Positions 1 to 64,000 of a DNA stretch of 64,000 nucleotides are shown here, piece after piece. The stretch covers positions 1 through 64,000 of the IMG/VR virus record IMGVR_UViG_3300046698_000515; one strand, given 5' to 3'. The position numbers and the translations under genes are program-made. This DNA comes from a virus. The notes under the pieces were generated by a model that saw nothing but the letters and a program-made list of their open reading frames with translations, was not told the DNA's origin and did not search any database. How positions within the stretch are numbered: position 1 is the stretch's first letter; each line of letters opens with the position of its first letter.

Positions 1-2
1 AA

Positions 3-413
3 AACAGCAACGAAAGGGAAAGATACCGAGCGTGTAATTGGCGCTTCTATGTCCCTCCGAACGTAGAAGCGACACCGGCAGTTGCGGGTGCAGCGATTTG
101 TTCTGCCGCATCGTTGAACATCTGGGAAATCTTCAACACACTAAAAGCTGCCGAAATGTTCATAGCAATTCACAAGCCAACCCCGTATTCGGACGGCTGC
201 GAGTGTGGAGCGTGCAGAGTGACCCGCACGCTGAAAAACGTCCGCGAAGTAATGCGGCAGAACGCAAAATCAATAACCGCCGCCGTGGACTTTATCCGCA
301 AAAGTTCACAATTCCACGCTAACTGGAGCATGGAATTTCGCTCTGAGCCTAACGCCGCGCTCTGCCAGCCCGCCGAGCGGGACGTGGAGCGCAAAACAAA
401 CACAAAATTATGA
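3..413 (+). CDS. hypothetical protein, 5' end outside window
   Basis: An open frame runs in from the left edge with no stop and ends at 413. The visible part is at least 136 residues, with Cys pairs around CECGAC and a basic C-terminus. An internal TTG or ATG near 114 could start a shorter form, but the open frame upstream argues that the true start is outside the window. The gene is about half GC, clearly richer than the rest of the window. Its stop overlaps the next start (ATGA at 410). I do not recognise the family. Confidence 0.55.
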   Translation, partial: NSNERERYRACNWRFYVPPNVEATPAVAGAAICSAASLNIWEIFNTLKAAEMFIAIHKPTPYSDGCECGACRVTRTLKNVREVMRQNAKSITAAVDFIRKSSQFHANWSMEFRSEPNAALCQPAERDVERKTNTKL

Positions 414-871
414 GCAAAGAATCGAACGTAAAGAAACCAGCGGGATTGGCAGCAGCAAGAGGTTCGGCGCAAAACGCGAGGAACATCCTCGAAATCACGC
501 CCGAAAAACGCACGCTCTATACGATGCCGCCGAAGGTCTATGACATCATCAATTCCGCGCTCGAACGTCGGGTCACTAAAAGCGTGGAACGTGCGCTCGC
601 GCTTCTACCAGGAGAATGGCGGAAAACCGTCACGAGTCGCGTGCTGCCAAAACGTGACGACAACATGAGAGGCATCCGGGCAACCTTCGTCGTCATAGAC
701 GAGGTCACGTCACTCACGGCTTCCGAAATGGCCGCACTCTTTGCGCCGATGGGCGAAAGGCTCTCGTTCACGGAATCGCTAACTTCCTCGACTGCGACTG
801 GGAATGTCTCGATTACAACACTGTGCAACGCAAGGCAGCGCACCACGCGCGAACAAAAGACCACACGGTAA
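410..871 (+). CDS. hypothetical protein, apparent frameshift near the C-terminus
   Basis: Translationally coupled to the upstream gene by an ATGA overlap. The first ~120 residues are charged and Ala-rich. After about position 765 the annotated frame becomes Ser/Thr-rich and low in complexity, while the -1 frame opens a protein-like stretch to a TAG at 955-957 (contains ANFLDCDWE and AVLGYAVTYYGHP). The native product may therefore end at 957 after a -1 shift or an assembly indel around 755-770. GC-rich like its neighbour; family not recognised. Confidence 0.5.
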   Translation: MSKESNVKKPAGLAAARGSAQNARNILEITPEKRTLYTMPPKVYDIINSALERRVTKSVERALALLPGEWRKTVTSRVLPKRDDNMRGIRATFVVIDEVTSLTASEMAALFAPMGERLSFTESLTSSTATGNVSITTLCNARQRTTREQKTTR

Positions 872-1012
872 GCGCTGTACTCGGATATGCGGTCACATAC
901 TACGGGCATCCGACAACGGTTTCGCCCAACAATATAATGTATGGGATTGTACAATAGATAAGATAAAGAAAGTATTTGGTCAAGATTGGAAGAATTACTC
1001 ATAGGAAATAAT

Positions 1013-1222
1013 ATGTTCTCAATAAAACAAAAACGTGATATAGCTGATGCAGTTCAGAAGATCCTGCGCAGTACTAACCATCCTGAACTACCTAAAGGAG
1101 AGATTAGTTTTTCTCTCCATGTAAACGGTGCAGCATTATGGTCATGGGCAAACATTCTTAACAATGGTGCGGTTATAGAACCAGATGTTAATCCTTGGAA
1201 TGAAGCACAAGATACCAAATAA
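1013..1222 (+). CDS. small hypothetical protein
   Basis: 69 residues. ATG 1013 is preferred over a TTG at 986 because an AGGAAA ribosome-binding sequence lies just upstream at about 1003-1008. The protein starts MFSIKQKRDIADAVQ, with a central hydrophobic stretch (LHVNGAALWSWANIL). It is the first gene with the lower GC typical of the phage. Function unknown. Confidence 0.65.
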   Translation: MFSIKQKRDIADAVQKILRSTNHPELPKGEISFSLHVNGAALWSWANILNNGAVIEPDVNPWNEAQDTK

Positions 1223-1279
1223 AGGAATTAAAACAAAACAAACATTCAAAAACCACCATGCAATTGTGCTGATTGGGGA

Positions 1280-1381
1280 ATGACAAGATGTTGCTCAACC
1301 TGCGATAGTAATAAAACATGGATGGATATAATCAAAGAACGAGACCAATTAAGGAGAGAGTTAAATATATTATTTGTATGA
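1280..1381 (+). CDS. very small Cys-rich ORF
   Basis: 33 residues from ATG 1280 (MTRCCSTCDSN...). The frame is open upstream to 1232 and adds CNCADWG, so a non-ATG start may include four further Cys/Trp residues and give a CxC...CCxxC zinc-binding pattern. The rest is a charged helix. The start is uncertain. Confidence 0.35.
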   Translation: MTRCCSTCDSNKTWMDIIKERDQLRRELNILFV

Positions 1382-1471
1382 AAAGATAATCCTGTTAAGC
1401 GTACGAATAACAACGTTTGAATATAATCCTCGTTGAAATCTAATCAGTGCACGAGATGAGTGATATAGTGT

Positions 1472-1687
1472 ATGAAAAACATAATAGATATTACGAGTAA
1501 GGAAGAGAGTAAACCTAATCAAGAATTAAGTGTTCTGTACAATATATTTCTTAAGCATGTAGAGGCTAAATATGGTAGTTTAACTGCTCATTTATGCAAA
1601 GAACAAATTGATGCTAATTTAAAAATAGGTCGAATAGTACCAGGTCTAAGAGTGCTTAGGTCTGTTTTAAAGTTGAAAGGATGGTAA
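1472..1687 (+). CDS. small hypothetical protein
   Basis: 71 residues, mostly predicted helix with mixed charge (contains LSVLYNIFLKHVEAKYGSL). It sits alone between non-coding spacers. A TATAAT-like box near 1421 could serve as its promoter. No family recognised. Confidence 0.5.
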   Translation: MKNIIDITSKEESKPNQELSVLYNIFLKHVEAKYGSLTAHLCKEQIDANLKIGRIVPGLRVLRSVLKLKGW

Positions 1688-2192
1688 GGATAGAGTCTCC
1701 GGTCAACTTATTAGTGGGTAGTGTCAGGCAAACAGATTTAGATGGATAGTAAATCTAACAGGATTAAAGATAGGAATAGTGAGTGAATTCTGCTGGTAAA
1801 ATTTATGTTAAGTCCTTCCTGTGACAAGTACTTCTGGATAGTTTCCAGTCGGGTTGGTTTGGCGCGAGTTCGTCCGGAAAAATTAGAATATGCCTGGAAA
1901 CTGATTATCCGTTCCCACTTCCCCTCTCACTTTTCACCCTCCCAGATCACTTATTTTTACCCGCACCAATTGCAAGCTCCTCACCTGCACCACCCGCGGG
2001 AACACACAGCATCTGTGGGAATTCCCCGTTCTGTGCTGGTTCCACTTAGTGTTCCGGAGAAATTAGTCATTAATCTCCCTCATTCACCTATAAAGCATCA
2101 TAAGCAAGAAAACTTAAGATTTTAGTTGACTGCAAACACAAAGCCTTTATATTGATTGTGTAGGCCAAATAAACATAATAAACAATGCAATA
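1688..2192 (+). other. 505-bp spacer with an inverted repeat
   Basis: No convincing gene. An inverted repeat pairs 1836-1848 (GGATA plus GTTTCCAG) with 1894-1910 (CTGGAAAC, spacer, TATCC), forming a long hairpin. The stretch 1910-2000 is pyrimidine-rich. The strong promoter at 2126 closes the spacer. A 106-residue frame at 1805-2125 has unlikely composition and was not accepted. Confidence 0.4.
2126..2153 (+). promoter_or_regulatory. sigma70-type promoter
   Basis: TTGACT at 2126-2131, 16-bp spacer, TATATT at 2148-2153. It drives the gene at 2193. Confidence 0.65.
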
Positions 2193-2567
2193 ATGAAAGT
2201 GAAACACAACATGAAAAATACAAAAGCAGTCAAAACAACCAAAACTCCTCGCACCCGCAAAACCAAACCCACCATCGTTCCTGCCCAGGAAAAGCTCATC
2301 ACCATTCCCGCACCGGTCACCCAAACCGTTCGAGGTAAGTGGAACGTCAGCAAGTTCCCGACCCATCGCTACAAACCAGCTGTGCGGGTAATCGACGAAA
2401 TCAAAACGCTCACTCACGGTGAGTTCAAGCAGCAAGTGCTCAACATCCCCGGCACCCGTTACGAGTTCAAAGGTATCAAGGCGTTCATCTTCACCGGTAG
2501 TTCGACTCGTCCGCGAATCATTACCTGGAGCCAAATCATACCTACACTATCAGCCGTACCAGTTTAA
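2193..2567 (+). CDS. basic hypothetical protein
   Basis: 124 residues from ATG 2193; ATG 2208 is a possible alternative. The first 40 residues are Lys/Thr/Pro-rich and disordered (TKAVKTTKTPRTRKTKP), followed by a compact domain with a GKWNVSKFPTHRYKPAV segment. The basic tail suggests nucleic acid binding, which is inference. It has its own promoter at 2126. Confidence 0.6.
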   Translation: MKVKHNMKNTKAVKTTKTPRTRKTKPTIVPAQEKLITIPAPVTQTVRGKWNVSKFPTHRYKPAVRVIDEIKTLTHGEFKQQVLNIPGTRYEFKGIKAFIFTGSSTRPRIITWSQIIPTLSAVPV

Positions 2568-2606
2568 TTAGCTATATTAATATAACAAAAATAGGAGCTT
2601 AATAAT

Positions 2607-3035
2607 ATGAAAAACTTAAACAAAGCCTGTAAGCTGTTACTGGAACTGGCAGATGAGTTGGATATTACCAGTTCGAGTGAATATGTTGATAATGTTACTA
2701 ACGGACAATTTGGTAGTATGATTCGTGAAATTGTCAAATTAGCACGGAAGGGAGCAAAGGCTATTCCGCAACCATCATTCAAAATCCCATCTTGTGCAGT
2801 CTTTAATACGGTTTGGTATTGTGCTCTTACTGTGAAAGGGAAAAAGTTAGTGCGAAATGCTTTAACTCACTTGTACTCAACGTATGGTGATGACAATCAA
2901 CAAGACACATACCTTGTTCCTCGTGAGGAATTGAAACACCAACTTGATGAGCTTGATGGGAAGAGTAAATTACTACTCGAAGAGCTCTTTCGTTACATGG
3001 AAGATCGCAATATCGACCTAATCATTTACACATAA
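2607..3035 (+). CDS. hypothetical early protein
   Basis: 142 residues, preceded by a good Shine-Dalgarno (AGGAG at about 2593). Helical and charged, with two Cys near the middle (SCAVFNTVWYCAL). Downstream is a strong promoter for the RadA-like gene. No recognisable domain. Confidence 0.7.
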   Translation: MKNLNKACKLLLELADELDITSSSEYVDNVTNGQFGSMIREIVKLARKGAKAIPQPSFKIPSCAVFNTVWYCALTVKGKKLVRNALTHLYSTYGDDNQQDTYLVPREELKHQLDELDGKSKLLLEELFRYMEDRNIDLIIYT

Positions 3036-3040
3036 TCTAG

Positions 3041-3069
3041 TTGACTAATCAATCGAAAGCATCTATACT
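3041..3069 (+). promoter_or_regulatory. sigma70-type promoter
   Basis: TTGACT at 3041-3046, 17-bp spacer, TATACT at 3064-3069: close to consensus. It is 44 bp upstream of the RadA-like gene. Confidence 0.75.
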
Positions 3070-3112
3070 ATAGATAGTCAATAAAAAGAAACAAAGAAAG
3101 GTAACACAACGT

Positions 3113-4171
3113 ATGAAGTTAGAACACATTAAAAAGACTAAAATGCAGAAGATAGGAGGGATTAAAATTCCTGACATCTTCAATCGCAGAATCCGTTCCG
3201 GGATTCAGAAGATGGATGAGCTATTTGGAGGACCGGTTAATTCAGGGATACTTCCCGGCTCATCATTCACCATCACCGGCGTAGGTGGCTGTGGTAAAAG
3301 CTGCTTAATGCTCCAGTGGATGGATGCACTCACCAAACAAGGTTACGCTTGTGGAGTTGCTTCTGGTGAAGAGTCAATCTATCAACTCGCTTACACTGCA
3401 AAGCGCTTAGGAGTTACCGATGTAATGGTAGCAAATGTAAATGATATTGACATAATTGCGGAGCTCACAAAGACATATGACGTAATAGTCGTTGATAGCT
3501 TTCAATCAATGCACCCTTCAGAAGCACGTGAGAAGAAAGGTATCAAAGGTGCTCGTAAAGTGGAAAAGTATTGCGTTGAGACCATATGTGCTGCAGGAAA
3601 ACAAAATGAATGTGTGGTTGGGTTTGTAATGCATCACACCAAAGCAGGAATGATAAAGTGTGGTACGCTAGTCATTCATACTACCGATGCCAACTTCGAA
3701 ATCTGGGCACCTGAACCTGATAATCCCACTCGTTGGGTTGAGACCTCATTGAAGAATCGATTCGGACCTCCAGGGAAGTTTAGTGTAGCATTCACTCCTA
3801 CGGGATATGACTTCTCCATCGATGCTGTGGAGACGGAAGACGATGAGCGTAAGAGAATGACATCGGGATTGGTAGCTGGTGGTGCAGGAGCATTCAGTGG
3901 TAAAGGTGCTCGGCGCCGGGAAGAGATTGAGAAGCTTCTCACGCATGAAACATTAACTCTTGCGGAAGGTGCTGACATCATCGGAGATTGTCAACGTGCT
4001 AGGTTTCTCCTTTCCGACTTACACCTACAAAAATTGTTTAAGAAAGAAGGGCGGGGTGAGAATGCTACATTTACCCGCACACCAGCTGGTACTGCGAAGT
4101 TTAATACACAACCTAAACAATTAACAATTGCCTCAACTACCAAAGTGGAAGAGGTGGAAACAGAGAGCTGA
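3113..4171 (+). CDS. RadA/Sms-like RecA-fold ATPase
   Basis: 352 residues. Walker A is GVGGCGKS at about residues 56-63; after it come a RadA-type GEES motif (~82-86) and a Walker B strand VIVVDS (~122-127). The order matches the RadA/KaiC branch of RecA-fold ATPases. Bacterial RadA also has an N-terminal zinc finger and a C-terminal Lon-like domain; both are missing here. Instead, residues ~235-300 carry a Gly/Arg-rich linker and a helical C-terminal domain that looks like a winged helix. The likely role is DNA-strand handling in recombination or replication, inferred from family. It has its own promoter and a terminator hairpin right after the stop. Confidence 0.85.
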   Translation: MKLEHIKKTKMQKIGGIKIPDIFNRRIRSGIQKMDELFGGPVNSGILPGSSFTITGVGGCGKSCLMLQWMDALTKQGYACGVASGEESIYQLAYTAKRLGVTDVMVANVNDIDIIAELTKTYDVIVVDSFQSMHPSEAREKKGIKGARKVEKYCVETICAAGKQNECVVGFVMHHTKAGMIKCGTLVIHTTDANFEIWAPEPDNPTRWVETSLKNRFGPPGKFSVAFTPTGYDFSIDAVETEDDERKRMTSGLVAGGAGAFSGKGARRREEIEKLLTHETLTLAEGADIIGDCQRARFLLSDLHLQKLFKKEGRGENATFTRTPAGTAKFNTQPKQLTIASTTKVEEVETES

Positions 4172-4179
4172 AAAGCTCC

Positions 4180-4225
4180 CTCCTTACCTGCCCGCTGTTG
4201 TGTCGGGTGGGTAAGGAGATTTTAG
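4180..4225 (+). terminator. terminator hairpin after RadA-like gene
   Basis: The arms 4180-4194 and 4204-4218 pair over 15 positions with one or two mismatches, followed by ATTTTAG. GC-rich stem, 9-nt loop, weak T-run. Confidence 0.65.
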
Positions 4226-4239
4226 AAAGATAAAAAATT

Positions 4240-4359
4240 ATGAGACTAATTCTAAACAAAATGAGACAACGTATACCGGAAATTGAAAAGATATCACACG
4301 ATTGTTATTCACTCGTAGTCGGTGAACGGCTTTACGTTACTTACCTTAACCGAAACTAA
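4240..4359 (+). CDS. small hypothetical protein
   Basis: 39 residues, ATG 4240 to TAA 4359, ending 4 bp before the next gene. Basic N-terminus (MRLILNKMRQR) and a hydrophobic C-terminal half. Coding status rests on tight packing with the next gene. Confidence 0.45.
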   Translation: MRLILNKMRQRIPEIEKISHDCYSLVVGERLYVTYLNRN

Positions 4360-4363
4360 CTAT

Positions 4364-4705
4364 ATGCAAACTACAAAATCAAATCCAACCAAAATCATAA
4401 TAACATTTCCTGGTGACAAAAGTGTCGGTATACCTCAATGTGAAGCAGTTGTTCAATTTAACTTTGACATTCTAGATGACTCACCTGGTGTTCGTGAGAA
4501 GGTTCGTGCGGAGATGGCAAATCTCTTTGAACCCTACAGTGAATGTGGTGAACTAGGAGTACGTTTCGTAGATGAATGCCCCGACTGTGGACAGATAATG
4601 GACTGGAGTGTACCAGTTGGTAAACCAGAACAATACAGATGCAATAATAATAACTGCATAAGTAATCACCCAGGAGATAGCGGAAACAAACCCGCACAAA
4701 GTTAA
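4364..4705 (+). CDS. hypothetical zinc-ribbon protein
   Basis: 113 residues from ATG 4364; a TTG/ATG further up at 4322 is less likely because it would overlap the small upstream ORF. The C-terminal half has CPDCG and a second C-x-n-C pair, a typical zinc ribbon. The N-terminal half is a beta-rich domain. Function unknown. Confidence 0.65.
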   Translation: MQTTKSNPTKIIITFPGDKSVGIPQCEAVVQFNFDILDDSPGVREKVRAEMANLFEPYSECGELGVRFVDECPDCGQIMDWSVPVGKPEQYRCNNNNCISNHPGDSGNKPAQS

Positions 4706-4708
4706 TCG

Positions 4709-4737
4709 TTGCACAAAACTAATAAACTTGTTACAAT
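4709..4737 (+). promoter_or_regulatory. sigma70-type promoter
   Basis: TTGCAC at 4709-4714, 17-bp spacer, TACAAT at 4732-4737, directly before the gene at 4758. Confidence 0.65.
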
Positions 4738-4757
4738 TATAATAAAGGATTATATAT

Positions 4758-5321
4758 ATGAAACGTAATACAAAACCAACTCCGGAACAGACGTTAGTGA
4801 ATGCGGCTATCAAATGGTACCAATTTGATTATTGTGAGAATGATGATGGTACTTTTCTTAAAGCTGTCAGACACTTTCGTAGCATTGAACAACAACGCGC
4901 TCGTCGGTATGGAAATGAATGGTGTAGTACAGGCATCACTAACTATGGCAAGCTCACTGGTGAGGAGGAAAATGTACTAGATTGTTGTTGTGATTGGTAC
5001 AAAGCAAATCGAAATGGTAGTATACTAACAGTCGGTAAAGTGACATCACACTTAACAAAGAGCATTGAGCGATTGATTGCGCACCAGAAGAAAGTCAAAC
5101 AAGATGCTATCGTTGGTAATTACATATTTGATAAACGTGACGGAATGGAAGATATGGTACGCTGGTTTGGTAAGATGGCTCGGAGGGGAGCAAAGTACTT
5201 TGTGAGCTGTTACAGTGGCTGTGACTGTTATGAGTTCATTCTCGCATCCCGGTCCCCTATCACCAAGCGTGATGTGCAACGGGAATGTAATCACATGTGG
5301 GATGAGGAACTGCATAAGTAG
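4758..5321 (+). CDS. hypothetical Cys-rich early protein
   Basis: 187 residues with its own promoter and an AAAGGA ribosome site. Cys are clustered (CCCDWY near residue 75; SCYSGCDCYEF near 153), which may bind metal. Basic middle region (LIAHQKKVKQD). Not recognised. Confidence 0.7.
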   Translation: MKRNTKPTPEQTLVNAAIKWYQFDYCENDDGTFLKAVRHFRSIEQQRARRYGNEWCSTGITNYGKLTGEEENVLDCCCDWYKANRNGSILTVGKVTSHLTKSIERLIAHQKKVKQDAIVGNYIFDKRDGMEDMVRWFGKMARRGAKYFVSCYSGCDCYEFILASRSPITKRDVQRECNHMWDEELHK

Positions 5322-5344
5322 AAAGCTAATTCACACCATTAACA

Positions 5345-5374
5345 TTCCTGGGAGCTTATAGTAGTTCCCAGGAA
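5345..5374 (+). terminator. hairpin after 4758 gene
   Basis: TTCCTGGGA at 5345-5353 pairs perfectly with TCCCAGGAA at 5366-5374. The T-run is poor, so it may be a terminator or an mRNA-end stabiliser. Confidence 0.5.
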
Positions 5375-5439
5375 AACTTATCATAAAAGAAACTAATAAC
5401 AGACGACATTTTATGCTACAACTCTTATTAAAATAATTG

Positions 5440-5467
5440 TTGACTAATTCTTAATAGCGATTATATT
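5440..5467 (+). promoter_or_regulatory. sigma70-type promoter
   Basis: TTGACT at 5440-5445, 16-bp spacer, TATATT at 5462-5467, upstream of the basic protein gene. Confidence 0.7.
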
Positions 5468-5519
5468 TAATTTGTTAAGAGAAGTTATACAGTAAACAAA
5501 ATAACAAAAGGTAAACAAA

Positions 5520-5885
5520 ATGAAATCGAAAACAACAAAAACCAACAAAGCGCAAAAGAGTTCCTTGCGCAACAAGAATGAACAAACCGTACTCGCCAAA
5601 TTGGGATTGGTGAAAAATGCTCTCGCGGGAAAGTTGAACGCCCAAGACCATATCGCAATTGCGAAGGCTGCTCGCGCCGCTTCCCAATTGCTCCGCAAGA
5701 GCGACCCCAGCAAGGCTTCCGACCTCTATTATGTGTTTTACAAACATACCAAGCTGGTTGGGAAGCCGTTGGAAATCGCTCGCCTCTCCCGCAAAGCGCC
5801 CGCGAAGGTAAAAGCGGTTCGCAAACATGCCGCTCCCAAGACCGCGCCCGCCGTTCCCGTTACTGCCGAAGCAGTTGCCGCGTAA
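5520..5885 (+). CDS. basic Lys/Ala-rich (histone H1-like) protein
   Basis: 121 residues. Lys/Ala/Pro-rich ends flank a short helical core (AIAKAARAASQLLRKSDPSKASDLY around residues 43-65). The C-terminal repeats of AP, AK and AV resemble H1-like or HU-tail proteins, so DNA compaction or host nucleoid targeting is a reasonable guess. It is strongly GC-rich compared with flanking DNA, which suggests recent transfer or strong codon selection. Own promoter upstream and terminator downstream. Confidence 0.7.
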   Translation: MKSKTTKTNKAQKSSLRNKNEQTVLAKLGLVKNALAGKLNAQDHIAIAKAARAASQLLRKSDPSKASDLYYVFYKHTKLVGKPLEIARLSRKAPAKVKAVRKHAAPKTAPAVPVTAEAVAA

Positions 5886-5900
5886 GGGGGAAGGGAATCT

Positions 5901-5936
5901 AATACCCGTAATGAGAAATCGTTACGGGTATTTAAT
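5901..5936 (+). terminator. terminator hairpin
   Basis: AATACCCGTAA at 5901-5911 pairs with TTACGGGTATT at 5922-5932, followed by a short T-rich run. Confidence 0.65.
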
Positions 5937-6216
5937 TGTAGGGATTGGATGATAAGGTGAGCTAATCTAGACTGTGAGAGGGATAAGGGAAGTACTTCTA
6001 ATGCTACTGGTGGGAGAGATTAGGGCGGGTAATATACACTTAAGGGTATCAAAATTGGTTGTGAGAAAAACGCGGGAAAAAAAGTGCGAAAGGTCGCATG
6101 GGCCAACTTTTTAGCTAAAAATACAAAATACCTAGATAAGAAAAAATTTTTTAGTAAAACCTCTTAAAACTTTATATTACTACCAAATTCTCATACGGTA
6201 ATGATTAAATAATTAT
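5937..6216 (+). other. spacer at the composition boundary
   Basis: 280 bp without a gene. G-rich for about 130 bp, then sharply A/T-rich from about 6100. It separates the higher-GC, single-promoter genes on the left from the AT-rich packed genes on the right. Confidence 0.4.
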
Positions 6217-6828
6217 GTGGAAATTACCTGTAGAAAATGCAAACAACTTAGAGAAACAATTCAATTTTATCCTTACCAACTTAAAACAAAATATCCTATT
6301 TGTAAAGAATGTTGTAAGAAAACAATAACTTATAAACATAAACGATCACCATACTATAAACCAATCTTAAAAGATGGAATTTGGTATAAAGTATGCCGAA
6401 ACTGTAAACAATTAAAACCTCTTTCAAAAAGGTATTACAAATGTGCACTATGTGATGATTGTTATAAAACCGCTAATTATTCTGCAAATGTTGCTTACAG
6501 AAAACGCCATATACATGTTTATATTAAAGAAAGAATACGTTCTGGTATTCTTGGTATATTAAAGAGACATAAAACTTATAAAAAAGGAAAAACACAAGAA
6601 TTATTAGGATGTGATGGTAAAATGTTGCAACAACACTTAGAATCAAAATTTCAATCAGGAATGACATGGGATAACCATGGTCAATTTGGTTGGCATGTAG
6701 ACCACATTAAACCTTGTGCTAGCTTTGATCTTACTCAATTAGAAGAACAAAAGAAGTGTTTTCATTATACAAATCTTCAACCTTTGTGGTGGCAAGATAA
6801 TTTAGCAAAAGCTGACAAAATTTTATAA
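6217..6828 (+). CDS. HNH homing endonuclease with zinc fingers
   Basis: 203 residues from a GTG start; the ATG two bases upstream is out of frame. The N-terminal half has paired Cys fingers (CRKC/CKEC, then CRNC/CALC-DDC). The C-terminal half has a canonical HNH core, WHVDHIKPCASF then HYTNLQPLWWQDNLAK (~residues 158-200). Free-standing HNH genes of this type are common phage mobile elements. It is the first gene of the AT-rich part. Confidence 0.85.
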   Translation: MEITCRKCKQLRETIQFYPYQLKTKYPICKECCKKTITYKHKRSPYYKPILKDGIWYKVCRNCKQLKPLSKRYYKCALCDDCYKTANYSANVAYRKRHIHVYIKERIRSGILGILKRHKTYKKGKTQELLGCDGKMLQQHLESKFQSGMTWDNHGQFGWHVDHIKPCASFDLTQLEEQKKCFHYTNLQPLWWQDNLAKADKIL

Positions 6829-6867
6829 TTTTTTTTGCAAAATTCTGCTGAAATCTCTATAAAGTGC

Positions 6868-6896
6868 TTGATTTTATCGTGTGTTCATAATACAAT
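6868..6896 (+). promoter_or_regulatory. sigma70-type promoter
   Basis: TTGATT at 6868-6873, 17-bp spacer, TACAAT at 6891-6896. The -10 box lies inside the first copy of the tandem repeat described next. Confidence 0.6.
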
Positions 6897-6989
6897 TCAA
6901 TCATGGATAAAGATAAAATATACTACAATTCAATCATAGATAAAGTTAAAATATACTTCAATTCAATCATGGATAAAGATAAAATATAC
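6891..6989 (+). repeat. three tandem 33-bp units spanning a start codon
   Basis: Three copies of a unit of the form TACAATTCAATCATGGATAA plus AGATAAAATA, with a few substitutions. Copies 1 and 3 keep ATG (6903, 6969); copy 2 has ATA. The repeat duplicates the -10 box, leader and first codons of the following gene in frame. Confidence 0.8.
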
Positions 6990-7154
6990 TTAGGTGATTC
7001 TGTCTATGCAGAACTAGATGATGGAATGATTAAACTCACTACTAACAATGGATTTCCTGATGATCCACGTAATATAATTTACATGGAAGAAAATATTTTT
7101 AATAATTTAGTAAATTGGGTTAAAAAATTGCAAAATTATGATCATACTATATGA
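6903..7154 (+). CDS. small conserved phage protein with duplicated N-terminus
   Basis: 83 residues from ATG 6903, or 61 from ATG 6969. The core after residue 29 (IYLGDSVYAELDDGMIKL...) resembles a small family seen in many phages, usually starting right before IYLGDSVYA. The first 22 residues are repeat-derived (DKDKIYYNSI, DKVKIYFNSI). The gene overlaps the next by ATGA. Confidence 0.75.
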   Translation: MDKDKIYYNSIIDKVKIYFNSIMDKDKIYLGDSVYAELDDGMIKLTTNNGFPDDPRNIIYMEENIFNNLVNWVKKLQNYDHTI

Positions 7155-7441
7155 AAAGAGTTGCTATTACTGGTTTTAACGGCTCTATTGGAAAAGAAAT
7201 TTGTGAAGGTGATATTTTAAGTTGGGAAGAAGACGAAAAGAAACGCCGACGTTGGCGGAGAAACGGTGATGGCCAGGGTGATTTAGCTATTGTTGAATGG
7301 TATTCTCATAAAAATACCTGGATTGGTTCTATTGCATCTCGTTACGGTGGAGGGGGATGTGAAAAACTAACAGCAGATAACTATAAAAATGATTGGATTA
7401 TTTTAGGAAACATTTTTGAAAATCCAAAGTTATTAAAATGA
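7151..7441 (+). CDS. YopX-like protein
   Basis: 96 residues. GDILSWEED near the N-terminus, IVEWYS in the middle and IILGNIFENPKLL at the C-terminus match the pattern of the YopX family of phage proteins (function unknown). Coupled by ATGA overlaps on both sides. Confidence 0.7.
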   Translation: MKRVAITGFNGSIGKEICEGDILSWEEDEKKRRRWRRNGDGQGDLAIVEWYSHKNTWIGSIASRYGGGGCEKLTADNYKNDWIILGNIFENPKLLK

Positions 7442-7776
7442 ATATTCCTTTTGGTCATCCATACTATAAATTAGAAAAAAGTCGATTTACTACAATTCGT
7501 GGTAAGAGTTGGATGAAGAAGCTTAAAATTGGTGATGAGGTTACTATTTCTACTCTTAATGGAAAATTTCTTGCACATGTAGAATTTTTACAAGTTTCTC
7601 GTATTGTTGATTTATCTCTTGAGATGCTTAAAATGGATGCTGAATATCCTGGATTAGTAATTAATACAAAAACTGATTTTGTTAATCTGATAAATTCACT
7701 TCGATCATATTATATGCCTGTAGCAACACTTGAATCACAAGTTACTGTTATTACTCTTCTTCGTGTGCCAGAATAA
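7438..7776 (+). CDS. hypothetical protein
   Basis: 112 residues, ATGA overlap with the YopX-like gene. Mixed alpha/beta composition, one KIGDEVTISTLNGK hairpin near residue 32. Not recognised. Confidence 0.7.
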   Translation: MNIPFGHPYYKLEKSRFTTIRGKSWMKKLKIGDEVTISTLNGKFLAHVEFLQVSRIVDLSLEMLKMDAEYPGLVINTKTDFVNLINSLRSYYMPVATLESQVTVITLLRVPE

Positions 7777-7804
7777 TTTTGTTATTGATTTAAATTTGTT
7801 TGGT

Positions 7805-7912
7805 CATTATATTCTGATTATGAATAATAAACCTTTACTTACTATTAAACCTTGGGCACATTATATTCTGATTATGAATAATAAACCTTTACTTACTATT
7901 AAACCTTGGGCA
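7805..7912 (+). repeat. perfect 54-bp tandem duplication spanning a start codon
   Basis: Two identical 54-bp copies (7805-7858, 7859-7912), each beginning CATTATATTCTGATTATGAA. Each carries an ATG (7820, 7874). 54 bp is 18 codons, so the reading frame is kept. Confidence 0.9.
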
Positions 7913-8200
7913 ATATATTTTCTAATAATATTAACGATATTTATGGTATTATTTGCAATAGATATTGTAGATATTGGAGCAAATAGGTTAACACAGACAG
8001 TGGAAAAGAATCCACCTTATCGGTTAATTACTGATGGTTCACAATATGAAATTCAAGAGAGAACTTTTTTTTGGTATTCTAATTTTACTCCAGCTGGTTG
8101 GAACAAAACTAATGCTTTAGCACGATTAAAAGAATTAAATGATGAAAATTATAGACGAAATCATCCTTTAGCTTGGACTGTAGTAACTAATATCCCTTAA
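7820..8200 (+). CDS. membrane protein with duplicated N-terminus
   Basis: 126 residues from ATG 7820, or 108 from ATG 7874; both give NNKPLLTIKPWA. A hydrophobic segment IYFLIILTIFMVLFAIDIV follows, so the product is a single-pass membrane protein with a soluble C-terminal domain. The duplication adds a second copy of the cytoplasmic leader. Confidence 0.65.
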   Translation: MNNKPLLTIKPWAHYILIMNNKPLLTIKPWAIYFLIILTIFMVLFAIDIVDIGANRLTQTVEKNPPYRLITDGSQYEIQERTFFWYSNFTPAGWNKTNALARLKELNDENYRRNHPLAWTVVTNIP

Positions 8201-8286
8201 TAGAACATAGTTTCTTGTGTACAATACTACTCAAATAACTGTTTTTGCTTGCATATAATGAATATATCGTTTATTGTGTGTATTAT

Positions 8287-8577
8287 ATGAAAATCCTTGA
8301 TTTTTTTAAAAGCTTGTTTCAGGCTAAATCTCATCATAATTTAGGTGATCATTTAATTGGAAAGTGTTCTTGTAGTAAGTTAAATAGTAATTGGGATAAA
8401 TTATTTGTACCTAAAGATAAATTGTTTTCTGTCGATGTATCTGTAAATGAAATAAAAAGAAAGATTTGTAGTTGTGGAGGTGAGATTATTACTACTGGAA
8501 AAGGAATTAAACGCCAAGTATGTTCTGAATGTGGTAAACTTTATCATGACTTTATATATGAAAAAGAAAATATTTAA
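8287..8577 (+). CDS. hypothetical zinc-ribbon protein
   Basis: 96 residues from ATG 8287; a TATAAT box at 8255-8260 makes the upstream ATG unlikely. An amphipathic N-terminus (MKILDFFKSLFQ) is followed by CSC near residue 30 and a CSCGG...CSECG ribbon at the C-terminus. Function unknown. Confidence 0.65.
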   Translation: MKILDFFKSLFQAKSHHNLGDHLIGKCSCSKLNSNWDKLFVPKDKLFSVDVSVNEIKRKICSCGGEIITTGKGIKRQVCSECGKLYHDFIYEKENI

Positions 8578-8725
8578 ATGGAGTATACTATTACCATTAA
8601 TACTTTTAACATTTATTATGGCATTACCATACTTAATAGTAGAAATGGTAAAAGAAATAATAAATTATTCTTTATGGGTAAAAAATAAAGCAGAACAAAT
8701 TACTGAATGGTGGTATGAATTATGA
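8558..8725 (+). CDS. small membrane protein
   Basis: 55 residues from ATG 8558, overlapping the previous stop by 20 bp and coupled to the next gene by ATGA. MKKKIFKW then a hydrophobic helix (SILLPLILLTFIMALPYLIV). Single-pass membrane protein of unknown role. Confidence 0.6.
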   Translation: MKKKIFKWSILLPLILLTFIMALPYLIVEMVKEIINYSLWVKNKAEQITEWWYEL

Positions 8726-9189
8726 AATATAAATTAAGAGAATTTTATTATAACATTAGAGATTTTTTCAATCCACGACAAAAATGGTTAACTCAAAAAA
8801 TTCCTAATCATTGGATTGATAAAGATACTCTTTGGGAAATTTGTATTTTTGAGGGAATTAAACATTACGTTGAAAAGGATGGTGGATTAGGTCACGAGGT
8901 TGGTGATTATGAATCAAGTCAAAATGATCCTACTTTTCCTGAATGGCAAAAAAAGTTTAATAGAGAAGTTAAACAGAACTATGAACTAATAACACAACGC
9001 TTACCTGCTTTGGAAAAGGATTTTGAAGAAGCATGGAAAAAGATACCTCATTTTGAAATTGGTGAAGTTGGAAAGATTGATTATGAAAAGGTGTACGGTG
9101 AAGTTAATCGATTGGAAGAGCAAATTCATAGTCTAAAAACCAGTATAATGTTTTGGGTAATATTTAACCGCAATTCAATATGGACTTAG
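8722..9189 (+). CDS. conserved phage protein of unknown function
   Basis: 155 residues. The N-terminal block (KLREFYYNIRDFFNPRQKWL) followed by IPNHWIDKD resembles a conserved family of small phage proteins. The remainder is acidic and probably coiled-coil (LEKDFEEAWKKIPHFE). In the packed early operon 6903-9694. Confidence 0.75.
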   Translation: MKYKLREFYYNIRDFFNPRQKWLTQKIPNHWIDKDTLWEICIFEGIKHYVEKDGGLGHEVGDYESSQNDPTFPEWQKKFNREVKQNYELITQRLPALEKDFEEAWKKIPHFEIGEVGKIDYEKVYGEVNRLEEQIHSLKTSIMFWVIFNRNSIWT

Positions 9190-9359
9190 AAATTTCAGAG
9201 AGATCAACAGAAAAGGATAAGCAAGGATTCTATCTTCCAAAGGATATAGATACTGTAACTGATGGATATGCTTTTTGGAGTAGTTGGTGTCCTCAATGCG
9301 GTTATAAAACTATTGAAATTGTAAGACCAGGAAAAGTTCAATGCAGTAATTGTGAATGA
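9180..9359 (+). CDS. small zinc-ribbon protein
   Basis: 59 residues, overlapping the genes on both sides (start inside the previous gene, TGA overlapping the next ATG). Two CxxC knuckles, CPQCG and CSNC, at the C-terminus. The overlaps support translation. Confidence 0.65.
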   Translation: MDLEISERSTEKDKQGFYLPKDIDTVTDGYAFWSSWCPQCGYKTIEIVRPGKVQCSNCE

Positions 9360-9694
9360 TAAAGGATATTTTTATGGATGCAGAACAGCAGTTAATTGAC
9401 TTAAGAGTTCAAAACGCACTTTTAACAGAAATTATTAAAATACAAAATTTAAAGGACAATCCTTTCCATGTTAAAATTGGAGAATTAACTAATGAAAATC
9501 GAAAGCTAAAAAATTTAAATCAACATATTCTTATAAAGGTTGACATGTTAGAAACACAATTAGAAAATGTTTCAACTATATTGAGAAATGCCCCTATAGT
9601 CATTTGGGCTGAATCTGCTTTTGAATTTAGGGAGAGATATAAAGAGTGGTTTAAGTCTGTAAATAATATTTTACTTGATTTAAAAATTATTTGA
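9356..9694 (+). CDS. coiled-coil protein
   Basis: 112 residues from the overlapping ATG 9356; ATG 9374 is also possible. Residues 20-80 have heptad-like Leu/Ile spacing (LTEIIKIQNLKDN, IGELTNENRKLKNL). Function unknown. Confidence 0.65.
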   Translation: MIKDIFMDAEQQLIDLRVQNALLTEIIKIQNLKDNPFHVKIGELTNENRKLKNLNQHILIKVDMLETQLENVSTILRNAPIVIWAESAFEFRERYKEWFKSVNNILLDLKII

Positions 9695-9711
9695 GATATC
9701 ATTTATACATT

Positions 9712-9969
9712 ATGAAAATATTCTTATTTGTTCTTGGTGTTCTCCTTATTCTAGGAGGAATCTTTGTTGGCCTCTATTTAGGGATTTGGGTTATGTTTAT
9801 AGGTGGAATCGTTGCTCTTATAACAGACATAAAGGCAGCAAATATTATTCCACTACATATTGCAATTGATATTGCTCGTATTGTTTGTGCATCTGCTGTT
9901 GGTGCGTTTAGTTGGATGATATGTTTTACACTTGGAATGGGCTCAATTGCAATTGCTGCGAAACCTTAA
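9712..9969 (+). CDS. membrane protein
   Basis: 85 residues from ATG 9712 (TTG 9691 is unlikely). Three hydrophobic segments: residues 2-22, 24-40 and 58-78. Gly-rich turns between them. Unknown function. Confidence 0.65.
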   Translation: MKIFLFVLGVLLILGGIFVGLYLGIWVMFIGGIVALITDIKAANIIPLHIAIDIARIVCASAVGAFSWMICFTLGMGSIAIAAKP

Positions 9970-9970
9970 T

Positions 9971-10708
9971 ATGAAAAACGTTTTTGTTATTCCAGTTCAT
10001 AGTTTTGTTGATTTAATTACAAATAGTTCTTCTGAATTATTTGTTTGTAATGGTAATAAATCTATTGAAGCAATTAAAGAAGTTCTCATACAACTTACTA
10101 AGAATCATAATGAGCTTTCTGAAGATAAAATAAATCTTGATATTTTGTTTACTTCAGTGTTTAAAGAGCCGGAAATTGTAGAATATTCTTTTGATTATTA
10201 TTTGTTTCCTCAAAATCTTCGAGATGAGTATGAAAAATATCATCATGTTCCAGGAGAATATAATTCGTTTTTTCCATATGAAGAAAGACAAGAGTACAAA
10301 GATTTAGAGTTTGCAGAACAGCAAATGGAACTTGAAGTAAATATTCATGAAAAGGATTTATACAAAACAAATAAAATAGAGTATGAACGAAGATGGAATA
10401 TAGTTTTTGAGAAACGTGATGAAATCTGGAAAGAGTGGAACCGAAAAAAATGTGCTTCCGTTTTTGAATTATATAAACATTTTCTTATTAGTAATAATTT
10501 ACCTGAATGGAAAGAAAAAGAATTTAATTTAAACAAATTATATGCAAATAAGAAAGAGTATAATTTCTTTCGCACCTGCTTAAGTTGGGGTATTAGTTGT
10601 AAGAAAGGAGATATCTTTCTTTACTCAGCAATCTATAATACTATTCCATATGAAATGATGGAAGCTATAACAGCATATTTAAATGCTCAAAGATTACATT
10701 TAGGATAA
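9971..10708 (+). CDS. HSFVDLITNSS-motif protein 1
   Basis: 245 residues from ATG 9971, one base after the previous stop. The N-terminus IPVHSFVDLITNSSSELFV is shared almost unchanged with the next two genes. The remainder is long, acidic and aromatic-rich, unlike the other two. This is the first of three adjacent paralogues sitting directly upstream of a radical SAM enzyme, so the motif may be a recognition or modification site. That link is inference. Confidence 0.75.
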   Translation: MKNVFVIPVHSFVDLITNSSSELFVCNGNKSIEAIKEVLIQLTKNHNELSEDKINLDILFTSVFKEPEIVEYSFDYYLFPQNLRDEYEKYHHVPGEYNSFFPYEERQEYKDLEFAEQQMELEVNIHEKDLYKTNKIEYERRWNIVFEKRDEIWKEWNRKKCASVFELYKHFLISNNLPEWKEKEFNLNKLYANKKEYNFFRTCLSWGISCKKGDIFLYSAIYNTIPYEMMEAITAYLNAQRLHLG

Positions 10709-10711
10709 TTT

Positions 10712-11035
10712 ATGACAAAAAAATACATAATAAAAATACACTCGTTCGTTGATTTAATCACGAATTCATCAACTGAAATCTATGTTGCAGCAGGTGAACA
10801 TACCGTTAAAGCTGTAAAGGAGATTATTAACAATATCCTTCTAATTGGAGGTAGTAAACTTATTGCTGACGATTTGTTTGAAATTTCTCTCAGTAATAGT
10901 GATGTTGGTGAATATTCATCAGTGGAATTAAATGTTAAAGCAAAAGATCAAAAATCTCCTGATGCCCTTACAGCAGCTAAACTATTAAGTGACTTAACTG
11001 GCTTATTTTCCATTGAAGCACAATATAATGGCTAA
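10712..11035 (+). CDS. HSFVDLITNSS-motif protein 2
   Basis: 107 residues, 3 bp after paralogue 1. IKIHSFVDLITNSSTEIYV at residues 7-25, then VKAVKEIINNILLIGGSK, which is also found in paralogue 3. The C-terminal third differs. Confidence 0.75.
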   Translation: MTKKYIIKIHSFVDLITNSSTEIYVAAGEHTVKAVKEIINNILLIGGSKLIADDLFEISLSNSDVGEYSSVELNVKAKDQKSPDALTAAKLLSDLTGLFSIEAQYNG

Positions 11036-11038
11036 TTT

Positions 11039-11407
11039 ATGAAACAATATATTATTCCAGTCCATTCGTTTGTTGACCTAATTACTAACTCATCAACAGA
11101 AATCTATGTTTCACCTACAAATAAAACTGTAACTACATTAAAAGAAATAATTAATGAGATTCTTAGAATAGGTGGAAGTAAACAAACTTGTGATGATTTA
11201 GTTAATATCTCTCTTGAACAAGTCTGTGATTGTGCTGAATATCTAGAAGGTGAAGATCTTGAAGAACACAATCCAAAAACATGTGATTGTGCGAAGACAA
11301 ATCTAGTTATAACTGCTAAAGGTGAAGATAAAAAAGAATATAAAAAGTTAATAACAGCACTAAGTAAACTTATCAGTACTATTGAGTATGGTGAAAAAAT
11401 AAATTGA
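11039..11407 (+). CDS. HSFVDLITNSS-motif protein 3, Cys-rich
   Basis: 122 residues, 3 bp after paralogue 2. IPVHSFVDLITNSSTEIYV at residues 5-23, IINEILRIGGSK as in paralogue 2, then two CDCA motifs (VCDCAEY and TCDCAKT) about 26 residues apart. The Cys pairs could bind metal or be modified by the neighbouring radical SAM enzyme (inference). Confidence 0.75.
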   Translation: MKQYIIPVHSFVDLITNSSTEIYVSPTNKTVTTLKEIINEILRIGGSKQTCDDLVNISLEQVCDCAEYLEGEDLEEHNPKTCDCAKTNLVITAKGEDKKEYKKLITALSKLISTIEYGEKIN

Positions 11408-11413
11408 TATTTT

Positions 11414-12271
11414 ATGCGCACTCGTCGAGAAGAATCTGCAAATTATTCCTCTGTATTTATCAATGGCAAAACGCTTAGGTTTTGCATTGATCAAAGTAAA
11501 CCAATTACAGAATTAAAATTTCCGGAATTTTACGATGTGTCGTGCGGCAATAAATGTGAGACTGGAAAATGCTGTTACTGTTATGCTAGTGGAAATCCAA
11601 AAGGAACACATTATAACAATGTTGTTGAAAAAATAAAAACATATTTTGGTAAAATGTCTCTCAATGAGCGACCTTATCAAGTTGCAATTGGTGGTCAACA
11701 AGAGCCTATTGAACATCCAGAATTTGAAAATGTATTAAAAGCTTTTTGTGAATTAGATATTGTTCCAAATATCACTACTAATGGAGTATTAGTTGATCAA
11801 TCTATAGTTGACATCATTAAGAAATACTGTGGTGGTGTTGCAGTCACCCTACATCCACATCTTGAAGAACACTGGCGAAGAGCAATAAACATGTTCGTTC
11901 AAAACAACATTCGAACCAATATTCATATAATCGTATCAAACAATGAAACAATTGAAGCATTGAAGCGGATATACGCAGAGCTTAATGATAAAATTGAGTA
12001 TTATGTGTTGCTTCCGTATAAACCAGTTGGCTATGCTAAAAATAAACCGATTGCGATTGACTATGATAAATTAGAAGAATTTTTAGATTTGAATTTTAAT
12101 AATGCAAATATTGCATTAGGGGCTAACTTCTATGAATTTTTGACTAATAAGAGGAAGTGGAATGTGTCATTATACCCACCTGAAATTATGTCTAAGTATT
12201 TGGTGCTTGATGATAATTTGAGTTTGTATAATAATAGTTTTGACATGAAATTAGTGACAGGAAATATATGA
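11414..12271 (+). CDS. radical SAM protein with variant cysteine motif
   Basis: 285 residues. The N-terminal region PEFYDVSCGNKCETGKCCYC (~residues 35-54) corresponds to the radical SAM cluster motif, but the spacing is C-x4-C-x2-C (or uses the extra Cys of CGNKC) instead of the canonical C-x3-C-x2-C. It is followed by AIGGQQEPIEHPEF (the GGEP-like SAM-binding motif) and a TIM-barrel pattern (NITTNGVL, VAVTLHPHLEEHW, NIRTNIHIIVS). No C-terminal SPASM domain. It follows three HSFVDLITNSS proteins and overlaps the next gene by ATGA. Substrate unknown; processing of those proteins is possible. Confidence 0.8.
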   Translation: MRTRREESANYSSVFINGKTLRFCIDQSKPITELKFPEFYDVSCGNKCETGKCCYCYASGNPKGTHYNNVVEKIKTYFGKMSLNERPYQVAIGGQQEPIEHPEFENVLKAFCELDIVPNITTNGVLVDQSIVDIIKKYCGGVAVTLHPHLEEHWRRAINMFVQNNIRTNIHIIVSNNETIEALKRIYAELNDKIEYYVLLPYKPVGYAKNKPIAIDYDKLEEFLDLNFNNANIALGANFYEFLTNKRKWNVSLYPPEIMSKYLVLDDNLSLYNNSFDMKLVTGNI

Positions 12272-12465
12272 ATTATACACTTAATGTTTGTGATAAAAAT
12301 ATTAAACCAAAACCAGGTTTTGGTAACTGTATTTTATCTCTTGAATTTCAGACTATAAGTCCATTTGAAGTTAAAAGGGTATTTGATACATTTTATCCAA
12401 AACCGAGATATAATGTTGAAATGGTAAAAGTTGATATGTCAAACAGACCATTAAATGGGTGGTAA
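12268..12465 (+). CDS. small protein coupled to radical SAM gene
   Basis: 65 residues, ATGA overlap with the radical SAM gene. Predicted beta-alpha-beta (GNCILSLEFQTISPFEVKRVFDTFY). It might be a small accessory or peptide-binding partner; the sequence alone does not show this. Confidence 0.6.
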   Translation: MNYTLNVCDKNIKPKPGFGNCILSLEFQTISPFEVKRVFDTFYPKPRYNVEMVKVDMSNRPLNGW

Positions 12466-12467
12466 TA

Positions 12468-12745
12468 ATGTGTATTTTCTGTAAGAGGGATGTTAAGACA
12501 AGAGAACATCATATAATTCCTCGTTGTAAAGGCGGAACTAAGACTGTTCCTGCTTGTGAGAATTGTGAGAATTTTATTCACGCGACATGGAGTCACTTAC
12601 AATTACGTGATACGTATAAAACGTTGAAACAATTTTAACATCTCCTGAATTTCAAAAATTCTTGAAGTGGCTCTTAAAACAAAAAGAAACAACGTATTTC
12701 AGAAGTGATAAAAGTTGCAAACGTGATAAGTACAAATATCATTAA
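12468..12745 (+). pseudogene. small HNH endonuclease, apparent -1 frameshift
   Basis: The first frame (12468-12638) encodes CIFCKRDVKTREHHIIPRCK and then CENCENFIHATWSHLQLRDTY, a compact HNH of a known phage family, and stops at 56 residues. The -1 frame from an AAAA run at 12618-12621 continues as NVETILTSPEFQKFLKWLL to a stop at 12743-12745, which is the C-terminal region expected for this family. The intact product would be about 92 residues. Either a one-base deletion, an assembly error, or recoding. Confidence 0.7.
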
Positions 12746-12748
12746 GTT

Positions 12749-13024
12749 ATGGCAAAAAAAGCTAAAAAAGGAAAAGAGGAATTGCAGACAACTAATTATT
12801 GGATAAGTCATACTGGAATTAAAGTTCATGGTGTAATAACTGATTTGAATGAAGCCGAACTTCCAACCAAGAGTTGGGTAACAGATAATCTTCCATTTGT
12901 TGTTCCTATTTCAAAAATTAATTTTCTACAAAGGTGTTCCGTTTCTATTTGTACTTACCCTATTGAAATTCTTTCAACTGATTCGTTACGAAATTTTCTG
13001 CTAAAAATTCTTAATACACCATGA
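12749..13024 (+). CDS. hypothetical protein
   Basis: 91 residues. Lys-rich start (MAKKAKKGKEEL) then a beta-rich domain. Overlaps the next gene by ATGA. Not recognised. Confidence 0.65.
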   Translation: MAKKAKKGKEELQTTNYWISHTGIKVHGVITDLNEAELPTKSWVTDNLPFVVPISKINFLQRCSVSICTYPIEILSTDSLRNFLLKILNTP

Positions 13025-13236
13025 AAACACCACAAAATGGAGACAAGTTAAGTAGGGAAGAAGTATTTAATTGGATTATAAAAAATCTAAATAAAGCAAA
13101 TACAAATAGTGAAAATGGCTACGATGAATTATGTGATTTATTTGAAGCTAGTTTTAGTTATTCCAATGACGTTAAAATTAGGTATTCTGGACCAAATAAA
13201 ATATTTGAAGTTTATGAAAATACAAATTATAATTAA
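13021..13236 (+). CDS. hypothetical protein
   Basis: 71 residues, acidic, with NWIIKNLNKANTN near the N-terminus. Coupled to the upstream gene by ATGA. Not recognised. Confidence 0.6.
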   Translation: MKTPQNGDKLSREEVFNWIIKNLNKANTNSENGYDELCDLFEASFSYSNDVKIRYSGPNKIFEVYENTNYN

Positions 13237-13242
13237 CACACT

Positions 13243-13551
13243 ATGAATATTGAAGAAATTAATGCATTACTAACTAGTGAAAAACTATATTGTGGAAGAC
13301 TAATTTCAGCACATAAAACTAGTCCTAAAGGCCACGTTTGTGTGTTCAACGCAAACATTATAACTGAGTCAGCAGGTAAGATTTGGTTTGGTGATTTAGA
13401 TTTAACAAAAGAAGGAATTCTTCTTAAACAAATTTCAGAAGTGATTGGTGAACCATTATATGTTTTGAGAGAAATGGATGCTCGGTTTGGAACTGAAGAA
13501 AAATCCAGTTTGGAACTAATCAAAAAAGCAGTTTGGTCAACAAAGGAATAA
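13243..13551 (+). CDS. hypothetical protein
   Basis: 102 residues in a tight gene run. The centre reads VCVFNANIITESAGKIWFGDLDL, with a helical C-terminus. Such short early proteins in T4-like phages often modify host functions, but nothing here identifies a role. Confidence 0.7.
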   Translation: MNIEEINALLTSEKLYCGRLISAHKTSPKGHVCVFNANIITESAGKIWFGDLDLTKEGILLKQISEVIGEPLYVLREMDARFGTEEKSSLELIKKAVWSTKE

Positions 13552-13552
13552 T

Positions 13553-13828
13553 ATGATAAACCAAAAAGGTGTGCCTGCATTTCCGAGAAGCGTTAGGAAA
13601 TACTCTGCATTTCCGAAAAAACGTTCAGTACACCATAGATTTGATGTAGATAATTTAATACATGATCCTCCTCAAGATGGAATGGATTTACGTGATTGGT
13701 TTGCTGGTTATGCAACTGAACAAGATACGTACCGCTGGCAAACAGAGGGATTAACTATAGCGGTAACAAGAGAAGCTGCCAAATACCGATATGCTGATGC
13801 TATGATTGCTGAACGAGAAAGGAAATAA
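13553..13828 (+). CDS. conserved phage protein (LRDWFAG family)
   Basis: 91 residues. The C-terminal half GMDLRDWFAGYA followed by AAKYRYADAMIAERER matches a short domain found in many phage and prophage proteins of unknown function. The N-terminus is basic (RSVRKYSAFPKKRSVHHR). Confidence 0.75.
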   Translation: MINQKGVPAFPRSVRKYSAFPKKRSVHHRFDVDNLIHDPPQDGMDLRDWFAGYATEQDTYRWQTEGLTIAVTREAAKYRYADAMIAERERK

Positions 13829-13829
13829 T

Positions 13830-14048
13830 ATGGGTTGTAATAATTATACAATTGAATGTCCAAAATGTAAGGCTGTAATAGAAGCAGACGTTGACATTTC
13901 TGAGCACATAGTTGATTGGGCTGAGGAGTGTGAAGAGTGTGGTTATAAATTCACTCAAGATGAAGTGTTAAAAATTTATGATGATGCTCTCACTGATTGT
14001 TTGTCAAGTATGATTGATCATGCTCATGAAATGTCTAAAGATCGTTAA
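13830..14048 (+). CDS. small zinc-ribbon protein
   Basis: 72 residues. ATG 13830 has an AAGGAAA ribosome site and is preferred to an upstream start. CPKC near residue 10 and CEECGY near 33 form a rubredoxin-like knuckle pair, followed by an acidic helix. Confidence 0.65.
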   Translation: MGCNNYTIECPKCKAVIEADVDISEHIVDWAEECEECGYKFTQDEVLKIYDDALTDCLSSMIDHAHEMSKDR

Positions 14049-14059
14049 GAATAAAATTT

Positions 14060-14269
14060 ATGAAAAACATTAAAAACACCACATTAGTATTATTAACTAT
14101 TATGATAGTTATTATAGGAGTAGTTGGAACGGGTTGTGAGGTAGTTGCTAATCCATATCCTCAACCATATTATTCTAATTATTATCCATACAATTACTAC
14201 CCTTATTACTACTATCCTCCTGTTTCAGTTAGGATTGATGGTGGATATCACGGCGGTTGGCGTCGCTAA
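14060..14269 (+). CDS. small Tyr/Pro-rich lipoprotein
   Basis: 69 residues. N-terminal hydrophobic helix (TTLVLLTIMIVIIGVVG) ending in a probable lipobox VGTGC at residue ~26. The mature part is almost only Tyr, Pro and Asn (PYPQPYYSNYYPYNYYPYYY). Likely a small membrane-anchored envelope protein. Confidence 0.65.
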   Translation: MKNIKNTTLVLLTIMIVIIGVVGTGCEVVANPYPQPYYSNYYPYNYYPYYYYPPVSVRIDGGYHGGWRR

Positions 14270-14274
14270 AACAA

Positions 14275-14694
14275 ATGCAAAATTCAAATGATCCATTACA
14301 AACAGTAGTTGAATCTTTTAAAAAGCTTGGTTGGATATCTCAAATTGAGCGTCTAGGTAGAGATGGTTTTGCAGTTAAAGATAGTGATAATAATGAAAAA
14401 TTTGATGTTTATTTTTATCGTGTTGGTAAACATCTTTCTCTTGAAGGTAAAGAAATAGCTGCAGCTATACAATTTAGCGTTTATGTTGTAATGCCTTGGA
14501 GCGAACAAATCAAAAATAACGAATTCAATATTCCTATTGATGATGTACCTATTGATAGTAATTTAGATGAACACGTTCAAACAATTGTTGATCAAATAAC
14601 AGCTTTTGTTCTTCCAGAACGTCCTACACCTTTAGAAGTTGAAAATTATAAATTTGACAAAAAAGCAGATCAAAAATATGATTTGTCTATATAA
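14275..14694 (+). CDS. hypothetical protein
   Basis: 139 residues from ATG 14275. Alpha/beta fold likely; SFKKLGWISQIERLGRDGFAV near residue 13 and an acidic central part. Not recognised. Confidence 0.7.
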   Translation: MQNSNDPLQTVVESFKKLGWISQIERLGRDGFAVKDSDNNEKFDVYFYRVGKHLSLEGKEIAAAIQFSVYVVMPWSEQIKNNEFNIPIDDVPIDSNLDEHVQTIVDQITAFVLPERPTPLEVENYKFDKKADQKYDLSI

Positions 14695-14703
14695 AAGATT
14701 ATC

Positions 14704-14732
14704 TTGATCTTTATACAATTTGTAGCTATAAT
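14704..14732 (+). promoter_or_regulatory. sigma70-type promoter
   Basis: TTGATC at 14704-14709, 17-bp spacer, TATAAT at 14727-14732, seven bases before the ATG at 14739. Confidence 0.7.
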
Positions 14733-14738
14733 TCTTAT

Positions 14739-15014
14739 ATGGAAATAGCATACAAAGAAAATGATACGGTATATTTTGTTATCCTTATAAAAGGTAGAGC
14801 ATCTTTACAAGGACAAGTATTCCGAAAGCCTTACTTTCTTGCTGTTGAAGGAAAAGTTGCATCAATTTATAAACCCACTAAAGTTAGTATTCCATTATTA
14901 TCAATACAGGTTCCAAAATGGCCATTAAGATATTTGATTGAACCTGAACATTGTTTTAAAACACAAGAAGATGCTAATAAGGTAGCAACCGAAAAAACGG
15001 CTAAATTAGGTTAA
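14739..15014 (+). CDS. hypothetical protein
   Basis: 91 residues, beta-rich. The promoter -10 box is so close that the transcript would be nearly leaderless. Contains EHCFKTQEDANKVATEK, a phrase common at the C-terminus of small phage proteins of unknown function. Confidence 0.65.
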   Translation: MEIAYKENDTVYFVILIKGRASLQGQVFRKPYFLAVEGKVASIYKPTKVSIPLLSIQVPKWPLRYLIEPEHCFKTQEDANKVATEKTAKLG

Positions 15015-15018
15015 TTTT

Positions 15019-15204
15019 ATGAATAAAGAAATAATGAAAAAAGCTGGATTTAGTGAACACGTTAAACTAGTTGAAGAAGCGTGTTGTCCATTTTGTGGAA
15101 CAAACATTATTCTTGAAGAATTTCGCGATGAAATTTCACGTAGTGAATTTAAGATTAGTGGTTTATGCCAAAAGTGTCAAGATAAAGCATTTGGTACTTA
15201 TTAG
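15019..15204 (+). CDS. small zinc-ribbon protein
   Basis: 61 residues. CCPFCG near residue 21 and CQKCQD near 50 form a treble-clef or ribbon. Four bases after the previous gene; convergent with the next. Confidence 0.65.
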   Translation: MNKEIMKKAGFSEHVKLVEEACCPFCGTNIILEEFRDEISRSEFKISGLCQKCQDKAFGTY

Positions 15205-15626
15205 TCGTCAGCAGTAAGGTACTTTTGAGCTCCACCTAAATTACCAAGTGCAAGACGAGGATCTTCTTCATGTAAATCATCAAACTCATTAATAGGATGG
15301 TAAGTTTTACGTTTATCATCCCATTTAAAGTTGGCAGAAACAATATAAGCATCTTCTGTAGTTGTTACATCAGGATTATCAATACTGATTTGCATAGTTA
15401 AATTAGGATCATTTTCACATGCAGCTTTTACTACATTACCCATTCTACCAATAATTCTATAGACAACATTTGTTTCGCCTGAATGAGGACCACCTTCGTA
15501 AATTTCTTTAACTTTAATAATAGTAGGAAGTACTGTAGTACCTTCTCCGTATGTTTCCGTTAATAAAATAGAGGGTTTAACATTAACATATGCTTTTGAT
15601 AAACCTTTGATATCACTATTAGTCAT
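15201..15626 (-). CDS. late protein of unknown function
   Basis: 141 residues on the minus strand, preceded by the late motif ATAAATA (15632-15638). The placement of the late promoter suggests a virion or morphogenesis role. Sequence is beta-rich and acidic; no family recognised. Confidence 0.7.
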   Translation of the reverse strand: MTNSDIKGLSKAYVNVKPSILLTETYGEGTTVLPTIIKVKEIYEGGPHSGETNVVYRIIGRMGNVVKAACENDPNLTMQISIDNPDVTTTEDAYIVSANFKWDDKRKTYHPINEFDDLHEEDPRLALGNLGGAQKYLTADD

Positions 15627-15631
15627 GTAAT

Positions 15632-15638
15632 TATTTAT
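15632..15638 (-). promoter_or_regulatory. T4-type late promoter
   Basis: ATAAATA on the minus strand, continued AATTAC to the ATG of the 15626 gene. The same ATAAATAATTA string recurs before other late genes here. Confidence 0.65.
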
Positions 15639-15683
15639 AGAAAGTAGTGGAATTTTACATGATTTAATTTATTATGTTAGTAT

Positions 15684-15923
15684 ATGACATTGAAGAAATT
15701 TATTGAGAAGTATGAATTATCCGATTTTGTTTTAATTGATAAAATTCCTATCAAACATCCTGAAACAGGAGAAAAGATTTATATTGTTTCAAATTGGATG
15801 AGTGGATTTTGGTATAGGAAATTACCAAGCCAGAAAGAAGGACAAATGTGGCCTGTTCAATATCCTGGTGATTTGAATGACTTAGAAGTGCATAAGGATG
15901 CAAAGAAGGAATTAGAATTATGA
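15684..15923 (+). CDS. hypothetical protein
   Basis: 79 residues, with WMSGFWYRKLPSQKEGQMWP in the centre. Coupled to the next small gene by ATGA. Not recognised. Confidence 0.65.
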   Translation: MTLKKFIEKYELSDFVLIDKIPIKHPETGEKIYIVSNWMSGFWYRKLPSQKEGQMWPVQYPGDLNDLEVHKDAKKELEL

Positions 15924-16027
15924 ATGAATGTAAAGATGGAATTTATCAAGTTACAACTTGTAACGAGAGTACAGATTGGGAAACTGGCGTACTAGATGAT
16001 TTAAAACTTATTCCTTTTACATTATGA
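15920..16027 (+). CDS. very small protein
   Basis: 35 residues (MNECKDGIYQVTTCNESTDW...). ATGA overlaps at both ends support translation despite the short length. Confidence 0.55.
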   Translation: MNECKDGIYQVTTCNESTDWETGVLDDLKLIPFTL

Positions 16028-16461
16028 ACTTTCACTCAGGCTATATTACAAAGAATCAAAAAAACGGAAAAACTATTTTTACTTTTGGAAGTAATTTAAG
16101 CGGAATTCATGGTAAAGGTTCTGCTTTAACAGCTAGAAAGCATTGGGGAGCTATATATGGTAGAGGTTCAGGTCATCAGGGACATTCTTATGCAATACCA
16201 ACTAAAGATCAAAAATTAAAAACATTACCTTTAAAGGATATACAGTACTATGTTGAACAGTTTATTGAACTTGCAACTACTAATCCTGATTTAAAATATC
16301 TAGTAGTAAGAATCGGTTGTATGCTTGCAGGATATAAAGATGAACAAATTGCTCCAATGTTTAAAGATGCTTCAGATAATGTTTATTTACCACCTGAATG
16401 GAAGCCTTATCTTCAACCTGAAAAAGTAGGCATAAACTTAATGTCTGATTTAATAGGTTAA
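16024..16461 (+). CDS. conserved phage protein (FGSNLSGIHGKG family)
   Basis: 145 residues. FTFGSNLSGIHGKGSAL then GAIYGRGSGHQGHSYAIPT is a signature of a widespread phage family of unknown function. The glycine-rich loops and the LKYLVVRIGCMLAGY strand recall macro-domain (ADP-ribose-binding) folds; I treat this as a structural guess. Confidence 0.75.
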   Translation: MNFHSGYITKNQKNGKTIFTFGSNLSGIHGKGSALTARKHWGAIYGRGSGHQGHSYAIPTKDQKLKTLPLKDIQYYVEQFIELATTNPDLKYLVVRIGCMLAGYKDEQIAPMFKDASDNVYLPPEWKPYLQPEKVGINLMSDLIG

Positions 16462-17150
16462 TCACCTATTCGAATTCGATTGTGGAATTGAGCAGGAAGT
16501 TCTTTACCTGTTTTAGCTGCTCTTAATTTTTGATCTGCAGATCCATGTAAACCTTTTTTAATTTCAGGACTTGTATGTTGCATTCTTAATAATTTTTGAT
16601 CTACATGAGGGTGTGCTTCATAAGGAATACCCATAAAATCCCAATATGAAAAAAGAATTTTTTGATGTTCAATAAATTCAAATTTATATTGTTGAATATT
16701 TTGACCTAATGATTTAAATAATTCATGCAATTGTTTTGAATAACTTTGAACTGTACTCTGAGTATTCCAAAATGAAATTGTTTTAGAGTCAATCCACAAT
16801 CTACCACTTACATCAAAAAAATCATCACGTAAAATTTCAGGTTCTATTTCAATTTGTTTTGAGTTAACAACAGACCACGGACAATTTCTAATTCTACTAA
16901 ATAATATTTCTTTATTTGCCTCATAATCGCCTATTATTGTTACCCTTAATTTTTTAAGATTGTTTTTGTTTAAAGAATTTTGACGTGTTGTGAGATACAA
17001 ATCATTATACATATCAACATGTCTACCAATTTTTTGCCAAAAAGACAGGCCTTTAATTATTCCTATAGTTATAGCATGAATGCTTTTATAAACTTGCCCG
17101 TTTACTGCATCAGGAGATTCTTTAAGAAAATATTGTTTAAATGATAGCAT
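16458..17150 (-). CDS. late protein with capsid-targeting-like tag
   Basis: 230 residues. The N-terminus LSFKQYFLKESPD fits the T4 internal-protein tag pattern: a short amphipathic stretch ending in LxE, the prohead protease cleavage site. A late promoter lies directly upstream (17158-17164). The rest is unknown. Predicted to be packaged in the head and trimmed after residue ~11 (inference). Confidence 0.7.
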   Translation of the reverse strand: MLSFKQYFLKESPDAVNGQVYKSIHAITIGIIKGLSFWQKIGRHVDMYNDLYLTTRQNSLNKNNLKKLRVTIIGDYEANKEILFSRIRNCPWSVVNSKQIEIEPEILRDDFFDVSGRLWIDSKTISFWNTQSTVQSYSKQLHELFKSLGQNIQQYKFEFIEHQKILFSYWDFMGIPYEAHPHVDQKLLRMQHTSPEIKKGLHGSADQKLRAAKTGKELPAQFHNRIRIGD

Positions 17151-17157
17151 TCCTAAT

Positions 17158-17164
17158 TATTTAT
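17158..17164 (-). promoter_or_regulatory. T4-type late promoter
   Basis: ATAAATA on the minus strand, continuing AATTAGG to the ATG at 17150. Confidence 0.65.
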
Positions 17165-17178
17165 GATATATTTGATAC

Positions 17179-17634
17179 ATGAAACAATACATCTCATGGG
17201 AAGACATAGACCATTATTGTTATGAACTAGCTAAACAAATCAAGGCAAAAAGTAAAGGATATGATGTTATTATAGGTGTTGCTCGAGGTGGACTAATACC
17301 AGCAGTAATATTATCTCATTTGCTTGATATATCTTCTGTTATGTGCATCGGAACATCCTCTTATAGTAAAAATAATATACAACAAAAATTATACAACTAT
17401 CAAAATATTGCACCAGAATTACTTTTTGAAAAACGTGTTTTGATTGCGGACGACTTAGTTGACTCGGGTTTAACTTTAGATACTATCAAAAATTATTACA
17501 AAATTTTTGCAGATATTACTATAGATACAGCAGTTTTATTTAAAAAGGATTGCACAAAATTTAAACCTGATTTTTTTGTAAAAGACGTTAAAAAAGAAAC
17601 GTGGATTGTATTTCCTTATGAAAGAAAGAGATAG
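17179..17634 (+). CDS. phosphoribosyltransferase
   Basis: 151 residues. The PRPP-binding motif VLIADDLVDSGLTL (~residues 93-106) and an early VARGGLIPAVILS loop (~35-47) identify a type I phosphoribosyltransferase of the xanthine/guanine (gpt-like) group. It would attach a purine or analogue base to ribose 5-phosphate. The window also has a deazaguanine cassette at 46.6-50.2 kb, but no direct link is visible. Confidence 0.85.
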   Translation: MKQYISWEDIDHYCYELAKQIKAKSKGYDVIIGVARGGLIPAVILSHLLDISSVMCIGTSSYSKNNIQQKLYNYQNIAPELLFEKRVLIADDLVDSGLTLDTIKNYYKIFADITIDTAVLFKKDCTKFKPDFFVKDVKKETWIVFPYERKR

Positions 17635-17648
17635 CTTTTGTTTAATGA

Positions 17649-17655
17649 ATAAATA
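17649..17655 (+). promoter_or_regulatory. T4-type late promoter
   Basis: ATAAATA four bases before an ATG at 17659. Confidence 0.55.
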
Positions 17656-17658
17656 GTA

Positions 17659-18064
17659 ATGAATGTAAAGTTTTGATGATTACCAAAATTTTGTTGATTA
17701 CGTTAGAAAAAGTAGACTTGTAATGAAAGGTATTCTAACTGATACTAATCCTCCTGAATTACTTTTTGGTAGATCTGGTGAATATCATATTGATCTTGCT
17801 AAACGAACTTTTTCAGTTGCAAATATCTCAGAAAAAGATTATTTTATACAACATCATATTGTTGCTGTTATAGTAGAAGGTTCTACTGTATATGTTTACA
17901 CTCCAAATAATGTAAAATTGACATCTAATCAATTTGATTTTATGATGGAATGGTGTACTGAAAGAAATAAAATTTTATTACAAGCTTATGGTACAAAAAC
18001 AAAAGAAATTTTTAAACCACATAATTATGTGGAAGAAAAATGTAAACCTGAAATTTTGGTTTAG
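17659..18064 (+). pseudogene. late hypothetical protein, apparent frameshift after five codons
   Basis: ATG 17659 follows the late motif but meets a stop after five codons (17674-17676 region). Removing one T from the TTTT run at 17671-17674 joins it to the long frame that is open from 17669 and reads FDDYQNFVDYVRKS before ATG 17723. As assembled, only 17723-18064 (113 residues) is translatable from ATG. The full product would be about 134 residues. Function unknown. Confidence 0.6.
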
Positions 18065-18431
18065 TCTTTTTATTATAGGACTATTCTTACCTCTTCATGC
18101 TGATATAATAAAAGATCAAGATGCAGTACGTGCAATTATAGGTGAAGCTGCTAATCAAGGATATACTGGTATGCTTGCAGTTGCGAGTGCTATTCATAAT
18201 CGTAAAACTTTAAAAGGAGTATACGGATTTAAATCTTCAATGCCTGATACTCAACCAACATATGTTTGGACAATGGCAAAAAAAGCTTGGAAAGAAGGAC
18301 AAATAAACGATAAGACAAATGGTGCTACCAATTGGGTGAATGAAAAAGAGATTGGTAAGCCGTGGTGGGCAAAAGATATGATACAAACAGTTACTATTAA
18401 GGATCATGTTTTTTATCGAAAGAAGCCTTGA
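18027..18431 (+). CDS. SleB-like cell-wall hydrolase (endolysin)
   Basis: 134 residues from ATG 18027, overlapping the previous gene. Signal peptide or anchor (VNLKFWFSLFIIGLFLPLHA) at residues 5-24, followed by a SleB/CwlJ-type hydrolase domain: AIIGEAANQGYTGMLAVASA with the catalytic Glu, then HNRK, and DHVFYR at the C-terminus. It would cleave peptidoglycan; the signal peptide implies export in place of holin release, or a SAR-type endolysin. Confidence 0.8.
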   Translation: MWKKNVNLKFWFSLFIIGLFLPLHADIIKDQDAVRAIIGEAANQGYTGMLAVASAIHNRKTLKGVYGFKSSMPDTQPTYVWTMAKKAWKEGQINDKTNGATNWVNEKEIGKPWWAKDMIQTVTIKDHVFYRKKP

Positions 18432-18488
18432 ATATTATACTAAATTATCATATAATATTCTCATATTCAATAACACTTATTAAAAAAT

Positions 18489-19022
18489 ATGCCTAAAATA
18501 TGTAAAAAAGGTGTAAAAATTGCGTGCATCATAACTGGAAAAACAACGTATTTCGCAGAAATGTTTTTAGAAAAGAAAAGAGCAAAATATGGTAGCGTTG
18601 ATGAATTTGCAAAATGGTTTGTTTGTAACGAAGCAAAGCGTATGCTTCGTAAGGGAATGACTGTTGATGAAATTCGTGCAGAGTTAAAATGTGATCCAAA
18701 TTTACCAAAAGTTGATATTGAAATACTATACCGTAAAAAATTACTCAAGAAAAAGAAAGACAGAGGAGGTAGCGGAAAAATTTTCTCAGAAGAAGAAAAG
18801 CAAAAACTTACAGAAGAACAAGCTAAAAAAATACTTGATTATCAAAGTGATGTTAAAGCATATGGTGCTCAAGGAGCATGGATTCGTGAACACACATATA
18901 CTTCTAATGGTATTGGTGTTTGCTTAAGGCCTGATATTTATCTTAATAATGATGAAACTTGTGGACTATGTGAGTATTATGAATTTTGTTTATGTCGTAT
19001 TTGGAACCGAAGGAAAAAATAA
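18489..19022 (+). CDS. CIITGKT-family protein (larger paralogue)
   Basis: 177 residues. Shares CIITGKT, KKRAKYGS, VCNEAKRML and GMTVDEIR with the protein at 19325. A C-terminal Cys cluster (CGLCEYYEFCLCR) could bind a metal. The GKT is not a Walker A. Function unknown. Confidence 0.75.
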   Translation: MPKICKKGVKIACIITGKTTYFAEMFLEKKRAKYGSVDEFAKWFVCNEAKRMLRKGMTVDEIRAELKCDPNLPKVDIEILYRKKLLKKKKDRGGSGKIFSEEEKQKLTEEQAKKILDYQSDVKAYGAQGAWIREHTYTSNGIGVCLRPDIYLNNDETCGLCEYYEFCLCRIWNRRKK

Positions 19023-19315
19023 TGAAATTACCAATGGATTTAACAGATAAAAAGTTAGATCTCACTCAGTGTGATCCACCAGATAAGGTATTAGACATCT
19101 TAAACGAAGTGATGGTAGGCCAAAAAACCTGCAGAAAAGCGTGGCATGACATTGATGCAGTATATGCTTTTTACAAAGCAAATGATCTCGAAGCAATTTT
19201 TTGTGTTGCCTTATTAAACGCGTTAGATACACGTCAAGTACAAAAAGTGTTAGAATGCTATATTAAATTGAGAGATGATGCACACAACACACTTGTTTCA
19301 ATAGGAAGAAGATAA
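19022..19315 (+). CDS. hypothetical protein
   Basis: 97 residues from ATG 19022, overlapping the upstream stop by one base. Helical (DIDAVYAFYKANDLEAIF). It sits between two CIITGKT paralogues and may belong to their operon. Confidence 0.65.
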   Translation: MKLPMDLTDKKLDLTQCDPPDKVLDILNEVMVGQKTCRKAWHDIDAVYAFYKANDLEAIFCVALLNALDTRQVQKVLECYIKLRDDAHNTLVSIGRR

Positions 19316-19324
19316 TTTAATTAC

Positions 19325-19669
19325 ATGGAAAAAGAAAAGAAGACAACACGGCTTTCCTGTATAATCACCGGAAAGACTCTTCTTGCTGCTGCAGAGTATT
19401 ATCAAAAAAAAGTCGCTCGCGCTGGTAGTGAAGAAATGCTTCATAAAACGTACGTTTGTAAAGAAGCAAAAGATTTATTGTTTCGTGGGCATACTGTTGA
19501 TGAAATTCGTAAGTTGTTAGGTAGTCAAATAACTATCTCAATTTCTGATGAAGTTATTAATCTTATTATCAATCAAAAAATGAAAAATCGAATTTTGTCA
19601 AAACCTCAGATTCCTGTTCATTATGAAACGGATAAAGATGTTGTCAAATTTCTCAATACTTTGAAATAA
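19325..19669 (+). CDS. CIITGKT-family protein (smaller paralogue)
   Basis: 114 residues, clearly related to 18489-19022 over the first 65 residues (SCIITGKTLLAAAEYYQKK, VCKEAKDLL, GHTVDEIR) but without the Cys-rich tail. Likely a duplication with the 97-residue gene between. Confidence 0.75.
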   Translation: MEKEKKTTRLSCIITGKTLLAAAEYYQKKVARAGSEEMLHKTYVCKEAKDLLFRGHTVDEIRKLLGSQITISISDEVINLIINQKMKNRILSKPQIPVHYETDKDVVKFLNTLK

Positions 19670-19686
19670 TACCCCCCCCCAATACA

Positions 19687-19693
19687 ATAAATA
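19687..19693 (+). promoter_or_regulatory. T4-type late promoter
   Basis: ATAAATA just after a run of nine C (19672-19680) and 11 bases before ATG 19704. Confidence 0.6.
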
Positions 19694-19703
19694 CTTGTAT
19701 AGT

Positions 19704-20165
19704 ATGGAAAATCAGGGAAGTTGTACAACTCACAATAATTATGATAAATGTAAAGAAATTTTTTCTTCACATATAGATATGCTTAGTAACTCTGTTGATT
19801 TAAAACTTCAAGCATCTGATGTAGCAAACACTTTAAAACTGACAGCACTTGAAACTTTAATAAACATTAAAACTAAAAATTATGAAGATAATGCTGTACA
19901 GGCAGGAATAGCACTCGAAAAACGTTTAGAAATAATGAACAAATTTAGAGAAGCAATGAAAGATCAGTCAGTTACTTATATTCCTCGTAATGAATTTGTT
20001 CTTTTACATGATCGAGTTTTAGAAGATATACGAATACTTCGTGAATCTAAAGCTACATTAGAAGGTAAAGCATCCACTAATTCTGTTGTTGGTGTTTATA
20101 TTATTAGTATAATAGGCTTATTAGTTGCTGCACTTGATATTCTTTTACGTATATACGGGAAATAA
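19704..20165 (+). CDS. late tail-anchored membrane protein
   Basis: 153 residues from ATG 19704. Hydrophilic helical domain, then a single C-terminal membrane helix (VYIISIIGLLVAALDILL). It ends at the base before the next gene, a multi-span membrane protein. The pair under a late promoter, close to the endolysin, suggests lysis functions (inference). Confidence 0.65.
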   Translation: MENQGSCTTHNNYDKCKEIFSSHIDMLSNSVDLKLQASDVANTLKLTALETLINIKTKNYEDNAVQAGIALEKRLEIMNKFREAMKDQSVTYIPRNEFVLLHDRVLEDIRILRESKATLEGKASTNSVVGVYIISIIGLLVAALDILLRIYGK

Positions 20166-20537
20166 ATGATTACACTTGATGCTATTACAACCTATTTATT
20201 AAATCCCTATACAGGAACAATTCTGTTTGTTATTGCGTTAGGCTACTTAGTTCGTGCAATGCCATTTATTACTAACAAATGGATTCCGTTTTTGGGTATT
20301 AGTTTCGGAAGTTTGTTCTTTTTAATTATTGCACCTATAACAATAAAACCAGACCCAGAACATTCTTGGAATTGGTATGTAATGATCTGGGGTATTGGTT
20401 TAATTCTATCTGCTTTCGCATGGTTGATTCATCTAATTGTAATTTCACGATTAGAAGATTATGTTCGTACAAAAATTCCTGCTGTAGATGTATGGTTTAG
20501 AAAGACTAGTGATTCATCATCTAAATCATCTTCTTAA
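20166..20537 (+). CDS. probable holin-like membrane protein
   Basis: 123 residues, starting directly after the previous stop. Three hydrophobic helices (about residues 15-34, 40-60, 70-92) and a Ser/Lys-rich tail (TSDSSSKSSS). Size and topology fit class I holins, but no family signature is visible. Confidence 0.55.
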   Translation: MITLDAITTYLLNPYTGTILFVIALGYLVRAMPFITNKWIPFLGISFGSLFFLIIAPITIKPDPEHSWNWYVMIWGIGLILSAFAWLIHLIVISRLEDYVRTKIPAVDVWFRKTSDSSSKSSS

Positions 20538-20559
20538 TTATTTGTCAAAAGTAACACAC

Positions 20560-20587
20560 TTGATACCTAAAAATTCTATGTTATTAT
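20560..20587 (+). promoter_or_regulatory. sigma70-type promoter
   Basis: TTGATA at 20560-20565, 16-bp spacer, TATTAT at 20582-20587, before the gene at 20594. Confidence 0.65.
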
Positions 20588-20593
20588 GATCAC

Positions 20594-21118
20594 ATGGAAA
20601 TGGTAAAAATAGAACTATGTGAAGTGCCTGTTGCAATTGATAATTATCAGGCATATGATGAAAGACAGCTGCCAAAAATTCTCCTTGGATTTCAAATAAA
20701 AAATAAATTTGATGAAAATCGGCTTCAAATTAAACCTGAATATAATCCTAAACGTATAGTTCATTTTCGTAAATTTATTGAACTTGAACCAGTTTTCTTC
20801 TATGGTATAGAAATTGATGTTAAACAATATTATAAAGGATTTTTTAATTCACTAATAGGAATTAATTCTATTGAACTGTATCAGCATCAATTAAAACAAG
20901 TTGAACTTAGTTGTGATGATTGTTACCATTATTGTTGTGATGGAATATATCCAATAGATTTAAAACATCTTTCGAAAATAATAAACAACATTAGAAATTT
21001 TCCTATAAATGATCTCCCAAGCATGTTAGAAATAACAAAAGAGCAATGGTATCTCAATATTGGTGCTTTTGGTATTTATGTTCTTAGAACTTGCAAAACA
21101 TATAATAACAAAATTTAG
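20594..21118 (+). CDS. hypothetical protein
   Basis: 174 residues. The -10 box is only 7 bases upstream of the ATG; a second ATG (20600) may be used. Contains CDDCYHYCC near residue 115, a possible metal site. Not recognised. Confidence 0.7.
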   Translation: MEMVKIELCEVPVAIDNYQAYDERQLPKILLGFQIKNKFDENRLQIKPEYNPKRIVHFRKFIELEPVFFYGIEIDVKQYYKGFFNSLIGINSIELYQHQLKQVELSCDDCYHYCCDGIYPIDLKHLSKIINNIRNFPINDLPSMLEITKEQWYLNIGAFGIYVLRTCKTYNNKI

Positions 21119-21168
21119 TTGTAAAATAGTTTTTGTTTTGAAAATTTGTATTAAATATTTTTCTTAAT

Positions 21169-23028
21169 ATGATAAAAACAGAAACAATCCCTGTTGATTT
21201 TTCGCAAGAAATTTCAGATTTTGTATTCCATAGTAAATATGCTCGGTACAATGAAACTTACAATAGAAGAGAAACTTGGGATGAATGTGTAAATCGAGTA
21301 ACTCGAATGCATCTCGTAAAATATAAATTTTTACCTCAGGAAGATTTAGATAAAGTAAAATGGGCATTTCAATTAGTAAAAGAGAAAAAGGTTGTCCCAT
21401 CGATGAGGAGCATGCAGTTTGGTGGTAAAGCTGTCGATGTTAAAAATGAAAGGCTTTATAATTGTTCTGTTCGAAATGTTGATAGTATTCGTTCGTTTGC
21501 TGAAATCTTTTTTATGCTTCTTTGTGGAAATGGTGTGGGGATGAATGTTACAGAACAATTTATTAATCGGCTCCCTCTTTTGGTTGATGCATCTGATAAG
21601 ACCGGAACAGTTACAACATATAGTGTGCAAGATAATATTGAAGGTTGGGCTGATAGTGTTGAAGCATTACTTTTATGTTATTTTCGAAATACAGCTTATA
21701 CAGGTAGAAAGATAATTTTTGACTACAGTAAGGTGAGACCAGAAGGTGCACCTGTTAAAACAGGTGGCGGAAAAGCTCCAGGATATAAAGGATTAAAACG
21801 TTCACATAAGAAAATAAAAGAACTTTTAGATCATATAATTGAGGAAGAAGGACAAACACGACTTAAACCTATTAACGCATATGATATCATAATGCATATG
21901 GCAGATGCCACACTTTCCGGAGGTATTAGGCGAAGTGCTTGTAGTATTGTTTTTAATAAACAGGATCAGGAAATGATGACTGCTAAAACATTTTCTGAAG
22001 TTGTAAAACACACTAAGTTTGTTTTTGATGATGATACTAAAAAATGGAACGGTAAAATTACATTAAAAAATAAAAAACGATATGAAGTTGAATTAACTGA
22101 TTTTGAATATAATGATAAAACTAACAAAAATAACTTATTAGATTATAACAGAATTTGCTGGATACATGTCAATCCACAAAGGGCTCGAAGTAATAATAGT
22201 GTTCTTCTTTTACGTAGTGAAGCTAAAAAAGAAGATATTGAAGAGATTGTAAATAATGCAAGAATTTATGGTGAACCTGGGGTAGCTTTTTGTAATGATT
22301 TGCGACAAAATTTTAACCCTTGTTTCGAAATAAATTTTTTGCCGATAACTTCTGATGGTGTATGTGGAGCTCAGTTTTGCAATTTATCAAGTATAAATGG
22401 AGCAAAAATAACATCACAAAAAGATTTTTTACAAGCAACTGAAGCAGCAACTATTATAGGAACTTTGCAAGCTGGTTATACAGATTTTAAATATTTAAGT
22501 CAAGCGGCAAAACAATTAACTGAAGAAGAAGCATTGCTTGGTGTTTCATTAACAGGATGGATGGATAGTCCGGATATTTTATTAAAGCCAGAAAATCAAA
22601 AAGAATCTGCTCAGCATGCCATTAAAACAAATGTTAAATGGGCTAAAAAAATTGGAATTAACCCTGCTGCACGTATTACATGTGTAAAACCAGAGGGTTG
22701 CCTTGTTCCTGAGACAAAAATTAAAACATCATGCGGAAATTTAACTTTAAAAGAAATTTTTGAGATTAATGATTATGATTTTGAACAAGTATTAAAGTAT
22801 AAAGATACCTTTTTACCTGTGAATGAGAAGATATTTATTTATAATAAAAATAATGACTTAGAATTAATAACTCAATTATATATTAATGGAAATTCTGAAA
22901 CAATTAACATTGAACTTGAAGACGGTTCTAATATCTGCTGTACAAAGGATCATCAATTTTTAACACAAAGAGGGTGGGTTAAAGCAAGTGATTTAACAAA
23001 TCAAGATGATATAAAACAAGGTAATTAG
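21169..23028 (+). CDS. nrdJ: class II ribonucleotide reductase N-extein fused to N-intein
   Basis: 619 residues. Residues 1-510 are the main part of an adenosylcobalamin-dependent ribonucleotide reductase: LYNCSVRNV (first redox Cys), NPCFEI (radical-site Cys), FCNLSSIN (second redox Cys) and substrate loops such as GGGKAPGYKG. Length and order match the monomeric NrdJ type, so it makes dNTPs for phage DNA using B12. At Cys 511 (nt 22699) the extein sequence VKPEG is interrupted by an intein N-half of 109 residues: CLVPETKI opens block A and TKDHQFLTQRGWVKASDL is block B with its TxxH motif. The frame stops there. The rest of the protein is in a separate gene at 24241. Confidence 0.92.
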   Translation: MIKTETIPVDFSQEISDFVFHSKYARYNETYNRRETWDECVNRVTRMHLVKYKFLPQEDLDKVKWAFQLVKEKKVVPSMRSMQFGGKAVDVKNERLYNCSVRNVDSIRSFAEIFFMLLCGNGVGMNVTEQFINRLPLLVDASDKTGTVTTYSVQDNIEGWADSVEALLLCYFRNTAYTGRKIIFDYSKVRPEGAPVKTGGGKAPGYKGLKRSHKKIKELLDHIIEEEGQTRLKPINAYDIIMHMADATLSGGIRRSACSIVFNKQDQEMMTAKTFSEVVKHTKFVFDDDTKKWNGKITLKNKKRYEVELTDFEYNDKTNKNNLLDYNRICWIHVNPQRARSNNSVLLLRSEAKKEDIEEIVNNARIYGEPGVAFCNDLRQNFNPCFEINFLPITSDGVCGAQFCNLSSINGAKITSQKDFLQATEAATIIGTLQAGYTDFKYLSQAAKQLTEEEALLGVSLTGWMDSPDILLKPENQKESAQHAIKTNVKWAKKIGINPAARITCVKPEGCLVPETKIKTSCGNLTLKEIFEINDYDFEQVLKYKDTFLPVNEKIFIYNKNNDLELITQLYINGNSETINIELEDGSNICCTKDHQFLTQRGWVKASDLTNQDDIKQGN

Positions 23029-23078
23029 TTGTTACATGCTGGAAACCTACAATAAATAATATAAGTAATTGCGGGCTT

Positions 23079-24272
23079 ATGAAATATTATAATTACTTCC
23101 AATGGATACGAACACGTAAATATCATTTATTAAAATTAATCCTTAAAATTTGTCATGGTAATAAAGCATTAACACAATTAAGAAAATTAACACATACTAA
23201 GAAATATTATATTTTTAGATATGGTGAAAAGTTAGGAACAGAACGGTATGATGAAACGTTAAGAATAACAAAATTAAAAGGAACAAAACAGTTTTATATT
23301 GAAAAATATGGTGAAGATATTGGAATAAAAAAATATCTAGAGAAAAATAAAAAATTAAGTGTTAGTTATAAAGCTTTAAAAAATAATGGTCATACAGATG
23401 AAGAAATAAAACAAATACGTAAAAAACATGCTGATGGATCCAAACACACAAGAGAAACATATATTAAAAAATATGGTGAGAAGGAAGGGCAAGAAAAATA
23501 TAAAATATGGATGACACAACAGCGGGTAAGCGTTCGCTCTGTAAAAGAATTAATTGAGAGAAAGGGGTTAACAAAAGAGCAAGCAGAAATATATGTTAGT
23601 AAGTTACAAACGAGAGATTTAAATTTCTTTATTAAGAAATATGGTATAGAAATAGGTACATTAAAATTTCAACATTGCTGTAATGAGCGTAGATATAAAA
23701 ATTCGTTACAGTTTTATAAAGAAAAATATGGGACAGAGGAAGGTACACGAAAATATAAAGATAGGATAAAAAGACAAACCTCACACCATTCCTTTGAAAG
23801 TTTTATTAAAAGATTTGGTGAAAAAGAAGGTATTATTAAATTTAAAGATTTACAAAAAAGAAAAGCAGAAACACGAATGAGACAATTATCATGTGGATCA
23901 AAAAAACAATTAAATTTCTCAAGGTTACTATATGATAAATTACCACTAGATTTAAAAACACAATATATTGGAACCCCTGTTACAAAAAGCAGAGCTATAT
24001 TCTTTGAAAAGAATGAATGTAGATTAAAATTTTGTGTACCTGATATATTAATTGGTAAATTAATAATAGAATTTGACGGTACATATTGGCATAATAATAG
24101 CTTAGAGGTAATGGAGCGTGATACATTTAAAACAATTTTACTTGTACAAAAAGGATATACCTTAATTAGAGTAAAGGAAAAAGATTATGATAATAATCAA
24201 GAGCAATGTATTATAAATACTCTTAATCAAATTTTATATTATGAAAATCAAAAAAGTAACAAAGGAGAATAA
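23079..24272 (+). CDS. free-standing homing endonuclease inside the split intein
   Basis: 397 residues, lying between the intein halves. Six repeats of the type FYIEKYGEDIGIKKY span residues ~45-255 and probably bind DNA. The C-terminal domain has a Vsr-like nuclease core: LIIEFDGTYWHN (~residues 327-338) followed by ERDTFKTILLVQKGYTLIRVKEKDYD. Such endonucleases are known from fractured phage genes with split inteins. It overlaps the C-intein gene by 32 bp. It would cut intein-less nrdJ alleles and drive spread of the intein. Confidence 0.85.
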   Translation: MKYYNYFQWIRTRKYHLLKLILKICHGNKALTQLRKLTHTKKYYIFRYGEKLGTERYDETLRITKLKGTKQFYIEKYGEDIGIKKYLEKNKKLSVSYKALKNNGHTDEEIKQIRKKHADGSKHTRETYIKKYGEKEGQEKYKIWMTQQRVSVRSVKELIERKGLTKEQAEIYVSKLQTRDLNFFIKKYGIEIGTLKFQHCCNERRYKNSLQFYKEKYGTEEGTRKYKDRIKRQTSHHSFESFIKRFGEKEGIIKFKDLQKRKAETRMRQLSCGSKKQLNFSRLLYDKLPLDLKTQYIGTPVTKSRAIFFEKNECRLKFCVPDILIGKLIIEFDGTYWHNNSLEVMERDTFKTILLVQKGYTLIRVKEKDYDNNQEQCIINTLNQILYYENQKSNKGE

Positions 24273-24954
24273 CAAATTTACGGTAGATATTGAAATTGCA
24301 GATTCACATACATATCAATTAGCAAATGGTTGTATTAGTCATAATACCTCCAGCCTTATTTTAGGCTCTGCTTCAGGCATCCATCCTCACCATGCACGAA
24401 AATATTTTAGACGGATTCAATGTAATAAACACGAGGCAGTATATCAACACTTTAAAGAAAATAATCCTCATACATGTGAACCAAGTATATGGAGTGCTAA
24501 CAAGACAGATGACGTTGTAACTTTTCCAATTACTGTTTCTGATAAAGCAATTATTAAGAGCGATTTATCTGCAATTAAACATCTTGAAATAATTAAATCA
24601 ACACAACAAAATTGGGTAATACCAGGAACTAATACTGAAGTAAATAAAAAACCATTATATCATAATATTAGTGCGACTGTTTTAATAAAAGATGATGAAT
24701 GGAATGATGTAATAAATTATCTTTATGAAAATAGAGAATTTTTTACCGCTGTTTCTCTTTTGCCAGCAATAGGTGATAAGCTTTATAAGCAAGCTCCCTT
24801 AGAAGCTGTTAGTACACCTGAAGACGAAGAAAAGTGGAAGCAAATAGTCACTAATTATAAATCTGTTAATTATAAAGAATTAAAAGAAGATGAAGATGAA
24901 ACTGAATTAATGGCTGCTGCTGCCTGTGCTGGTGGAGCCTGCGAAGTAATTTAG
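24241..24954 (+). CDS. nrdJ: C-intein fused to class II ribonucleotide reductase C-extein
   Basis: 237 residues. Residues 1-35 are the intein C-half, ending in block F/G (DIEIADSHTYQLANGCISHN). Splicing would join the following Thr 36 to the upstream VKPEG. Residues 36-237 complete NrdJ: TSSLILGSASGIHPHHARKY (nucleotide-binding part) and a C-terminal CAGGAC Cys pair that re-reduces the active site. Trans-splicing of this product with 21169-23028 is needed for an active enzyme. Confidence 0.9.
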   Translation: MKIKKVTKENNKFTVDIEIADSHTYQLANGCISHNTSSLILGSASGIHPHHARKYFRRIQCNKHEAVYQHFKENNPHTCEPSIWSANKTDDVVTFPITVSDKAIIKSDLSAIKHLEIIKSTQQNWVIPGTNTEVNKKPLYHNISATVLIKDDEWNDVINYLYENREFFTAVSLLPAIGDKLYKQAPLEAVSTPEDEEKWKQIVTNYKSVNYKELKEDEDETELMAAAACAGGACEVI

Positions 24955-24956
24955 TA

Positions 24957-24985
24957 TTGATTTATAATAACAAAGTTGTTATTAT
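24957..24985 (+). promoter_or_regulatory. sigma70-type promoter
   Basis: TTGATT at 24957-24962, 17-bp spacer, TATTAT at 24980-24985, just upstream of ATG 24992. Confidence 0.65.
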
Positions 24986-24991
24986 ATATTC

Positions 24992-25294
24992 ATGTTTGAT
25001 AGTAATAAACCAAATTGTTTTGAATGTAAATGGTATCGTCCTTTACCTTATGATGCACATATAGAATGTGTTCATCCAAAAATTGATGTTTCTGATAAGT
25101 TTCTCACTCCTTTAATGATGATGAGTGGATTAGTTTCTCCAGCTGAAAAACGTCTTAATGTTTATGGTGATTCACATGGAATAAAAATGGGTTGGTTTAT
25201 GTGGCCTCTAAATTTTAATCCTACTTGGTTATTAACTTGTGATGGATTTGAAAGAAAGGAGGTTAAACAAACAAATGAAGAAACAAAAGTATAA
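24992..25294 (+). CDS. hypothetical protein with Cys motif
   Basis: 100 residues. CFECKWYRPLP, a Cys-His pair (CVHP) and a final CDGFE form a four-Cys site typical of small phage metal-binding proteins. Trp/Phe-rich core (GWFMWPLNFNPTWLL). Confidence 0.65.
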   Translation: MFDSNKPNCFECKWYRPLPYDAHIECVHPKIDVSDKFLTPLMMMSGLVSPAEKRLNVYGDSHGIKMGWFMWPLNFNPTWLLTCDGFERKEVKQTNEETKV

Positions 25295-25397
25295 TCGAAA
25301 CAGTTCGAATACTATTAATGGAAATGCAATCAGTCTCGCTGTTAGTCCTACAAACGCAACGAACACAACGAACGACTCCACACGTGCAACAAAGTAA
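25275..25397 (+). CDS. small Asn/Thr-rich ORF
   Basis: 40 residues overlapping the previous gene end (ATG 25275). Very rich in Asn, Ser and Thr (NRNSSNTINGNAISLAV). The DNA contains repeats of ACGAAC. Coding status doubtful. Confidence 0.3.
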   Translation: MKKQKYNRNSSNTINGNAISLAVSPTNATNTTNDSTRATK

Positions 25398-25510
25398 GCT
25401 ATAAGCCGAAAAGTAATCGCAACGAGTCAACGAACGTAACGAACGCAAAACAGATGGCAGTTAGCCGAGCAGTAAGTCAAAAGAAGTTAATAGAATTAGA
25501 AATAACCTGA

Positions 25511-25530
25511 ACACGGCAGGAATTCCGTGT
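25511..25530 (+). promoter_or_regulatory. leader hairpin
   Basis: ACACGG at 25511-25516 pairs with CCGTGT at 25525-25530; the loop CAGGAATT includes an AGGA that could be the ribosome site for ATG 25541. Confidence 0.45.
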
Positions 25531-25540
25531 AAACAATTTT

Positions 25541-25903
25541 ATGGATGAAATTAAAAAACTTTTAGAAGAAATAAAACAAAATATTTTAATTGCAGAATTT
25601 TGTGAGGGTAAATTCACAAAGGGAGAAGATGTTGGTGAATATGATAGATGGATTTTTGATAATGAAATTTTATATCGGTTATGTTATGGTCCTAATCCTC
25701 CAGATTTTTTGAATGATAAAAATGCAATAAATGAAGCTAAAAAATTCTTATCTGAAGAACAATTGTTAGATTTTATTCGATATTTATTAAGTGATGTTCT
25801 TAGAGTAGATCATCTTTCAATGTTTTCAAAAATGATTGCTGTTTCTCTTGCTACTGCAAATGAAGAAGCTGAAGCTTTTTTAAGAACGATTGAGAAGTAT
25901 TAA
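25541..25903 (+). CDS. hypothetical protein
   Basis: 120 residues, acidic and helical. A hairpin precedes the start. Ends six bases before the probable start of the next gene. Not recognised. Confidence 0.7.
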   Translation: MDEIKKLLEEIKQNILIAEFCEGKFTKGEDVGEYDRWIFDNEILYRLCYGPNPPDFLNDKNAINEAKKFLSEEQLLDFIRYLLSDVLRVDHLSMFSKMIAVSLATANEEAEAFLRTIEKY

Positions 25904-25908
25904 ATACG

Positions 25909-26430
25909 ATAACTAAAATAGTATCCGGAGCACAAACGGGTGCAGACAGAGCAGCTCTTGATTTTGCTATTCAAAATAATATTCTGCATGGGGGTTGGTG
26001 TCCTAGAGGACGAATAGCAGAAGATGGTCCTATTCTTTTAAAATATAATTTAGTTGAAACAAAATCAGACAAGTATCCTCCTCGAACAGAATTAAATATT
26101 ACAGGGTCAGATGCCACAATAATTTTTAATCATAAAGGACCTTTAGAGCGCGGATGTATATTGACGTATAATTTATGTTTGAAGCACGAGAAGCCGTGCT
26201 TAGTACTTGAGAAAAATGTATTAAAAACAGAGCTTAATGCACGAGCAATTGAAAGTTTTATATCAATTGAAAGTGCTATTCATCGTAAGGATATTGAGAT
26301 ATTAAACATAGCAGGCAACCGTGAAAGCAAGTCTCCTGGAATGTACGCTTATGTTTTACAAGTTTTAGAATTAGTTTCAAAAAAATATTTTCAATCTCTA
26401 GAAAATATAGTAACAACTCTCAATAAATAA
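25909..26430 (+). CDS. Rossmann-like 'putative molybdenum carrier' protein without an ATG start
   Basis: About 173 residues. The frame opens at 25894 and the N-terminus TKIVSGAQTGADRAALDFAI, then HGGWCPRGRIAEDGPI, matches the family named putative molybdenum carrier (a DprA/YpsA-related Rossmann fold). No ATG, GTG or TTG exists before this conserved region. ATA 25909 (ATA ACT AAA ATA) is where the family's usual Met would fall. It may use ATA, or the start codon is mutated. The C-terminal half continues with a helical part (ELNARAIESFISIESA). Biochemical role uncertain. Confidence 0.7.
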   Translation: MTKIVSGAQTGADRAALDFAIQNNILHGGWCPRGRIAEDGPILLKYNLVETKSDKYPPRTELNITGSDATIIFNHKGPLERGCILTYNLCLKHEKPCLVLEKNVLKTELNARAIESFISIESAIHRKDIEILNIAGNRESKSPGMYAYVLQVLELVSKKYFQSLENIVTTLNK

Positions 26431-26502
26431 AAATTGAAGAGAGGTGACCGTATTTATACCGCGGTTAAATGCTTCAGGTACAGAAACCAGCCAAACTCTT
26501 CA

Positions 26503-26772
26503 TTAATATTCTTTCCGATATCCTTGCTTCCATATAACATTAGTAAGTTCACCTGCTATTCCATTAATTCGAGATTCAGTCCAACCAGGACATATTTTAT
26601 GGAACATTTCATGAATAAGAGTATTTAGAAAGGATTTTTGATTTTGTTTTGGACTAATAATAATTGTATTTGCTTGAATATCTTTAATTTTTGCTGGGTA
26701 AAAAAGTCCAAGATTATTATCTTTATCAATTTTCTTAACTATAACTTTAACTGGTATAACTCTTTTAGTCAT
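26503..26772 (-). CDS. small HExxH protein (zinc peptidase-like)
   Basis: 89 residues on the minus strand. LIHEMFHKICPGWTESRING (~residues 51-70) has an HExxH zinc motif followed by a Glu about 10 residues later, as in minimal metallopeptidase or SprT-like domains. Small for an active peptidase. Confidence 0.65.
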   Translation of the reverse strand: MTKRVIPVKVIVKKIDKDNNLGLFYPAKIKDIQANTIIISPKQNQKSFLNTLIHEMFHKICPGWTESRINGIAGELTNVIWKQGYRKEY

Positions 26773-26822
26773 AGAACTACTTACTGCTTGATAAATAATA
26801 TTGCAAGGTATATAATATATAA

Positions 26823-26999
26823 ATGAGTTACGAAAGATTCAGTGAATTGTGGGATGCTTTGATTACAAATCGACCTGGAGTTGGTCCAGTTACGATGGTA
26901 ATGACAAAGGAAACAAAGGATGCATTAGTTGATTATGCTAACGGAAACACAGCAAAAATTGATGCTGTTAGAAATTTCCTCTCAAAACAACCAAGTTGA
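26823..26999 (+). CDS. small conserved phage protein
   Basis: 58 residues (MSYERFSELWDALITNRP...). The start pattern is typical of small T4-like phage proteins. Function unknown. Confidence 0.6.
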   Translation: MSYERFSELWDALITNRPGVGPVTMVMTKETKDALVDYANGNTAKIDAVRNFLSKQPS

Positions 27000-27019
27000 G
27001 AATAAATATAAGAAAATAG

Positions 27020-27048
27020 TTGCAATTTACATTAGTCTATGATAAATT
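27020..27048 (+). promoter_or_regulatory. sigma70-type promoter
   Basis: TTGCAA at 27020-27025, 17-bp spacer, TAAATT at 27043-27048. Together with the terminator at 27217 it defines a ~170-nt transcription unit. Confidence 0.65.
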
Positions 27049-27069
27049 GTTCGTGTTAAAAGAAATTAA

Positions 27070-27198
27070 ATGAAAACGTCGGTTATATTAGGTAGAACAG
27101 AGCTCGATAAGGGGATATGCCCCAAATCAGCCGCTTCTCCCTCTATTGAACGTTTGCATCAAGATTTTAGTTATAATCAGTGGAGGTATGCAGGGTAA
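27070..27198 (+). CDS. small ORF in a short transcription unit
   Basis: 42 residues (MKTSVILGRTELDKGIC...) between a promoter and a strong terminator. It may be a peptide gene, or the unit may be a small RNA that happens to carry an ORF. Confidence 0.45.
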   Translation: MKTSVILGRTELDKGICPKSAASPSIERLHQDFSYNQWRYAG

Positions 27199-27216
27199 GT
27201 AATTTTTAGACTTTTT

Positions 27217-27252
27217 AAAACCCTGCTGAAGAAAAAGTCAGCAGGGTTTTTT
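27217..27252 (+). terminator. strong intrinsic terminator
   Basis: A 12-13 bp perfect stem (AACCCTGCTGA pairing with TCAGCAGGGTT) at 27219-27249 with a loop AGAAAAAG and a TTTTTT tail. Confidence 0.9.
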
Positions 27253-27255
27253 GTT

Positions 27256-27729
27256 ATGTGTCTAAGCGAAGAAGAAATAAAGAAGGTTTTGTCAAAACCA
27301 GCAAAACCAATAGAAAATTTTGGTAAAGAACGTATAAAGAGAACTAAAAAAGAAAGATATGAGAAAAAGAAGAGAATACAGAAAAGAAGATGGAATGAAC
27401 AATATGATAGTTTTATCCTCTTAAGAGAATGGCAAAAACATGGATATAATGTAGGTAGTAACGCTCCGCCACAAATAAATGACAAGAGGAGATATTACAG
27501 AGAAGAATATTTAAAATCAGATCATTGGAAAGAATTAAGAAAAAGAAAATTAAAGCAGAGCCCAATTTGTGAAAAATGTGGTTCAAATGGATATGTAGAA
27601 CCACATCATCTACAATATAAAAATTTGTATGATGTAAAATTAAAGGATTTAATGACGCTTTGTAGAAAGTGTCATGTTGAGGAACATAAAAATTTAAAGT
27701 TAATAGTTTTAGTTAGTGTAGAAAGGTAG
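27256..27729 (+). CDS. HNH endonuclease
   Basis: 157 residues. N-terminal Lys/Arg-rich helix, then an HNH domain: YLKSDHWKELRKRKL, CEKCGSNGYVEPHHLQY and LCRKCHVEEHKNL (~residues 92-150). Directly follows a terminator and precedes a structured RNA and the tRNA region. Probably a mobile homing endonuclease. Confidence 0.8.
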   Translation: MCLSEEEIKKVLSKPAKPIENFGKERIKRTKKERYEKKKRIQKRRWNEQYDSFILLREWQKHGYNVGSNAPPQINDKRRYYREEYLKSDHWKELRKRKLKQSPICEKCGSNGYVEPHHLQYKNLYDVKLKDLMTLCRKCHVEEHKNLKLIVLVSVER

Positions 27730-27759
27730 ATGAAATTCTACAATTACAATCAGCTATTT

Positions 27760-27935
27760 ATATGGTGACATATAGAAATGCGACGATTGGGATGCAGGTG
27801 TGTCTTGGTAGAGGCATAGTAGATACGAGCGTCGATGCTCAGGAAGGATTCTACAGAGCCGATGGCTAAATAATCTCAAGTGAGATGCGTGTTTAGACAT
27901 CACCAACCTAGGTCGTCGGGATGTGGGACCGTAAT
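27760..27935 (+). ncRNA. structured RNA of unknown class
   Basis: Several pairings nest within this stretch: CGACGA (27782) with TCGTCG (27913), GGTG-TGTCT (27795-27803) with AGACA-TCACC (27894-27904), GTAGA with TCTAC, a GAGC/GCTC hairpin, an AGCC/GGCT hairpin and a perfect ATCTCA/TGAGAT hairpin. Together they form a closed multibranch structure. Not recognised as a known class; group I intron core motifs were looked for and not seen. It lies 30 bp after an HNH gene. Confidence 0.5.
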
Positions 27936-27960
27936 GCTCACGAGATTAATATGATTTTTT

Positions 27961-28034
27961 GCAGCATTAATTTAGTGGTAAAATTTCTAACTACCAATTA
28001 GAGTTCATCAGTCCAATTCTGATATGCTGCTCCA
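27961..28034 (+). tRNA. tRNA-Gly(ACC)
   Basis: Acceptor GCAGCAT/ATGCTGC, D arm with GG (ATTTAGTGGTAAAAT), anticodon stem TCTAA/TTAGA with loop CTACCAA, T loop TCCAATT, discriminator T, CCA encoded. A genomic ACC anticodon for Gly is uncommon. Confidence 0.8.
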
Positions 28035-28802
28035 ATTTTAAATAGAGCTTGATTTTTAATATAAAGCCTATATAATGTATTTGTAATTAAGATTTACTTA
28101 CGTTTAGTTTTGTCAAAGATGAAATGTAAGTGAAACAGAACCGCGCAATGCGGTTGAGGGGTGGGAAACAGAGAGGCGCAGAAGGAAAGCGGAGAGGTAG
28201 GAGAGGAAAGTAAGTGGTTTGCGGCTTAGGTCGTTTGTTGTTTACCAGACTCGAGGAAAAGTCCTCGCCAAGAAAAAGCCGCGTTAATTTATTCCAGTAT
28301 TAGACCATTAAGGAGATAGGACAGCCTGTAGAGCTGCCGTGCTTTGTGCACCAGGGGGGGGTTCGATATTCCCTCATGCGGGACCATTTTGTGTTATTGA
28401 TTGAGTGTTCATCAAATCAGTTACCTTGACAGGTGTTAACGGTTCAATTCCCTAGCTGCTGGTGCAGGTTAATGTCTGTCAGAAATTTTTAGAGTTGCTT
28501 TTAATCTTAAAAGAAGCTATATTATATTTGTTCTTTGAATTTCTCAGCAGCATTAGTGCTGGTGAGGTTGAGCCTGGAGACGAAAGCATCGTTGATGTAA
28601 CTCTAAGTTTGCTGGTTGGTAAGTTTTCAAAGGTACATCAGGTTGTAACATTAGATAAAAGATGAAAATACCAGCTAAGTACTTGACGTAACGTCAAGCT
28701 TGACGTTTAGGTCGCGTTCAATGCGACCTGTTCGGTTAAGGGTAGGACAAAGGTGCACATAAAACCTACCAATACCTGCAATTTTGAGTTTGTTCTTTGA
28801 AT
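28035..28802 (+). ncRNA. long non-coding structured region, possible giant ncRNA
   Basis: About 770 nt without a convincing gene, more GC-rich than its surroundings. It has a purine-rich block (28150-28210), a tRNA-like 3' part near 28310-28375 (T-arm with TTCGATA, CATGCGGGACCA end, run of eight G), alternating palindromes TTGACGTAACGTCAA/AACGTCAAGCTTGACGTT (28683-28707), a perfect AGGTCGC/GCGACCT hairpin (28709-28729) and a GGTAGG/CCTACC stem. GOLLD-type giant RNAs occur next to phage tRNAs, so that is one candidate; I cannot confirm it. Confidence 0.4.
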
Positions 28803-29209
28803 GGGCCTGAAATGATTCGATTGTTTGTGTTAAGTTAATAATTATATGTCGAAGATGATCCTTGGCTTCGTAAAAAATGGGTCAAAACTAAATGCTAACA
28901 AAATTAGCCAAGCACGTGCATTAGCAACTCTCGCAGTTGATCGCGCATTTGCTCGAGTTCCAGCAATGGCTTAAGGCTGTTGTCTTGAACATTGTTAACC
29001 AGTGTTGCTGTCTGTCATATTGGATTAACATCGTTTACAGACTGGTTACTGTTAGTTGTGCCGAAACAGTAATAAGATTAAGCACAAGATTGTGAGCAGA
29101 GACGTGCTGGTACGGATGTTCATAACGACGTAGTGAAATAACCAGATAAACATATACAAGTTGTTAAAGTGATCAAACAAAACTCGGCTCGATGCCGACA
29201 GGTCCACCA
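28803..29209 (+). ncRNA. ssrA: transfer-messenger RNA (tmRNA)
   Basis: 407 nt, one-piece. The 5' end GGGCCTGAAATGATTCGATT and the 3' end CAGGTCCACCA pair as an acceptor stem (GGGCCTG/CAGGTCC) with CCA encoded; TGATTCGA matches the tmRNA D-loop region and TCGGCTCGATGCCGA is the T arm. CTTCGTAAAAAATGG precedes the tag frame, as in bacterial tmRNAs. The tag probably resumes at GCT 28894, about 92 nt from the 5' end as in E. coli. It runs 26 codons (starts ANKIS, ends RVPAMA) to TAA 28972. This is longer than usual tags (about 10-16 residues), and the AMA end is unlike the common LAA. It would rescue stalled ribosomes. Confidence 0.85.
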
Positions 29210-29216
29210 ATTTTAT

Positions 29217-29393
29217 GCCCGGTTACCTCAGCGGTTGGTAAATTAAGTATCCGAACACTTTGCAAATGTGATACTAGTTAGAGAGTAGCAGAGTTAGTAA
29301 GAGAAAGATTTACTCGAGGCGAAAGTAATTAAATGCGCGCGAGAGGGCCTAGCAATAGCTAGAAAGTTGATAATTCGAGTCCATCACTGGGTA
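29217..29393 (+). tRNA. tRNA-like gene with ~90-nt insertion (degenerate)
   Basis: Ends pair as an acceptor stem (GCCCGGT 29217 with ACTGGGT 29386) and a D arm with GGTTGG is present. The anticodon region contains TTTGCAAA (Cys GCA or Ala TGC) in a poor stem, and the T arm has the loop TTCGAGT but only three of five stem pairs. About 90 nt separate anticodon and T arms. Possibly a disrupted tRNA or an intron-bearing one. Confidence 0.35.
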
Positions 29394-29404
29394 TCCTAAT
29401 TTAT

Positions 29405-29490
29405 ACGTTGGTGGCTCGACAAGTAAGGCAACGGTCTCCAAAACCGTACACGATAATTCGTATATGTAGGTGCAATACCTATCCAACGTG
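29405..29490 (+). tRNA. tRNA-Trp(CCA) with long variable arm
   Basis: Acceptor ACGTTGG/CCAACGT, anticodon stem ACGGT/ACCGT with loop CTCCAAA, T arm GTAGG-TGCAATA-CCTAT. The variable region is 18 nt and can pair (ACGA/TCGT), unlike normal Trp tRNAs. Elbow positions are A18 and G55. Discriminator G as usual for Trp. Confidence 0.75.
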
Positions 29491-29584
29491 CAGAATTTCT
29501 TTTTTGCTTGCTTTTTCTGAAATGTATAATACAATATACAAGTTATCTTTTCAGGCGCTGTGGTTGTTACTATCCAAGAAATGT

Positions 29585-29665
29585 AACTGGTGGAGACGGT
29601 GAACGAAGAACTCGTTCCCTCCCGCAAATGAGTTACAGTTTTCCAAGCTGTGGCTCATTTGTGTT
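29585..29665 (+). ncRNA. two-hairpin small RNA candidate
   Basis: GAACGA/TCGTTC within a GGAG/CTCC stem, followed by a stem CAAATGAG/CTCATTTG (29623-29662) enclosing ACAG/CTGT. No gene here; sits between two tRNAs. Confidence 0.4.
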
Positions 29666-29747
29666 TAAATAATTTGGTCACTACCAGTGGTAGATGGCTC
29701 TAAAAAGGTTCCTCGGTACCAGCCTGGCGAAACCGAGTTAATTTATC

Positions 29748-29824
29748 GGGTTATGTGGCAACAAAGGTGTTGCACTTGCTTTGCACGCAAGTTAAAAGCT
29801 AGGGTGCGTTACCCTCATGATCCA
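29748..29824 (+). tRNA. tRNA-Ala(TGC)
   Basis: Acceptor GGGTTAT/ATGATCC (two wobble pairs), D stem GCAAC/GTTGC, anticodon stem CTTGC/GCAAG with loop TTTGCAC, T loop TGCGTTA. CCA not encoded. Confidence 0.7.
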
Positions 29825-29832
29825 CATTTTAT

Positions 29833-29907
29833 CGCTCAATCGTCTAAAATCTAGGACGCAGTCCCTTGGGACTGAAATGCCAAGGTGAAGTCTGGCGCGA
29901 GCGACCA
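29833..29907 (+). tRNA. tRNA, probable Pro(TGG) or Gln(TTG), degenerate
   Basis: CGCTCAA and GCGAGCG pair in five positions, D stem GTC/GAC, anticodon helix CAGTC/GACTG with a six-base loop CCTTGG, and a weak T arm GCCA/TGGC. ACCA at the 3' end. The loop length leaves the anticodon uncertain. Confidence 0.4.
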
Positions 29908-29942
29908 ATTTATAAAACCATATTGTGATTAAATAATTACAT

Positions 29943-30137
29943 ATGCCTATAATTCCTATTGTTGTTACTCTTATTGTTATCGGAGTTTTGCTCTGGCTTG
30001 CTAACACTTATATCCCTATGGACGAAAAGATTAAGAAAATCTTAAATGCTGTTGTAGTGATATTAGTTGTCGTTTGGTTGCTCGATGTGTTTGGAGCGTT
30101 TAGTTATGTTAATAACATTCAATGGCATCACCGATAA
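29943..30137 (+). CDS. small membrane protein
   Basis: 64 residues with two membrane helices (IIPIVVTLIVIGVLLWLA; ILNAVVVILVVVWLLDVFG) separated by YIPMDEKIKK. This pattern is widespread in small bacterial and phage inner membrane proteins. Lies among tRNA genes. Confidence 0.7.
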   Translation: MPIIPIVVTLIVIGVLLWLANTYIPMDEKIKKILNAVVVILVVVWLLDVFGAFSYVNNIQWHHR

Positions 30138-30145
30138 TTTTTGAG

Positions 30146-30174
30146 TTGCATTTTTTCGTATAAGTATTTAAAAT
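30146..30174 (+). promoter_or_regulatory. sigma70-type promoter
   Basis: TTGCAT at 30146-30151, 17-bp spacer, TAAAAT at 30169-30174, right before the Hsp20 gene. Confidence 0.6.
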
Positions 30175-30180
30175 ATTTGT

Positions 30181-30573
30181 ATGAAAAATATAGCACTTAT
30201 AAAAGCTGATGAGGTGATTGAACCAGAATTAGTTGACGATAATTTTCCTCGTTCTACTCTTTTTGATGATATTGATAAATTTACTCAACGTATATTTCAT
30301 GGATTTAATAGTGGAAGCTGCTTAGAAGAAAAACAAGGTAATTTTATTCTGCAGTTTGAGATTCCTGGTTTTGATGAGAGTGAAATTGACATTACCATAG
30401 AAGGAACAACAATATTTGTTAGAGGTATTTCAAAAAATAAACAAACAGAATTTTCATATCAATTACCTCAACCAGTTGTAATAAGCAAAGCTACTTCAAT
30501 ATTTAAAAATGGTATTTTAACTGTTGTTCTTCCGAAGAGTAAAATTAAGAAGCAGAGAATTTTAATTTCATAA
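30181..30573 (+). CDS. small heat-shock protein (Hsp20/alpha-crystallin)
   Basis: 130 residues. The alpha-crystallin domain is clear: FEIPGFDESEIDITIEGTTI (~residues 58-77), FVRGISKNKQ, and the closing motif ATSIFKNGILTVVLPK (~105-120). Phages of the T4-like group, especially cyanophages, often carry Hsp20. It would hold unfolded proteins during infection or assembly. Own sigma70 promoter, so expressed early. Confidence 0.9.
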   Translation: MKNIALIKADEVIEPELVDDNFPRSTLFDDIDKFTQRIFHGFNSGSCLEEKQGNFILQFEIPGFDESEIDITIEGTTIFVRGISKNKQTEFSYQLPQPVVISKATSIFKNGILTVVLPKSKIKKQRILIS

Positions 30574-30579
30574 TTTATA

Positions 30580-30653
30580 GCTGGCGGGGGGTTAGATCCT
30601 GGACGGGCCCATAACCCGTTTTAATCAGATGCGATTTCTGAGCGTAGCGACCA
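30580..30653 (+). tRNA. tRNA-Met(CAT), C33
   Basis: Anticodon stem ACGGG/CCCGT with loop CCCATAA, so position 33 is C, not U. T arm TCAGA-TGCGATT-TCTGA; CCA encoded. The acceptor stem pairs poorly (about four pairs), so the exact ends are unsure. Elbow is A18/G55. Confidence 0.65.
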
Positions 30654-30657
30654 TTTA

Positions 30658-30732
30658 TCAGGTACGTAGTGTAATTAGTAGCATTTTACCTTGTGACGGT
30701 AACGGTTCTGATGCGAATTCAGACTACCTGAA
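30658..30732 (+). tRNA. tRNA-His(GTG)
   Basis: Acceptor TCAGGTA/TACCTGA, anticodon stem TTACC/GGTAA with loop TTGTGAC, T arm TCTGA-TGCGAAT-TCAGA. D loop TTAG (A18) with T loop G55. CCA not encoded. Confidence 0.8.
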
Positions 30733-30905
30733 GATTCTTCTTGCAAATTACATTATCATTTAATAGAATTTTACTCACAGCGGGCCTAGGAAATTATCCA
30801 TGGAATAATTATACCACACGCTGATCTGTTCAGGAATGACCGGTGAGAGAATAGGTGCATGGTTGACAATTGATGTCAATAATTCCAGCTTAAACTCTGA
30901 GTACA

Positions 30906-31013
30906 TCAGTAGCACATGAGCAAATTGTTTCGGTAGAAGTCCGACTATCCTTGAAACGTGAAGGAATGCAAGAATAAAAAGCCTTGACCTCGAATGTGCT
31001 ACTGAGAATTTTT
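30906..31013 (+). ncRNA. small RNA closed by a 12-bp stem
   Basis: TCAGTAGCACAT (30906-30917) is perfectly complementary to ATGTGCTACTGA (30994-31005), followed by GAATTTTT. The 76 nt between carry a CCTT/AAGG hairpin. Candidate ncRNA with its own terminator; class unknown. Confidence 0.45.
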
Positions 31014-31016
31014 AAT

Positions 31017-31102
31017 GGTAGTGTGGCCGAAAAGGAAACTGGAAGAACTAACTAGCTTAGAACTAGATGGCCTTGGAAGTTCGACTCTTCTCACTGCTAC
31101 CA
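31017..31102 (+). tRNA. tRNA-Leu(TAG)
   Basis: Acceptor GGTAGTG/CACTGCT, anticodon helix CTAG/CTAG with loop CTTAGAA, T arm GGAAG-TTCGACT-CTTCT, discriminator A, CCA encoded. GG in the D loop and T55: the standard elbow. Confidence 0.75.
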
Positions 31103-31258
31103 TTTTACTACATTAGTAAATGTAGACCGCGGCAGGTGGTAGATACTTATCTAGAGGATACCTAACTTAGTGCACATAATTATAGCTTGATCGAGTTGCG
31201 CGAGCAATGCTAAACAGCTGGTACTTCCGAATATGTCGAAATGCTATCTGTAATTTAT

Positions 31259-31340
31259 GCTACAGTGTACGAAACCAGAATAGAAGATGGATAAATTTCA
31301 AAAATTTATGTACTTGAAGGTGCAAGTCCTTTCTGTAGTA
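31259..31340 (+). tRNA. tRNA-Leu(CAA), overlapped by homing endonuclease
   Basis: Acceptor GCTACAG/CTGTAGT, anticodon stem TAAAT/ATTTA with loop TTCAAAA, T arm GAAGG-TGCAAGT-CCTTT. The last 35 nt are antisense to the end of the endonuclease gene 31306-32013. A18/G55 elbow; no encoded CCA. Confidence 0.7.
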
Positions 31341-32013
31341 GTAATTTTTGATCAATGATAGAAATGATAATATCTAAATATTTTTGACCGGTTGTTGGTT
31401 TAAAATATAGTTGGTGGGAAGTATCAATAATTACCAATTCAATTTCTCTTTCTAAACATGCTTGAAATTTCCTATTGTCATTATTTTGAATTTTTGAGAG
31501 TAATTCTTTTCCATGAATAGGTTCATAATGGTAAATACCATTTAATTCTACTGCTAATTTTAGAGATGGAATATAAATATCAAGTTCTGAATTTATTGCT
31601 TCCTTTTTATTGAACAGATTTTCTAATTTTGGATATTTTTGAATTAATTGTTGTTCTATCCATTTTTCTAATTTAGATCGTCTTGTACCATGCTTTTTAT
31701 GGGTATTATTATATGTTGCAGCACATGATTGTGTACAAAACATATTAGTTGTCTTTTTATGTTTATTACGGGTTGCTGAAGCAACCACTTTAAAGAGTAC
31801 ATTACAATTTTTACATATACAAGATACTTGTGTTATTCTTGATTTATGCGCACATTTTCCACTACAATATATAACATTTCTATTATTTCTTTTTGCTAAA
31901 TAAATAGCATGTTTTGTTGTTTGAAAGGTTTTATTGCAGTGTGGGCAAATAGTATCTATAATTTTTTCATGATGTTTTGCAGATTTATATTGCGTTTTAT
32001 TATATTTAACCAT
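31306..32013 (-). CDS. zinc-finger homing endonuclease overlapping a tRNA
   Basis: 235 residues. Three Cys fingers (CPHC, CSGKC, CKNC/CTQSC) cover residues ~20-100. The C-terminal nuclease has the pattern LEKWIEQQL...SELDIYIPSLKLAVELNGIYHY, a Vsr/EDxHD-like core. The last ~11 codons are antisense to the 3' half of tRNA-Leu(CAA). It has a late-type TTAAATAATT box just upstream of the start. Probably targets tRNA-gene DNA, as T4 SegB does in its tRNA cluster (inference). Confidence 0.8.
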   Translation of the reverse strand: MVKYNKTQYKSAKHHEKIIDTICPHCNKTFQTTKHAIYLAKRNNRNVIYCSGKCAHKSRITQVSCICKNCNVLFKVVASATRNKHKKTTNMFCTQSCAATYNNTHKKHGTRRSKLEKWIEQQLIQKYPKLENLFNKKEAINSELDIYIPSLKLAVELNGIYHYEPIHGKELLSKIQNNDNRKFQACLEREIELVIIDTSHQLYFKPTTGQKYLDIIISIIDQKLLLQKGLAPSST

Positions 32014-32066
32014 ACAATTATTTAATCGAAAATAGGATTTCGAATCCGGTTTAGATAACCTATTTC

Positions 32067-32142
32067 GGGCTTGTAGACCAATAGAAGAGTCAACGGTCCT
32101 AAAAACCGTACAGTGCGGGGGCAGGACCCGCCAGGCCTACCA
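32067..32142 (+). tRNA. tRNA-Leu(TAA), C33, short variable loop
   Basis: Acceptor GGGCTTG/CAGGCCT, D stem GAC/GTC, anticodon stem ACGGT/ACCGT with loop CCTAAAA (C33), T arm GCGGG-GGCAGGA-CCCGC, CCA encoded. The variable loop is only about five bases, unlike a normal Leu tRNA. A18/G55 elbow. Confidence 0.75.
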
Positions 32143-32152
32143 TTTTAAAATT

Positions 32153-32329
32153 ATGAGCATAAGAACTAAAAATGATACACATCACGGATGTAAACCCGAT
32201 GACTGTCATTGTGAAGAACACTGCAATGATAAGCCTTTAAGATCTCTTTTAGAACTGTTTCTCATTGTAGGAAATATGACCCTTTGGTTCTATAATATTT
32301 TAGCTCTTGTAAATGTAATGAAACATTAA
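32153..32329 (+). CDS. small membrane protein with Cys/His cluster
   Basis: 58 residues. HHGCKPDDCHCEEHCND (residues 10-26) followed by a membrane helix (LFLIVGNMTLWFYNILALV). Ends at the base before the next gene. Unknown. Confidence 0.55.
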   Translation: MSIRTKNDTHHGCKPDDCHCEEHCNDKPLRSLLELFLIVGNMTLWFYNILALVNVMKH

Positions 32330-32473
32330 ATGAAAAAGAAAACTAAATGGCCAACTTTAAAAGGTAGATTATCTCAACCATTAACTACTCGAAAAGAGGC
32401 AGTAGAGCAATTGCAAAAGTTTGGTATGCCTTTAACAGAGCTAGCAAAGAAATATTTAAAAAATGAAAAATAG
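32330..32473 (+). CDS. small hypothetical protein
   Basis: 47 residues (MKKKTKWPTLKGRLSQPL...). Directly abuts the upstream stop and overlaps the next gene by 11 bp, which supports coding. Confidence 0.55.
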   Translation: MKKKTKWPTLKGRLSQPLTTRKEAVEQLQKFGMPLTELAKKYLKNEK

Positions 32474-32627
32474 TCTCCGTAAAGACGCAATAACTAAAGG
32501 TGGTTGGGGTCGAGGAATGAATAATAAATTATCACGTACTTCTAAACATAATCTTGATCGTAAAGTAGATAAGCGCAGACGGAGAGAAGGAAAAGAATTT
32601 AATGACCCTATCGACTACGTTAGCTAG
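32463..32627 (+). CDS. small basic protein running into tRNA-Glu
   Basis: 54 residues (MKNSLRKDAITKGGWGRGMN...). Basic C-terminus KVDKRRRREGKEF. Its last eight codons lie within the 5' part of tRNA-Glu(TTC). The opening resembles a small conserved phage family. Confidence 0.6.
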   Translation: MKNSLRKDAITKGGWGRGMNNKLSRTSKHNLDRKVDKRRRREGKEFNDPIDYVS

Positions 32628-32680
32628 GTCGGAAGACCTTCAATCTTCAGGAGCGAGGGCAGCACTCGCTAGGGTCACCA
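32604..32680 (+). tRNA. tRNA-Glu(TTC), C33
   Basis: Acceptor GACCCTA/TAGGGTC, anticodon stem GAAGA/TCTTC with loop CCTTCAA (C33), T arm GCGAG-GGCAGCA-CTCGC, CCA encoded. D loop TTAG: A18 with G55. Confidence 0.85.
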
Positions 32681-32688
32681 ATTTATAA

Positions 32689-32764
32689 CCTCGTGAAGAT
32701 GAAGAGTGGAATCACAGGCTTGTCACGCCTGAATAAGCAGGCGCACCTCCTGTCGCGAGGACCA
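32689..32764 (+). tRNA. tRNA-Asp(GTC)
   Basis: Acceptor CCTCGTG/CGCGAGG, D stem GAT/ATC, anticodon stem CAGGC/GCCTG with loop TTGTCAC, T arm GCAGG-CGCACCT-CCTGT, CCA encoded. Confidence 0.85.
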
Positions 32765-32781
32765 ATTTCTGACAATGTATA

Positions 32782-32852
32782 GGTAACAATCGTCTAATGG
32801 CAGGATGCCGGCGCGAAGGTCGGAGATATTGGTTCAAGTCCAGATGCTACCA
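32782..32852 (+). tRNA. tRNA, anticodon uncertain (GAA, CGA or GCG)
   Basis: Acceptor GGTAACA/TGCTACC, anticodon helix CCGGC/GTCGG around a six-base loop GCGAAG, T loop TTCAAGT. The short loop prevents a sure assignment. Confidence 0.5.
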
Positions 32853-32943
32853 ACGTGATGTATATTGTTGTGAAAATGAGTCTGTATAGTTTAGTGCATT
32901 TCACAGTGTGCTCCGCCATTGGGCTCATATTGAAGTAGTTAGT

Positions 32944-33017
32944 AAGGATTATGGTGCAATGGTCAGACACAGCGGCTCCCAAGTCGCTTGTCCAAGTTCG
33001 AGTCTTGGTAATTTTTG
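32944..33017 (+). tRNA. tRNA-Gly(CCC)
   Basis: Acceptor AAGGATT/AATTTTT (two G-U pairs), D arm with GG, anticodon helix AGCGGC/GTCGCT around TCCCAA, T arm CCAAG-TTCGAGT-CTTGG. The loop is one base short, otherwise Gly-like. Confidence 0.6.
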
Positions 33018-33038
33018 CTAACTACGGATTTTATTTTT

Positions 33039-33113
33039 GCGGTATAGGTGTTTATAGATACATACGAGACTTCCAATCTTGGGTAGAGGGTGTGATACCC
33101 TCACACCGCTCCA
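33039..33113 (+). tRNA. tRNA-Gly(TCC)
   Basis: Acceptor GCGGTAT/ACACCGC, anticodon stem CGAGA/TCTTG with loop CTTCCAA, T arm GAGGG-TGTGATA-CCCTC, discriminator T, CCA encoded. Elbow A18/G55. Confidence 0.8.
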
Positions 33114-33121
33114 ATTTTAGA

Positions 33122-33128
33122 ATAAATA
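33122..33128 (+). promoter_or_regulatory. T4-type late promoter
   Basis: ATAAATA, eight bases before ATG 33137. Confidence 0.5.
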
Positions 33129-33136
33129 ATAGTGTG

Positions 33137-33424
33137 ATGCCATTTAAAATTTTTTACGAAAAAATTGAATCTTGTGCTATTAAATTAGAAGATGGAAGAA
33201 TCTTTACAGGATCAGATCATGAAAGTGCAGCTGCGGAAGCTCATACAGCAGGAGTTCAATGGACTGATATTGAAAAATGTATTTGTGGTTTTATGATAGA
33301 TGGAGAATTTTTTAATAGAGAACAAGCTTTTAATATTGCAATTTCAAATGGTATTCTTTGTTTGAAACAACCATGTACTCCAGGTAGATTAGATTCTTAC
33401 GATTTACCACACTTACATCCGTAA
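33137..33424 (+). CDS. hypothetical protein
   Basis: 95 residues. ATG 33137 was chosen because the upstream open frame is tRNA sequence. Starts MPFKIFYEKIESCAIKLEDG, with a GRIFTGSDHESAAAEAH segment. Not recognised. Confidence 0.65.
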   Translation: MPFKIFYEKIESCAIKLEDGRIFTGSDHESAAAEAHTAGVQWTDIEKCICGFMIDGEFFNREQAFNIAISNGILCLKQPCTPGRLDSYDLPHLHP

Positions 33425-33432
33425 GCATAATA

Positions 33433-33460
33433 TTGATTTTCATATTTTGTTTGTTATTAT
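33433..33460 (+). promoter_or_regulatory. sigma70-type promoter
   Basis: TTGATT at 33433-33438, 16-bp spacer, TATTAT at 33455-33460. The string TAAGCATAATATTGATTT here recurs at 33624-33641. Confidence 0.65.
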
Positions 33461-33469
33461 TTCTTTACT

Positions 33470-33625
33470 ATGAAAGTAAATGCTAAAGCTGATTTAACTG
33501 GTAATCTTGTTGTAATTAATGATAATTGGTATTATCTTTGTAAGATTGATGAACCTAAACATTTATCTACTAAACCATTAGTTAATTTTACTATACAGGG
33601 TACTTTTACAAAAGCTAAAAGATAA
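33470..33625 (+). CDS. small hypothetical protein
   Basis: 51 residues, beta-rich (NLVVINDNWYYLCKIDEPK). Own promoter; a second promoter of the same sequence follows for the next gene. Confidence 0.6.
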   Translation: MKVNAKADLTGNLVVINDNWYYLCKIDEPKHLSTKPLVNFTIQGTFTKAKR

Positions 33626-33670
33626 GCATAATATTGATTTCAATAAACTAGTTATTATCATGTCTAAGTT

Positions 33671-33880
33671 ATGGAAAATATAAACTTAAATATAGTTAAA
33701 GGTACACTTAACAAATTAAGTGTACTTCTTGATACACAAATTGAAAAGTATACTGCAGCAAAAAAGCCTACAAATGTAGATTTTGAAAGAATTCATAAAA
33801 CACTTTCTATATATGAATCAGTTGTAGATATATATGGGAATCTTATTGGTATTGATAAAATGGGTAAGGAAGAATTGTAA
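33671..33880 (+). CDS. small helical protein
   Basis: 69 residues, amphipathic helices (LNIVKGTLNKLSVLLDTQIEK). Ends 8 bp before tRNA-Thr. Unknown. Confidence 0.6.
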   Translation: MENINLNIVKGTLNKLSVLLDTQIEKYTAAKKPTNVDFERIHKTLSIYESVVDIYGNLIGIDKMGKEEL

Positions 33881-33887
33881 TTTATTT

Positions 33888-33978
33888 GCCTGTTTGGCTC
33901 AGCGGCGACAGCACCATCTTTGTAAGTTGGCAGCTTTTTAATAAGCTCACGGGAGTTCAAATCTCTCAACAGGCTCCA
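33888..33978 (+). tRNA. tRNA-Thr(TGT) with long variable arm
   Basis: Acceptor GCCTGTT/AACAGGC, anticodon helix CCATC/GTTGG (one mismatch) with loop TTTGTAA, T arm GGGAG-TTCAAAT-CTCTC, discriminator T, CCA. The variable arm is 20 nt with an AGCTT/AAGCT stem, normally seen only in Leu, Ser and Tyr tRNAs. Confidence 0.8.
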
Positions 33979-33986
33979 AATTTATT

Positions 33987-34074
33987 GCCAGTATGCCTCA
34001 GTAGCGACAGGACCTGTTTCGTAAACAGATAACATTTAAAAGTGTTCACGGAAGTGTAAATCTTTCTACTGGCT
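33987..34074 (+). tRNA. tRNA-Thr(CGT) with long variable arm
   Basis: Acceptor GCCAGTA/TACTGGC, anticodon stem pairing CTGT/ACAG with loop TTCGTAA, T arm GGAAG-TGTAAAT-CTTTC. Variable arm of 20 nt with AACA/TGTT. Its 3' end is antisense to the endonuclease gene 34046-35020. Confidence 0.75.
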
Positions 34075-35020
34075 CCGCTTCTATAAGTTGTTTAATACTT
34101 TCCCATGATAACTCATTTTTATTAAGAATTAAAAGTTTTTGAGAAATTAGTTTTTTAACTTTTTGTATTTTTTCTGCATCTGTTTGTTGGCAAAAATTAT
34201 TTTTAGGATCAAGATATGTATTATAATCTGTTAAATAAAAATCAGGATAATATTTCTTATCAATTCCGAGATTGTTTACCCATGGTATTGGTGAGGGTCT
34301 TATCCATTTAATTTTGTTTTCGTCAAGTGATTGTGCAACTTTAAATTCCCAACTTGACTCCAACCATACCTTACCAGCAAATGGTGAAGTATAGTAACCT
34401 GTTTTATGGTAATGGTTTTTATTTATACATAAGTAAGTTTTACCAATATTTACACGAACTAAATGCAGACATTTACCGCAATACTTTCTTTTATGTCTAT
34501 GTATGAATTTAATAATTGTACCACATCCACCTTTACATAATTTTGGTTGTTTATTATATTCATTTAGTATAGTTTGTTTTCTAATCGCAGCATATTTTTG
34601 TAATTTAAGAAGTTTTTGTTTCTCCTTCTCTGGTGATAATTTTCCTGAGTATCCATTTTTATTTCGTTCTTTATTACTAAATGTTGCTGAGCATGTATGT
34701 GAACAAAAATTATGCTGTCGGATCGCATTAAGACACTTTCTAACTGATTTTTTACAAGTTGTACAAAAAATTGTTCTTGTAGTAGATGGATAAGTATATA
34801 ATTTTCCACATTTACTAGAACAAAAAATAGCAGTTGTATTTTTACTTTCTTTATTTCGTTGCTTCTTTCGTCTTACTGAGCCAAGAATATTATATTTCTT
34901 TCTAGTTTGTATTTTATTACATTGTTTACATTTAAAAGGAATATTATCATTCCATTTTGAGTTAACAAATGTTTCTTTATCAATTAATAAACAATCTAGT
35001 AGTTCTTTAGGTAAATCCAT
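34046..35020 (-). CDS. zinc-finger homing endonuclease overlapping a tRNA
   Basis: 324 residues. Multiple Cys fingers over residues 1-190 (CKQC, CSSKC, CTTC, CKGGC, CGKC). The C-terminal nuclease (residues ~215-300) has WLESSWEFKVAQSL, KKYYPDFYLTDY and TYLDPKN, a PD-(D/E)xK or Vsr-like arrangement. Last ~10 codons are antisense to the 3' end of tRNA-Thr(CGT). An AAATAATT late-type box precedes the start. Same architecture as 31306-32013. Confidence 0.8.
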   Translation of the reverse strand: MDLPKELLDCLLIDKETFVNSKWNDNIPFKCKQCNKIQTRKKYNILGSVRRKKQRNKESKNTTAIFCSSKCGKLYTYPSTTRTIFCTTCKKSVRKCLNAIRQHNFCSHTCSATFSNKERNKNGYSGKLSPEKEKQKLLKLQKYAAIRKQTILNEYNKQPKLCKGGCGTIIKFIHRHKRKYCGKCLHLVRVNIGKTYLCINKNHYHKTGYYTSPFAGKVWLESSWEFKVAQSLDENKIKWIRPSPIPWVNNLGIDKKYYPDFYLTDYNTYLDPKNNFCQQTDAEKIQKVKKLISQKLLILNKNELSWESIKQLIEAEPVERFTLP

Positions 35021-35062
35021 ATATTAATTATTTAATGAAACATAGTCGCAATAACAAGGTGC

Positions 35063-35143
35063 GGCTCCTATAATAAAATTTGATACGGCTTCCTTAATCA
35101 AGAAGGTGGAAATAAAGCCGGAATGAGCGTACACTCCTGAGCC
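35063..35143 (+). tRNA. degenerate tRNA-like sequence
   Basis: GGCTC/GAGCC ends pair in five positions and an anticodon-like helix CTTC/GAAG encloses TTAATC. D and T arms are poor. May be a tRNA remnant. Confidence 0.25.
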
Positions 35144-35157
35144 CTCAAATAAATTTT

Positions 35158-35230
35158 GCCTCTGTAATTCAAAGATAGAATATTGCTTTGGTAAAGCAAA
35201 AACGTTTGGGATTGTTACCCACCTGAGGCT
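35158..35230 (+). tRNA. tRNA-Thr(GGT)
   Basis: Acceptor GCCTCTG/CTGAGGC (one mismatch), D stem ATTC/GAAT, anticodon stem TTGCT/AGCAA with loop TTGGTAA, T stem TGGG/CCCA. Short variable loop, unlike the other two Thr tRNAs. Confidence 0.7.
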
Positions 35231-35239
35231 CACTTTAAT

Positions 35240-35330
35240 GGCTAGTAAACTTAACAAGGTTAAGGGTTGTCTGCTAAACAACGCGCTCACCTAAGACGTG
35301 GGTCAGAGGCAGGATCTGTGCTAGCCGCCA
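35240..35330 (+). tRNA. tRNA-Ser(GCT)
   Basis: Acceptor GGCTAGT/GCTAGCC, anticodon stem GTTGT/ACAAC with loop CTGCTAA, long variable arm as expected for Ser, T loop GGCAGGA, discriminator G, CCA encoded. Confidence 0.85.
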
Positions 35331-35337
35331 TTTTTTA

Positions 35338-35365
35338 TTGAAATAAAAACATATTCTAATATAAT
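35338..35365 (+). promoter_or_regulatory. sigma70-type promoter
   Basis: TTGAAA at 35338-35343, 16-bp spacer, TATAAT at 35360-35365, seven bases before ATG 35372. Confidence 0.65.
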
Positions 35366-35371
35366 GTATCC

Positions 35372-35914
35372 ATGTTAGCATTTCATGGAACATCAATTCA
35401 AAATGCAGAATCTATTTGGAAAAATGGATTTGATATTAATGCTCCAAAAAATTGGCAATTGTCACCTAGTAATAAAATATTTTGCCTTTTAGATACAGGT
35501 GGTTCAGAATCTTTCCAATATACTTTAACACAAGCTACTCTTTCAGCTTTTCGTGAGATTGATATTGTAAAACGTGCTGTTATTGTTATTGATATTACTG
35601 GAATAAAATATGCTCCTGATTCAACAAATACTATGCCAAAACATATGACCTCGATTGAAATGAAGCATATTCCACATAATAGGGTAAAAGCAGTTTTTGC
35701 TGATGTAAATAATTTAGTCCAATATAAGTTATTATTTTACTTTCAAGTTGTTAGTAAAAATTTAAAAACAACGCTTAATATTAGTTTAACGGAAGATGAA
35801 ATTAAAGAGACATCATGTAAAATGGAAACAGGCCAATGTATTTTTACAGATATTGAAAAGATTTATAGTAGAAATATTTTTTATAAATTACCGCAAGCCA
35901 AATATTATTTATAA
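35372..35914 (+). CDS. ADP-ribosyltransferase-like protein
   Basis: 180 residues. It opens with LAFHGTSIQNAESIWKNGFD, the HGT-x-n-I-x-x-GF pattern of PARP/ART and RNA 2'-phosphotransferase folds, followed by SNKIFCLLD and an AVIVIDI strand. A catalytic Glu cannot be fixed by eye. T4-like phages carry ARTs (Alt, ModA) that alter host proteins early; the sigma70 promoter here fits early expression. Assignment is moderate. Confidence 0.55.
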   Translation: MLAFHGTSIQNAESIWKNGFDINAPKNWQLSPSNKIFCLLDTGGSESFQYTLTQATLSAFREIDIVKRAVIVIDITGIKYAPDSTNTMPKHMTSIEMKHIPHNRVKAVFADVNNLVQYKLLFYFQVVSKNLKTTLNISLTEDEIKETSCKMETGQCIFTDIEKIYSRNIFYKLPQAKYYL

Positions 35915-35923
35915 ACAAATTTT

Positions 35924-36011
35924 GGAGGTAGTCCGGCATGGACGAGGACGCGATCCTGAAAATCGTCGCTGGTAAAAACAGTCGGGAGTTCGATTCTCTC
36001 TGCCTCCGCCA
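35924..36011 (+). tRNA. tRNA-Ser(TGA), C33
   Basis: Acceptor GGAGGTA/TGCCTCC, anticodon stem GCGAT/ATCGT with loop CCTGAAA (C33), variable arm CGCTG/CAGTC region, T arm GGGAG-TTCGATT-CTCTC, discriminator G, CCA encoded. Confidence 0.85.
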
Positions 36012-36057
36012 ATTTTACTTGATTATAATGAAATGTATTATATCATATTTTCTGAAC

Positions 36058-36146
36058 TGCAGGGACAAGCCGTGTGATGCTAACTGCGCTCATAACGCAG
36101 GAGATTAATTTCTCTATGAATAGTTAGACTCTATTCTCTGCAACCA
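36058..36146 (+). tRNA. tRNA-Met(CAT) with long variable arm
   Basis: Acceptor TGCAGGG/CTCTGCA, anticodon stem CTGCG/CGCAG with loop CTCATAA, variable arm GAGA/TCTC, T arm AATAG-TTAGACT-CTATT, discriminator A, CCA encoded. CAT could also be Ile(ATA) if modified. Confidence 0.8.
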
Positions 36147-36152
36147 ATTTCT

Positions 36153-36244
36153 GGACCTATGATGTAATGTAGCATTGCTAGTTTTATAAACTAGGCGCAG
36201 TAGATTTCTGCCAAGTTTTGGTTCAAGTCCAAATGGGTCTACCA
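36153..36244 (+). tRNA. tRNA-Ile(TAT) with long variable arm
   Basis: Acceptor GGACCTA/TGGGTCT, anticodon stem CTAGT/ACTAG with loop TTTATAA, variable arm GCAG/CTGC, T arm TTTGG-TTCAAGT-CCAAA, discriminator A, CCA. TAT anticodon reads ATA directly. Confidence 0.8.
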
Positions 36245-36252
36245 ATTTTCAT

Positions 36253-36330
36253 CCCACAGTAATTCATTATTAGTAGAATATCGTCCTGATAAGGCGAAAG
36301 TGATTGGGGCAGAGCCAATCTGTGGGACCA
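36253..36330 (+). tRNA. tRNA-Ile(GAT)
   Basis: Acceptor CCCACAG/CTGTGGG, D stem ATTC/GAAT, anticodon stem TCGTC/GGCGA with loop CTGATAA, T arm ATTGG-GGCAGAG-CCAAT, CCA encoded. A18/G55 elbow; short variable loop. Confidence 0.85.
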
Positions 36331-36340
36331 ATTTTTGTTC

Positions 36341-36369
36341 TTGCAATTAATCTTGTTTGTGCTTATTAT
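36341..36369 (+). promoter_or_regulatory. sigma70-type promoter
   Basis: TTGCAA at 36341-36346, 17-bp spacer, TATTAT at 36364-36369, before ATG 36376. Confidence 0.65.
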
Positions 36370-36375
36370 ATTGAC

Positions 36376-36612
36376 ATGAAAAATTTCTTTATCTGTGGCC
36401 GTAAAAATTTTAAAGGTTATGAAGTAGCCTTAAGTGGCAACAACGTAATCATTTGGATTACTGGTGAAGAATCTCCTGAACGAGTCAAAGAAATAACCAC
36501 CGCAGTTTTACTCTATCTCGAAAATGAAGGATTTGGAGATTTAAGCCGAATGAAAGTTCGGGTAGAGCTGAAAGAGTTTGGCGAGAGTGGGGGTATTTTA
36601 GTTCCTGCATAA
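36376..36612 (+). CDS. small hypothetical protein
   Basis: 78 residues from ATG 36376; the longer frame would be tRNA. Alpha/beta with NNVIIWITGEESPERVKE near residue 22. Unknown. Confidence 0.65.
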   Translation: MKNFFICGRKNFKGYEVALSGNNVIIWITGEESPERVKEITTAVLLYLENEGFGDLSRMKVRVELKEFGESGGILVPA

Positions 36613-36623
36613 TAATTTCAAAT

Positions 36624-36697
36624 GGGCTGCAAGCTTTAAATTGAAGCAAAAAGCTTTTAACTTTTTGAACTTGGGGAAGTACCAAGGCGGCTCACCA
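36624..36697 (+). tRNA. tRNA-Lys(TTT)
   Basis: Acceptor GGGCTGC/GCGGCTC, D stem GCTT/AAGC, anticodon stem AAAAG/CTTTT with loop CTTTTAA, T arm CTTGG-GGAAGTA-CCAAG, CCA encoded. Confidence 0.85.
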
Positions 36698-36709
36698 TTC
36701 CATTTTTAT

Positions 36710-36783
36710 TCCAGAGTAGCTCAACTGGTAGTAGCAGATCATTGTTAATGATCAGATTGCTGGATCGTACCCAGCCTCTGGAG
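36710..36783 (+). tRNA. tRNA-Asn(GTT)
   Basis: Acceptor TCCAGAG/CTCTGGA, anticodon stem GATCA/TGATC with loop TTGTTAA, T arm GCTGG-ATCGTAC-CCAGC. D loop has GG with T55; CCA not encoded. Confidence 0.85.
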
Positions 36784-36784
36784 C

Positions 36785-36858
36785 GGACCACAAGTATTAA
36801 AGTGATACAGCAGACTCTTAACCTGCAAAACACGGGGTAGTACCGTGGTGGTTCACCA
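36785..36858 (+). tRNA. tRNA-Lys(CTT)
   Basis: Acceptor GGACCAC/GTGGTTC, D stem GTAT/ATAC, anticodon stem GCAG/CTGC with loop CTCTTAA, T arm CACGG-GGTAGTA-CCGTG, CCA encoded. Starts one base after the previous tRNA. Confidence 0.85.
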
Positions 36859-36864
36859 AATTTA

Positions 36865-36933
36865 CCTGCATAGTATAAAAGTATTACCAACGGTTTTGGC
36901 CCGTAAGAAGTAGGGGCAGTACCTACTGCAGGC
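36865..36933 (+). tRNA. tRNA-Gln(TTG)
   Basis: CCTGCA/TGCAGG acceptor (six pairs), anticodon helix ACGG/CCGT with loop TTTTGGC, T arm GTAGG-GGCAGTA-CCTAC. Pro(TGG) is a less likely reading. Confidence 0.65.
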
Positions 36934-36945
36934 GCGTTTTCTTAA

Positions 36946-37018
36946 TGCCAGTATCAAGAAGTCTTGAGCATGATTTCATATGTCATTGCGCGATTTGGAG
37001 CATTACCATCTGCTGGCA
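36946..37018 (+). tRNA. tRNA with CAT anticodon (Met or Ile2)
   Basis: Acceptor TGCCAGT/GCTGGCA, D stem CAAG/CTTG, anticodon stem ATGAT/GTCAT with loop TTCATAT, T loop AGCATTA in a weak stem. Confidence 0.65.
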
Positions 37019-37073
37019 CTAATTTTATCAGAAATCATTTGCATTTTATATTAGGTAATAAGAAAATGAAAAT

Positions 37074-37352
37074 ATGAACGATGAAAACGAGTCTCCTAAA
37101 AGTGCATTAAGAATTTTTCTTGATGAAATAATTGATTCAAACAATGAGTTCATACACACAGAACTTGAAACATTACAAAAAACAATTTTAAACTTTTTAT
37201 GTACTAGTAAAGGAGTGATTAGAGAACACGATCGTCGGAAGATGATCTTAACAGTTAATCAAATAACAAAACTTGAAAAGCTTCAGCAATACATTTACAA
37301 TTCACTTCTGATTTATGAAGGTCAAGGAGTTGTGGGAATGTTAGAAAGATAA
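37074..37352 (+). CDS. hypothetical helical protein
   Basis: 92 residues. Acidic N-terminus, then long helices (ALRIFLDEIIDSNNEFIHTE). Two bases before the next gene. Unknown. Confidence 0.7.
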   Translation: MNDENESPKSALRIFLDEIIDSNNEFIHTELETLQKTILNFLCTSKGVIREHDRRKMILTVNQITKLEKLQQYIYNSLLIYEGQGVVGMLER

Positions 37353-37354
37353 AT

Positions 37355-37573
37355 ATGGATAATCCTAAAATTACAGTTCATAAAGGTGAAAAGAATCATT
37401 TTTTAAGGGTTCATCTTGATGCAGAACCTAGCGGGATGTTACGATTTGAATCTGAACATGCATATACTAAACCTGAAGCTGATTTTAGAGCAGTTATGCT
37501 TTCATCTCGATATGGTTTTGATAGGGATGAGTTACCAACACATCTGATAATCGAAGTATATCCAAAAGTATAA
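37355..37573 (+). CDS. small hypothetical protein
   Basis: 72 residues, beta-rich (HFLRVHLDAEPSGMLRFESE). Same operon as 37074. Unknown. Confidence 0.65.
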   Translation: MDNPKITVHKGEKNHFLRVHLDAEPSGMLRFESEHAYTKPEADFRAVMLSSRYGFDRDELPTHLIIEVYPKV

Positions 37574-37579
37574 TTTAAT

Positions 37580-37653
37580 GGGAGAGTAGTTTAAAGGTAG
37601 AACATGAATCCTACAAATTCGAGACGATGGATCGTTACCATTCTTTCCCACCA
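37580..37653 (+). tRNA. tRNA-Val(TAC), C33
   Basis: Acceptor GGGAGAG/CTTTCCC, anticodon stem TGAAT/ATTCG with loop CCTACAA (C33), T arm GATGG-ATCGTTA-CCATT, CCA encoded; GG in D loop. Confidence 0.85.
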
Positions 37654-37659
37654 TTTTAA

Positions 37660-37735
37660 CCCAATCAAACTAACCTAGTGGAAGTGCATACCCGAAGAGT
37701 ATGAAGGTCTGGAGCATAACCAGAGATTGGGACCA
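37660..37735 (+). tRNA. tRNA-Phe(GAA), C33
   Basis: Acceptor CCCAATC/GATTGGG, D stem ACT/AGT, anticodon stem CATAC/GTATG with loop CCGAAGA (C33), T arm TCTGG-AGCATAA-CCAGA, CCA encoded. Confidence 0.85.
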
Positions 37736-37739
37736 TTTT

Positions 37740-37813
37740 GTTCTATTCGTCTAAAAGTAGGATATTAACCTCTCAAGTTAAAAACACCAGTGCGATACTG
37801 GTATAGAACACCA
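37740..37813 (+). tRNA. tRNA-Glu(CTC)
   Basis: Perfect acceptor GTTCTAT/ATAGAAC, anticodon stem TTAAC/GTTAA with loop CTCTCAA, T arm ACCAG-TGCGATA-CTGGT, CCA encoded. A18/G55 elbow. Confidence 0.85.
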
Positions 37814-37823
37814 TATTTTAATA

Positions 37824-37851
37824 TTGATTTTAACTTAAAATATATTATACT
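37824..37851 (+). promoter_or_regulatory. sigma70-type promoter
   Basis: TTGATT at 37824-37829, 16-bp spacer, TATACT at 37846-37851, before ATG 37861. Confidence 0.65.
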
Positions 37852-37860
37852 TTATCTATA

Positions 37861-38241
37861 ATGGATTTATTCAAAAGTTCAGGTAAGTTAGAATATCGTA
37901 ATGAAGGATGGGTAACTCTCATACCTTCTTCATCTATTGGTAGATACTATAGATGGTGGGTTGAAAAAACAATTCATCAAAAAACCAACGTTCCAATGAA
38001 AGGCTGGCATATTACTGTTGTTGCTGGAAAGTATGAAGATTGCAGTTTACATCCAGCATGGAAAAAACATGAAAATGAAATAATTGAATTTGAATATGAT
38101 CATAATGTAGTTGATGATTTTACTTCTTATTGGCTTACTATTTACTCAAGACGACTTGAAGAGATCAGATTAGAGTTAGGATTGTATCCTTTTCCAAAAT
38201 TTCCGTTTCATTTAACGGTTGCAAATCTGAAGAATCTATAA
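37861..38241 (+). CDS. 2H phosphoesterase-like protein
   Basis: 126 residues. Two H-x-T motifs, WHITVVAGKYED (~residues 56-67) and FHLTVANLK (~116-124), with the spacing of the 2H phosphoesterase (LigT) superfamily. Phage members are sometimes annotated as RNA-repair proteins, and the anti-CBASS protein Acb1 is also a 2H enzyme. The substrate here could be a cyclic nucleotide or an RNA 2',3'-cyclic end. Early sigma70 promoter. Confidence 0.65.
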   Translation: MDLFKSSGKLEYRNEGWVTLIPSSSIGRYYRWWVEKTIHQKTNVPMKGWHITVVAGKYEDCSLHPAWKKHENEIIEFEYDHNVVDDFTSYWLTIYSRRLEEIRLELGLYPFPKFPFHLTVANLKNL

Positions 38242-38250
38242 ATAATATTA

Positions 38251-38322
38251 CGGAATGTAGCCTAACAGTGAGGCCCTAGTTTTGGGAACTAGTACAAGTG
38301 GGGGCAGCACCCACCATTCCGA
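38251..38322 (+). tRNA. tRNA-Pro(TGG)
   Basis: Acceptor CGGAATG/CATTCCG, D stem GCCT/AGGC, anticodon stem CTAGT/ACTAG with loop TTTGGGA, T arm GTGGG-GGCAGCA-CCCAC. A18/G55 elbow. Confidence 0.85.
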
Positions 38323-38336
38323 CACAATTTCGAATT

Positions 38337-38411
38337 GCTCTCAAAGTGTAATGGATTATGCACAACTGTCTACGGAACAGGAGGTTCTAGATTCGAATTC
38401 TGGTGGGAGCA
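38337..38411 (+). tRNA. tRNA-Arg(ACG)
   Basis: Acceptor GCTCTCA/TGGGAGC, D stem GTG/CAC with GG, anticodon helix CTGT/ACAG with loop CTACGGA, T arm CTAGA-TTCGAAT-TCTGG. Confidence 0.85.
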
Positions 38412-38419
38412 CACTTTAA

Positions 38420-38497
38420 GCTAGTGGATCGAGTAAGTAAACGAACCCGTCTGCAAAACGGTAAAAATAGTGGGAGCATTACCCACCTCTAGCTCCA
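38420..38497 (+). tRNA. tRNA-Cys(GCA)
   Basis: Acceptor GCTAGTG/CTCTAGC, anticodon helix CCGT/ACGG with loop CTGCAAA, T arm GTGGG-AGCATTA-CCCAC, discriminator T (the Cys identity base), CCA encoded. Confidence 0.85.
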
Positions 38498-38507
38498 ATT
38501 TTTCTTC

Positions 38508-38536
38508 TTGCAATCAATCAAAAATTAGTTTATATT
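38508..38536 (+). promoter_or_regulatory. sigma70-type promoter
   Basis: TTGCAA at 38508-38513, 17-bp spacer, TATATT at 38531-38536, before ATG 38546. Confidence 0.65.
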
Positions 38537-38545
38537 TAAAATAAT

Positions 38546-38673
38546 ATGAAAGCAGTAATTCAACAAAAAATTGAAGAATTAGTAACAATAGTTAGAGATC
38601 AATCACCTATGAAGTAGAAATGGGATTACCAAATGCATGTGATTGCAAGGATTATTTATGTACACAGAAATAA
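38546..38673 (+). pseudogene. small protein, apparent frameshift
   Basis: ATG 38546 gives MKAVIQQKIEELVTIVRDQS then a stop at 38615. A -1 shift near 38603-38608 continues as YEVEMGLPNACDCKDYLCTQK to a stop at 38671-38673. The two parts read as one ~42-residue protein ending in a CDCKDYLC cluster. A one-base indel is the simplest reading. Confidence 0.5.
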
Positions 38674-38879
38674 ATTTTAAAACTAAAAAACAACTTAAAG
38701 AAGCAGTTATACAAGGAGAAGAAATTCGTGTATATCAACCTAATGATGTATTTGATAGTCCTCAAGCAAAATCAAATTATTCTGGCCGTGCAGCTGTTGA
38801 AGGTCCTCATTATCCTGAAGCACATCGTTGGTATGCTTCAGTTGAAATTAAAAATGGATTAGTTGTCAAAGTAAAGTAG
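38658..38879 (+). CDS. small hypothetical protein
   Basis: 73 residues from ATG 38658 (MYTEINFKTKKQLKEAV...). Overlaps the end of the shifted upstream frame. Unknown. Confidence 0.6.
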   Translation: MYTEINFKTKKQLKEAVIQGEEIRVYQPNDVFDSPQAKSNYSGRAAVEGPHYPEAHRWYASVEIKNGLVVKVK

Positions 38880-38937
38880 AAAATTTCTCAAGACAACCGA
38901 TTGATTTTCTTTCAGAAGACTCAATAATATCATTACT

Positions 38938-39501
38938 ATGAAATTCAAAATCTTAGGTATATTATCGGCTGCAGTGCTTATCATAGCACTTGCAGGTCTC
39001 ACTACAAGTACTACAGGTTGCAAAACAATTACAAACCTTATAGGTACAAACACAACTCAGATTCAATCTGATGTAATGTCGGCAGCTACACAAGCTACAA
39101 CTTATGCTCTTAACCAAGATGCAAAATCACGTATTTATTTTGTTGCAGCGACTGATGTATTGGGTTCGTTTGTAAATTCAACAAATTCAAACCCAGCAAG
39201 TATTGCGGCTGCTCTAGCTGCATTACCTATTAGTCAATTGCAATCACCTGAAGCTCAATTAGCAATTACTGCAATTTTAGGAGTATATGATATAACATAT
39301 GCATCTTATGTACAGAATGCAGTTGATCAAAATGGTATGGCTAATGCTGTACTAAATGGATTAGTCCAAGGTATAAATGCTGGTTTAGCAGCAGTTCCAG
39401 CTCCTGTTGCATCTGCAAGCACAATTGCAAGTTTAACCAATTTAAAATCACCATACATGATTATTAAACCTGGTTTAGTTCCTCAACAAAAGAAGAAGTA
39501 A
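38938..39501 (+). CDS. lipoprotein, Ala-rich
   Basis: 187 residues. Signal peptide (ILGILSAAVLIIALAGL) and lipobox STTGC at residue ~28. The mature part is Ala/Leu/Ser-rich and helical. Surface-anchored phage lipoproteins often act in superinfection exclusion; there is no direct proof here. Followed by a strong terminator. Confidence 0.75.
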   Translation: MKFKILGILSAAVLIIALAGLTTSTTGCKTITNLIGTNTTQIQSDVMSAATQATTYALNQDAKSRIYFVAATDVLGSFVNSTNSNPASIAAALAALPISQLQSPEAQLAITAILGVYDITYASYVQNAVDQNGMANAVLNGLVQGINAGLAAVPAPVASASTIASLTNLKSPYMIIKPGLVPQQKKK

Positions 39502-39519
39502 ATTATTTTAAAAATCAAT

Positions 39520-39549
39520 AGCCTATGGTGAAAGCCATAGGCTTTTTTT
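39520..39549 (+). terminator. strong intrinsic terminator
   Basis: AGCCTATGG (39520-39528) pairs with CCATAGGCT (39535-39543), then T7. Confidence 0.85.
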
Positions 39550-39624
39550 GTGCTAGTATTAGTGCCCTCTCCTAAAGGGTAAACGTATAAATTGGATAAT
39601 GTAGGTTCGAGCCCTAGCACACCA
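39550..39624 (+). tRNA. tRNA-like, possible Arg(CCT), degenerate
   Basis: GTGCTAG/CTAGCAC ends and encoded CCA. A helix GCCCT/AGGGT holds loop CTCCTAA (CCT, Arg), but it follows the acceptor without room for a D arm. T-like loop TTCGAGC overlaps the acceptor pairing. Possibly a deleted or rearranged tRNA. Confidence 0.4.
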
Positions 39625-39632
39625 TTCTAAAT

Positions 39633-39706
39633 AGCCTAATGGCGCAAAACGGTAACGCAACTCGCTCTGAACGAGAAGATTAAAGGTTCGAATCCTTTTT
39701 AGGCTG
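39633..39706 (+). tRNA. tRNA-Gln(CTG)
   Basis: Acceptor AGCCTAA/TTAGGCT, D arm with GG, anticodon helix CTCG/CGAG with loop CTCTGAA, T arm AAAGG-TTCGAAT-CCTTT. Confidence 0.85.
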
Positions 39707-39844
39707 CACATTTTCATATCCATGTAATGGTACTTCTCGTCCCTTCATATAATCTCTTCTAGAAAGCTTCAACCATTCTTCATACCATTTCTCTTCCCAA
39801 AATTTCTTAGCACTAAAATCAAATTCTAACTGTTGGCTGTGCAT
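39680..39844 (-). CDS. small late protein, antisense into tRNA-Gln
   Basis: 54 residues on the minus strand (MHSQQLEFDFSAKKFWEEK...). ATAAATA (39850-39856) is six bases upstream. The last nine codons are antisense to the T arm of tRNA-Gln(CTG). Trp/Lys/Glu-rich; unknown function. Confidence 0.55.
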   Translation of the reverse strand: MHSQQLEFDFSAKKFWEEKWYEEWLKLSRRDYMKGREVPLHGYENVQPKKDSNL

Positions 39845-39849
39845 GTAGA

Positions 39850-39856
39850 TATTTAT
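39850..39856 (-). promoter_or_regulatory. T4-type late promoter
   Basis: ATAAATA on the minus strand before the 39844 gene. Confidence 0.5.
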
Positions 39857-39891
39857 TGATTTTTATCTATTCACCTATTATATTTAATATA

Positions 39892-40125
39892 ATGAGTAAA
39901 ACAAATGCTGGAAAAGGTGATAAACCAAGAAATTGTTTTTCAAAAGAATGGTATAAGAACTATGATTTAATTTTTCCAAAAACTAGTGGAAGAATAATAG
40001 CAGAAAAAATAAGAAAAGAATGTAACAGTTTATCTAACAAGGAAAGAAAAGAATTACTTAAAGAAGGATTAAAATTAATTAATAGAGGTTTTAAAGGAGT
40101 TAGAAAACAAGTTCAAAAAATTTAA
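39892..40125 (+). CDS. small conserved phage protein (GKGDKPRN family)
   Basis: 77 residues from ATG 39892; the upstream ATG is in a hydrophobic out-of-family extension. NAGKGDKPRNCFSKEWYKNY matches a common small phage family of unknown function. Confidence 0.7.
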   Translation: MSKTNAGKGDKPRNCFSKEWYKNYDLIFPKTSGRIIAEKIRKECNSLSNKERKELLKEGLKLINRGFKGVRKQVQKI

Positions 40126-40349
40126 AACAACTATTTTACCTTTCTGATGATGTTTATACCTATGCCGAGTATAATTATGATATCGTAACAAAGGGCGATA
40201 ATGGAAGCCGATGGTCTTTTGGCTTCGGTTTTGAGTTCTAAACAAGCAATAAACATATAGTTTCTTAAGAACTACTCTATGCGCTCTGCGTTTAGAGTAG
40301 TTCTTGTTTAAGAAGATATTAATACAAAAACAAGCGGTTATAGAATGAT
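40126..40349 (+). other. spacer with hairpins
   Basis: A GAAGCC/GGCTTC hairpin with a T-run near 40204-40230 may terminate transcription. A longer hairpin at 40262-40314 pairs AAGAACTACTCTA with TAGAGTAGTTCTT and is flanked by TTCTTAA/TTAAGAA. Confidence 0.5.
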
Positions 40350-40628
40350 ATGAAGAAAAATGTTGACTATAATTTATTAGTACAAGCTGAACGTATTAGA
40401 TATCAGTCAGATTTTTCTTCTGCTCATTGGTTACATCAAGTCATATCAGATTATGAGCGAGGTATTGAAGTTAAAATACGACGCGAAGCATTTGAAAGTG
40501 TTCTTCGAACAGCAATTAATTTAGGTTGTAAAGCAGCGATAAAACTTGCAAATACATTTCCAGTATATGCAGGATTTCCACAATATTTAAAACTATCAAA
40601 TCAAGGCTGGAAAAAACTGCTCAAATGA
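40350..40628 (+). CDS. hypothetical protein
   Basis: 92 residues, helical and basic (LLVQAERIRYQSDFSSAHWL). Unknown. Confidence 0.65.
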   Translation: MKKNVDYNLLVQAERIRYQSDFSSAHWLHQVISDYERGIEVKIRREAFESVLRTAINLGCKAAIKLANTFPVYAGFPQYLKLSNQGWKKLLK

Positions 40629-40693
40629 TCTTGAATGATTTTGACAAACACACACTGAATCGTTTTCGATATGCACGAGAAGGTGATTAATTT

Positions 40694-40949
40694 AACAAAT
40701 AAAATAAGTGATTCTTCGCTGTAGAAATATAGAGGAAGCTATGACTGCACAGCAGATGTTTGGGAGACGTAAGTCGTTAATACCACAAATTAGCAGCAAT
40801 CCTAAGAAGTCTGAGTGTAGTGTTGCACGTTTGAGGACAAAGTTGGAGCAGCAATTCATAAAGAGTTGCCTATCGTGAGATAGAGATAAATGAAGAATAC
40901 TTGAAGAAATTCAAGAACAGAATCATAGCTATAGCTTATTTTATTTGTT
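40694..40949 (+). ncRNA. rnpB: RNase P RNA, diverged, phage-encoded
   Basis: About 256 nt. The ends pair perfectly as P1: AACAAATAAAATAAG (40694-40708) with CTTATTTTATTTGTT (40935-40949). GAGGAAGCTATGACTGCACA (40732-) matches conserved region I, and AACAGAATCATAGCTATAGC then TTAT (40916-40938) matches conserved region V. The two pair as P4 (AGCTATGA/TCATAGCT). Between them, TGCACGTTTGAGGACAAAG and TTGGAGCAGCAATTCATAAA resemble the GGAGCAAGGCCAAA part, and GATAAATGAAGAATACTTG the TAGATGAATGACTG part of bacterial RNase P RNA. It is shorter than typical bacterial RNAs (350-400 nt). It would process tRNA 5' ends with a host or phage protein. Confidence 0.8.
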
Positions 40950-40983
40950 GTTAGACAAAAAATAAAAATACCTTGTTCTTTTA

Positions 40984-41011
40984 TTGAGTTTTTTAAAATT
41001 TAATATATAAT
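40984..41011 (+). promoter_or_regulatory. sigma70-type promoter
   Basis: TTGAGT at 40984-40989, 16-bp spacer, TATAAT at 41006-41011. If used, transcription starts beyond ATG 41010, so the ATG at 41025 or 41160 region may be the real start of the next gene. Confidence 0.5.
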
Positions 41012-41258
41012 GATCTTTAATAATATGATAAATCGAAATGATAAATTAGCTAATCAACCTTATAATATAAACATCTTAAAAGCAACAATTCACTGGTTGT
41101 ATGAACAAGTTAAACATACTGAAAAAGCGTTGAAAATAACACAAAGACAAAATAATACTAGAGGAACTAATTTTAATTTAAAACGGATGAATGAGCTTGC
41201 TAATCGGATACTTCATACTGATCATGAAATGGTAGAGCACGGACTCATTTGTGCATAA
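41010..41258 (+). CDS. small hypothetical protein
   Basis: 82 residues. ATG 41010 overlaps a -10 box, so ATG 41025 (MINRNDKLANQPYNINI...) is the more likely start. Helical. Unknown. Confidence 0.6.
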   Translation: MIFNNMINRNDKLANQPYNINILKATIHWLYEQVKHTEKALKITQRQNNTRGTNFNLKRMNELANRILHTDHEMVEHGLICA

Positions 41259-41263
41259 TTAAA

Positions 41264-41977
41264 ATGCAACATGTAACCAATATTTTACGGCAGAGAATTA
41301 CTCTAAATGTTAATTCTAATTGGCGTCCTCTTGGTTATATGATGGTACGAAGTGCATTTACTGCACTTAATGGTGGTGCTGATACATTTGGTGTAACAGG
41401 ACAACCACCTGCTAGAGCATTCATTATTGATTATGGTAAAGATGAAGAAGGGTTTTATGATTTCGATCAATTAATTGAATGTCGTCCTATTGATTGGAGC
41501 GAATGGATAAAACAACCTATTCGGGGACATGATTCTGTAGTACATACTTCAAAACTTGAAATTAGGGTACCTACAGTTATTATGTCAGTAAACATGAATG
41601 AAGATCCAGTTATTAAAAAAGGTCGGCCTACAAATCGAGATATTTTAATACGTGATGGATATGTATGTCAATATACTAATAAAAAATATCCTCCATCTCA
41701 ATTAACTGTTGATCATGTTATTTCAAAAGATGAATGGAGACGTAGAGGACTTCCAGGAAGTCCTGATACATGGGAAAATATGGTTGCTTGTTATAAGCCT
41801 TTAAATCATGAAAAAAGTAATAAAACTTTAGCAGAGATGGGATTAAAATTAATTCGTAAACCAAAAGCTCCTCCGGCTGTTAGATTGTCTGAACTTATCC
41901 GTGAGATAAGACACCAGGATTGGAAACATTTCTTTGAAAAATATCAAGATATGAAAGTTAATATTGGTAATGAATAA
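41264..41977 (+). CDS. HNH endonuclease family protein
   Basis: 237 residues from ATG 41264. C-terminal McrA-type HNH: RDGYVCQYTNKKYPPSQLTV then DHVISKDEWRRRG and NMVACYKPLNHEKSNKT (~residues 130-190). The N-terminal 120 residues (NSNWRPLGYMMVRSAFTAL) are typical of a phage HNH family, not homing elements alone. May be structural-gene associated or a mobile element. Confidence 0.8.
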   Translation: MQHVTNILRQRITLNVNSNWRPLGYMMVRSAFTALNGGADTFGVTGQPPARAFIIDYGKDEEGFYDFDQLIECRPIDWSEWIKQPIRGHDSVVHTSKLEIRVPTVIMSVNMNEDPVIKKGRPTNRDILIRDGYVCQYTNKKYPPSQLTVDHVISKDEWRRRGLPGSPDTWENMVACYKPLNHEKSNKTLAEMGLKLIRKPKAPPAVRLSELIREIRHQDWKHFFEKYQDMKVNIGNE

Positions 41978-41996
41978 ATGTTGACTACTTAAAATT

Positions 41997-42281
41997 ATGA
42001 AAACAATAAAATACAAAGTTGGAAAGAAAGAAGATATCGGTGGTATTCCCTGTGGATCTATTATATTGAATGCTGTGATGGTATTTGGAGATGAATATGA
42101 AGCTTTGATATATTTACCAAAAAAAGTAAAATATGAATTTGATGGAGAACAGAATTTTGAGGTAGGATGTAGTTCTTTAAGTTTCGCTCTTTTCGATCCT
42201 TTTAGTAAAGCTTGGATAAGACTCAAAGAAGATTATTTAAACATAACTTTAAAAAAGTATGAACCACGAAAAGGAAAATAA
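41997..42281 (+). CDS. hypothetical protein
   Basis: 94 residues, beta-rich (KKEDIGGIPCGSIILNAVMV). Unknown. Confidence 0.65.
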   Translation: MKTIKYKVGKKEDIGGIPCGSIILNAVMVFGDEYEALIYLPKKVKYEFDGEQNFEVGCSSLSFALFDPFSKAWIRLKEDYLNITLKKYEPRKGK

Positions 42282-42290
42282 CTTGTTAAT

Positions 42291-42581
42291 ATGATTGCAT
42301 ATATAATACCTTCTTACTGTCTTTTAATTATAACAATTGTTTTAATTTTATTGTTACATTATTTTAGACAGCCTGGTAAAGGTGGAATAATAGGCCATAA
42401 AATTAGATGCTCTGATTATCATGCATGGGATGATGCAGTTGCTTATAGGAAAAGAGAACTTCAAGAATTATTAAATGCAAAACCAAATACTAGAGGGATA
42501 AAATTTCAAGAATGGTTACATAATTATAATACTTTAAAACGTGAACTTGTAGAAATAATAGCATTAGAGCCAAAAATATGA
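42291..42581 (+). CDS. membrane-anchored hypothetical protein
   Basis: 96 residues. One N-terminal membrane helix (YIIPSYCLLIITIVLILLLH) and a charged cytoplasmic helical domain. Coupled to the next gene by ATGA. Confidence 0.65.
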   Translation: MIAYIIPSYCLLIITIVLILLLHYFRQPGKGGIIGHKIRCSDYHAWDDAVAYRKRELQELLNAKPNTRGIKFQEWLHNYNTLKRELVEIIALEPKI

Positions 42582-43465
42582 GCTTACATAAGTCTTCTAA
42601 AAAAATAAAATATTTTTGTAATATTTGTAAAAAACCTTTCTTTTTAAAGAAAAAAATTAGTCATATTCCAAAATGTCAAAAATGTCTAAAAAAATATGCA
42701 ATTGAACGGTATAAAAAAGCGCAATATCATAGATTACCCAGATATAAAGAAAAATTTTTTGGTTATAGATTAAAGCATTCTTATAATATAACAAAAACAG
42801 ATTATGATCAAAAATTGCAACAGCAAAACGGCGTTTGTTGTATTTGTAAAAAACCTGATCCACGTACTCGCTTATCTGTAGATCATGATCATCAAACAAA
42901 TGAAATTAGAGGATTATTATGTCATAGTTGTAATCGTGTATTAGGTGTATTAAAGGATGATGTAAATCTATTTCGGTCTTGCTGGTCATATTTAATGCAA
43001 TTTACTCCAAGAAGAAGTTGGGATGATTATTTTTTAGATATTGCTGAATTAGTTGCATTACGTTCAAAAGATCCATCTACAAAAGTAGGTGCTGTAATTG
43101 TAAGAGATAAAATTATATGTTCTACTGGATATAATGGATTTCCTCGTAAAGTAAATGATAATATTCAAACTCGGTATAATAAACCAGAAAAATATTTATG
43201 GACAATTCATGCAGAAGAAAACGCAATTTTTAATGCTGCAAGAGCAGGTAATAAGATAGAAGATGCAGTATTATATGTTACTCCTTTATCACCTTGTTCA
43301 TCTTGTGCACTTTCTATATCTCAAGCAGGTATTAAAGAAGTAGTATATAGAAAAAATAAAGTTACACCACAATTTGAAGAAAGTTGTCAAAAAGCTTTTG
43401 AAATTTTTAATGCTTGTAAAGTACTTGTTAGACCATCAGAATTAGATGACATTAGGGATCAATAG
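42578..43465 (+). CDS. endonuclease VII-dCMP deaminase fusion
   Basis: 295 residues with two domains in one frame. Residues ~1-145: zinc-ribbon part (CNICKKPF, CQKC) and a recombination endonuclease VII HNH core (CCICKKPDPRTRLSVDHDHQ, GLLCHSCNRVLGVLKDD). Residues ~147-290: deoxycytidylate deaminase, with the zinc motifs HAEENAIFNAARAG and PCSSCALSISQAG. Deaminase makes dUMP for dTTP synthesis. EndoVII-type proteins cut branched DNA in T4 (gp49) or act as mobile endonucleases. Fusion of the two suggests in-frame invasion of the deaminase gene by a mobile EndoVII gene. Confidence 0.9.
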   Translation: MSLHKSSKKIKYFCNICKKPFFLKKKISHIPKCQKCLKKYAIERYKKAQYHRLPRYKEKFFGYRLKHSYNITKTDYDQKLQQQNGVCCICKKPDPRTRLSVDHDHQTNEIRGLLCHSCNRVLGVLKDDVNLFRSCWSYLMQFTPRRSWDDYFLDIAELVALRSKDPSTKVGAVIVRDKIICSTGYNGFPRKVNDNIQTRYNKPEKYLWTIHAEENAIFNAARAGNKIEDAVLYVTPLSPCSSCALSISQAGIKEVVYRKNKVTPQFEESCQKAFEIFNACKVLVRPSELDDIRDQ

Positions 43466-45797
43466 CAACCTTCTTAGAATTAACAACTGGAAAAGCAGGC
43501 ATGCGTGTTAATTTACTTGTATTTTGTCCAACTTTTCGAGTACCATCTGCAGTTTTAGTTAATGTCAAAGGAAGATTAACAAATTCATGTGAGTGAGGTA
43601 TAAACTCAACTTTAACAGGAGCAATAGCAATAACTCTATGATCATCTACTGTTCTAAGTTTTATATGTATCTCTTCAGGGGTAACCCAACCTCGCAATTT
43701 TGTTGTTTCAGTTTCTTGAACTTCTACTGGTGCAGTAATATGTTGAATAGTTAATTCTCCTTCAACATGTAAAGAACCTCCAATAACAACATTTTGAGTA
43801 ACACCAAAATTCCCGTCAACTAGTACTTGTCCATAATTTTTATGACGTAAAACTATTGATTCACTAGTAAGAGTCAAACGTTTATCTCCTACAATATTAA
43901 CTTCATTTTCACTCGCTATATTTACTTGCTCTCCTGCAATATTGATAATTGTCCCACCAAGTTCTACTACACCATAAGATTTAATACTTACACCACCAGC
44001 ACCCACCAAAACATTAAAACGATTACAAACATTTAAATTATAACTTCCACCTGGTAAATCATCAACATGTACCAATTCAATTAATGGTGATGCTTTTTGA
44101 TTAGTTATTACTCCTTTAGGAAGTACTACCACTTCTGATTTATTAATTTTTCCAATTTCATCAATCCTAATACTTGGAAAATCATTCATTAGTAGACCAA
44201 TATTTTCAATTTTATGTTTTGTTATTTGTATTATTTCACTACCACCTAAACCTAATTGTTTTTCAATTTCAGCTAATTGTGAAATTTTATCTGTTAGAGC
44301 ACCAGAAATTAATGTATCTTTATCCTGATTATCAAATGTACCACCTTGGCTTGAGGGACTTATACCACTACCTCCGCAACAGGGACAATTTCCTCCATTT
44401 AAAAAATTTGAAGGGCTTGCCGCCGGTTGGATTAATTGAGGTGTATTACCTCTAAATCGAGGAACTACACCTAGAAAAAGACTGGGTGTATTTATACCTG
44501 TAAAAATACTGCTTAATAATCCAGAAGGAAGTTCTGATAAAACACTATTAGTGTTCCAAATATTTTCTCGATTTGGATTTGAACAAACAGGACAAGAATT
44601 ATGTCCACCAATACCAGCTGGTTTCTTTTGTTGTCCTTGTGAAACCTTTTTAATATAAATTGAATCTTGAAAATATGCTGCTCTTTTTATTTCGAATAGT
44701 TGCTTTAATTCAGCTATTTGATCTACAATAGTTTTCCATTGAGTAAATGCATCACGATTTAAATTTCCTATCTTTTTATAAAAATCTCCTCGTATAATTT
44801 GTTCAAAATCTCTTCCAACGAATTCACTTCTAAATCCCTTTGTTGTTAAAAATTGATCTGCTAAAACTAACTTTTGATCATTAGCTGTTGCAAGTTGTAT
44901 AGTTGTTTGATTATTAAACTCTAAAAATGAACCACTATAGTGTGTTAATTTTAATAATTCTCTATTGTCAGTATTAACAATTTCAAATATACCACCTTTT
45001 TGACTAAAAACAAATTTATTTCGATATGTTTCACTATTATGATTATAGCTACTCATATCAGTTACTGTTTTATTTTCAGATGCACCAGGATAATCGATAC
45101 CTTCATCAGCTGTTATATCAAAAATACTTTTCCAATCTGTATCACCGAAAGATACTGCAAAATATACAGGAAACATAGGATCTCCTTCTCGAAAGAAAAT
45201 CCATACATGACTCCCTACATTGGGAATACTAAATGTACCTTTCGCACAATTACTGTAACTAGAAGGTAAATAACTATTACTATATTTGTTAATTCGATTG
45301 CTTGAAGCTGAAAGACTTGAACAAAAGGCATCAGCAATTTGTAGTGGTTGTATTTCATATTTACGTGCAGGTTTTTCTCCAATACCATCCTTGTTTAAAT
45401 TATATTTTGATAATACTGAAGTAGGTTGTGTTGTTGTAAATTTATTACTATCTGATATAGATGCAGTATCACTAAAGGCATTATATCGTCCGCTTCCTGA
45501 TGCACCTACTAAAGGTGCTGCACAATCTGCCCAAGGAAGTATTTCTCTTAATTGATTTATAATGTTTGAAAGACTGGAATTTATATTTTTACCAAGAAAT
45601 TTAAATGAAATATCAGTCGTAGAATCAATCCAATTTTTATAAACACTAGGTGATATGTGTGGTACAAAAACTTTAATTCTGCCTTGTTTATCAGGATCAT
45701 TATTTTGTACTACAATACCTAAAAAATTTCCTAGGTATTTTTTCTTATAAGAACGAGCATTTGAACTAGGATCAGCATTACTATAACGATTATTCAT
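43452..45797 (-). CDS. baseplate hub/central spike protein, gp5-like
   Basis: 781 residues. YLGNFLGIVVQNNDPDKQGR then IKVFVPHISP, with LPWADCAAPLVGASG (~residues 23-105), is the OB-fold start of T4 gp5 homologues in large myoviruses. A second block (GSHVWIFFREGDPMFPVYFA, ~191-210) continues the fold. The C-terminal third is repetitive beta (GVISIK, NIVGDKRLTLTSESIVLRHK) as in the gp5 beta-helix spike. No lysozyme domain is evident. Two Cys pairs (CPVC and CPCCG) in the middle may bind metal. Confidence 0.85.
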   Translation of the reverse strand: MNNRYSNADPSSNARSYKKKYLGNFLGIVVQNNDPDKQGRIKVFVPHISPSVYKNWIDSTTDISFKFLGKNINSSLSNIINQLREILPWADCAAPLVGASGSGRYNAFSDTASISDSNKFTTTQPTSVLSKYNLNKDGIGEKPARKYEIQPLQIADAFCSSLSASSNRINKYSNSYLPSSYSNCAKGTFSIPNVGSHVWIFFREGDPMFPVYFAVSFGDTDWKSIFDITADEGIDYPGASENKTVTDMSSYNHNSETYRNKFVFSQKGGIFEIVNTDNRELLKLTHYSGSFLEFNNQTTIQLATANDQKLVLADQFLTTKGFRSEFVGRDFEQIIRGDFYKKIGNLNRDAFTQWKTIVDQIAELKQLFEIKRAAYFQDSIYIKKVSQGQQKKPAGIGGHNSCPVCSNPNRENIWNTNSVLSELPSGLLSSIFTGINTPSLFLGVVPRFRGNTPQLIQPAASPSNFLNGGNCPCCGGSGISPSSQGGTFDNQDKDTLISGALTDKISQLAEIEKQLGLGGSEIIQITKHKIENIGLLMNDFPSIRIDEIGKINKSEVVVLPKGVITNQKASPLIELVHVDDLPGGSYNLNVCNRFNVLVGAGGVSIKSYGVVELGGTIINIAGEQVNIASENEVNIVGDKRLTLTSESIVLRHKNYGQVLVDGNFGVTQNVVIGGSLHVEGELTIQHITAPVEVQETETTKLRGWVTPEEIHIKLRTVDDHRVIAIAPVKVEFIPHSHEFVNLPLTLTKTADGTRKVGQNTSKLTRMPAFPVVNSKKVAIDP

Positions 45798-45800
45798 ATT

Positions 45801-46535
45801 TTAAACTAAGCTTGACCATTTTAATGATTTAGGAGCTGGAGTAGCAATTATACTATTGCTTATATTGTCACTTACTTTACTTGCAGCACTTGTTGCAGCT
45901 TGAGTAATATAGTTAGGATTACTATTATAATTTCTAAGTGATGTAGGATTAGTATTGTTACAAACTTTTTGAATTTGTAATAATATTTCTTGCTTTAATA
46001 ATACAAATTGTTCTATTTGTATTTTTTGATAAAGAAAATTATTGACTTGATTTGTAATAGAATTAGCTGCATTTTCGAGAGTGTTTCCAACTAATGCTGA
46101 ACGGTTAAAAAAGTAATTGAAAAGAGCATTAGCAATAGGATTTTTTTGAGTAAGTGTTAACAATTTTTGATTTATACAATCTTGTGCTGCGTCAGAAACT
46201 TGGCCAACTAAAGTTGCAACAGCAGTTGATGCATATTTTGCTACTGTTGCAGGACCAGTAGGTGAGAATGTTTCTCCAAGATTAATTCCAGTCAAATTAC
46301 CGATAGTTGCATTTAATCCGCTTTTTGCTGGAGGAACAAATATTCCTTCAACATTTCCAATAGATAAACCACCAAAAATAGGTAAATTAGGCAAATTTTT
46401 TGCTGTTGTAATAGCAATAGATAATACAATGTTAGGTTGTTGTCCAATAGTGCGTATTTGACCTAAAGCACTGTTACTTTCTCTGTTAATAGAGGTATTA
46501 ATTGTTGAGAAAAATGATTGGTTGTCAAAAATCAC
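45801..46535 (-). CDS. late structural protein, probable baseplate component
   Basis: 244 residues from a GTG start (an out-of-frame ATG overlaps it). Ala/Asn/Ser-rich, low charge, typical of tail proteins. It precedes the gp5-like gene by 3 bp and has a late-type box (CTAAATA, 46541-46547) upstream. Function not recognised. Confidence 0.7.
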   Translation of the reverse strand: MIFDNQSFFSTINTSINRESNSALGQIRTIGQQPNIVLSIAITTAKNLPNLPIFGGLSIGNVEGIFVPPAKSGLNATIGNLTGINLGETFSPTGPATVAKYASTAVATLVGQVSDAAQDCINQKLLTLTQKNPIANALFNYFFNRSALVGNTLENAANSITNQVNNFLYQKIQIEQFVLLKQEILLQIQKVCNNTNPTSLRNYNSNPNYITQAATSAASKVSDNISNSIIATPAPKSLKWSSLV

Positions 46536-46540
46536 ATAAT

Positions 46541-46547
46541 TATTTAG
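46541..46547 (-). promoter_or_regulatory. late-type promoter
   Basis: CTAAATA followed by ATTAT on the minus strand, before the 46535 start; same ATAAATAATTA pattern with one change. Confidence 0.45.
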
Positions 46548-46572
46548 TATATAAAATTAAAGTGGCAATGTA

Positions 46573-46600
46573 TTGATTCTGTTATTTTTACTAATATTAT
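46573..46600 (+). promoter_or_regulatory. sigma70-type promoter
   Basis: TTGATT at 46573-46578, 16-bp spacer, TATTAT at 46595-46600. Drives the base-modification cassette. Confidence 0.65.
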
Positions 46601-46610
46601 ATTCAAAATT

Positions 46611-47426
46611 ATGAAAATCTTAGTTAGCCATGAATGTCCTATTAGTTTATTAGAAGAATCGAAAAAATGGAATGATTATCAATATGCATTGGTTCATTTA
46701 TTTGAGACTCATCCCAAATATTATGAACATTTTTACAACTGTACCCATCATTGGAATATTGAAACCTTACTGGACAACTCAATTTTTGAGCTGAAAAAGG
46801 CATTTGATCCTGATAAGTTCAAATATTGGATTGAAGAATTAAAACCAAATTGTTATATTATTCCAGATTTTCTTGAAGATGCTGAATTAACAGTTGAACA
46901 ATGTGCTGAATGGCTAGGTACTCAAGGATCAGCAGGACATGCATCAACATGTAGAAAGATTGGAGTAGTGCAAGGTAAAACTTTTCAAGAATTAGTTGAT
47001 TGTTATAAATTCATGGATGAAAATGTAGATCAAATTGCAATTAGTTTTGACTATAGTTATTATAAGACAACTGGAATAGGTAGAACTCCTTTGGAACTAA
47101 ATGCTACCGGTCGTCAAAGATTTATTACTGATTTGATTAGAGAAGGAGTTTGGAATTGGAGAAAACCGGTTCATCTTCTCGGCTGCAGCAGGGCCGATGA
47201 ATTTAAGTTCTACATAGACAATAATATTTATAATATAAAATCATGCGATACCTCAAATCCAATTATAGCAGGAATTGAAGGAATTGCATATGATGGAGAT
47301 TTTGGATTGAAAACAAAATCAAAAGCTATACTTGCAGATTCAGTTGATATTCAATTAACTGAAGATCAAATACAATTAATTAGACAAAATGTAAATTCGT
47401 TCAAACACATTCTCCAGAGGTATTAA
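46611..47426 (+). CDS. dpdA: TGT-like transglycosylase (DpdA family)
   Basis: 271 residues. Signatures of the tRNA-guanine transglycosylase fold in its phage DNA-modifying branch: ILDNS-like LLDNSIFELKKAFD (~residues 52-65), CYIIPDFLED with a catalytic-type Asp (~83-92), GVVQGKTFQEL (~121-131), AISFDYSYY (~144-152), and PVHLLGCSRADEF (~184-196) followed by SCDTSNPI. DpdA proteins swap guanine for a 7-deazaguanine base in DNA. A formyltransferase and QueF follow, which supports this role. Confidence 0.8.
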   Translation: MKILVSHECPISLLEESKKWNDYQYALVHLFETHPKYYEHFYNCTHHWNIETLLDNSIFELKKAFDPDKFKYWIEELKPNCYIIPDFLEDAELTVEQCAEWLGTQGSAGHASTCRKIGVVQGKTFQELVDCYKFMDENVDQIAISFDYSYYKTTGIGRTPLELNATGRQRFITDLIREGVWNWRKPVHLLGCSRADEFKFYIDNNIYNIKSCDTSNPIIAGIEGIAYDGDFGLKTKSKAILADSVDIQLTEDQIQLIRQNVNSFKHILQRY

Positions 47427-47437
47427 GTAGAAATTGC

Positions 47438-47465
47438 TTGCAAAATATAAAAAATAAATTAACAT
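47438..47465 (+). promoter_or_regulatory. sigma70-type promoter
   Basis: TTGCAA at 47438-47443, 16-bp spacer, TAACAT at 47460-47465, before ATG 47472. Confidence 0.5.
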
Positions 47466-47471
47466 TTAAAT

Positions 47472-48173
47472 ATGAATAAATTACAAAATTTAGATCGGGT
47501 TTGGCTGGGAATGTTCTCGCAGACTGGAAATGAACTATTTGAAGTTTCAAAAAATCTGGGACGTTTTCCAGACGTTATTATTACTGATCGAATTGACTTT
47601 GATGGTGTGAATCGTGATCTGCTTGAAGCGATTCAAAAAAATAATATTCGGTTAATTCAGATGACTCGACCGACTGTTGATGATTATCGAATGGCTATTC
47701 CGTTTGGTGCATTAGTTACTTTACATGGTTATTTGAAAATTCTTCCGCCTGAAATTTGTGACGAGTATGAAATTTTCAATGGTCATCCTGGCGATATTGT
47801 TCTTTATCCTGAACTAAAAGGAAAGGATCCGCAAGCAAAAGCGATTAGATTACATCTTCCATCTACTGGATGTGTTATACATTCCTGTTCCAAAGATTTG
47901 GATGGAGGACAAGTTATAGCTAGAGAATGTCAACGGATTGACTATCTTACACCATTAGAAGAAACCGTAAATCAATACTATCTACATTCATATTATATGA
48001 GTATGGAGGAAGAAAATATTAAAATTTTAACATACGTTCTTCACGATATTTCTATTCGTATGTGGACTAACTTTCTTGAAGAAAAACTCATTGTAAATCC
48101 TATTGATTTTGATAATCATCCTTCAACTGATATTAATACTTTAGTACTTTTAAGCTTTACAGGTTATTTCTAA
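47472..48173 (+). CDS. formyltransferase (GART-like), probable base-modifying enzyme
   Basis: 233 residues. LVTLHGYLKILPPEIC (~residues 79-94), IFNGHPGDIVLYPELKGKDP (~100-119) with the catalytic N-x-H-P-G pattern, and GCVIHSCSKDLDGGQVI with the DGG loop match formyl transferase domains (phosphoribosylglycinamide or methionyl-tRNA type). Between a DpdA-like gene and queF the likely substrate is the aminomethyl group of preQ1, giving a formylaminomethyl-deazaguanine. Such a base has been reported in at least one phage; substrate here is inference. Confidence 0.8.
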   Translation: MNKLQNLDRVWLGMFSQTGNELFEVSKNLGRFPDVIITDRIDFDGVNRDLLEAIQKNNIRLIQMTRPTVDDYRMAIPFGALVTLHGYLKILPPEICDEYEIFNGHPGDIVLYPELKGKDPQAKAIRLHLPSTGCVIHSCSKDLDGGQVIARECQRIDYLTPLEETVNQYYLHSYYMSMEEENIKILTYVLHDISIRMWTNFLEEKLIVNPIDFDNHPSTDINTLVLLSFTGYF

Positions 48174-48174
48174 A

Positions 48175-48465
48175 ATGACTACTCCATCAGAACAAAATTC
48201 TCCAGCACGAGAAGGTAGTGATCTTCCTAGATTTAATGGATATAAACATATCATTGATGATGGTGATTGCACTGATCATGGATATTTTATACCTAAACAA
48301 CCTATACCAAAAAAGCAAAAAGTATATACAGAAGCTGAAGTAAGAAAGATGAGGGATACAGTCTACGGTCAAATTTCTTCTGATAAGAATTGGAAAAAAT
48401 GTAAAAAGAAATGGATGAAACAGGAGAATATTCTTTGGCTTGAACGAGGGTTAAAGCTGTGTTAA
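48175..48465 (+). CDS. hypothetical protein
   Basis: 96 residues, two bases after the formyltransferase gene. Polar N-terminus, basic C-terminus with KKCKKKWMKQENILWLERG. May belong to the modification operon. Unknown. Confidence 0.65.
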   Translation: MTTPSEQNSPAREGSDLPRFNGYKHIIDDGDCTDHGYFIPKQPIPKKQKVYTEAEVRKMRDTVYGQISSDKNWKKCKKKWMKQENILWLERGLKLC

Positions 48466-49025
48466 TTTCCTTATCAGGAGCTCAAAGTTGCGGCAAAACC
48501 ACTCTCCTTCAAGAGTGTAAGAAGCTTAAATTTCTTGAAGGGGCAACTTTTGTAGATGAGGTTACCCGTAAAATAGCAAAACAAGGTATTTCTATTAATA
48601 CAGATGGAAATAATTTAACACAGCTTTTAATTATAAATGAGCACATACAAAATTCTTTATTAACAAATGCTTTTTTAGATCGGTGTATTGTAGATGGATT
48701 TATTTACACTGAATATTTATATAAACATGAAAAGGTAGATGGTTGGGTTTATCGTTATGTAAATCATATATATGACATGTTACTTCCAAAATATGATATT
48801 ATTTTCTATTGTGCACCAGAAGGTGTTCCTTTAGAAGATGATGGAACCCGAGTAGTAGGAAAAGAAGGAGAAGAATTTAGAAATGAAATCATTCAAAGAT
48901 TCAATTACAATTTTATTGTAGATAGAAGATTAGGTAAAAAAACACGAGTCTTAACTGGTAGTGTAGTTGAAAGAATGAATAAAATTCATAGAGTGTTAGA
49001 AGAAGAATTTGAAAGAAAAGATTAA
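48459..49025 (+). CDS. P-loop kinase/ATPase (NadR-like AAA family)
   Basis: 188 residues from a GTG start overlapping the previous stop. LISLSGAQSCGKTTLL (Walker A, residues 2-17), FVDEVTRKIA and DRCIVDGFIYTEYL (~70-83, Walker B-like) follow the pattern of NadR-type ribosylnicotinamide kinases and dNMP kinases. Possible nucleotide or deazanucleotide kinase. Lies between formyltransferase and queF. Confidence 0.75.
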   Translation: MLISLSGAQSCGKTTLLQECKKLKFLEGATFVDEVTRKIAKQGISINTDGNNLTQLLIINEHIQNSLLTNAFLDRCIVDGFIYTEYLYKHEKVDGWVYRYVNHIYDMLLPKYDIIFYCAPEGVPLEDDGTRVVGKEGEEFRNEIIQRFNYNFIVDRRLGKKTRVLTGSVVERMNKIHRVLEEEFERKD

Positions 49026-49026
49026 T

Positions 49027-49278
49027 ATGCATTATAGAAAACTTCTTAATTCAGATAGAGTGCTAGAATCTCCTCAAGAAGTTAGTATGACTATTTCTTC
49101 TAAATGTCCTAGAAAATGGGCATTTGTAGATATGGAAACTGGTGATATTTGGATGCATAAAACAAGATTAAAAAAACATAAAGACTACCCTTATAATTTT
49201 TACCAAGCAGATCAAGATGTAATTGATAACATAGCTATAATTATAGACGATTGGAATAAAGTATTTACAAAAATATGA
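49027..49278 (+). CDS. small hypothetical protein
   Basis: 83 residues from ATG 49027. Contains KWAFVDMETGDIWMHK, a motif common in small phage and bacterial proteins of unknown role. ATGA overlap with queF. Confidence 0.65.
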   Translation: MHYRKLLNSDRVLESPQEVSMTISSKCPRKWAFVDMETGDIWMHKTRLKKHKDYPYNFYQADQDVIDNIAIIIDDWNKVFTKI

Positions 49279-50171
49279 TCAATAAAGTATTAGGACAAAA
49301 AATAGCAGCTCCTTCACAATATGATAAGTCAATTCTTGTTCGTGAAGAAAGGCAAAAGAATAGAAGCCAAATCGGATTAGATAGTAACAATCTTCCTTTT
49401 ATAGGTTATGATATTTGGAATTGTTGGGAAGTTTCTTGTTTAACTGATTATGGATTACCTGTAACTGCAATTGCAAAAATTGTATATCCTGCAAGTAGTA
49501 AATACATTGTTGAGTCGAAATCTCTAAAGTTGTATTTCAACTCATTCAACATGACTAAGTGTGGCGATTATGCTGATAAGGCTTTAGTTAAACTAAAAGT
49601 TTTAGCTGAAAAAGATTTATCTGAATTACTAGAAACAAAAGTAGTAATTGGAATATTTCAAGCTACTAATATAGGATTTATAGTTCCTCCTATTACTAAT
49701 TGGTTAACAGAATATGAAGATTGGGAAAATATTGATTATGCTAATGATGGATTTGAATATAATGAATATAAAGAAAATCCTGAATTATTACAAATAGAAG
49801 AAAATCCAAAGGGTATAATTGTTGCACAAGCGTTTGTTACAACTGTATTACGAAGTAATTGTCCAGTAACCGGAGCACCAGATGCTGGAGATGCGTATAT
49901 CTACATTAAAGGTGTAAACCCGATTGATAAAGAAAGTTTACTTAGATATATTGTTTCATTTCGCGAACATAAAGAATTTCATGAAAATTGTGTTGAGCGT
50001 ATTTATACTCGTTTATGGAATAAATTTACTCCAGATGAATTATTTGTATATTGTGCATACGTCCGCAGGGGTTCGCTAGATATAAATCCGCTTCGTGTTT
50101 CACATGTAGATTTAATTCCAGAACAATTAATTTCTATTACATCACCTTTTGTAAAAACATTAAGACAATAA
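49275..50171 (+). CDS. queF: NADPH-dependent 7-cyano-7-deazaguanine reductase
   Basis: 298 residues, the size of the long QueF type. ESKSLKLYFNSFN (~residues 79-91) is the QueF NADPH-binding motif, LRSNCPVTGAPDAGDAYI (~193-210) holds the catalytic Cys, FHENCVERIY contains the HE pair, and YVRRGSLDINP closes the domain. It reduces preQ0 to preQ1. PreQ0 must come from the host or from genes outside the window. In this cassette preQ1 probably feeds DNA modification. Confidence 0.92.
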   Translation: MINKVLGQKIAAPSQYDKSILVREERQKNRSQIGLDSNNLPFIGYDIWNCWEVSCLTDYGLPVTAIAKIVYPASSKYIVESKSLKLYFNSFNMTKCGDYADKALVKLKVLAEKDLSELLETKVVIGIFQATNIGFIVPPITNWLTEYEDWENIDYANDGFEYNEYKENPELLQIEENPKGIIVAQAFVTTVLRSNCPVTGAPDAGDAYIYIKGVNPIDKESLLRYIVSFREHKEFHENCVERIYTRLWNKFTPDELFVYCAYVRRGSLDINPLRVSHVDLIPEQLISITSPFVKTLRQ

Positions 50172-50172
50172 T

Positions 50173-50427
50173 ATGGATACTGATACACAAAATTTAAGTG
50201 GTAATATTACAATTATTCCGCCTTTTATTACAACATTAGAAAAACCTTTCAAACTTTATTCTACTGGTATTTTCTTTAGAGAAGAAAACGGATTTGGGAT
50301 AGTTTTTACAAGAAAATGTACTGATATAAATACATCTTTAGCAATTGAAAGTGTATGTAATGATGCATTTAAATTAGGATTTGAAGAAGGATCAAAAACA
50401 TTTAAAGAAAAATATGGATATATTTAA
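50173..50427 (+). CDS. small hypothetical protein
   Basis: 84 residues, one base after queF and overlapping the clamp loader gene. KPFKLYSTGIFFREENGFGI in the centre. Unknown. Confidence 0.6.
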   Translation: MDTDTQNLSGNITIIPPFITTLEKPFKLYSTGIFFREENGFGIVFTRKCTDINTSLAIESVCNDAFKLGFEEGSKTFKEKYGYI

Positions 50428-51343
50428 CTCACTTTGGATTGAAAAATACCGTCCCGCTATTTTAGGTGATTTAGTTTTAAGTAAAGAAAACTTAGATACA
50501 TTTAATGTTTACCGTAAAGAGCAGAATATACCTAATCTACTTTTTGTAGGCAACCCAGGTACAGGAAAGTCGACCCTTGCTAAGGTGACTGTAAAGGATA
50601 TTCTTGATTGTCAATACATGTACATTAATGCATCAGATGAATCAGGTATTGATACTATTCGGAACAAGGTAATAGGATTTGCACAAACAAAGAGTATTGA
50701 TGGTAAAATTAAGGTAATTATTTTAGATGAAGCGGATGGAATTTCAGGCGATGGCCAGCGTGCTTTGCGTAATGTAATGGAAGAATATTCACAAATTTCA
50801 AGATTTATTTTAACTGCAAATTTTCGCTCTCGTATCATATTACCATTGCAAAGTAGGTGCCAAATATTTGATTTAGTTCCACCTATTGAAAATATTATTA
50901 CAAGACTAAAATTTATTCTTGATACTGAAAAAATAAAATACAATATAAATGATATTGAGCAAATTTCACGTGAAAATTATCCAGATTTACGTAAATGTAT
51001 TAGCCAAATACAACGATATAGTAAAAATGCTAATCTATTATTACCAATAAAGGCTGAAGTAAACGACTTTATTGAATCTTTGTTTAAACTATTACAAAAT
51101 GGACATGTGTTAAAAATAAGAAAATGGGTTATTGAAAGTGAGATCAAATTTGGAAATGATTATCCCTTCCTCTTAAAACAATTATTTGATTATGTATATA
51201 TTCAAAAACTTGACAGTGATTGTAAAAAACAATTATTAATAATAATTGCTGAATATCTTTGGAGAAATTCACAGGTATTAGATCAAGAAATTAATGCATA
51301 TGCATGTTTTTTACAAATAAATGAAGTATTAATTAAAAAGTAA
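50414..51343 (+). CDS. clamp-loader large subunit, gp44-like
   Basis: 309 residues from ATG 50414 (the family starts with LWIEKYRP). Walker A GNPGTGKST (~residues 44-52), Walker B VIILDEAD (~104-111), sensor/SRC region LPLQSRCQIFD with the SRC motif (~147-157). Matches T4 gp44 and RFC small subunits. It loads the sliding clamp for the phage replisome. Gp62 and the clamp are not in the window. Confidence 0.92.
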   Translation: MDIFNSLWIEKYRPAILGDLVLSKENLDTFNVYRKEQNIPNLLFVGNPGTGKSTLAKVTVKDILDCQYMYINASDESGIDTIRNKVIGFAQTKSIDGKIKVIILDEADGISGDGQRALRNVMEEYSQISRFILTANFRSRIILPLQSRCQIFDLVPPIENIITRLKFILDTEKIKYNINDIEQISRENYPDLRKCISQIQRYSKNANLLLPIKAEVNDFIESLFKLLQNGHVLKIRKWVIESEIKFGNDYPFLLKQLFDYVYIQKLDSDCKKQLLIIIAEYLWRNSQVLDQEINAYACFLQINEVLIKK

Positions 51344-51442
51344 ATGGCAAAAACACACACAAGTACAATTCCTATTAAATATCCAGTAGATTTACAAGGT
51401 CAAAGATTTAATAAATTAACAGTTATTAAATTTACTCGCTAA
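51344..51442 (+). pseudogene. N-terminal remnant of an AP2/HNH-type mobile protein
   Basis: 32 residues starting directly after the clamp loader stop. YPVDLQGQRFNKLTVIKFTR resembles the N-terminus (DLTGQRFGKLTV) of AP2-domain HNH endonucleases, then stops. Probably a truncated homing endonuclease. Confidence 0.55.
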
Positions 51443-51449
51443 ATATTTA

Positions 51450-51812
51450 TTATTCATCATGAATTCTTTTTAATGTTTCGGGATTAGGAATATAATCTGA
51501 ATAAAAGCTAACTGAAAGTAATTCTTTAATTGCAAGTTCTATTGGTAAATATATTAATACAGAAGGCTTATTTTTTGTAGCTGTATTAAATAATTCAATA
51601 ATTACCAAATTTTTTGTTCTTTCTACTACAATACCTTTACCTTTTGTAGGTGGATGTATATCATTTCCAAATATTGATGATAATAATGTCGATGTTTCTG
51701 AATCAAGAGGTAATGATTTTTCATGTGTTTTATACTCACAAATGGTGCCAACAGGAAATAAATTTTTATTTCTCTGATATGCTTCAAAAATTAATTGTGA
51801 GTCTTTATTCAT
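51450..51812 (-). CDS. LIFEAY-tag protein (probable internal head protein)
   Basis: 120 residues. N-terminal tag MNKDSQLIFEAY. The pattern L-I-F-E|A fits the (L/I)xE cleavage rule of T4-type prohead protease, and the tag resembles T4 capsid-targeting sequences in length and position. The body is a beta-rich domain. Adjacent to two further tagged genes with ATG/stop overlaps. Confidence 0.75.
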   Translation of the reverse strand: MNKDSQLIFEAYQRNKNLFPVGTICEYKTHEKSLPLDSETSTLLSSIFGNDIHPPTKGKGIVVERTKNLVIIELFNTATKNKPSVLIYLPIELAIKELLSVSFYSDYIPNPETLKRIHDE

Positions 51813-52087
51813 TATTTTAAATATTCTGCAGAAAATATTAATTTATTATTGTCTGAAAATTCACCAACACCTTCTTCTTCCCAATTACTTTTTATTAATC
51901 CTTTTTGTGCTAAATCATATAAAATATCATCCATACCTGGACAATTTCCACCATAAACAGGTTTTGCTAATTTACATAATTTTTCATGTGTTATTCCTTC
52001 ATTTTGTTTAATCAAATTCAACACATCATTTTCATATGTTCTGTGCTTTTTATAAGCTTCAAAAATTAATTGCGAATCTTTATTCAT
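51812..52087 (-). CDS. LIFEAY-tag protein
   Basis: 91 residues. Same first 12 residues (MNKDSQLIFEAY) as the downstream gene, then a winged-helix-like domain (VLNLIKQNEGITHEKLCKLA). Overlaps neighbours by one base. Predicted to be packaged with DNA; a DNA-binding role is a guess. Confidence 0.75.
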   Translation of the reverse strand: MNKDSQLIFEAYKKHRTYENDVLNLIKQNEGITHEKLCKLAKPVYGGNCPGMDDILYDLAQKGLIKSNWEEEGVGEFSDNNKLIFSAEYLK

Positions 52088-52440
52088 TATAGAACACTAC
52101 CACGTTTATAGAGTGCTTTGGTCCCAGTACCGGGTTTTACAACAGGACCATCAGAAGAATGCATATCTACAAGTTCTTGTGCTAATTCCTTAATAACTTC
52201 AAATTTTGCATCTTGTTCTTGAGGATTACCAGGATTATGCTCAAGTTGAACAATAGTTTGTAAAATTTCATTACCTATTGTAACTTCTCGTTTTTCAGCA
52301 GGATTTGACATATCTGTCTCATCATGTTGAGGAGTTTCAGGAGCTGGTTGTTCACCTTCTTCTTTTATAACTTTTGTTCTTGATTGTTTAAAGGCTTCGA
52401 ATATTAAGCGATCGTCTCGTTTCATAAGTGGTATTGTCAT
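52087..52440 (-). CDS. LIFEAF-tag protein, first gene of the minus operon
   Basis: 117 residues. The tag RDDRLIFEAFKQSR is at residues 7-20, after a short extension (MTIPLMK). The body is acidic and Pro/Glu-rich, then helical. Starts at the bidirectional late promoter 52439-52450. Confidence 0.7.
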   Translation of the reverse strand: MTIPLMKRDDRLIFEAFKQSRTKVIKEEGEQPAPETPQHDETDMSNPAEKREVTIGNEILQTIVQLEHNPGNPQEQDAKFEVIKELAQELVDMHSSDGPVVKPGTGTKALYKRGSVL

Positions 52441-52450
52441 AAATATTTAT
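52439..52450. promoter_or_regulatory. bidirectional late promoter
   Basis: The palindrome ATAAATATTTAT carries ATAAATA on both strands, between divergent tagged genes (minus 52440, plus 52458). Confidence 0.6.
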
Positions 52451-52457
52451 TAGTAAT

Positions 52458-54203
52458 ATGATTGATTTTGAAGAATATTGTAAGAATTCACTTTTATTAG
52501 AATACAACCAGGCAATAATTGTAATGCTAATAGAAAAATTTAAGAAAGAGCGAAAAAATCTGACAGATCAACAAATATACTATTATATTAATAGATTTGA
52601 TCAGGTAAGAAATTCTCCTAGATTTGTTGAAATTGTAAGTGCTACTTATCCAGCTATTACTAATCCAAAAGATATTTTGCAATTTACATTCAGACAAATA
52701 GAATCTATTGTTGACCAATTTCCACAACGCGAAAAACAAACTCCTACACCGCAAAATAATTTATCACAAGAAGATCCTTATAAAGATTTACAATTAGTTT
52801 CTAGTGCAAATGGATTAAAAATATATCACGCAACAAGTCAACAAGGATGTATCGCTATTAATAAGGGTATATTTGATAGAACATATAATTTTTGTGTTTC
52901 TACTAGTAGTGCAGGCAATCTTTATAATAATTATAGATTTAGTGGTAAAGGATATTCATTTTATTTTGTTTATGATCCTTCATTAAATAAGGCAAATATT
53001 CTACATTTATTAGTTTTACAAATCAGTCCTTCTGGAAAAATAATATTTACTACCGCTGCTAATACAGGAAACAGCCAAATTTCTTGGAAAGAATTACTTA
53101 AAATGCAGCCAAAATTAAAGGGGCTTGAAAGTGTTTTTTCGTTTCATCCTTATACACGAGAAGAGAAAATAATAAAAGCAATTGAAAGTAGATCACCTAC
53201 ACAATTTGGTAGACTTAGCTATGATGATAAGAAAATGTATATACAATTAGGTGGTGAAATAAATGTAATCAATTATAGAGCTTTACCAGGAGAATTAAAA
53301 TTAGTGTATATTAATCATTTACCTTTCACTAAACGGTTAAAAGAAAATATAGTTAACTGGATTAAACAGCATGAACCAAATAATTGGGCACGTTTACAAG
53401 AATTATTACATTTAGAAGAGTTTAAAAATTTATCACAAATTGGAATACTACGTAAATTGAAATTTTTTAATAATCCATGTTTTGCTAAATTAGCTTATAG
53501 AAACTTAGGCATTAATCCAATAACAATAAAATTAGGAAGGAGTACCGTTATTAATGACCAATGTTGTTTAATTTTTCCGTATAAAGATGCTGAACAGTTA
53601 TTATCAACAGTAACACAAAACAACTTAAATAAAATACAAGAAAGATTTAAAATAACATGGGATACTATTTATACATATCCATTATTAGTATTTAATTATC
53701 ACTATGCTGCCGCAGCATATGTACTAAAGTGGAGTTATTTTATATTCGGTAAAACAAGAAAAGGTAAACAAGTGATTTATGCAAGAAAAGAAACGTGGTC
53801 ACCGGAAGCGGGGCAAACTTATTTATACACTGAAGAAGGAAAAGGTATGGCAACAGATTATGTAAAACCAACAGAATATTATAGAGGTAATGTAAATCCA
53901 GTAAAATATCCTAAAGGACGTAAACTAAATTTAGAAAATTTTGAAGATTTTAGTAAGAAAACTCTTTTATTAGAATTTAATGAGGCAACTATAAATGAAA
54001 TTGCAGATGCAGCACCAGTTGTAGAACCAGCAGAACCAACTACAATTCCTCGTCCAGTTAAACCCGCTACACCACAACCAAGGCCTCAACATCCTATGCA
54101 ACCAACACGACCTAATATTAAACCGCGTCCTAAAGCAGAAGATGATAATCCTGATGTTGAATTATTTTACCGATTGAGAGGAATTACATATGGGAACAAT
54201 TAA
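52458..54203 (+). CDS. tagged internal head polyprotein
   Basis: 581 residues. The N-terminal tag FEEYCKNSLLLEYN (residues 4-17) is followed by a ~470-residue domain containing LKIYHATSQQGCIAINKG and NFCVSTSSAGNLYNNYRF with FYFVYD, a module repeated in the next protein. A second tag NFEDFSKKTLLLEFNEAT sits at residues ~493-510, then a Pro-rich tail. Both tags end in LLE|. This suggests cleavage into at least two products during head maturation. The function of the body is unknown; it is large enough for an injected enzyme. Confidence 0.75.
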   Translation: MIDFEEYCKNSLLLEYNQAIIVMLIEKFKKERKNLTDQQIYYYINRFDQVRNSPRFVEIVSATYPAITNPKDILQFTFRQIESIVDQFPQREKQTPTPQNNLSQEDPYKDLQLVSSANGLKIYHATSQQGCIAINKGIFDRTYNFCVSTSSAGNLYNNYRFSGKGYSFYFVYDPSLNKANILHLLVLQISPSGKIIFTTAANTGNSQISWKELLKMQPKLKGLESVFSFHPYTREEKIIKAIESRSPTQFGRLSYDDKKMYIQLGGEINVINYRALPGELKLVYINHLPFTKRLKENIVNWIKQHEPNNWARLQELLHLEEFKNLSQIGILRKLKFFNNPCFAKLAYRNLGINPITIKLGRSTVINDQCCLIFPYKDAEQLLSTVTQNNLNKIQERFKITWDTIYTYPLLVFNYHYAAAAYVLKWSYFIFGKTRKGKQVIYARKETWSPEAGQTYLYTEEGKGMATDYVKPTEYYRGNVNPVKYPKGRKLNLENFEDFSKKTLLLEFNEATINEIADAAPVVEPAEPTTIPRPVKPATPQPRPQHPMQPTRPNIKPRPKAEDDNPDVELFYRLRGITYGNN

Positions 54204-57200
54204 TTTTGAAACATTTTATCTTCTCGAATCTGTTTTTGATGATGCTTACACCCATTGGAAGATTGAAGCGGGTGTTGATCCTAGTGGAATAACAGGTGAC
54301 ACTATAGAAGAATACATCGACACATTCAAGATATTAAAACAACGTAACTTTCTAAAAGGATCAGAAGCAGATATTTCTCCATGGATTAAGAAACCTTTCA
54401 GTGATTTTAAAGCCTTTGTTGATGCTAAAAGTAAACAGCACGAGCAGAAAAGCGCCATCAAACGAACAGAAGGAGATATTGAACGCGTATTTGAGAATGA
54501 ATTTTGCACGATAGTCTGTCCTAATACATTTGAAGCTTCGAAGAAATACGGAGCGGGAACTAAATGGTGTATAAGCGGAAATGTTATTCAACACTGGAAG
54601 AGCTATACAGAGAAGGGTACAAAATTCTACTTCATATTACCGAAGAATAATACACATAAATTAGCTGTGGCCGTTTATCAGAATAATTCTTCTAAAGAAG
54701 TGTATAATGAGCTCGATCAGACTATATCTATACAAAAATTTACTGCGCTATTAAAGCAGTATGCTATTCCAAAGACAGTATTATTTACGAACGAAATGGA
54801 TTGGGATAAATGGCTATTACAGCACAAGCACACTATTAATCCTGATGGAAGTGTAGATATAGATGGAGATATGAATCTATCTGAAATGAAGCTGAAGGAG
54901 CTTCCATTTAAGTTTGGAAAAGTAACAGGAAATTTTTACTGTTACAGCAATCAGCTCACGTCACTTCAAGGAGCACCCTCGAAGGTAAGAGGTGATTTTT
55001 ACTGTTCTTACAATCAGCTCACGTCACTTCAAGGAGCACCTTCGGAGGTAAGAGGTGATTTTTACTGTCATTGCAATCAGCTCACGTCGCTTCAAGGAGC
55101 ACCCTCGGAGGTAAGAGGTGATTTTTACTGTTCTGACAATCAGCTCACATCACTTCAAGGAGCACCTTCGGAGGTAGGAGGAGTTTTTTACTGTAATTAC
55201 AATCAGCTCACGTCACTTCAAGGAGCACCCTCGGAGGTAAGAGGTGATTTTTACTGTTCTGACAATCAGCTCACGTCACTTCAAGGAGCACCCTCGAAGG
55301 TAAGAGGTGATTTTTACTGTCATAGCAATCAGCTCACGTCGCTTCAAGGAGCACCTTCGGAGGTAAGAGGGGATTTTTACTGTTTTAGCAATCCAAAATT
55401 AAAACAAGCAGATATTGATAAATTAAAACAATTTTATAAAAATCAAAAAATGAAGAAGAAAAATATAACTGAAGCATTTGAATTAGGAGATAAACCGGAC
55501 ATGTTCCATTCTTCTCGACAGAAGCTTTACAAGAAACCATTACCTGTCGAAGAAACTTTTCCTGATTTAGGAGATACAACAAAAATGAAAAATTTTTCAG
55601 ATTTTTATAACGAAAGACTCTTATTAGAGTTTAATGATGTAACTGTTAAGAAACTTATAGAAAAGTTTAAAACGGAGCAAAATAGTTTATCTAATGAAAA
55701 TATTCTTTATTATTTACAACGTTTTGAACAATTAAAAAATAGTACTAAATTTGTTGAATTAATCAAAGATAAATTTCCAGAAATAACTATTCAAAATGAT
55801 ATATTTCAGTATACCTTTAAACAATTAGAATATGGAGTAGATCAATTTCCTAAAAATAATACGCTACAACAAGCGCTACAACAAGTAAGCCCACAACAGA
55901 ATCTAATCTTATTAGGAGAAAATGAAGGATTAAAAGTATATTATGCTAAAAATGAGCAGGGCTGTATTGAAGTTAATAGTGGTGTGTTTGGTAATACAAA
56001 ACCTTATTCATTTTGTGTTACACGGAAACATAATGGAATGTATGGAAGCTATCGATATGGAAAACATGAATCTTCTTTTTATTTTTTATATGATTCAACA
56101 TTACGTGTAACAGATATTAAACATCTGTTAGTAATACAAGTTACTAAATGTAAAACATTTATTCTAACTTATGCAAATAATACCTATAATGAAGAAATAA
56201 CATTAGAAGAATTATTAAAAATACAACCTAAATTAGCCCCTATTATTAATTTATTAACACATCAGAAATATAATGCTGAAGAAGCAATAGCTAAATGGGT
56301 TGCTAATCATGAATATTATAGTAGTATGCGTACTTATGAAGAGAAAAAAATGTGGTTAGAAATGCGCCCTCGCGGCTTAATACTTCAAGATTTTAAAACA
56401 TTGCCAGATGACTTAAAGAATTTATGGTGTAATGTATATGATGATGGTACGTTTTCCTATATAAATATAAATGAAATATTTAAATATATTTTTTTACACG
56501 AGCCAGCTTTAACAAAAAGATTTTTGCAAAGATTTTATAGACATGAATTTCATAAATTATGTTTTGAAGAGTTAGAGAAAATTTTACCTGCTAATTTAAA
56601 GCAAGAAGTAAAGGAAAATTATTTTGGTAAAGAAAATCTTGAAAAAATAAACACGTTAACAGATCCAATTGAACTTTTTGAACTATTAGCTAAACTTAAT
56701 TATGCTACACTCAATTATGACACAGTTAATAGTAAATTCCCAAAAATTAGTATAATTAGAAATAATAAAAAACTAGTAAATAAGAGGGCGGCAATTGAAA
56801 CAGATTATAATAAGATAGAAAAATATTTACCATCTATAATACAGAGAAATATAAATAACATTAAAGGTAAGTTTAATATAAAATTTAATAAAATTTATCT
56901 TATACCTAACAAACCGTCACGATATGATATCTCACCTGCCTGGCTTTATTATATTTTAGGAACTACAAAAAAAGGAAAAGATGTATTATATTATAGGCGC
57001 CAGGGAATAAACCCTCAATCAACATTTTCAAAATTTTTTATTAATGACAAAATGTATAAACTTGTGAATTTATTCAATAAAGATAATTTTGAACAAATGA
57101 AAAAAATAACAGAAGCATTTGAATTAGGAGATAAACCGGACATGTTCCATTCTTCTCGACAGAAGCTTTACAAGAAACCATTACCTGTCGAAGAAACTTT

Positions 57201-58248
57201 TCCTGATTTAGGAAATACTGCACAGAGATATATTGAATTTATCACAAGCGAAAGCTATAAAAAAGCTGTTGAAAGAATGGAAAGATACTTAGGAATGCAA
57301 GCAACAGGTGAGAATTTACCGCAAGCAATCCAACTAATTTTTAGCTCATACATGCAAGTAATACAATTTCAACAAGGGCATGAGAAACAATTAGCAAAAT
57401 TAGCATTGCAAACAGTTTTAGAATTAGAAGAGTTTAAATTATTTAAAGATCTATGTGATAAAGGATACATTATAGTCGATGCTCAAATTGACACTCCTAA
57501 CTTAGATAATGCATTATTACAAAGTGAAAAGCCAAAAGATAAGAAACAGTTGACTAAAACTGAATTAGCAAATGTTAAAGCAGCACAACTCTTTACTTCT
57601 ACGGATGAAAATGTATTGAAGAGGAAGTTTGCTAATATGATTTCACAAGGTAATGCAGTAAATAAACTTTATTTGTTTCAATTAGCATCTGATAAGTTAA
57701 ACGCAATGCATCCTAGATTAGTTAATTTATATGGCATTACTGCATTAGGAGCACAAATAGCGTATTATGCACAACCTAATATTAAACTAAGTCGTGAAAT
57801 GTTAGAAATGGCTCAAGTAGGATCTGAAGAAGTTACTCCTGAAAAGAATGGACCTGAAAAGAATGGAGTTTATAAGATTACTGCTCGTGCATCACTCTTT
57901 CCTTACTTAATTCATGAAATAGTTAAAGGATTTTATGATTATCTGTCAATGGATTTAGTACCTCAAGAAGAACTAGATAAGGAGACTATTGAGGATGAGA
58001 TGGTAGATATAATGTCAGGTCCTGAATTATACAGCAAAATAACACAATTTATCCCTCAAGATAAGAACTACCTCACTCCGCTCGTGTATAAACTACTAAT
58101 CAACAAACCTATAGCAACTATTAAACAAGTACTATATGGAGGAGGACAGGCCCAGAATATCTATAAGGCTTTAATAGGTGAAGCAGAAGCAGCAATGAAG
58201 AAGTTTAACGAACCAGAAGAACCTACGGATTATAATCCTAAATATTGA
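54190..58248 (+). CDS. giant tagged polyprotein with LRR-like repeats
   Basis: 1352 residues, overlapping the previous gene by 14 bp. Tag NFETFYLLESVF at residues 5-16. Module A (~17-245): KYGAGTKWCISG with KGTKFYFILP. Module B (~247-401): eight 20-residue repeats (NQLTSLQGAPSEVRGDFYC). Linker KNITEAFELGDKPDMFHSS at ~424. Second tag NFSDFYNERLLLEFND at ~466, then a module paralogous to the body of 52458-54203 (~480-965). A second linker copy at ~970. Final module (~1000-1352) with LIHEIVKGFYDYLS, found as a conserved protein in other T4-like phages. The internal tags and linkers suggest protease processing. Confidence 0.8.
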   Translation: MGTINFETFYLLESVFDDAYTHWKIEAGVDPSGITGDTIEEYIDTFKILKQRNFLKGSEADISPWIKKPFSDFKAFVDAKSKQHEQKSAIKRTEGDIERVFENEFCTIVCPNTFEASKKYGAGTKWCISGNVIQHWKSYTEKGTKFYFILPKNNTHKLAVAVYQNNSSKEVYNELDQTISIQKFTALLKQYAIPKTVLFTNEMDWDKWLLQHKHTINPDGSVDIDGDMNLSEMKLKELPFKFGKVTGNFYCYSNQLTSLQGAPSKVRGDFYCSYNQLTSLQGAPSEVRGDFYCHCNQLTSLQGAPSEVRGDFYCSDNQLTSLQGAPSEVGGVFYCNYNQLTSLQGAPSEVRGDFYCSDNQLTSLQGAPSKVRGDFYCHSNQLTSLQGAPSEVRGDFYCFSNPKLKQADIDKLKQFYKNQKMKKKNITEAFELGDKPDMFHSSRQKLYKKPLPVEETFPDLGDTTKMKNFSDFYNERLLLEFNDVTVKKLIEKFKTEQNSLSNENILYYLQRFEQLKNSTKFVELIKDKFPEITIQNDIFQYTFKQLEYGVDQFPKNNTLQQALQQVSPQQNLILLGENEGLKVYYAKNEQGCIEVNSGVFGNTKPYSFCVTRKHNGMYGSYRYGKHESSFYFLYDSTLRVTDIKHLLVIQVTKCKTFILTYANNTYNEEITLEELLKIQPKLAPIINLLTHQKYNAEEAIAKWVANHEYYSSMRTYEEKKMWLEMRPRGLILQDFKTLPDDLKNLWCNVYDDGTFSYININEIFKYIFLHEPALTKRFLQRFYRHEFHKLCFEELEKILPANLKQEVKENYFGKENLEKINTLTDPIELFELLAKLNYATLNYDTVNSKFPKISIIRNNKKLVNKRAAIETDYNKIEKYLPSIIQRNINNIKGKFNIKFNKIYLIPNKPSRYDISPAWLYYILGTTKKGKDVLYYRRQGINPQSTFSKFFINDKMYKLVNLFNKDNFEQMKKITEAFELGDKPDMFHSSRQKLYKKPLPVEETFPDLGNTAQRYIEFITSESYKKAVERMERYLGMQATGENLPQAIQLIFSSYMQVIQFQQGHEKQLAKLALQTVLELEEFKLFKDLCDKGYIIVDAQIDTPNLDNALLQSEKPKDKKQLTKTELANVKAAQLFTSTDENVLKRKFANMISQGNAVNKLYLFQLASDKLNAMHPRLVNLYGITALGAQIAYYAQPNIKLSREMLEMAQVGSEEVTPEKNGPEKNGVYKITARASLFPYLIHEIVKGFYDYLSMDLVPQEELDKETIEDEMVDIMSGPELYSKITQFIPQDKNYLTPLVYKLLINKPIATIKQVLYGGGQAQNIYKALIGEAEAAMKKFNEPEEPTDYNPKY
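54940..55392 (+). repeat. eight 60-bp repeats coding LRR-like units
   Basis: Near-identical 60-bp units (AATCAGCTCACGTCACTTCA plus AGGAGCACC...), with most differences in the codons for two or three exposed residues (SY, HC, SD, NY, HS). In frame within the polyprotein gene. Confidence 0.9.
55471..55577 (+). repeat. 107-bp direct repeat, copy 1
   Basis: Nearly identical to 57112-57218 (one or two changes near the 3' end). Encodes the linker EAFELGDKPDMFHSSRQKLY and onward in the polyprotein. Confidence 0.9.
57112..57218 (+). repeat. 107-bp direct repeat, copy 2
   Basis: Second copy of the linker-coding repeat. High nucleotide identity over 107 bp implies recent duplication or gene conversion. 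Confidence 0.9.
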
Positions 58249-58880
58249 CCAGGGTGATCGTATTTTTCTAAATCATGTTTAAATAACTGATTTAATGGAC
58301 CATCAGGATCATATGTTGTTTGTAATGTCCAAGTTCCTTTTCTACCAGTATAAATTTTTGTTGCAATAGTATCTTCACCACTTCCCCAGGCATAATTTGC
58401 ATTTTGTGCAGCTTGTGCTCCAAATTTTTTCTTAATTATCGTTTCTTGTGCCTTACATACTCTATTTTGTAATTCCATATCATGTTCATCTGGTTCATCT
58501 TCTGGAACAGAAGTTGGAATTTTTTCTTTGAGAGGTTTTTTGCTTCGATAATAAGCTTCAAATATTTTAACAGATTCACCTAACGCTCCATAAGAAGGGC
58601 CATTATGTTCATTTTCAATTCCTGGTGATTGAGGCGGAACTTTCTTACTTAAAGGAGTTTTAATAATACTTTGTTGTGCTTCAGGGCTACCGGATGCTTT
58701 TGTGACAAAATCCAATATCATTTTAAATATTTTTTCAAGTTCAGTAGAACCACCCTCTCCTTCTTCTTGAGGATTATTCATGTCACTAGGAAAGCTTCCT
58801 GGATTTGCTTCTGTAAAAAGTTTATCAGGTATATTAGCTTTTTTGTAAGCTTCAAATATTAAATGTGATTCATTATTCAT
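58230..58880 (-). CDS. LIFEAY-tag protein with internal tag
   Basis: 216 residues. Tag MNNESHLIFEAYKK at residues 1-14 and a second, ESVKIFEAYYRSKKP, at ~103-117, so two modules may be released by cleavage. First module acidic, second with many Lys and Trp. Ends in the 3' end of the giant polyprotein gene (convergent, 19-bp overlap). Confidence 0.75.
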   Translation of the reverse strand: MNNESHLIFEAYKKANIPDKLFTEANPGSFPSDMNNPQEEGEGGSTELEKIFKMILDFVTKASGSPEAQQSIIKTPLSKKVPPQSPGIENEHNGPSYGALGESVKIFEAYYRSKKPLKEKIPTSVPEDEPDEHDMELQNRVCKAQETIIKKKFGAQAAQNANYAWGSGEDTIATKIYTGRKGTWTLQTTYDPDGPLNQLFKHDLEKYDHPGQYLGL

Positions 58881-59455
58881 TTAATTGTATAACCAAGTTC
58901 TTTACAAGCATATTTAGCAGTTCTGATAGCATCTTGTCCTTCCAACCCTAACCTATGTGCTTTATCAATAGCTAAAGTCCAACAATTTTCAGATTCACTG
59001 CCACCTTCAGCTGATGCATCTGCTAAAAACCTTTCAACATGTCGAATGATTTTATTAACATGAAAAACATTGATACAACGAGACATACCTGGATCACGAA
59101 TTACAATTGTACGCCTAGACCCTGGAAATTTTATCCGGTCACCAACTCGAGAAACTCGATAATTTATTGGTTTTGCTGAACGTAAACTAGCTCGTCCACT
59201 TTTTATTATTTGTAAAAGACCGGAAAGACTTATTTCTTTGTTTATGTCTGTTTCTAATTCTCTAATTGTAACAACTCCATTTTGATTAGCATCAATAGTA
59301 TAATCATGACCTAACATTAAAAGCTGATAACCTGGTCTAATATTTGATTCAGTTTGTTTATCTACCATTTTTGGTTGTTTATCCCAAGATCTCGGCACAT
59401 CTATTGCTTCTTTAATATAAGCTTCAAATATAAGATGTGTGTCATTATTCATCAT
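58877..59455 (-). CDS. LIFEAY-tag protein
   Basis: 192 residues. Tag MMNNDTHLIFEAYIKEA. The central region (RVSRVGDRIKFPGSRRTIVI) is basic and beta-rich; the C-terminus has NCWTLAIDKAHRLGLEGQDA. Overlaps genes on both sides by 4 bp. Unknown activity. Confidence 0.75.
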   Translation of the reverse strand: MMNNDTHLIFEAYIKEAIDVPRSWDKQPKMVDKQTESNIRPGYQLLMLGHDYTIDANQNGVVTIRELETDINKEISLSGLLQIIKSGRASLRSAKPINYRVSRVGDRIKFPGSRRTIVIRDPGMSRCINVFHVNKIIRHVERFLADASAEGGSESENCWTLAIDKAHRLGLEGQDAIRTAKYACKELGYTIK

Positions 59456-59706
59456 GATGGCTTGTAATTTATTTGTGCGTTATTTGTAAAAGCTGTTATT
59501 ACATTTCCTTCTTGTTTAACAAGTGAAAGAATAACTAATGCTTTAATGAATGGTGTAACATCTTTTCCAGAAAAGTTTTTTAAAAGATTAGCAACATCAG
59601 TTGATTTGTGCCGCTGAATGAAATTAAAAATAGTTTGTAAAGTGAAGAGTACATCGTTTGCTCCACCATTATATGCTTCAAATATTAAACGAGAATCATT
59701 ATTCAT
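59452..59706 (-). CDS. LIFEAY-tag protein
   Basis: 84 residues. Tag MNNDSRLIFEAYNGG, then a small helical domain (FIQRHKSTDVANLLKNFSG) that may be winged-helix. Part of the tagged operon. Confidence 0.75.
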   Translation of the reverse strand: MNNDSRLIFEAYNGGANDVLFTLQTIFNFIQRHKSTDVANLLKNFSGKDVTPFIKALVILSLVKQEGNVITAFTNNAQINYKPS

Positions 59707-59709
59707 AAA

Positions 59710-60060
59710 TTATTGTTGACGTGTTCCATTTCCAGGTTGTAAAGTTGTATTAGTATTTGCTATTGGAGGTTGAGAAGCTGCAGCACCAGGAGCTCTATCA
59801 TCACGCTGATTAGTTATTTGAGTTGTATCTAAACCATATTTTGAAACTAATCTATCAACTTCTGCATCAGGCATAGTTGAAACATTTCCAAGAAAAGGAG
59901 CAAGTCCAAGTTCAACACATTTTTTACCAAACACTTCTAAGCGACGTCGAGCATCAAACATTCCATTTTCATTTGGTGAATATTGAATACTAAAGAGTTT
60001 AGCATCATGAAACCTACTATCTTGATATGCTTCAAATATTAGATATGAATCTTTATTCAT
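59710..60060 (-). CDS. LIFEAY-tag protein
   Basis: 116 residues. Tag MNKDSYLIFEAYQDSR. C-terminus disordered (Pro, Ala, Asn, Thr). The middle ARRRLEVFGKKCVELGLAPF may be a short helical domain. Confidence 0.75.
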   Translation of the reverse strand: MNKDSYLIFEAYQDSRFHDAKLFSIQYSPNENGMFDARRRLEVFGKKCVELGLAPFLGNVSTMPDAEVDRLVSKYGLDTTQITNQRDDRAPGAAASQPPIANTNTTLQPGNGTRQQ

Positions 60061-60063
60061 GAA

Positions 60064-61224
60064 TTATTGCGGGCCTTCCAAAGGAGGAATGTTAGTTTTA
60101 GAAACTGGACCTTCCACTTCAACTGCTTGAGCTTCAGGTTCATTTTTAACTGGTGTTAATTGATAACCTGAAATTGCATACATTGTTCTACCATCTTCAA
60201 AAGTTATATCATAATATTCATAATCTTTATCTGGTTCATCACCTTCAGCAGCACATTGACATGCACAACAATCAATAGTAGCTATTTTTCCTTCATATTG
60301 TTCTAGTACTTCTTGCCAATTTTTAATATCACTTTCTTTTCCAGGATGATCATTAGAAGAAGGTTCGTCAAAAGGACTATCATCACCAAATTCAGAAGAT
60401 GAAATATCATTCATGTTAAAAGTTACCTTTGTTCCATCAGGAATTGCTTGTCTTGATCCTTCATTTCCTTCACCCGGATCACCTTCCGCAGCACTAGAAA
60501 CAAGAGAATGTAATTGTTTTTCTTCCTTTGGGGTATACGGTGTTTGCCCAGGTATCATTTTATAATCTTCTTTGTACATATGTTTATATGCTTCGAATAT
60601 ACATGATTCATCGTTTTTATTCAACGAAACATTTTCTCTGAATTTGTGAAGTTTTGTTTTAGGAATGTTACCTGCCCCGGTTTTTTTGTCATTCCATTTC
60701 TTTCCATGGGGAAGAACTACATTCTTATTATGAAGGTGTCTATCATCATTTTCACCAATACCAGTTTGACGTTCTTGAGTATAATTAATTTCACCCCCTT
60801 TAGCCTTTTTAGCATCTATTTCAGTAGGCTTAATCTGTGTTGAATCTTTACGACGTTTATTTTCTGGAACTTTTGTAAGATTAATTCCTGTATAAACACG
60901 TGTGAGAAGTTTTGTAGGCACGGTCATGAAGTCAATATATAACCCAGGAGCAGTCTCACGAGTTATATCAGCCAAATTTGCTAATTCGTTCTCATAATTA
61001 CCATAACTACCTTGAACAGAAGTTGGCCATGCTTTGGTTGCACTTATACGTAGAGTGTCACCTGATGTAATAAATTCTTGAATCTTATTAGCATAGTCAG
61101 GATTTTCTTGTACCCATGAATTTTTTTCCCAACCTTTTTTAAAATTAACGGGATCACCAGTTAAAAATGCACTTCGTTGAAAACGAACCATTGTTGATTC
61201 TAATAGTTTAGTAAATTTTGACAT
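60064..61224 (-). CDS. tagged internal head protein, two-module
   Basis: 386 residues. The N-terminus SKFTKLLESTMVRF fits a tag ending LLE|S. An internal tag NKNDESCIFEAYKHMYK lies at ~201-217, separating an N-terminal alpha/beta module from an acidic, Cys-containing C-terminal module (IDCCACQCAAEGDEPD). The late promoter ATAAATA (61241-61247) lies upstream, making this the first gene of the five-gene operon. Confidence 0.75.
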   Translation of the reverse strand: MSKFTKLLESTMVRFQRSAFLTGDPVNFKKGWEKNSWVQENPDYANKIQEFITSGDTLRISATKAWPTSVQGSYGNYENELANLADITRETAPGLYIDFMTVPTKLLTRVYTGINLTKVPENKRRKDSTQIKPTEIDAKKAKGGEINYTQERQTGIGENDDRHLHNKNVVLPHGKKWNDKKTGAGNIPKTKLHKFRENVSLNKNDESCIFEAYKHMYKEDYKMIPGQTPYTPKEEKQLHSLVSSAAEGDPGEGNEGSRQAIPDGTKVTFNMNDISSSEFGDDSPFDEPSSNDHPGKESDIKNWQEVLEQYEGKIATIDCCACQCAAEGDEPDKDYEYYDITFEDGRTMYAISGYQLTPVKNEPEAQAVEVEGPVSKTNIPPLEGPQ

Positions 61225-61240
61225 ACAGTTTTGTTGTAAT

Positions 61241-61247
61241 TATTTAT
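61241..61247 (-). promoter_or_regulatory. T4-type late promoter
   Basis: ATAAATA followed by ATTAC on the minus strand, upstream of the 61224 start. Confidence 0.65.
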
Positions 61248-61312
61248 GGAAAATACTAGTTAAAAACTTAAACATTCATCTTAATTTAGAGTTGTTATTA
61301 ATACTTTTACCA

Positions 61313-61319
61313 ATAAATA
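61313..61319 (+). promoter_or_regulatory. T4-type late promoter
   Basis: ATAAATA ten bases before the gp25 ATG at 61329. Confidence 0.65.
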
Positions 61320-61328
61320 CTTATTGCC

Positions 61329-61850
61329 ATGGGTGCTATTAAGCTTGACACATTAAAACAGATTAACTCAGTATCTAATCAGAACTCTGTTGATCAAAAT
61401 GTAATACCAGCTGTCCAATACAGTTATCAAGATGTATCACTTGATTTAACAGTGGGTAATATATTTGGTAATATAGTAGTAAATCCAGGAATAGATTTAA
61501 CTGATATCAAAGTAAGCTATGATTATGCTGCAATTATTAATTCAATTGAAAATATTTTTAATAGTATGCCTGGACAATGGCTCTTAAATCCAGCATTAGG
61601 AATTGGTTTACCACAATTTTTATTCCAACCTATTGATCAACATGTTGGTGAACAAATAGCACAAGCGATTATTCAAAATTTAACAACTTATGAACCTCGT
61701 TGCACTATTAGAAAAATACAAGTACAGGGTGATCCTGACAATAATCTTTATACAATTACCCTTGCACTTCAGTTAATTTCTGTAAGTAATTCTAATATGA
61801 CTTTAAAAGGTGTTCTAAATAGTAACTCATTTAAATTTACCTCAATATAA
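61329..61850 (+). CDS. baseplate wedge protein, gp25-like
   Basis: 173 residues. GPW/gp25 family: the helix INSIENIFNSMPGQWLLNP (~residues 77-95) followed by GIGLPQFLFQP corresponds to the conserved PGER-type core. Gp25 nucleates sheath polymerisation in contractile tails. Late promoter upstream; gp6 follows after an HNH insertion, the T4 gene order being 25-6 or nearby. Confidence 0.9.
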   Translation: MGAIKLDTLKQINSVSNQNSVDQNVIPAVQYSYQDVSLDLTVGNIFGNIVVNPGIDLTDIKVSYDYAAIINSIENIFNSMPGQWLLNPALGIGLPQFLFQPIDQHVGEQIAQAIIQNLTTYEPRCTIRKIQVQGDPDNNLYTITLALQLISVSNSNMTLKGVLNSNSFKFTSI

Positions 61851-61854
61851 CAAT

Positions 61855-62418
61855 ATGGCAAGAAAAACAAAACAATGTTCACAGTGCAAAAAAATAAAGA
61901 AGATTTCTTCTTTTAATTGGTGTGTGTATAAAAATGGACAACAATATCCTCAAGCTAGATGTAAAATATGTAATTCTGCAAGCTCAACAAAATGGATAAA
62001 AGAACATTTGTTAAATGAAAATCCAGATATCGCTTTAAAAGCTACTATAAATCAATTGTTTTACTATTCAAAAACAAACGCCTATAATAAAAAACTTGAT
62101 TTTAATCTAACAACAGAATTTCTATTAGAATTATACAAAAAACAAAATGGAAAATGTTTTTATACAGGAGCTCAAATGAAATTAAATGGCATAGGGCTTA
62201 ATAAAGATCCTCTTTATATATCATTAGACAAAGTAACCCCAGAACTTGGATATATTCAAGGTAACGTTGTATTTTGTTGTCTCGGTATAAATTATTTAAA
62301 AGGTGTTCATAGTGTAGATGTATTATATAATACATTATTTACATTTTTTGATGGATGTATAATCACAAATAAATTACCAGAAATCATAAAGGAAAAATTA
62401 GAATGTCACAACAATTAA
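61855..62418 (+). CDS. HNH-type homing endonuclease between gp25 and gp6
   Basis: 187 residues. N-terminal zinc part (CSQCKKIKK, CKICN), C-terminal nuclease KQNGKCFYTGAQMKL, then ISLDKVTPELGYIQGNVVFC and CLGINYLKG, an HNH variant seen in phage mobile genes. Inserted between structural genes, overlapping the gp6 start by 16 bp. Confidence 0.8.
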   Translation: MARKTKQCSQCKKIKKISSFNWCVYKNGQQYPQARCKICNSASSTKWIKEHLLNENPDIALKATINQLFYYSKTNAYNKKLDFNLTTEFLLELYKKQNGKCFYTGAQMKLNGIGLNKDPLYISLDKVTPELGYIQGNVVFCCLGINYLKGVHSVDVLYNTLFTFFDGCIITNKLPEIIKEKLECHNN

Positions 62419-64000
62419 CAGACTTTACATTACCAACCGATGTATATGCAACGTTTGATGCAGTATCATTAAAGCGATTAATAATTGATCGTTTAAATCA
62501 AACTAGTTTCTTCACAGATCAAAACTATGCAGGAAGTAATATTACTTCACTGATTGATATATTTTCTTTTAGTTATCATATATTACTCTATTTTTTAAAT
62601 CAGACCAGTAGTGAAGCAATTTTTACTGAAGCACAACTTTATGAAAACATAAATCGAATTGTTAAAGCAATCGATTACAATCCAGTTGGTACCCAAACGA
62701 GTAATTTGACATTTACTGTATCGACTATAAATCCTAATACTACTGTTAGCACTTATACCATTCCAAGATATTCATTTATTAATACAAATGGCATGATATA
62801 TTCGTTAAATGCTGATACTACTTTCACATATACTACATCTGGCATTCAACCTATTTTAGATTTAGGTAATTCAAATCTTCTATATCAAGGATTTTTTACT
62901 GAGTATCCTATTATAAATGCAACTGGTGAATCATTTGAGACTATTGTTTTACTTCCAGGTAGTGATGTAATAGTTGATCATTTTAGTATCGATGTTTATA
63001 TTAATCCAGTAGCAACTAGTACATGGGAACAATGGACAAGAACTTCTTCTCTATATCTTGAAGATGCAGGTGCAAAAAAATATGAAGTACGCTTAAATGA
63101 AAATAAACATTACGAAATAAAATTTGGAAATGGTATAATTGGTGCACAATTAAATCCAGGAGATCAAATTGCTGTTTATTATTTAAAAAGTGAAGGTGCA
63201 GCAGGTCAAGTAGGTATTAATGCTATTAATAGTTCTTCAATGGTCCTTTATTCAACACCTCAATTTTTACAAATTTTTGATGATATATGTGATCAAAACA
63301 CATTATACGTAACTGATACTCAAGTTAATTCATTAGTATTTGCAAATACAAATACATCAAGTCAATTCTTTTCTGGCGAAACAGTTGAAGATATTCGTCA
63401 ACGAGCACCAAAAGTTTTCACATCACAATATCGTTTAGTAACTACAAGTGATTATGAAAACTTTATTATTCAAAATTATGGAAATATTATAGCAGATGTT
63501 CAAGTAGTTAACAATTGGAAATATATAGACGGACATATGAAATATTTGCTTGATACGTTACAATTATCAACACCAAATGGTAATCCGAATATTTTGCTTA
63601 ATAATATTCTCTTTGCTGATACTTGCAATTTTAATAACGTTTACATATATGCAGCACCAATTCAAGGTGCTGCCAATAGTGCAACTATTCGTACCAATTA
63701 TTTAACATCAGCACAGAAAAAGAGTATTATTATTGCTATAAAAGACATTAAAACAATTACTACTGAAACGTTAATAATGGATCCAGTTTATATTGCAGTT
63801 GATCTTGGTACTTTAGATACTAATGAAGAATTAAATACATCAGTTGCAGATAACACTCAATTAGTTATTAATCGTGGAAGTGATTCAACAAGTAATGTAA
63901 CTTCTATTCAAAATGCAGCTTATAATATTTTGTTAAATTATTTTCAAGCAAGTTCTTTAGGACAAACACTTGATATTACAAGTATTATAAACAGCATTCT
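62403..64000 (+). CDS. baseplate wedge protein, gp6-like (3' end outside window)
   Basis: At least 532 residues, no stop before the window end. The start SQQLTDFTLPTDVY and LKRLIIDRLNQTSFFTDQNY, then AGSNITSLIDIFSF and LYENINRIVKAIDYNPVG (~residues 20-95), are typical of T4 gp6 homologues. Gp6 forms the inner ring of the baseplate with gp7 and gp53. Confidence 0.92.
   Translation, partial: MSQQLTDFTLPTDVYATFDAVSLKRLIIDRLNQTSFFTDQNYAGSNITSLIDIFSFSYHILLYFLNQTSSEAIFTEAQLYENINRIVKAIDYNPVGTQTSNLTFTVSTINPNTTVSTYTIPRYSFINTNGMIYSLNADTTFTYTTSGIQPILDLGNSNLLYQGFFTEYPIINATGESFETIVLLPGSDVIVDHFSIDVYINPVATSTWEQWTRTSSLYLEDAGAKKYEVRLNENKHYEIKFGNGIIGAQLNPGDQIAVYYLKSEGAAGQVGINAINSSSMVLYSTPQFLQIFDDICDQNTLYVTDTQVNSLVFANTNTSSQFFSGETVEDIRQRAPKVFTSQYRLVTTSDYENFIIQNYGNIIADVQVVNNWKYIDGHMKYLLDTLQLSTPNGNPNILLNNILFADTCNFNNVYIYAAPIQGAANSATIRTNYLTSAQKKSIIIAIKDIKTITTETLIMDPVYIAVDLGTLDTNEELNTSVADNTQLVINRGSDSTSNVTSIQNAAYNILLNYFQASSLGQTLDITSIINSI

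What the first reader, a model, noticed from the sequence alone, without database searches (positions are those of the whole stretch)
28803..29209. Phage tmRNA with an unusually long proteolysis tag
Acceptor stem with encoded CCA, tmRNA D-loop and T arm, and a tag frame that resumes at the usual distance from the 5' end. The tag frame has 26 codons and ends AMA, where common tags have ~10-16 residues and end LAA. It may direct stalled products to a different protease or protect phage translation.
Basis: partly seen in the sequence, partly recalled or inferred. Interest (0 to 1): 0.75.

Follow-up and report, generated by a model that had tools for sequence, protein, structure and literature searches.

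The report
Phage tmRNA with a 26-residue tag
A phage genome fragment carries its own copy of tmRNA, the bacterial RNA that frees stuck ribosomes and tags their unfinished proteins; its tag is longer than most but within the known range, so it is a new example of something already known in phages.

Summary
ARAGORN at default settings misses it, but at a lowered threshold returns the same ends and the same tag, ANKISQARALATLAVDRAFARVPAMA (26 codons, 28894-28971). The tag stop codon lies in the apical loop of hairpin H5, its canonical place. The acceptor stem is perfect, with the G3-U70 alanine determinant and encoded CCA; pseudoknot 1 is intact.

The tag is long but not unprecedented. A review gives 8-35 residues. 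Mycobacteriophage ET08 (Bxz1 species) has 25 residues ending ALV, and a 215-kb viral contig has 23 ending AVA. Nothing found supports a different protease. The record encodes no SmpB, ClpP or ClpX-type C-terminal domain, but it is a fragment.

Most likely: a phage-encoded one-piece tmRNA that uses host AlaRS, SmpB and proteases. Caveat: its elbow is diverged (four-pair T stem, CUCGA T loop), which probably explains ARAGORN's miss. Many neighbouring tRNAs share unorthodox elbows yet keep intact stems. That odd tRNA array, 27.9-39.7 kb, is more interesting than the tag. New member of a known kind.

The parts
28803..29209 (+). tmRNA gene (ssrA), one-piece, with encoded CCA
   Evidence: Rfam RF00023 84.2 bits, E 3.3e-31, full model; ARAGORN at lowered threshold gives the same ends
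28803..28809 (+). acceptor stem, 5' strand GGGCCUG; pairs 7/7 with 29199-29205, includes G3-U70
   Evidence: pairing listed
28813..28820 (+). D-loop motif UGAUUCGA (most sampled viral tmRNAs have GG or AG before NUUCGA)
28850..28883 (+). pseudoknot 1: CGAAG/CUUCG (28850-28854 with 28866-28870) and GAUCC/GGGUC (28857-28861 with 28879-28883)
   Evidence: sequence, read by eye; GAUCC/GGGUC stem also in the cmscan alignment
28894..28971 (+). tag reading frame, 26 codons, ANKISQARALATLAVDRAFARVPAMA; resume codon GCU at RNA nucleotide 92
   Evidence: resume codon aligned to the consensus
28957..28990 (+). helix 5 hairpin with the tag stop codon UAA (28972-28974) as its apical loop
   Evidence: fold; consensus alignment
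29184..29198 (+). shortened T arm: UCGG / loop CUCGAUG / CCGA (four pairs)
   Evidence: alignment (7 residues where the model has 9) and sequence
29199..29209 (+). acceptor stem 3' strand CAGGUCC followed by ACCA

Best explanation
This is a phage-encoded, one-piece tmRNA lying in a large phage tRNA array. During infection it is charged with alanine by the host alanyl-tRNA synthetase (G3-U70), binds host SmpB, enters ribosomes stalled on broken or nuclease-cut mRNAs, switches them to the GCU resume codon at 28894, and adds Ala plus 26 residues before ending at the UAA in the H5 loop. The ribosome is freed for phage translation, and the tagged fragment, which still ends in small hydrophobic residues with a terminal alanine, goes to the host's ordinary tail-specific proteases (ClpXP type). 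Shown here: the gene, its structure and its tag frame. Inferred from known tmRNA biology: charging, SmpB use, rescue and proteolysis.
For: Full-length Rfam match far above threshold. Same ends and same tag from ARAGORN at lowered threshold. Perfect acceptor stem with G3-U70 and ACCA. Resume context UAAAU|GCU at nucleotide 92, matching the Rfam consensus UAAuU|GCa. Stop codon in the H5 apical loop. Tag region 49% G+C against 32% for the window, and 9 of 26 residues are alanine. Phage tmRNAs are established: 402 of 18,146 phage genomes (PMC9004378), listed phages in PMC4131195, and re-found here in ET08 and phage G. Comparable long phage tags exist.
Against: The elbow is diverged: T stem of four pairs, loop CUCGAUG where every one-piece tmRNA sampled has UUCRA, and U in place of the first A/G of the D-loop motif. 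It could charge or bind SmpB poorly, or be decaying. No conserved homologue of the tag was found, so selection on the peptide is untested. SmpB is not on the 73.6-kb record.
Confidence: 0.78

Rival explanations
1. It is a decaying or inactive tmRNA copy, or a titrating decoy, that no longer rescues ribosomes; the long frame is just whatever happened to stay open between PK1 and H5.
For: Short T arm, altered T-loop and D-loop residues; an open frame of this length arises in 19% of shuffles; a tRNA-like-domain-only tmRNA is known in phage DS6A (PMC4131195).
Against: Acceptor stem, PK1, the long P2 duplex, H5 and PK2-PK4 helices still pair; the stop sits exactly in the H5 loop; neighbouring tRNAs with unorthodox T loops keep fully paired stems, so an odd elbow here does not imply decay.
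Confidence: 0.17
2. The long, AMA-ending tag is an adaptation: it steers tagged products to a different protease, or stabilises them, and so favours the phage.
For: Diverged phage tags lacking LAA recur: ALV (ET08), AVA (L053), QVA (phage G), AMA here.
Against: No ClpP or ClpB_D2-small domain on the record; the four diverged tags show no evident sequence similarity; tags in the literature span 8-35 residues; no conservation data.
Confidence: 0.1
3. The tag is really of normal length, with the resume codon elsewhere or a shorter frame used.
For: None found.
Against: Rfam and ARAGORN both place the resume codon at 28894; the other two frames hit stops within the tag; the UAA in the H5 loop is the first in-frame stop.
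Confidence: 0.02

Closest known systems
tmRNA (ssrA), Rfam RF00023, one-piece type
   Same: Full model match, acceptor stem with G3-U70 and CCA, D-loop UUCGA, PK1, resume codon at nucleotide 92 in the consensus context, stop in H5, PK2-PK4 helices.
   Different: Four-pair T stem with loop CUCGAUG; U at the first position of the usual GG/AG D-loop motif; 26-codon tag.
tmRNA of Mycobacterium phage ET08 (Bixzunavirus Bxz1), tag ATDTDATVTDAEIEAFFAEEAAALV
   Same: Phage-encoded, one-piece, inside a tRNA array, 25-residue tag not ending LAA.
   Different: Unrelated tag sequence, acidic tag, canonical T loop.
tmRNA of IMG/VR contigs L053/L070/L080 (L053 contig 214,733 bases), tag ANLNRLANLDFSFSVNEVEVAVA
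   Same: Viral contig, one-piece, 23-residue tag ending AVA.
   Different: Canonical UUCAA T loop; unrelated tag.
Bacillus phage G tmRNA, tag AKLNITNNELQVA
   Same: Large-phage tmRNA in a tRNA array, non-LAA ending.
   Different: 13-residue tag.
Melnitz-type marine phage tmRNAs (PMC9004378)
   Same: Complete phage-encoded ssrA.
   Different: Two-piece (permuted), riboswitch-linked; ours is one-piece.

Membership tests
tmRNA (RF00023) | Covariance-model score above the curated threshold | tested here: met
   84.2 bits against 47, positions 1-374
tmRNA (RF00023) | tRNA-like acceptor stem with G3-U70 and CCA end | tested here: met
   7/7 pairs, G3-U70, ACCA
tmRNA (RF00023) | Canonical D-loop/T-loop elbow (GG/AG before NUUCGA; five-pair T stem with UUCRA loop) | tested here: inconclusive
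   UGAUUCGA keeps the second G and UUCGA; T stem has four pairs with loop CUCGAUG; sampled one-piece viral tmRNAs all have UUCRA
tmRNA (RF00023) | PK1 upstream of the resume codon | tested here: met
   CGAAG/CUUCG and GAUCC/GGGUC
tmRNA (RF00023) | Resume codon near nucleotide 90 in consensus context, tag frame ending in H5 | tested here: met
   GCU at nucleotide 92, UAA is the H5 apical loop
tmRNA (RF00023) | Charging with alanine, SmpB binding, tagging of stalled chains | not testable with these tools
   No SmpB on the 73.6-kb record; host unknown
Two-piece (permuted) tmRNA | Permuted order of tRNA-like halves | tested here: not met
   5' and 3' acceptor strands are at the two ends of one 407-nt gene; permuted ARAGORN candidates appear only at lowered threshold
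Selected, conserved tag peptide | Conservation of the tag in related tmRNAs | tested here: inconclusive
   No close homologue found

The most novel reading that the evidence does not exclude
The phage carries a coordinated translation kit (tmRNA plus about 20 tRNA-like genes) whose elbow nucleotides have changed together: T loops such as GGNAG or AUCGU instead of UUCRA, D loops lacking GG, and a four-pair T arm in the tmRNA. This would let these RNAs work on ribosomes while escaping host enzymes or defence nucleases that recognise the canonical elbow, with the tmRNA rescuing ribosomes stalled on mRNAs cut during defence.
Probability: 0.12. Interest if true: 0.8.

Novelty: new member of a known kind. 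Interest (0 to 1): 0.3.

Why it matters
It adds a well-supported phage tmRNA, missed by default ARAGORN, with one of the longer tags seen in phages. It suggests that default searches undercount tmRNAs (and tRNAs) with diverged elbows in phages. Diverged phage tags that lose LAA (ALV, AVA, QVA, AMA) would make it testable whether phages tune the fate of tagged proteins.

Tried and rejected
DNA and translated searches for the tmRNA or its tag among 50,697 phage records gave nothing. Pattern scans of viral contigs for near relatives found only other short-tag tmRNAs or nothing. Records related through the DpdA-like protein mostly lack a tmRNA; G009 has one with an 8-residue tag AAPVAQAA, G010 a 117-base tRNA-like match only. 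The one contig with 85% identity to the 1352-aa protein, L159, carries no tmRNA and aligns with the window at DNA level only in that repetitive protein. A repeated TTTGTTCTTTGAAT just upstream of the tmRNA and at 28527 has two exact copies only, and its looser matches are no more than chance. Promoter and terminator scans were uninformative. Record NC_004687 and several other mycobacteriophage accessions were not held; ET08 was used instead.

Full report
Check of the observation. ARAGORN with default settings finds ten tRNAs in the window but no tmRNA. With its threshold lowered, its output includes a one-piece tmRNA candidate at the same two ends with tag frame 92-172 and peptide ANKISQARALATLAVDRAFARVPAMA*, among six other low-threshold candidates, two of which carry the same tag. 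The window is the first 64,000 bases of a 73,565-base linear IMG/VR virus record, and it holds phage-type genes: a clamp loader, endonuclease VII/dCMP deaminase, a baseplate OB-fold protein and a class II ribonucleotide reductase.

Anatomy. The acceptor stem pairs 7/7 (GGGCCUG/CAGGUCC), with G3-U70, the known alanine identity element, followed by ACCA. UUCGA of the D loop is present. Pseudoknot 1 can be read directly: CGAAG/CUUCG and GAUCC/GGGUC. The resume codon GCU lies at nucleotide 92, in the context UAAAU|GCU against the Rfam consensus UAAuU|GCa. The frame has 26 sense codons, and its UAA (28972-28974) forms the apical loop of the predicted H5 hairpin, the canonical place. The other two frames carry stops within the tag stretch. 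An open frame of this length is not in itself improbable (19% of shuffles); the evidence for the frame is the alignment and the stop position.

Departures. The T arm is short: UCGG, loop CUCGAUG, CCGA (four pairs). The Rfam alignment shows seven residues where the model has nine. All sampled one-piece viral tmRNAs have a UUCRA T loop, and most have GG or AG before NUUCGA in the D loop where this one has UG. This probably explains why ARAGORN misses it, and it leaves open a decayed or weak tmRNA.

How unusual is the tag? A review gives 8-35 residues for tmRNA tags (PMC8012679). In a pattern-based sample of viral contigs, plus a few named or related records, 40 distinct ARAGORN tags were mostly 8-16 residues. 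The longer ones are a real 23-mer, ANLNRLANLDFSFSVNEVEVAVA; ET08's real 25-mer, ATDTDATVTDAEIEAFFAEEAAALV; an 18-residue call that is a 10-residue tag with extra codons in front; and a doubtful 26-residue call in L032 beside that locus's normal tmRNA. The pattern biases this sample, so it is a rough yardstick. Twenty-six residues is thus at the long end for phages but not a new category. The C-terminus AMA was not in the sample; LAA, MAA, QAA, AVA, QVA and ALV were. Phage tmRNAs are well documented: 402 of 18,146 phage genomes (PMC9004378), an earlier list (PMC4131195), and huge phages (PMC7162821).

Mechanism. The best-supported account is ordinary trans-translation with host partners: host AlaRS, host SmpB (no SmpB on this record) and host proteases (no ClpP and no ClpB_D2-small domain on this record; the record is a fragment). 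The benefit to the phage would be ribosome supply when mRNAs are cut late in infection or by defence nucleases; this is inference. The peptide keeps an alanine-rich, small-hydrophobic C-terminus with a terminal alanine; from general knowledge of ssrA-tag variants such as LVA and AAV, this probably still allows ClpXP recognition, but it was not tested. A special protease or protective role has no positive evidence.

Surroundings. The tmRNA sits in an array of tRNA-like genes from 27961 to 39707, with an Hsp20-like gene at 30181-30573. Rfam finds 14 tRNA matches above its gathering score there, and weaker ones. A stem-based scan finds further cloverleaves, mostly with fully paired stems and CCA ends, that neither Rfam nor ARAGORN listed, for example 36624-36697 (UUU), 36785-36858 (CUU), 36253-36330 (GAU) and 32689-32764 (GUC). 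A stricter scan gives ten hits in the window, all on the + strand of this array, and eight of the ten T loops lack UYCRA. The same scan on 1.27 Mb of other loci gives 79 of 89 hits with canonical T loops. Some share GGNAG T loops with D loops lacking GG. tRNAs lacking these motifs are known elsewhere, such as tRNA-Pyl and mitochondrial tRNAs (PMC7609411); the word phage does not occur in that review. The tmRNA's odd elbow therefore matches a habit of the whole array rather than a lone defect.

Relatives. The DpdA-like protein at 46611-47426 is 46% identical to the DNA guanine transglycosylase of Flavobacterium phage immuto and about 41% identical to proteins of CP220-like Campylobacter phages; the immuto and CP220 records have no tmRNA match. 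Host unknown.

Verdict. Real tmRNA, observation confirmed, new member of a known kind; interest 0.3. The elbow-variant tRNA array deserves its own study.

Noticed in passing
window 27961-39707 (+): Large tRNA array in which many structurally intact tRNAs have non-canonical T loops (GGCAGAG, GGAAGUA, GGUAGUA, GGCAGCA, AUCGUAC, AUCGUUA, UGCGAUA, CGCACCU) and often D loops without GG; several are missed by ARAGORN and Rfam (control).
   Followed up: partly
window 29405-29491, 33888-33978, 33987-34076, 36153-36244: tRNAs with long variable arms but anticodons CCA (Trp), UGU and CGU (Thr) and UAU (Ile), instead of the Leu/Ser/Tyr anticodons expected for class II tRNAs. Identity unclear; possible miscoding or unusual serine-type tRNAs.
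   Followed up: no
window 46611-50171 and 11414-12271: Probable 7-deazaguanine DNA modification genes: DpdA-like protein, GTP cyclohydrolase-type (FolE/QueF-like) protein and a radical SAM protein that may be QueE.
   Followed up: partly
window 21169-24954: B12-type ribonucleotide reductase split by an intein-like segment; the ORF between the two halves ends in a DUF559/MTES_1575 endonuclease-like domain.
   Followed up: no
window 30181-30573: Hsp20/alpha-crystallin-like chaperone gene about 1 kb downstream of the tmRNA.
   Followed up: no
L016 (G010:C1:68422-68538, -): A related viral contig has a 117-base match to the two ends of the tmRNA model without most of the middle (30.8 bits, below threshold), possibly a tRNA-like-domain-only tmRNA as reported for phage DS6A, or a tRNA.
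   Followed up: no
L053, L070, L080 (L053 contig 214,733 bases): Three viral contigs share a tmRNA with a 23-residue tag ending AVA and two stop codons in a row.
   Followed up: partly
window 54190-58248: 1352-aa protein with repetitive segments (about 63-base periodicity suggested by overlapping alignments with L159), similar to pieces of large-phage proteins.
   Followed up: no

What the first reader, a model, noticed from the sequence alone, without database searches (positions are those of the whole stretch)
51450..61224. A family of proteins with capsid-targeting tags ending in (L/I)xE
Seven genes begin with a near-identical tag (MNKDSQLIFEAY and variants); three more have LLE or LKE versions (16458-17150, 52458, 54190). 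All are under late promoters or in late operons. The pattern fits T4 capsid-targeting sequences removed by prohead protease. They are good candidates for proteins packaged in the head and injected with DNA, each with a different body.
Basis: partly seen in the sequence, partly recalled or inferred. Interest (0 to 1): 0.85.

Follow-up and report, generated by a model that had tools for sequence, protein, structure and literature searches.

The report
Phage head-packaging tags and tag-jointed polyproteins
An uncultured relative of phage T4 puts the same ten-residue cut-off tag on many unrelated late proteins, very probably to load them into its head for delivery into the bacterium, and it also strings several such proteins into single long chains with a tag at every joint, as if they were cut apart during head assembly.

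Summary
Seven genes at 51450-60060 begin with a tag ending LIFE|A(Y/F). Related LxE|S or LxE|[YFA] versions start 16458-17150, 52458, 54190, 60064 and two genes beyond the window. The tag has the length of the T4 IPII/IPIII capsid-targeting sequence and shares M1, I8, E10 and A11 with it. It is not chance: at least 118 viral DNA stretches carry it, nearly all at a start codon, in front of more than 25 unrelated bodies. A slightly stricter pattern has no match in 257 Gb of bacterial and archaeal contigs. Of 20 tagged records, 15 encode a T4 gp21-type protease that itself carries LxE sites. This record stops just before the expected gp21 gene.

ORF 54190-58248 joins modules that occur as separate tagged genes elsewhere, with an ITE|A or LLLE|F site at each joint. 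One joint is shared, base for base, with a relative that carries a different body after it. In the family of the last module the P1 glutamate is invariant.

Best reading: T4-type packaging tags, plus a new variant, tag-jointed polyproteins whose modules are exchanged at the cleavage site. Cleavage, packaging and injection are inferred, not shown.

The parts
51450..51812 (-). tagged gene 1 (120 aa); tag MNKDSQLIFE|A at 51783-51812
51812..52087 (-). tagged gene 2 (91 aa, weak winged-helix resemblance below cut-off); tag MNKDSQLIFE|A at 52058-52087
52087..52440 (-). tagged gene 3 (117 aa); MTIPL-MKRDDRLIFE|AF; a start at the second Met (52425) would give a 10-residue tag
52438..52445 (+). CATAAATA, late-promoter-like, ahead of 52458; an ATAAATA also lies ahead of 52440 on the minus strand
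52458..54203 (+). two-module protein: module B behind MIDFEEYCKNSLLLE|Y (52458-52502), then module D behind LENFEDFSKKTLLLE|F (53931-53975)
54190..58248 (+). candidate polyprotein (1352 aa): A + leucine-rich repeats, joint peptide, B, C
54190..54228 (+). N-terminal tag MGTINFETFYLLE|S of module A
54859..55456 (+). 63-nt direct repeats coding for leucine-rich repeats, after module A
55450..55473 (+). joint 1: MKKKNITE|A; identical DNA in L264, where a different body follows
55458..55577 (+). direct repeat copy 1 (120 nt, 98% identical to 57099-57218), flanking module B
55585..55629 (+). joint 2: MKNFSDFYNERLLLE|F, start of module B
57097..57114 (+). joint 3: MKKITE|A, start of module C; aligned with the start codon of stand-alone module C genes
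57099..57218 (+). direct repeat copy 2
58230..58880 (-). tagged gene with two sites: MNNESHLIFE|A (58851-58880) and internal ESVKIFE|AY (site at about 58557)
58877..59455 (-). tagged gene (192 aa); MMNNDTHLIFE|A at 59423-59455
59452..59706 (-). tagged gene (84 aa); MNNDSRLIFE|A at 59677-59706
59710..60060 (-). tagged gene (116 aa); MNKDSYLIFE|A at 60031-60060
60064..61224 (-). two-module protein: MSKFTKLLE|S (61198-61224), then internal NKNDESCIFE|AY (60592-60621); N-terminal half is a stand-alone gene in L142
61241..61248 (-). CATAAATA, late-promoter-like, ahead of the 61224 to 58230 operon
16458..17150 (-). outlying gene with MLSFKQYFLKE|S, preceded by CATAAATA at 17158-17165

Best explanation
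The tags are capsid-targeting sequences of the T4 kind. Late in infection each tagged precursor binds the prohead core through its first ~10 residues. The phage's gp21-type serine protease then cuts after the Glu of (L/I)xE, removes the tag, and leaves the body inside the head to be ejected with the DNA. The shared tag with unrelated bodies, and the gp21 gene in tagged relatives, are shown. Targeting, cleavage and ejection are inferred from T4. In this phage some precursors (52458, 54190, 58230, 60064) are concatenates of two to four such units with a protease site at each joint. The most likely reading is that they are packaged as one chain and cut into separate proteins in the prohead, and that units are gained or swapped by recombination at the tag-coding joint.
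For: Tag position and selection. Same length and key residues as T4 IPII/IPIII MKTYQEFIAE|A; residues 4 and 7 serve targeting and 8 and 10 processing in IPIII (PMC9026906). At least 118 viral stretches, over 25 body clusters; no match for a slightly stricter pattern in 257 Gb of cellular contigs; reversed-pattern control 0 of 21 records against 21 of 21. PF03420 protease in 15 of 20 tagged records, E from 2e-30 to 2e-37; the protease has L[LI]VE near its N-terminus and GILE|S near its C-terminus in all 15. The probable gp22 begins MEKNISQVLKE|AT or similar. Window portal is PF07230 and 51-60% identical to those of the relatives; gene order places gp21 just past the record's end. ATAAATA sits at -11 to -18 in most tagged genes and ahead of nearly all gp21 genes. 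Polyprotein: module C is a separate gene in nearly all of 47 distinct relatives, and its P1 Glu is invariant in 23 of 23 sequences of 21-38% identity to the window copy, while propeptide length runs from 5 to 43. Modules A, B and D also occur as separate genes with a tag-like N-terminus. L264 joins the same joint to a different body, with DNA identity stopping just after ITE|AFE. L188 joins D-C-A and L190 joins D-C. A 120-nt repeat flanks module B.
Against: No protease on this 73.6-kb record, so co-occurrence is shown only in relatives. The exact T4 late octamer is not enriched. Many relatives' major capsid proteins have CFE|A or CME|A around where T4 is cut, so the shell site is unclear. Module C has F at P3 in some relatives (FRE|A). 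The record is a metagenome assembly with repeats. No peptide data exist here for any of these phages.
Confidence: 0.87

Rival explanations
1. The fused proteins are not cut at their joints. They are ordinary multidomain packaged proteins, and the internal tags are fossil remains of gene fusion.
For: The module C fusion in 54190 is unusual, since C is a separate gene in nearly all 47 distinct relatives, and a young fusion could keep its tags passively: the 120-nt repeat is still 98% identical.
Against: LLLE and the surrounding M-F-LLLE-N residues are kept between two B copies of only 36% overall identity, one N-terminal and one internal. The joint ITE|A is kept in L264 as well as in the window. 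The internal IFEAY copies in 58230 and 60064 are intact. Any exposed LxE site inside a prohead should meet the protease.
Confidence: 0.27
2. Internal methionines at the joints are extra translation starts, so the modules are also made separately from one ORF.
For: Three joints in 54190 carry an in-frame Met at the tag start, and GGAG lies about 11 nt before the Met of module B. T4 gene 21 has an internal start.
Against: The joints in 52458, 58230 and 60064 have no Met at the tag start, and the Met codons at 55450 and 57097 have no obvious ribosome site.
Confidence: 0.15
3. The tag is another kind of shared N-terminal signal, such as a translation enhancer, an export signal or a binding peptide, unrelated to head assembly.
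For: Only sequence is available, and the very short distance between promoter core and start codon could favour particular start-proximal codons.
Against: Selection acts on the peptide and not on the codons. The motif is charged and lacks a signal-peptide core. It co-occurs with gp21 and matches the probable gp22 N-terminus and T4 IPIII. Within the N-terminal region of module C proteins the P1 Glu is the only residue besides the start that stays fixed.
Confidence: 0.06
4. The fused ORF 54190-58248 is a metagenome misassembly across repeats.
For: The region holds near-identical repeats: two A+LRR copies, the 120-nt repeat and 63-nt repeats.
Against: L264, an independent contig, has the same A+LRR to NITE|AFE joint, and L188 and L190 are independent fusions of the same module types. 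Every joint is in frame.
Confidence: 0.08

Closest known systems
T4 internal proteins IPI/IPII/IPIII and their capsid-targeting sequence (CTS)
   Same: 10-residue N-terminal tag, shared by different bodies, ending in (F/L)IxE|A; late genes; a gp21 (S77) protease in the same phage group (PMC9026906, PMC3012670).
   Different: The sequence is MNKDSxLIFE instead of MKTYQEFIAE. More tagged genes sit side by side (five tandem genes in one operon), and several are fused with a tag at each joint, which is not described for T4 in the papers read.
T4 Alt and gp21 (processing at both ends)
   Same: Extra LxE sites away from the N-terminus. L055 ends in IFE|AYLKNQTDK and L071 in LINE|AYYASKHKR, like C-terminal propeptides (PMC9026906).
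   Different: In the window the second site is followed by a whole further module, not by a short tail.
phiKZ/SPN3US ejection proteins
   Same: Near-identical short N-termini on diverged proteins (gp53/gp54) cut by a prohead protease after xxE (PMC5694885).
   Different: Their motif is S/A-x-E and the propeptides are often over 100 residues; here it is (L/I)xE with short tags.
Polyvalent proteins of phages and conjugative elements
   Same: Several domains in one chain that is likely packaged, likened by the authors to viral polyproteins (PMC5512222).
   Different: There, release is proposed to be by built-in peptidase domains; here by the separate head protease at tag-like joints. No shared domain was detected.

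Membership tests
T4-type capsid-targeting sequence / internal head protein | short (about 10-19 residue) N-terminal tag shared by unrelated bodies | tested here: met
   10 residues in most; over 25 body clusters among relatives.
T4-type capsid-targeting sequence / internal head protein | tag ends in (L/I)xE at the cleavage position, with residues matching IPIII 8 and 10 | tested here: met
   I8 and E10 (and A11) identical to IPII/IPIII.
T4-type capsid-targeting sequence / internal head protein | gp21-type (S77) prohead protease in the same phage | tested here: inconclusive
   15 of 20 tagged relatives have PF03420; none on this record, which ends before the expected locus.
T4-type capsid-targeting sequence / internal head protein | core and shell proteins of the same phage carry matching sites | tested here: inconclusive
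   Protease and probable gp22: sites present. Major capsid protein: YIDE|S near the start; the T4-like site is CFE|A or [LIV]xE|A, not uniform. All in relatives, not in this record.
T4-type capsid-targeting sequence / internal head protein | late expression | tested here: met
   By sequence only: ATAAATA ahead of all four tagged operon heads, and at the same place before gp21 genes in relatives. The exact TATAAATA octamer is not enriched.
T4-type capsid-targeting sequence / internal head protein | protein present in the head, cut after Glu, ejected into the host | not testable with these tools
   Needs virion proteomics.
T4-like myovirus | gp20-type portal with gp6/gp25 baseplate genes | tested here: met
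   Portal PF07230 E=4e-95; gp25-like baseplate wedge; gp6-like gene shared with relatives, named from position and my own knowledge.
phiKZ/SPN3US-type head processing | S/A-x-E motif and long propeptides | tested here: not met
   Motif is (L/I)xE, tags about 10 residues.
Cleavable polyprotein | modules exist as separate proteins elsewhere and every joint carries a protease-type site | tested here: met
   Full for 54190: A, B and C. D of 52458. Only the N-terminal half of 60064 has a known stand-alone relative; 58230 has two sites but no known separate relatives.
Cleavable polyprotein | actual cleavage at the joints | not testable with these tools
   Needs peptides or an in-vitro digest.

The most novel reading that the evidence does not exclude
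Phages of this group encode packaged cargo as tag-jointed polyproteins. The head-assembly protease acts as their processing enzyme, and the tag-coding joint is the site where cargo modules are exchanged between phages, so a phage can change its injected set by swapping bodies behind a constant tag.
Probability: 0.6. Interest if true: 0.75.

Novelty: new variant of a known kind. Interest (0 to 1): 0.66.

Why it matters
Injected phage proteins are hard to find because their bodies evolve fast and match nothing. This tag is a handle for listing them from raw sequence: one degenerate pattern gave at least 118 stretches in viral contigs, and a slightly stricter one gave none in cellular genomes. 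If the joints are cut, tailed phages use their head protease to process polyproteins of cargo, which I did not find described in the papers searched. The joint with identical DNA up to the cut and a different body after it suggests how cargo is exchanged.

Tried and rejected
Nearest neighbours among phage records by DNA: none. Portal query and module C query against viral contigs by peptide patterns: none; the relatives were reached through the tag pattern and then an alignment of module C instead. Exact T4 late octamer as a promoter test: not enriched, replaced by ATAAATA position analysis. Pfam and PHROGs on window bodies: no function; only module A and the repeats match PHROGs, of unknown function. 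AlphaFold2 of module B (mean pLDDT 74.5, pTM 0.54) and module C (pLDDT 73, pTM 0.77), followed by Foldseek: no PDB match at E<=0.001, and one unnamed uncultured-phage protein for C. The thought that module B is an ADP-ribosyltransferase like Alt was not supported by these searches. Tag against the annotated phage collection by tblastn: no match, but a 21-residue query has little power. Gene 46611 has LLEES near its start, but its homologues vary there, so it is left out. Tag pattern in cellular genomes: none, so no host is suggested.

Full report
What the window is. The window is positions 1-64000 of a 73,565-base IMG/VR virus record, probably a fragment. The remaining 9.6 kb was fetched as L001. 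It carries a gp25-like and a gp6-like baseplate gene, a T4-type portal (PF07230, E=4e-95) interrupted by an intein, and a head-tail adaptor. The portal is 51-60% identical to portals of uncultured phages found below, and about 31% to the nearest annotated phages, which are T4-like cyanophages.

The observation. Seven minus-strand ORFs start with M-N-[KN]-[DE]-x-x-LIFE-A-[YF] or a close variant. Variants start 16458-17150 (FLKE|S), 52458 (LLLE|Y), 54190 (YLLE|S), 60064-61224 (KLLE|S), and beyond the window 67898-68338 (LILE|AY) and 72499 onward (LLRE|AYQLILE|S). The bodies are mostly unrelated by BLAST. The exceptions are a weak 51450/59452 similarity and the shared modules of 52458, 54190 and 72499. 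In this record 15 of 109 genes have [LI]xE[AS] with the Glu at residues 6-20, against 2.5 expected from interior stretches and never more than 8 in 2000 draws. Among the six most alike tags the LIFEAY codons differ at 0.59 per synonymous site and 0.018 per non-synonymous site.

How widespread it is. Nearly all are in frame 1-5 residues from a start codon. The bodies fall into more than 25 clusters, the largest with 57 members of about 300 residues; one single body is endolysin-like. The same kind of pattern hits 21 of 21 records tested, and its reversed form 0. These records were chosen for the tag, so it is the zero control that counts. A slightly stricter version anchored at ATG has no match in 257 Gb of bacterial and archaeal contigs. 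The window's record is the densest of the 21, with six exact copies within 8.3 kb.

Link to the T4 system. T4 IPII and IPIII begin MKTYQEFIAE|A. The present tag, MNKDSQLIFE|A, has the same length and the same residues at positions 1, 8, 10 and 11. In IPIII residues 4 and 7 serve targeting and 8 and 10 serve processing (PMC9026906). Of 20 tagged records, 15 encode a PF03420 protease (E from 2e-30 to 2e-37). All 15 proteases keep an L[LI]VE near the start and GILE|S near the end, and the ELNHP and GMSSRALG blocks. The order in relatives is portal, adaptor, TnsA-like endonuclease, gp21, probable gp22, gp23. The window's record shows portal and adaptor, then a tagged gene, then its end, so truncation explains the missing protease. 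The probable gp22 (named by position, no family match) starts MEKNISQVLKE|AT or similar in many relatives. The major capsid protein has no uniform LxE where T4 is cut, which is a loose end.

Expression. The exact T4 late octamer is not enriched. The core ATAAATA begins at -11 to -18 in most tagged genes of other phages, is present within 60 nt in 62 of 96, and stands in the same place before nearly all gp21 genes; 65 of 303 ORFs of at least 100 residues in the head-gene loci have it. In the window it precedes all four tagged operon heads and 67898, against 6 of 96 other genes, and those six include gp25 and the adaptor.

Polyproteins. ORF 54190-58248 reads: tag and module A with leucine-rich repeats; MKKKNITE|A; MKNFSDFYNERLLLE|F and module B; MKKITE|A and module C. 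Module C is a separate gene of mostly 380-470 residues in nearly all of 47 distinct relatives, lying within a few kilobases of the portal in 37 loci. The start Met of the closest separate genes aligns with the Met at the joint, and the Glu before the joint is invariant in 23 of 23 sequences although the propeptide ranges from 5 to 43 residues. Module A is also the start of the gene at 72499 (86% identical). Module B is the N-terminal module of 52458 and a separate gene in L260, L261 and L263, each with a tag-like start. The C-terminal part of 52458 resembles a separate 94-residue gene (about 40% identity) that lies next to module C in relatives. A 120-nt direct repeat, 98% identical and in frame, flanks module B and marks it as an insertion. 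In L264 the same A+repeat unit runs through the identical joint NQKMKKKNITE|AFE into an unrelated body: DNA identity is complete for about 48 nt up to the joint and lost right after it. L188 has D-C-A and L190 has D-C in one ORF. ORF 60064 joins a unit that is separate in L142 to a second unit behind CIFE|AY; L055 has the first unit ending in IFE|AYLKNQTDK. ORF 58230 holds two tags.

Mechanism and confidence. Shown by sequence: a conserved, selected tag on unrelated late-type genes; its match to the T4 CTS; the gp21 protease and matching sites in relatives; modules joined, and in one case swapped, at tag sites. Inferred: targeting to the core, cutting after Glu, retention in the head, ejection into the host. 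I put 0.87 on T4-type capsid targeting and about 0.6 on real processing of the joined proteins. The body functions stay open: family and fold searches gave nothing usable.

Noticed in passing
L001:8998-11496 (record 68998-71496): The portal gene carries an intein of about 215 residues (PF14890, E=1.5e-10) between portal residues ~374 and ~589; the relatives' portals aligned here are uninterrupted at that point.
   Followed up: partly
L001:12499-13565 (record end): The record breaks off inside the leucine-rich repeats of a second A+LRR gene that is 86% identical to 54190; the break looks like an assembly stop at a repeat.
   Followed up: partly
window 1-6000: G+C is 0.42-0.45 here against about 0.30 in most of the window.
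   Followed up: no
window 27961-39707: A tmRNA gene (28803-29209) and about a dozen tRNA genes, one predicted with a four-base anticodon (ccca, 32944-33018).
   Followed up: no
window 61855-62418: An HNH-like ORF (by eye, not tested) sits between the gp25-like and gp6-like baseplate genes, possibly a homing endonuclease.
   Followed up: no
loci L002-L119 and L135-L149: The ATAAATA core begins only 11-18 nt before the start codon of tagged genes and of gp21, which would leave almost no 5' leader if transcription starts as in T4.
   Followed up: partly
window 15201-15626: Another minus-strand gene with TATAAATA just ahead and an LLTE|T sequence near residue 24, a possible further packaged protein.
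   Followed up: no
L142:9286-9744 and homologues: In relatives the gene between adaptor and gp21 matches TnsA-like endonuclease N-terminal domain (PF08722, E=5e-19).
   Followed up: no
L107, tagged gene of 184 aa (truncated), minus strand: A tagged protein whose body resembles an endolysin/lysozyme (phrog_7, E=7e-10), which would be a muralytic enzyme carried in the head.
   Followed up: partly
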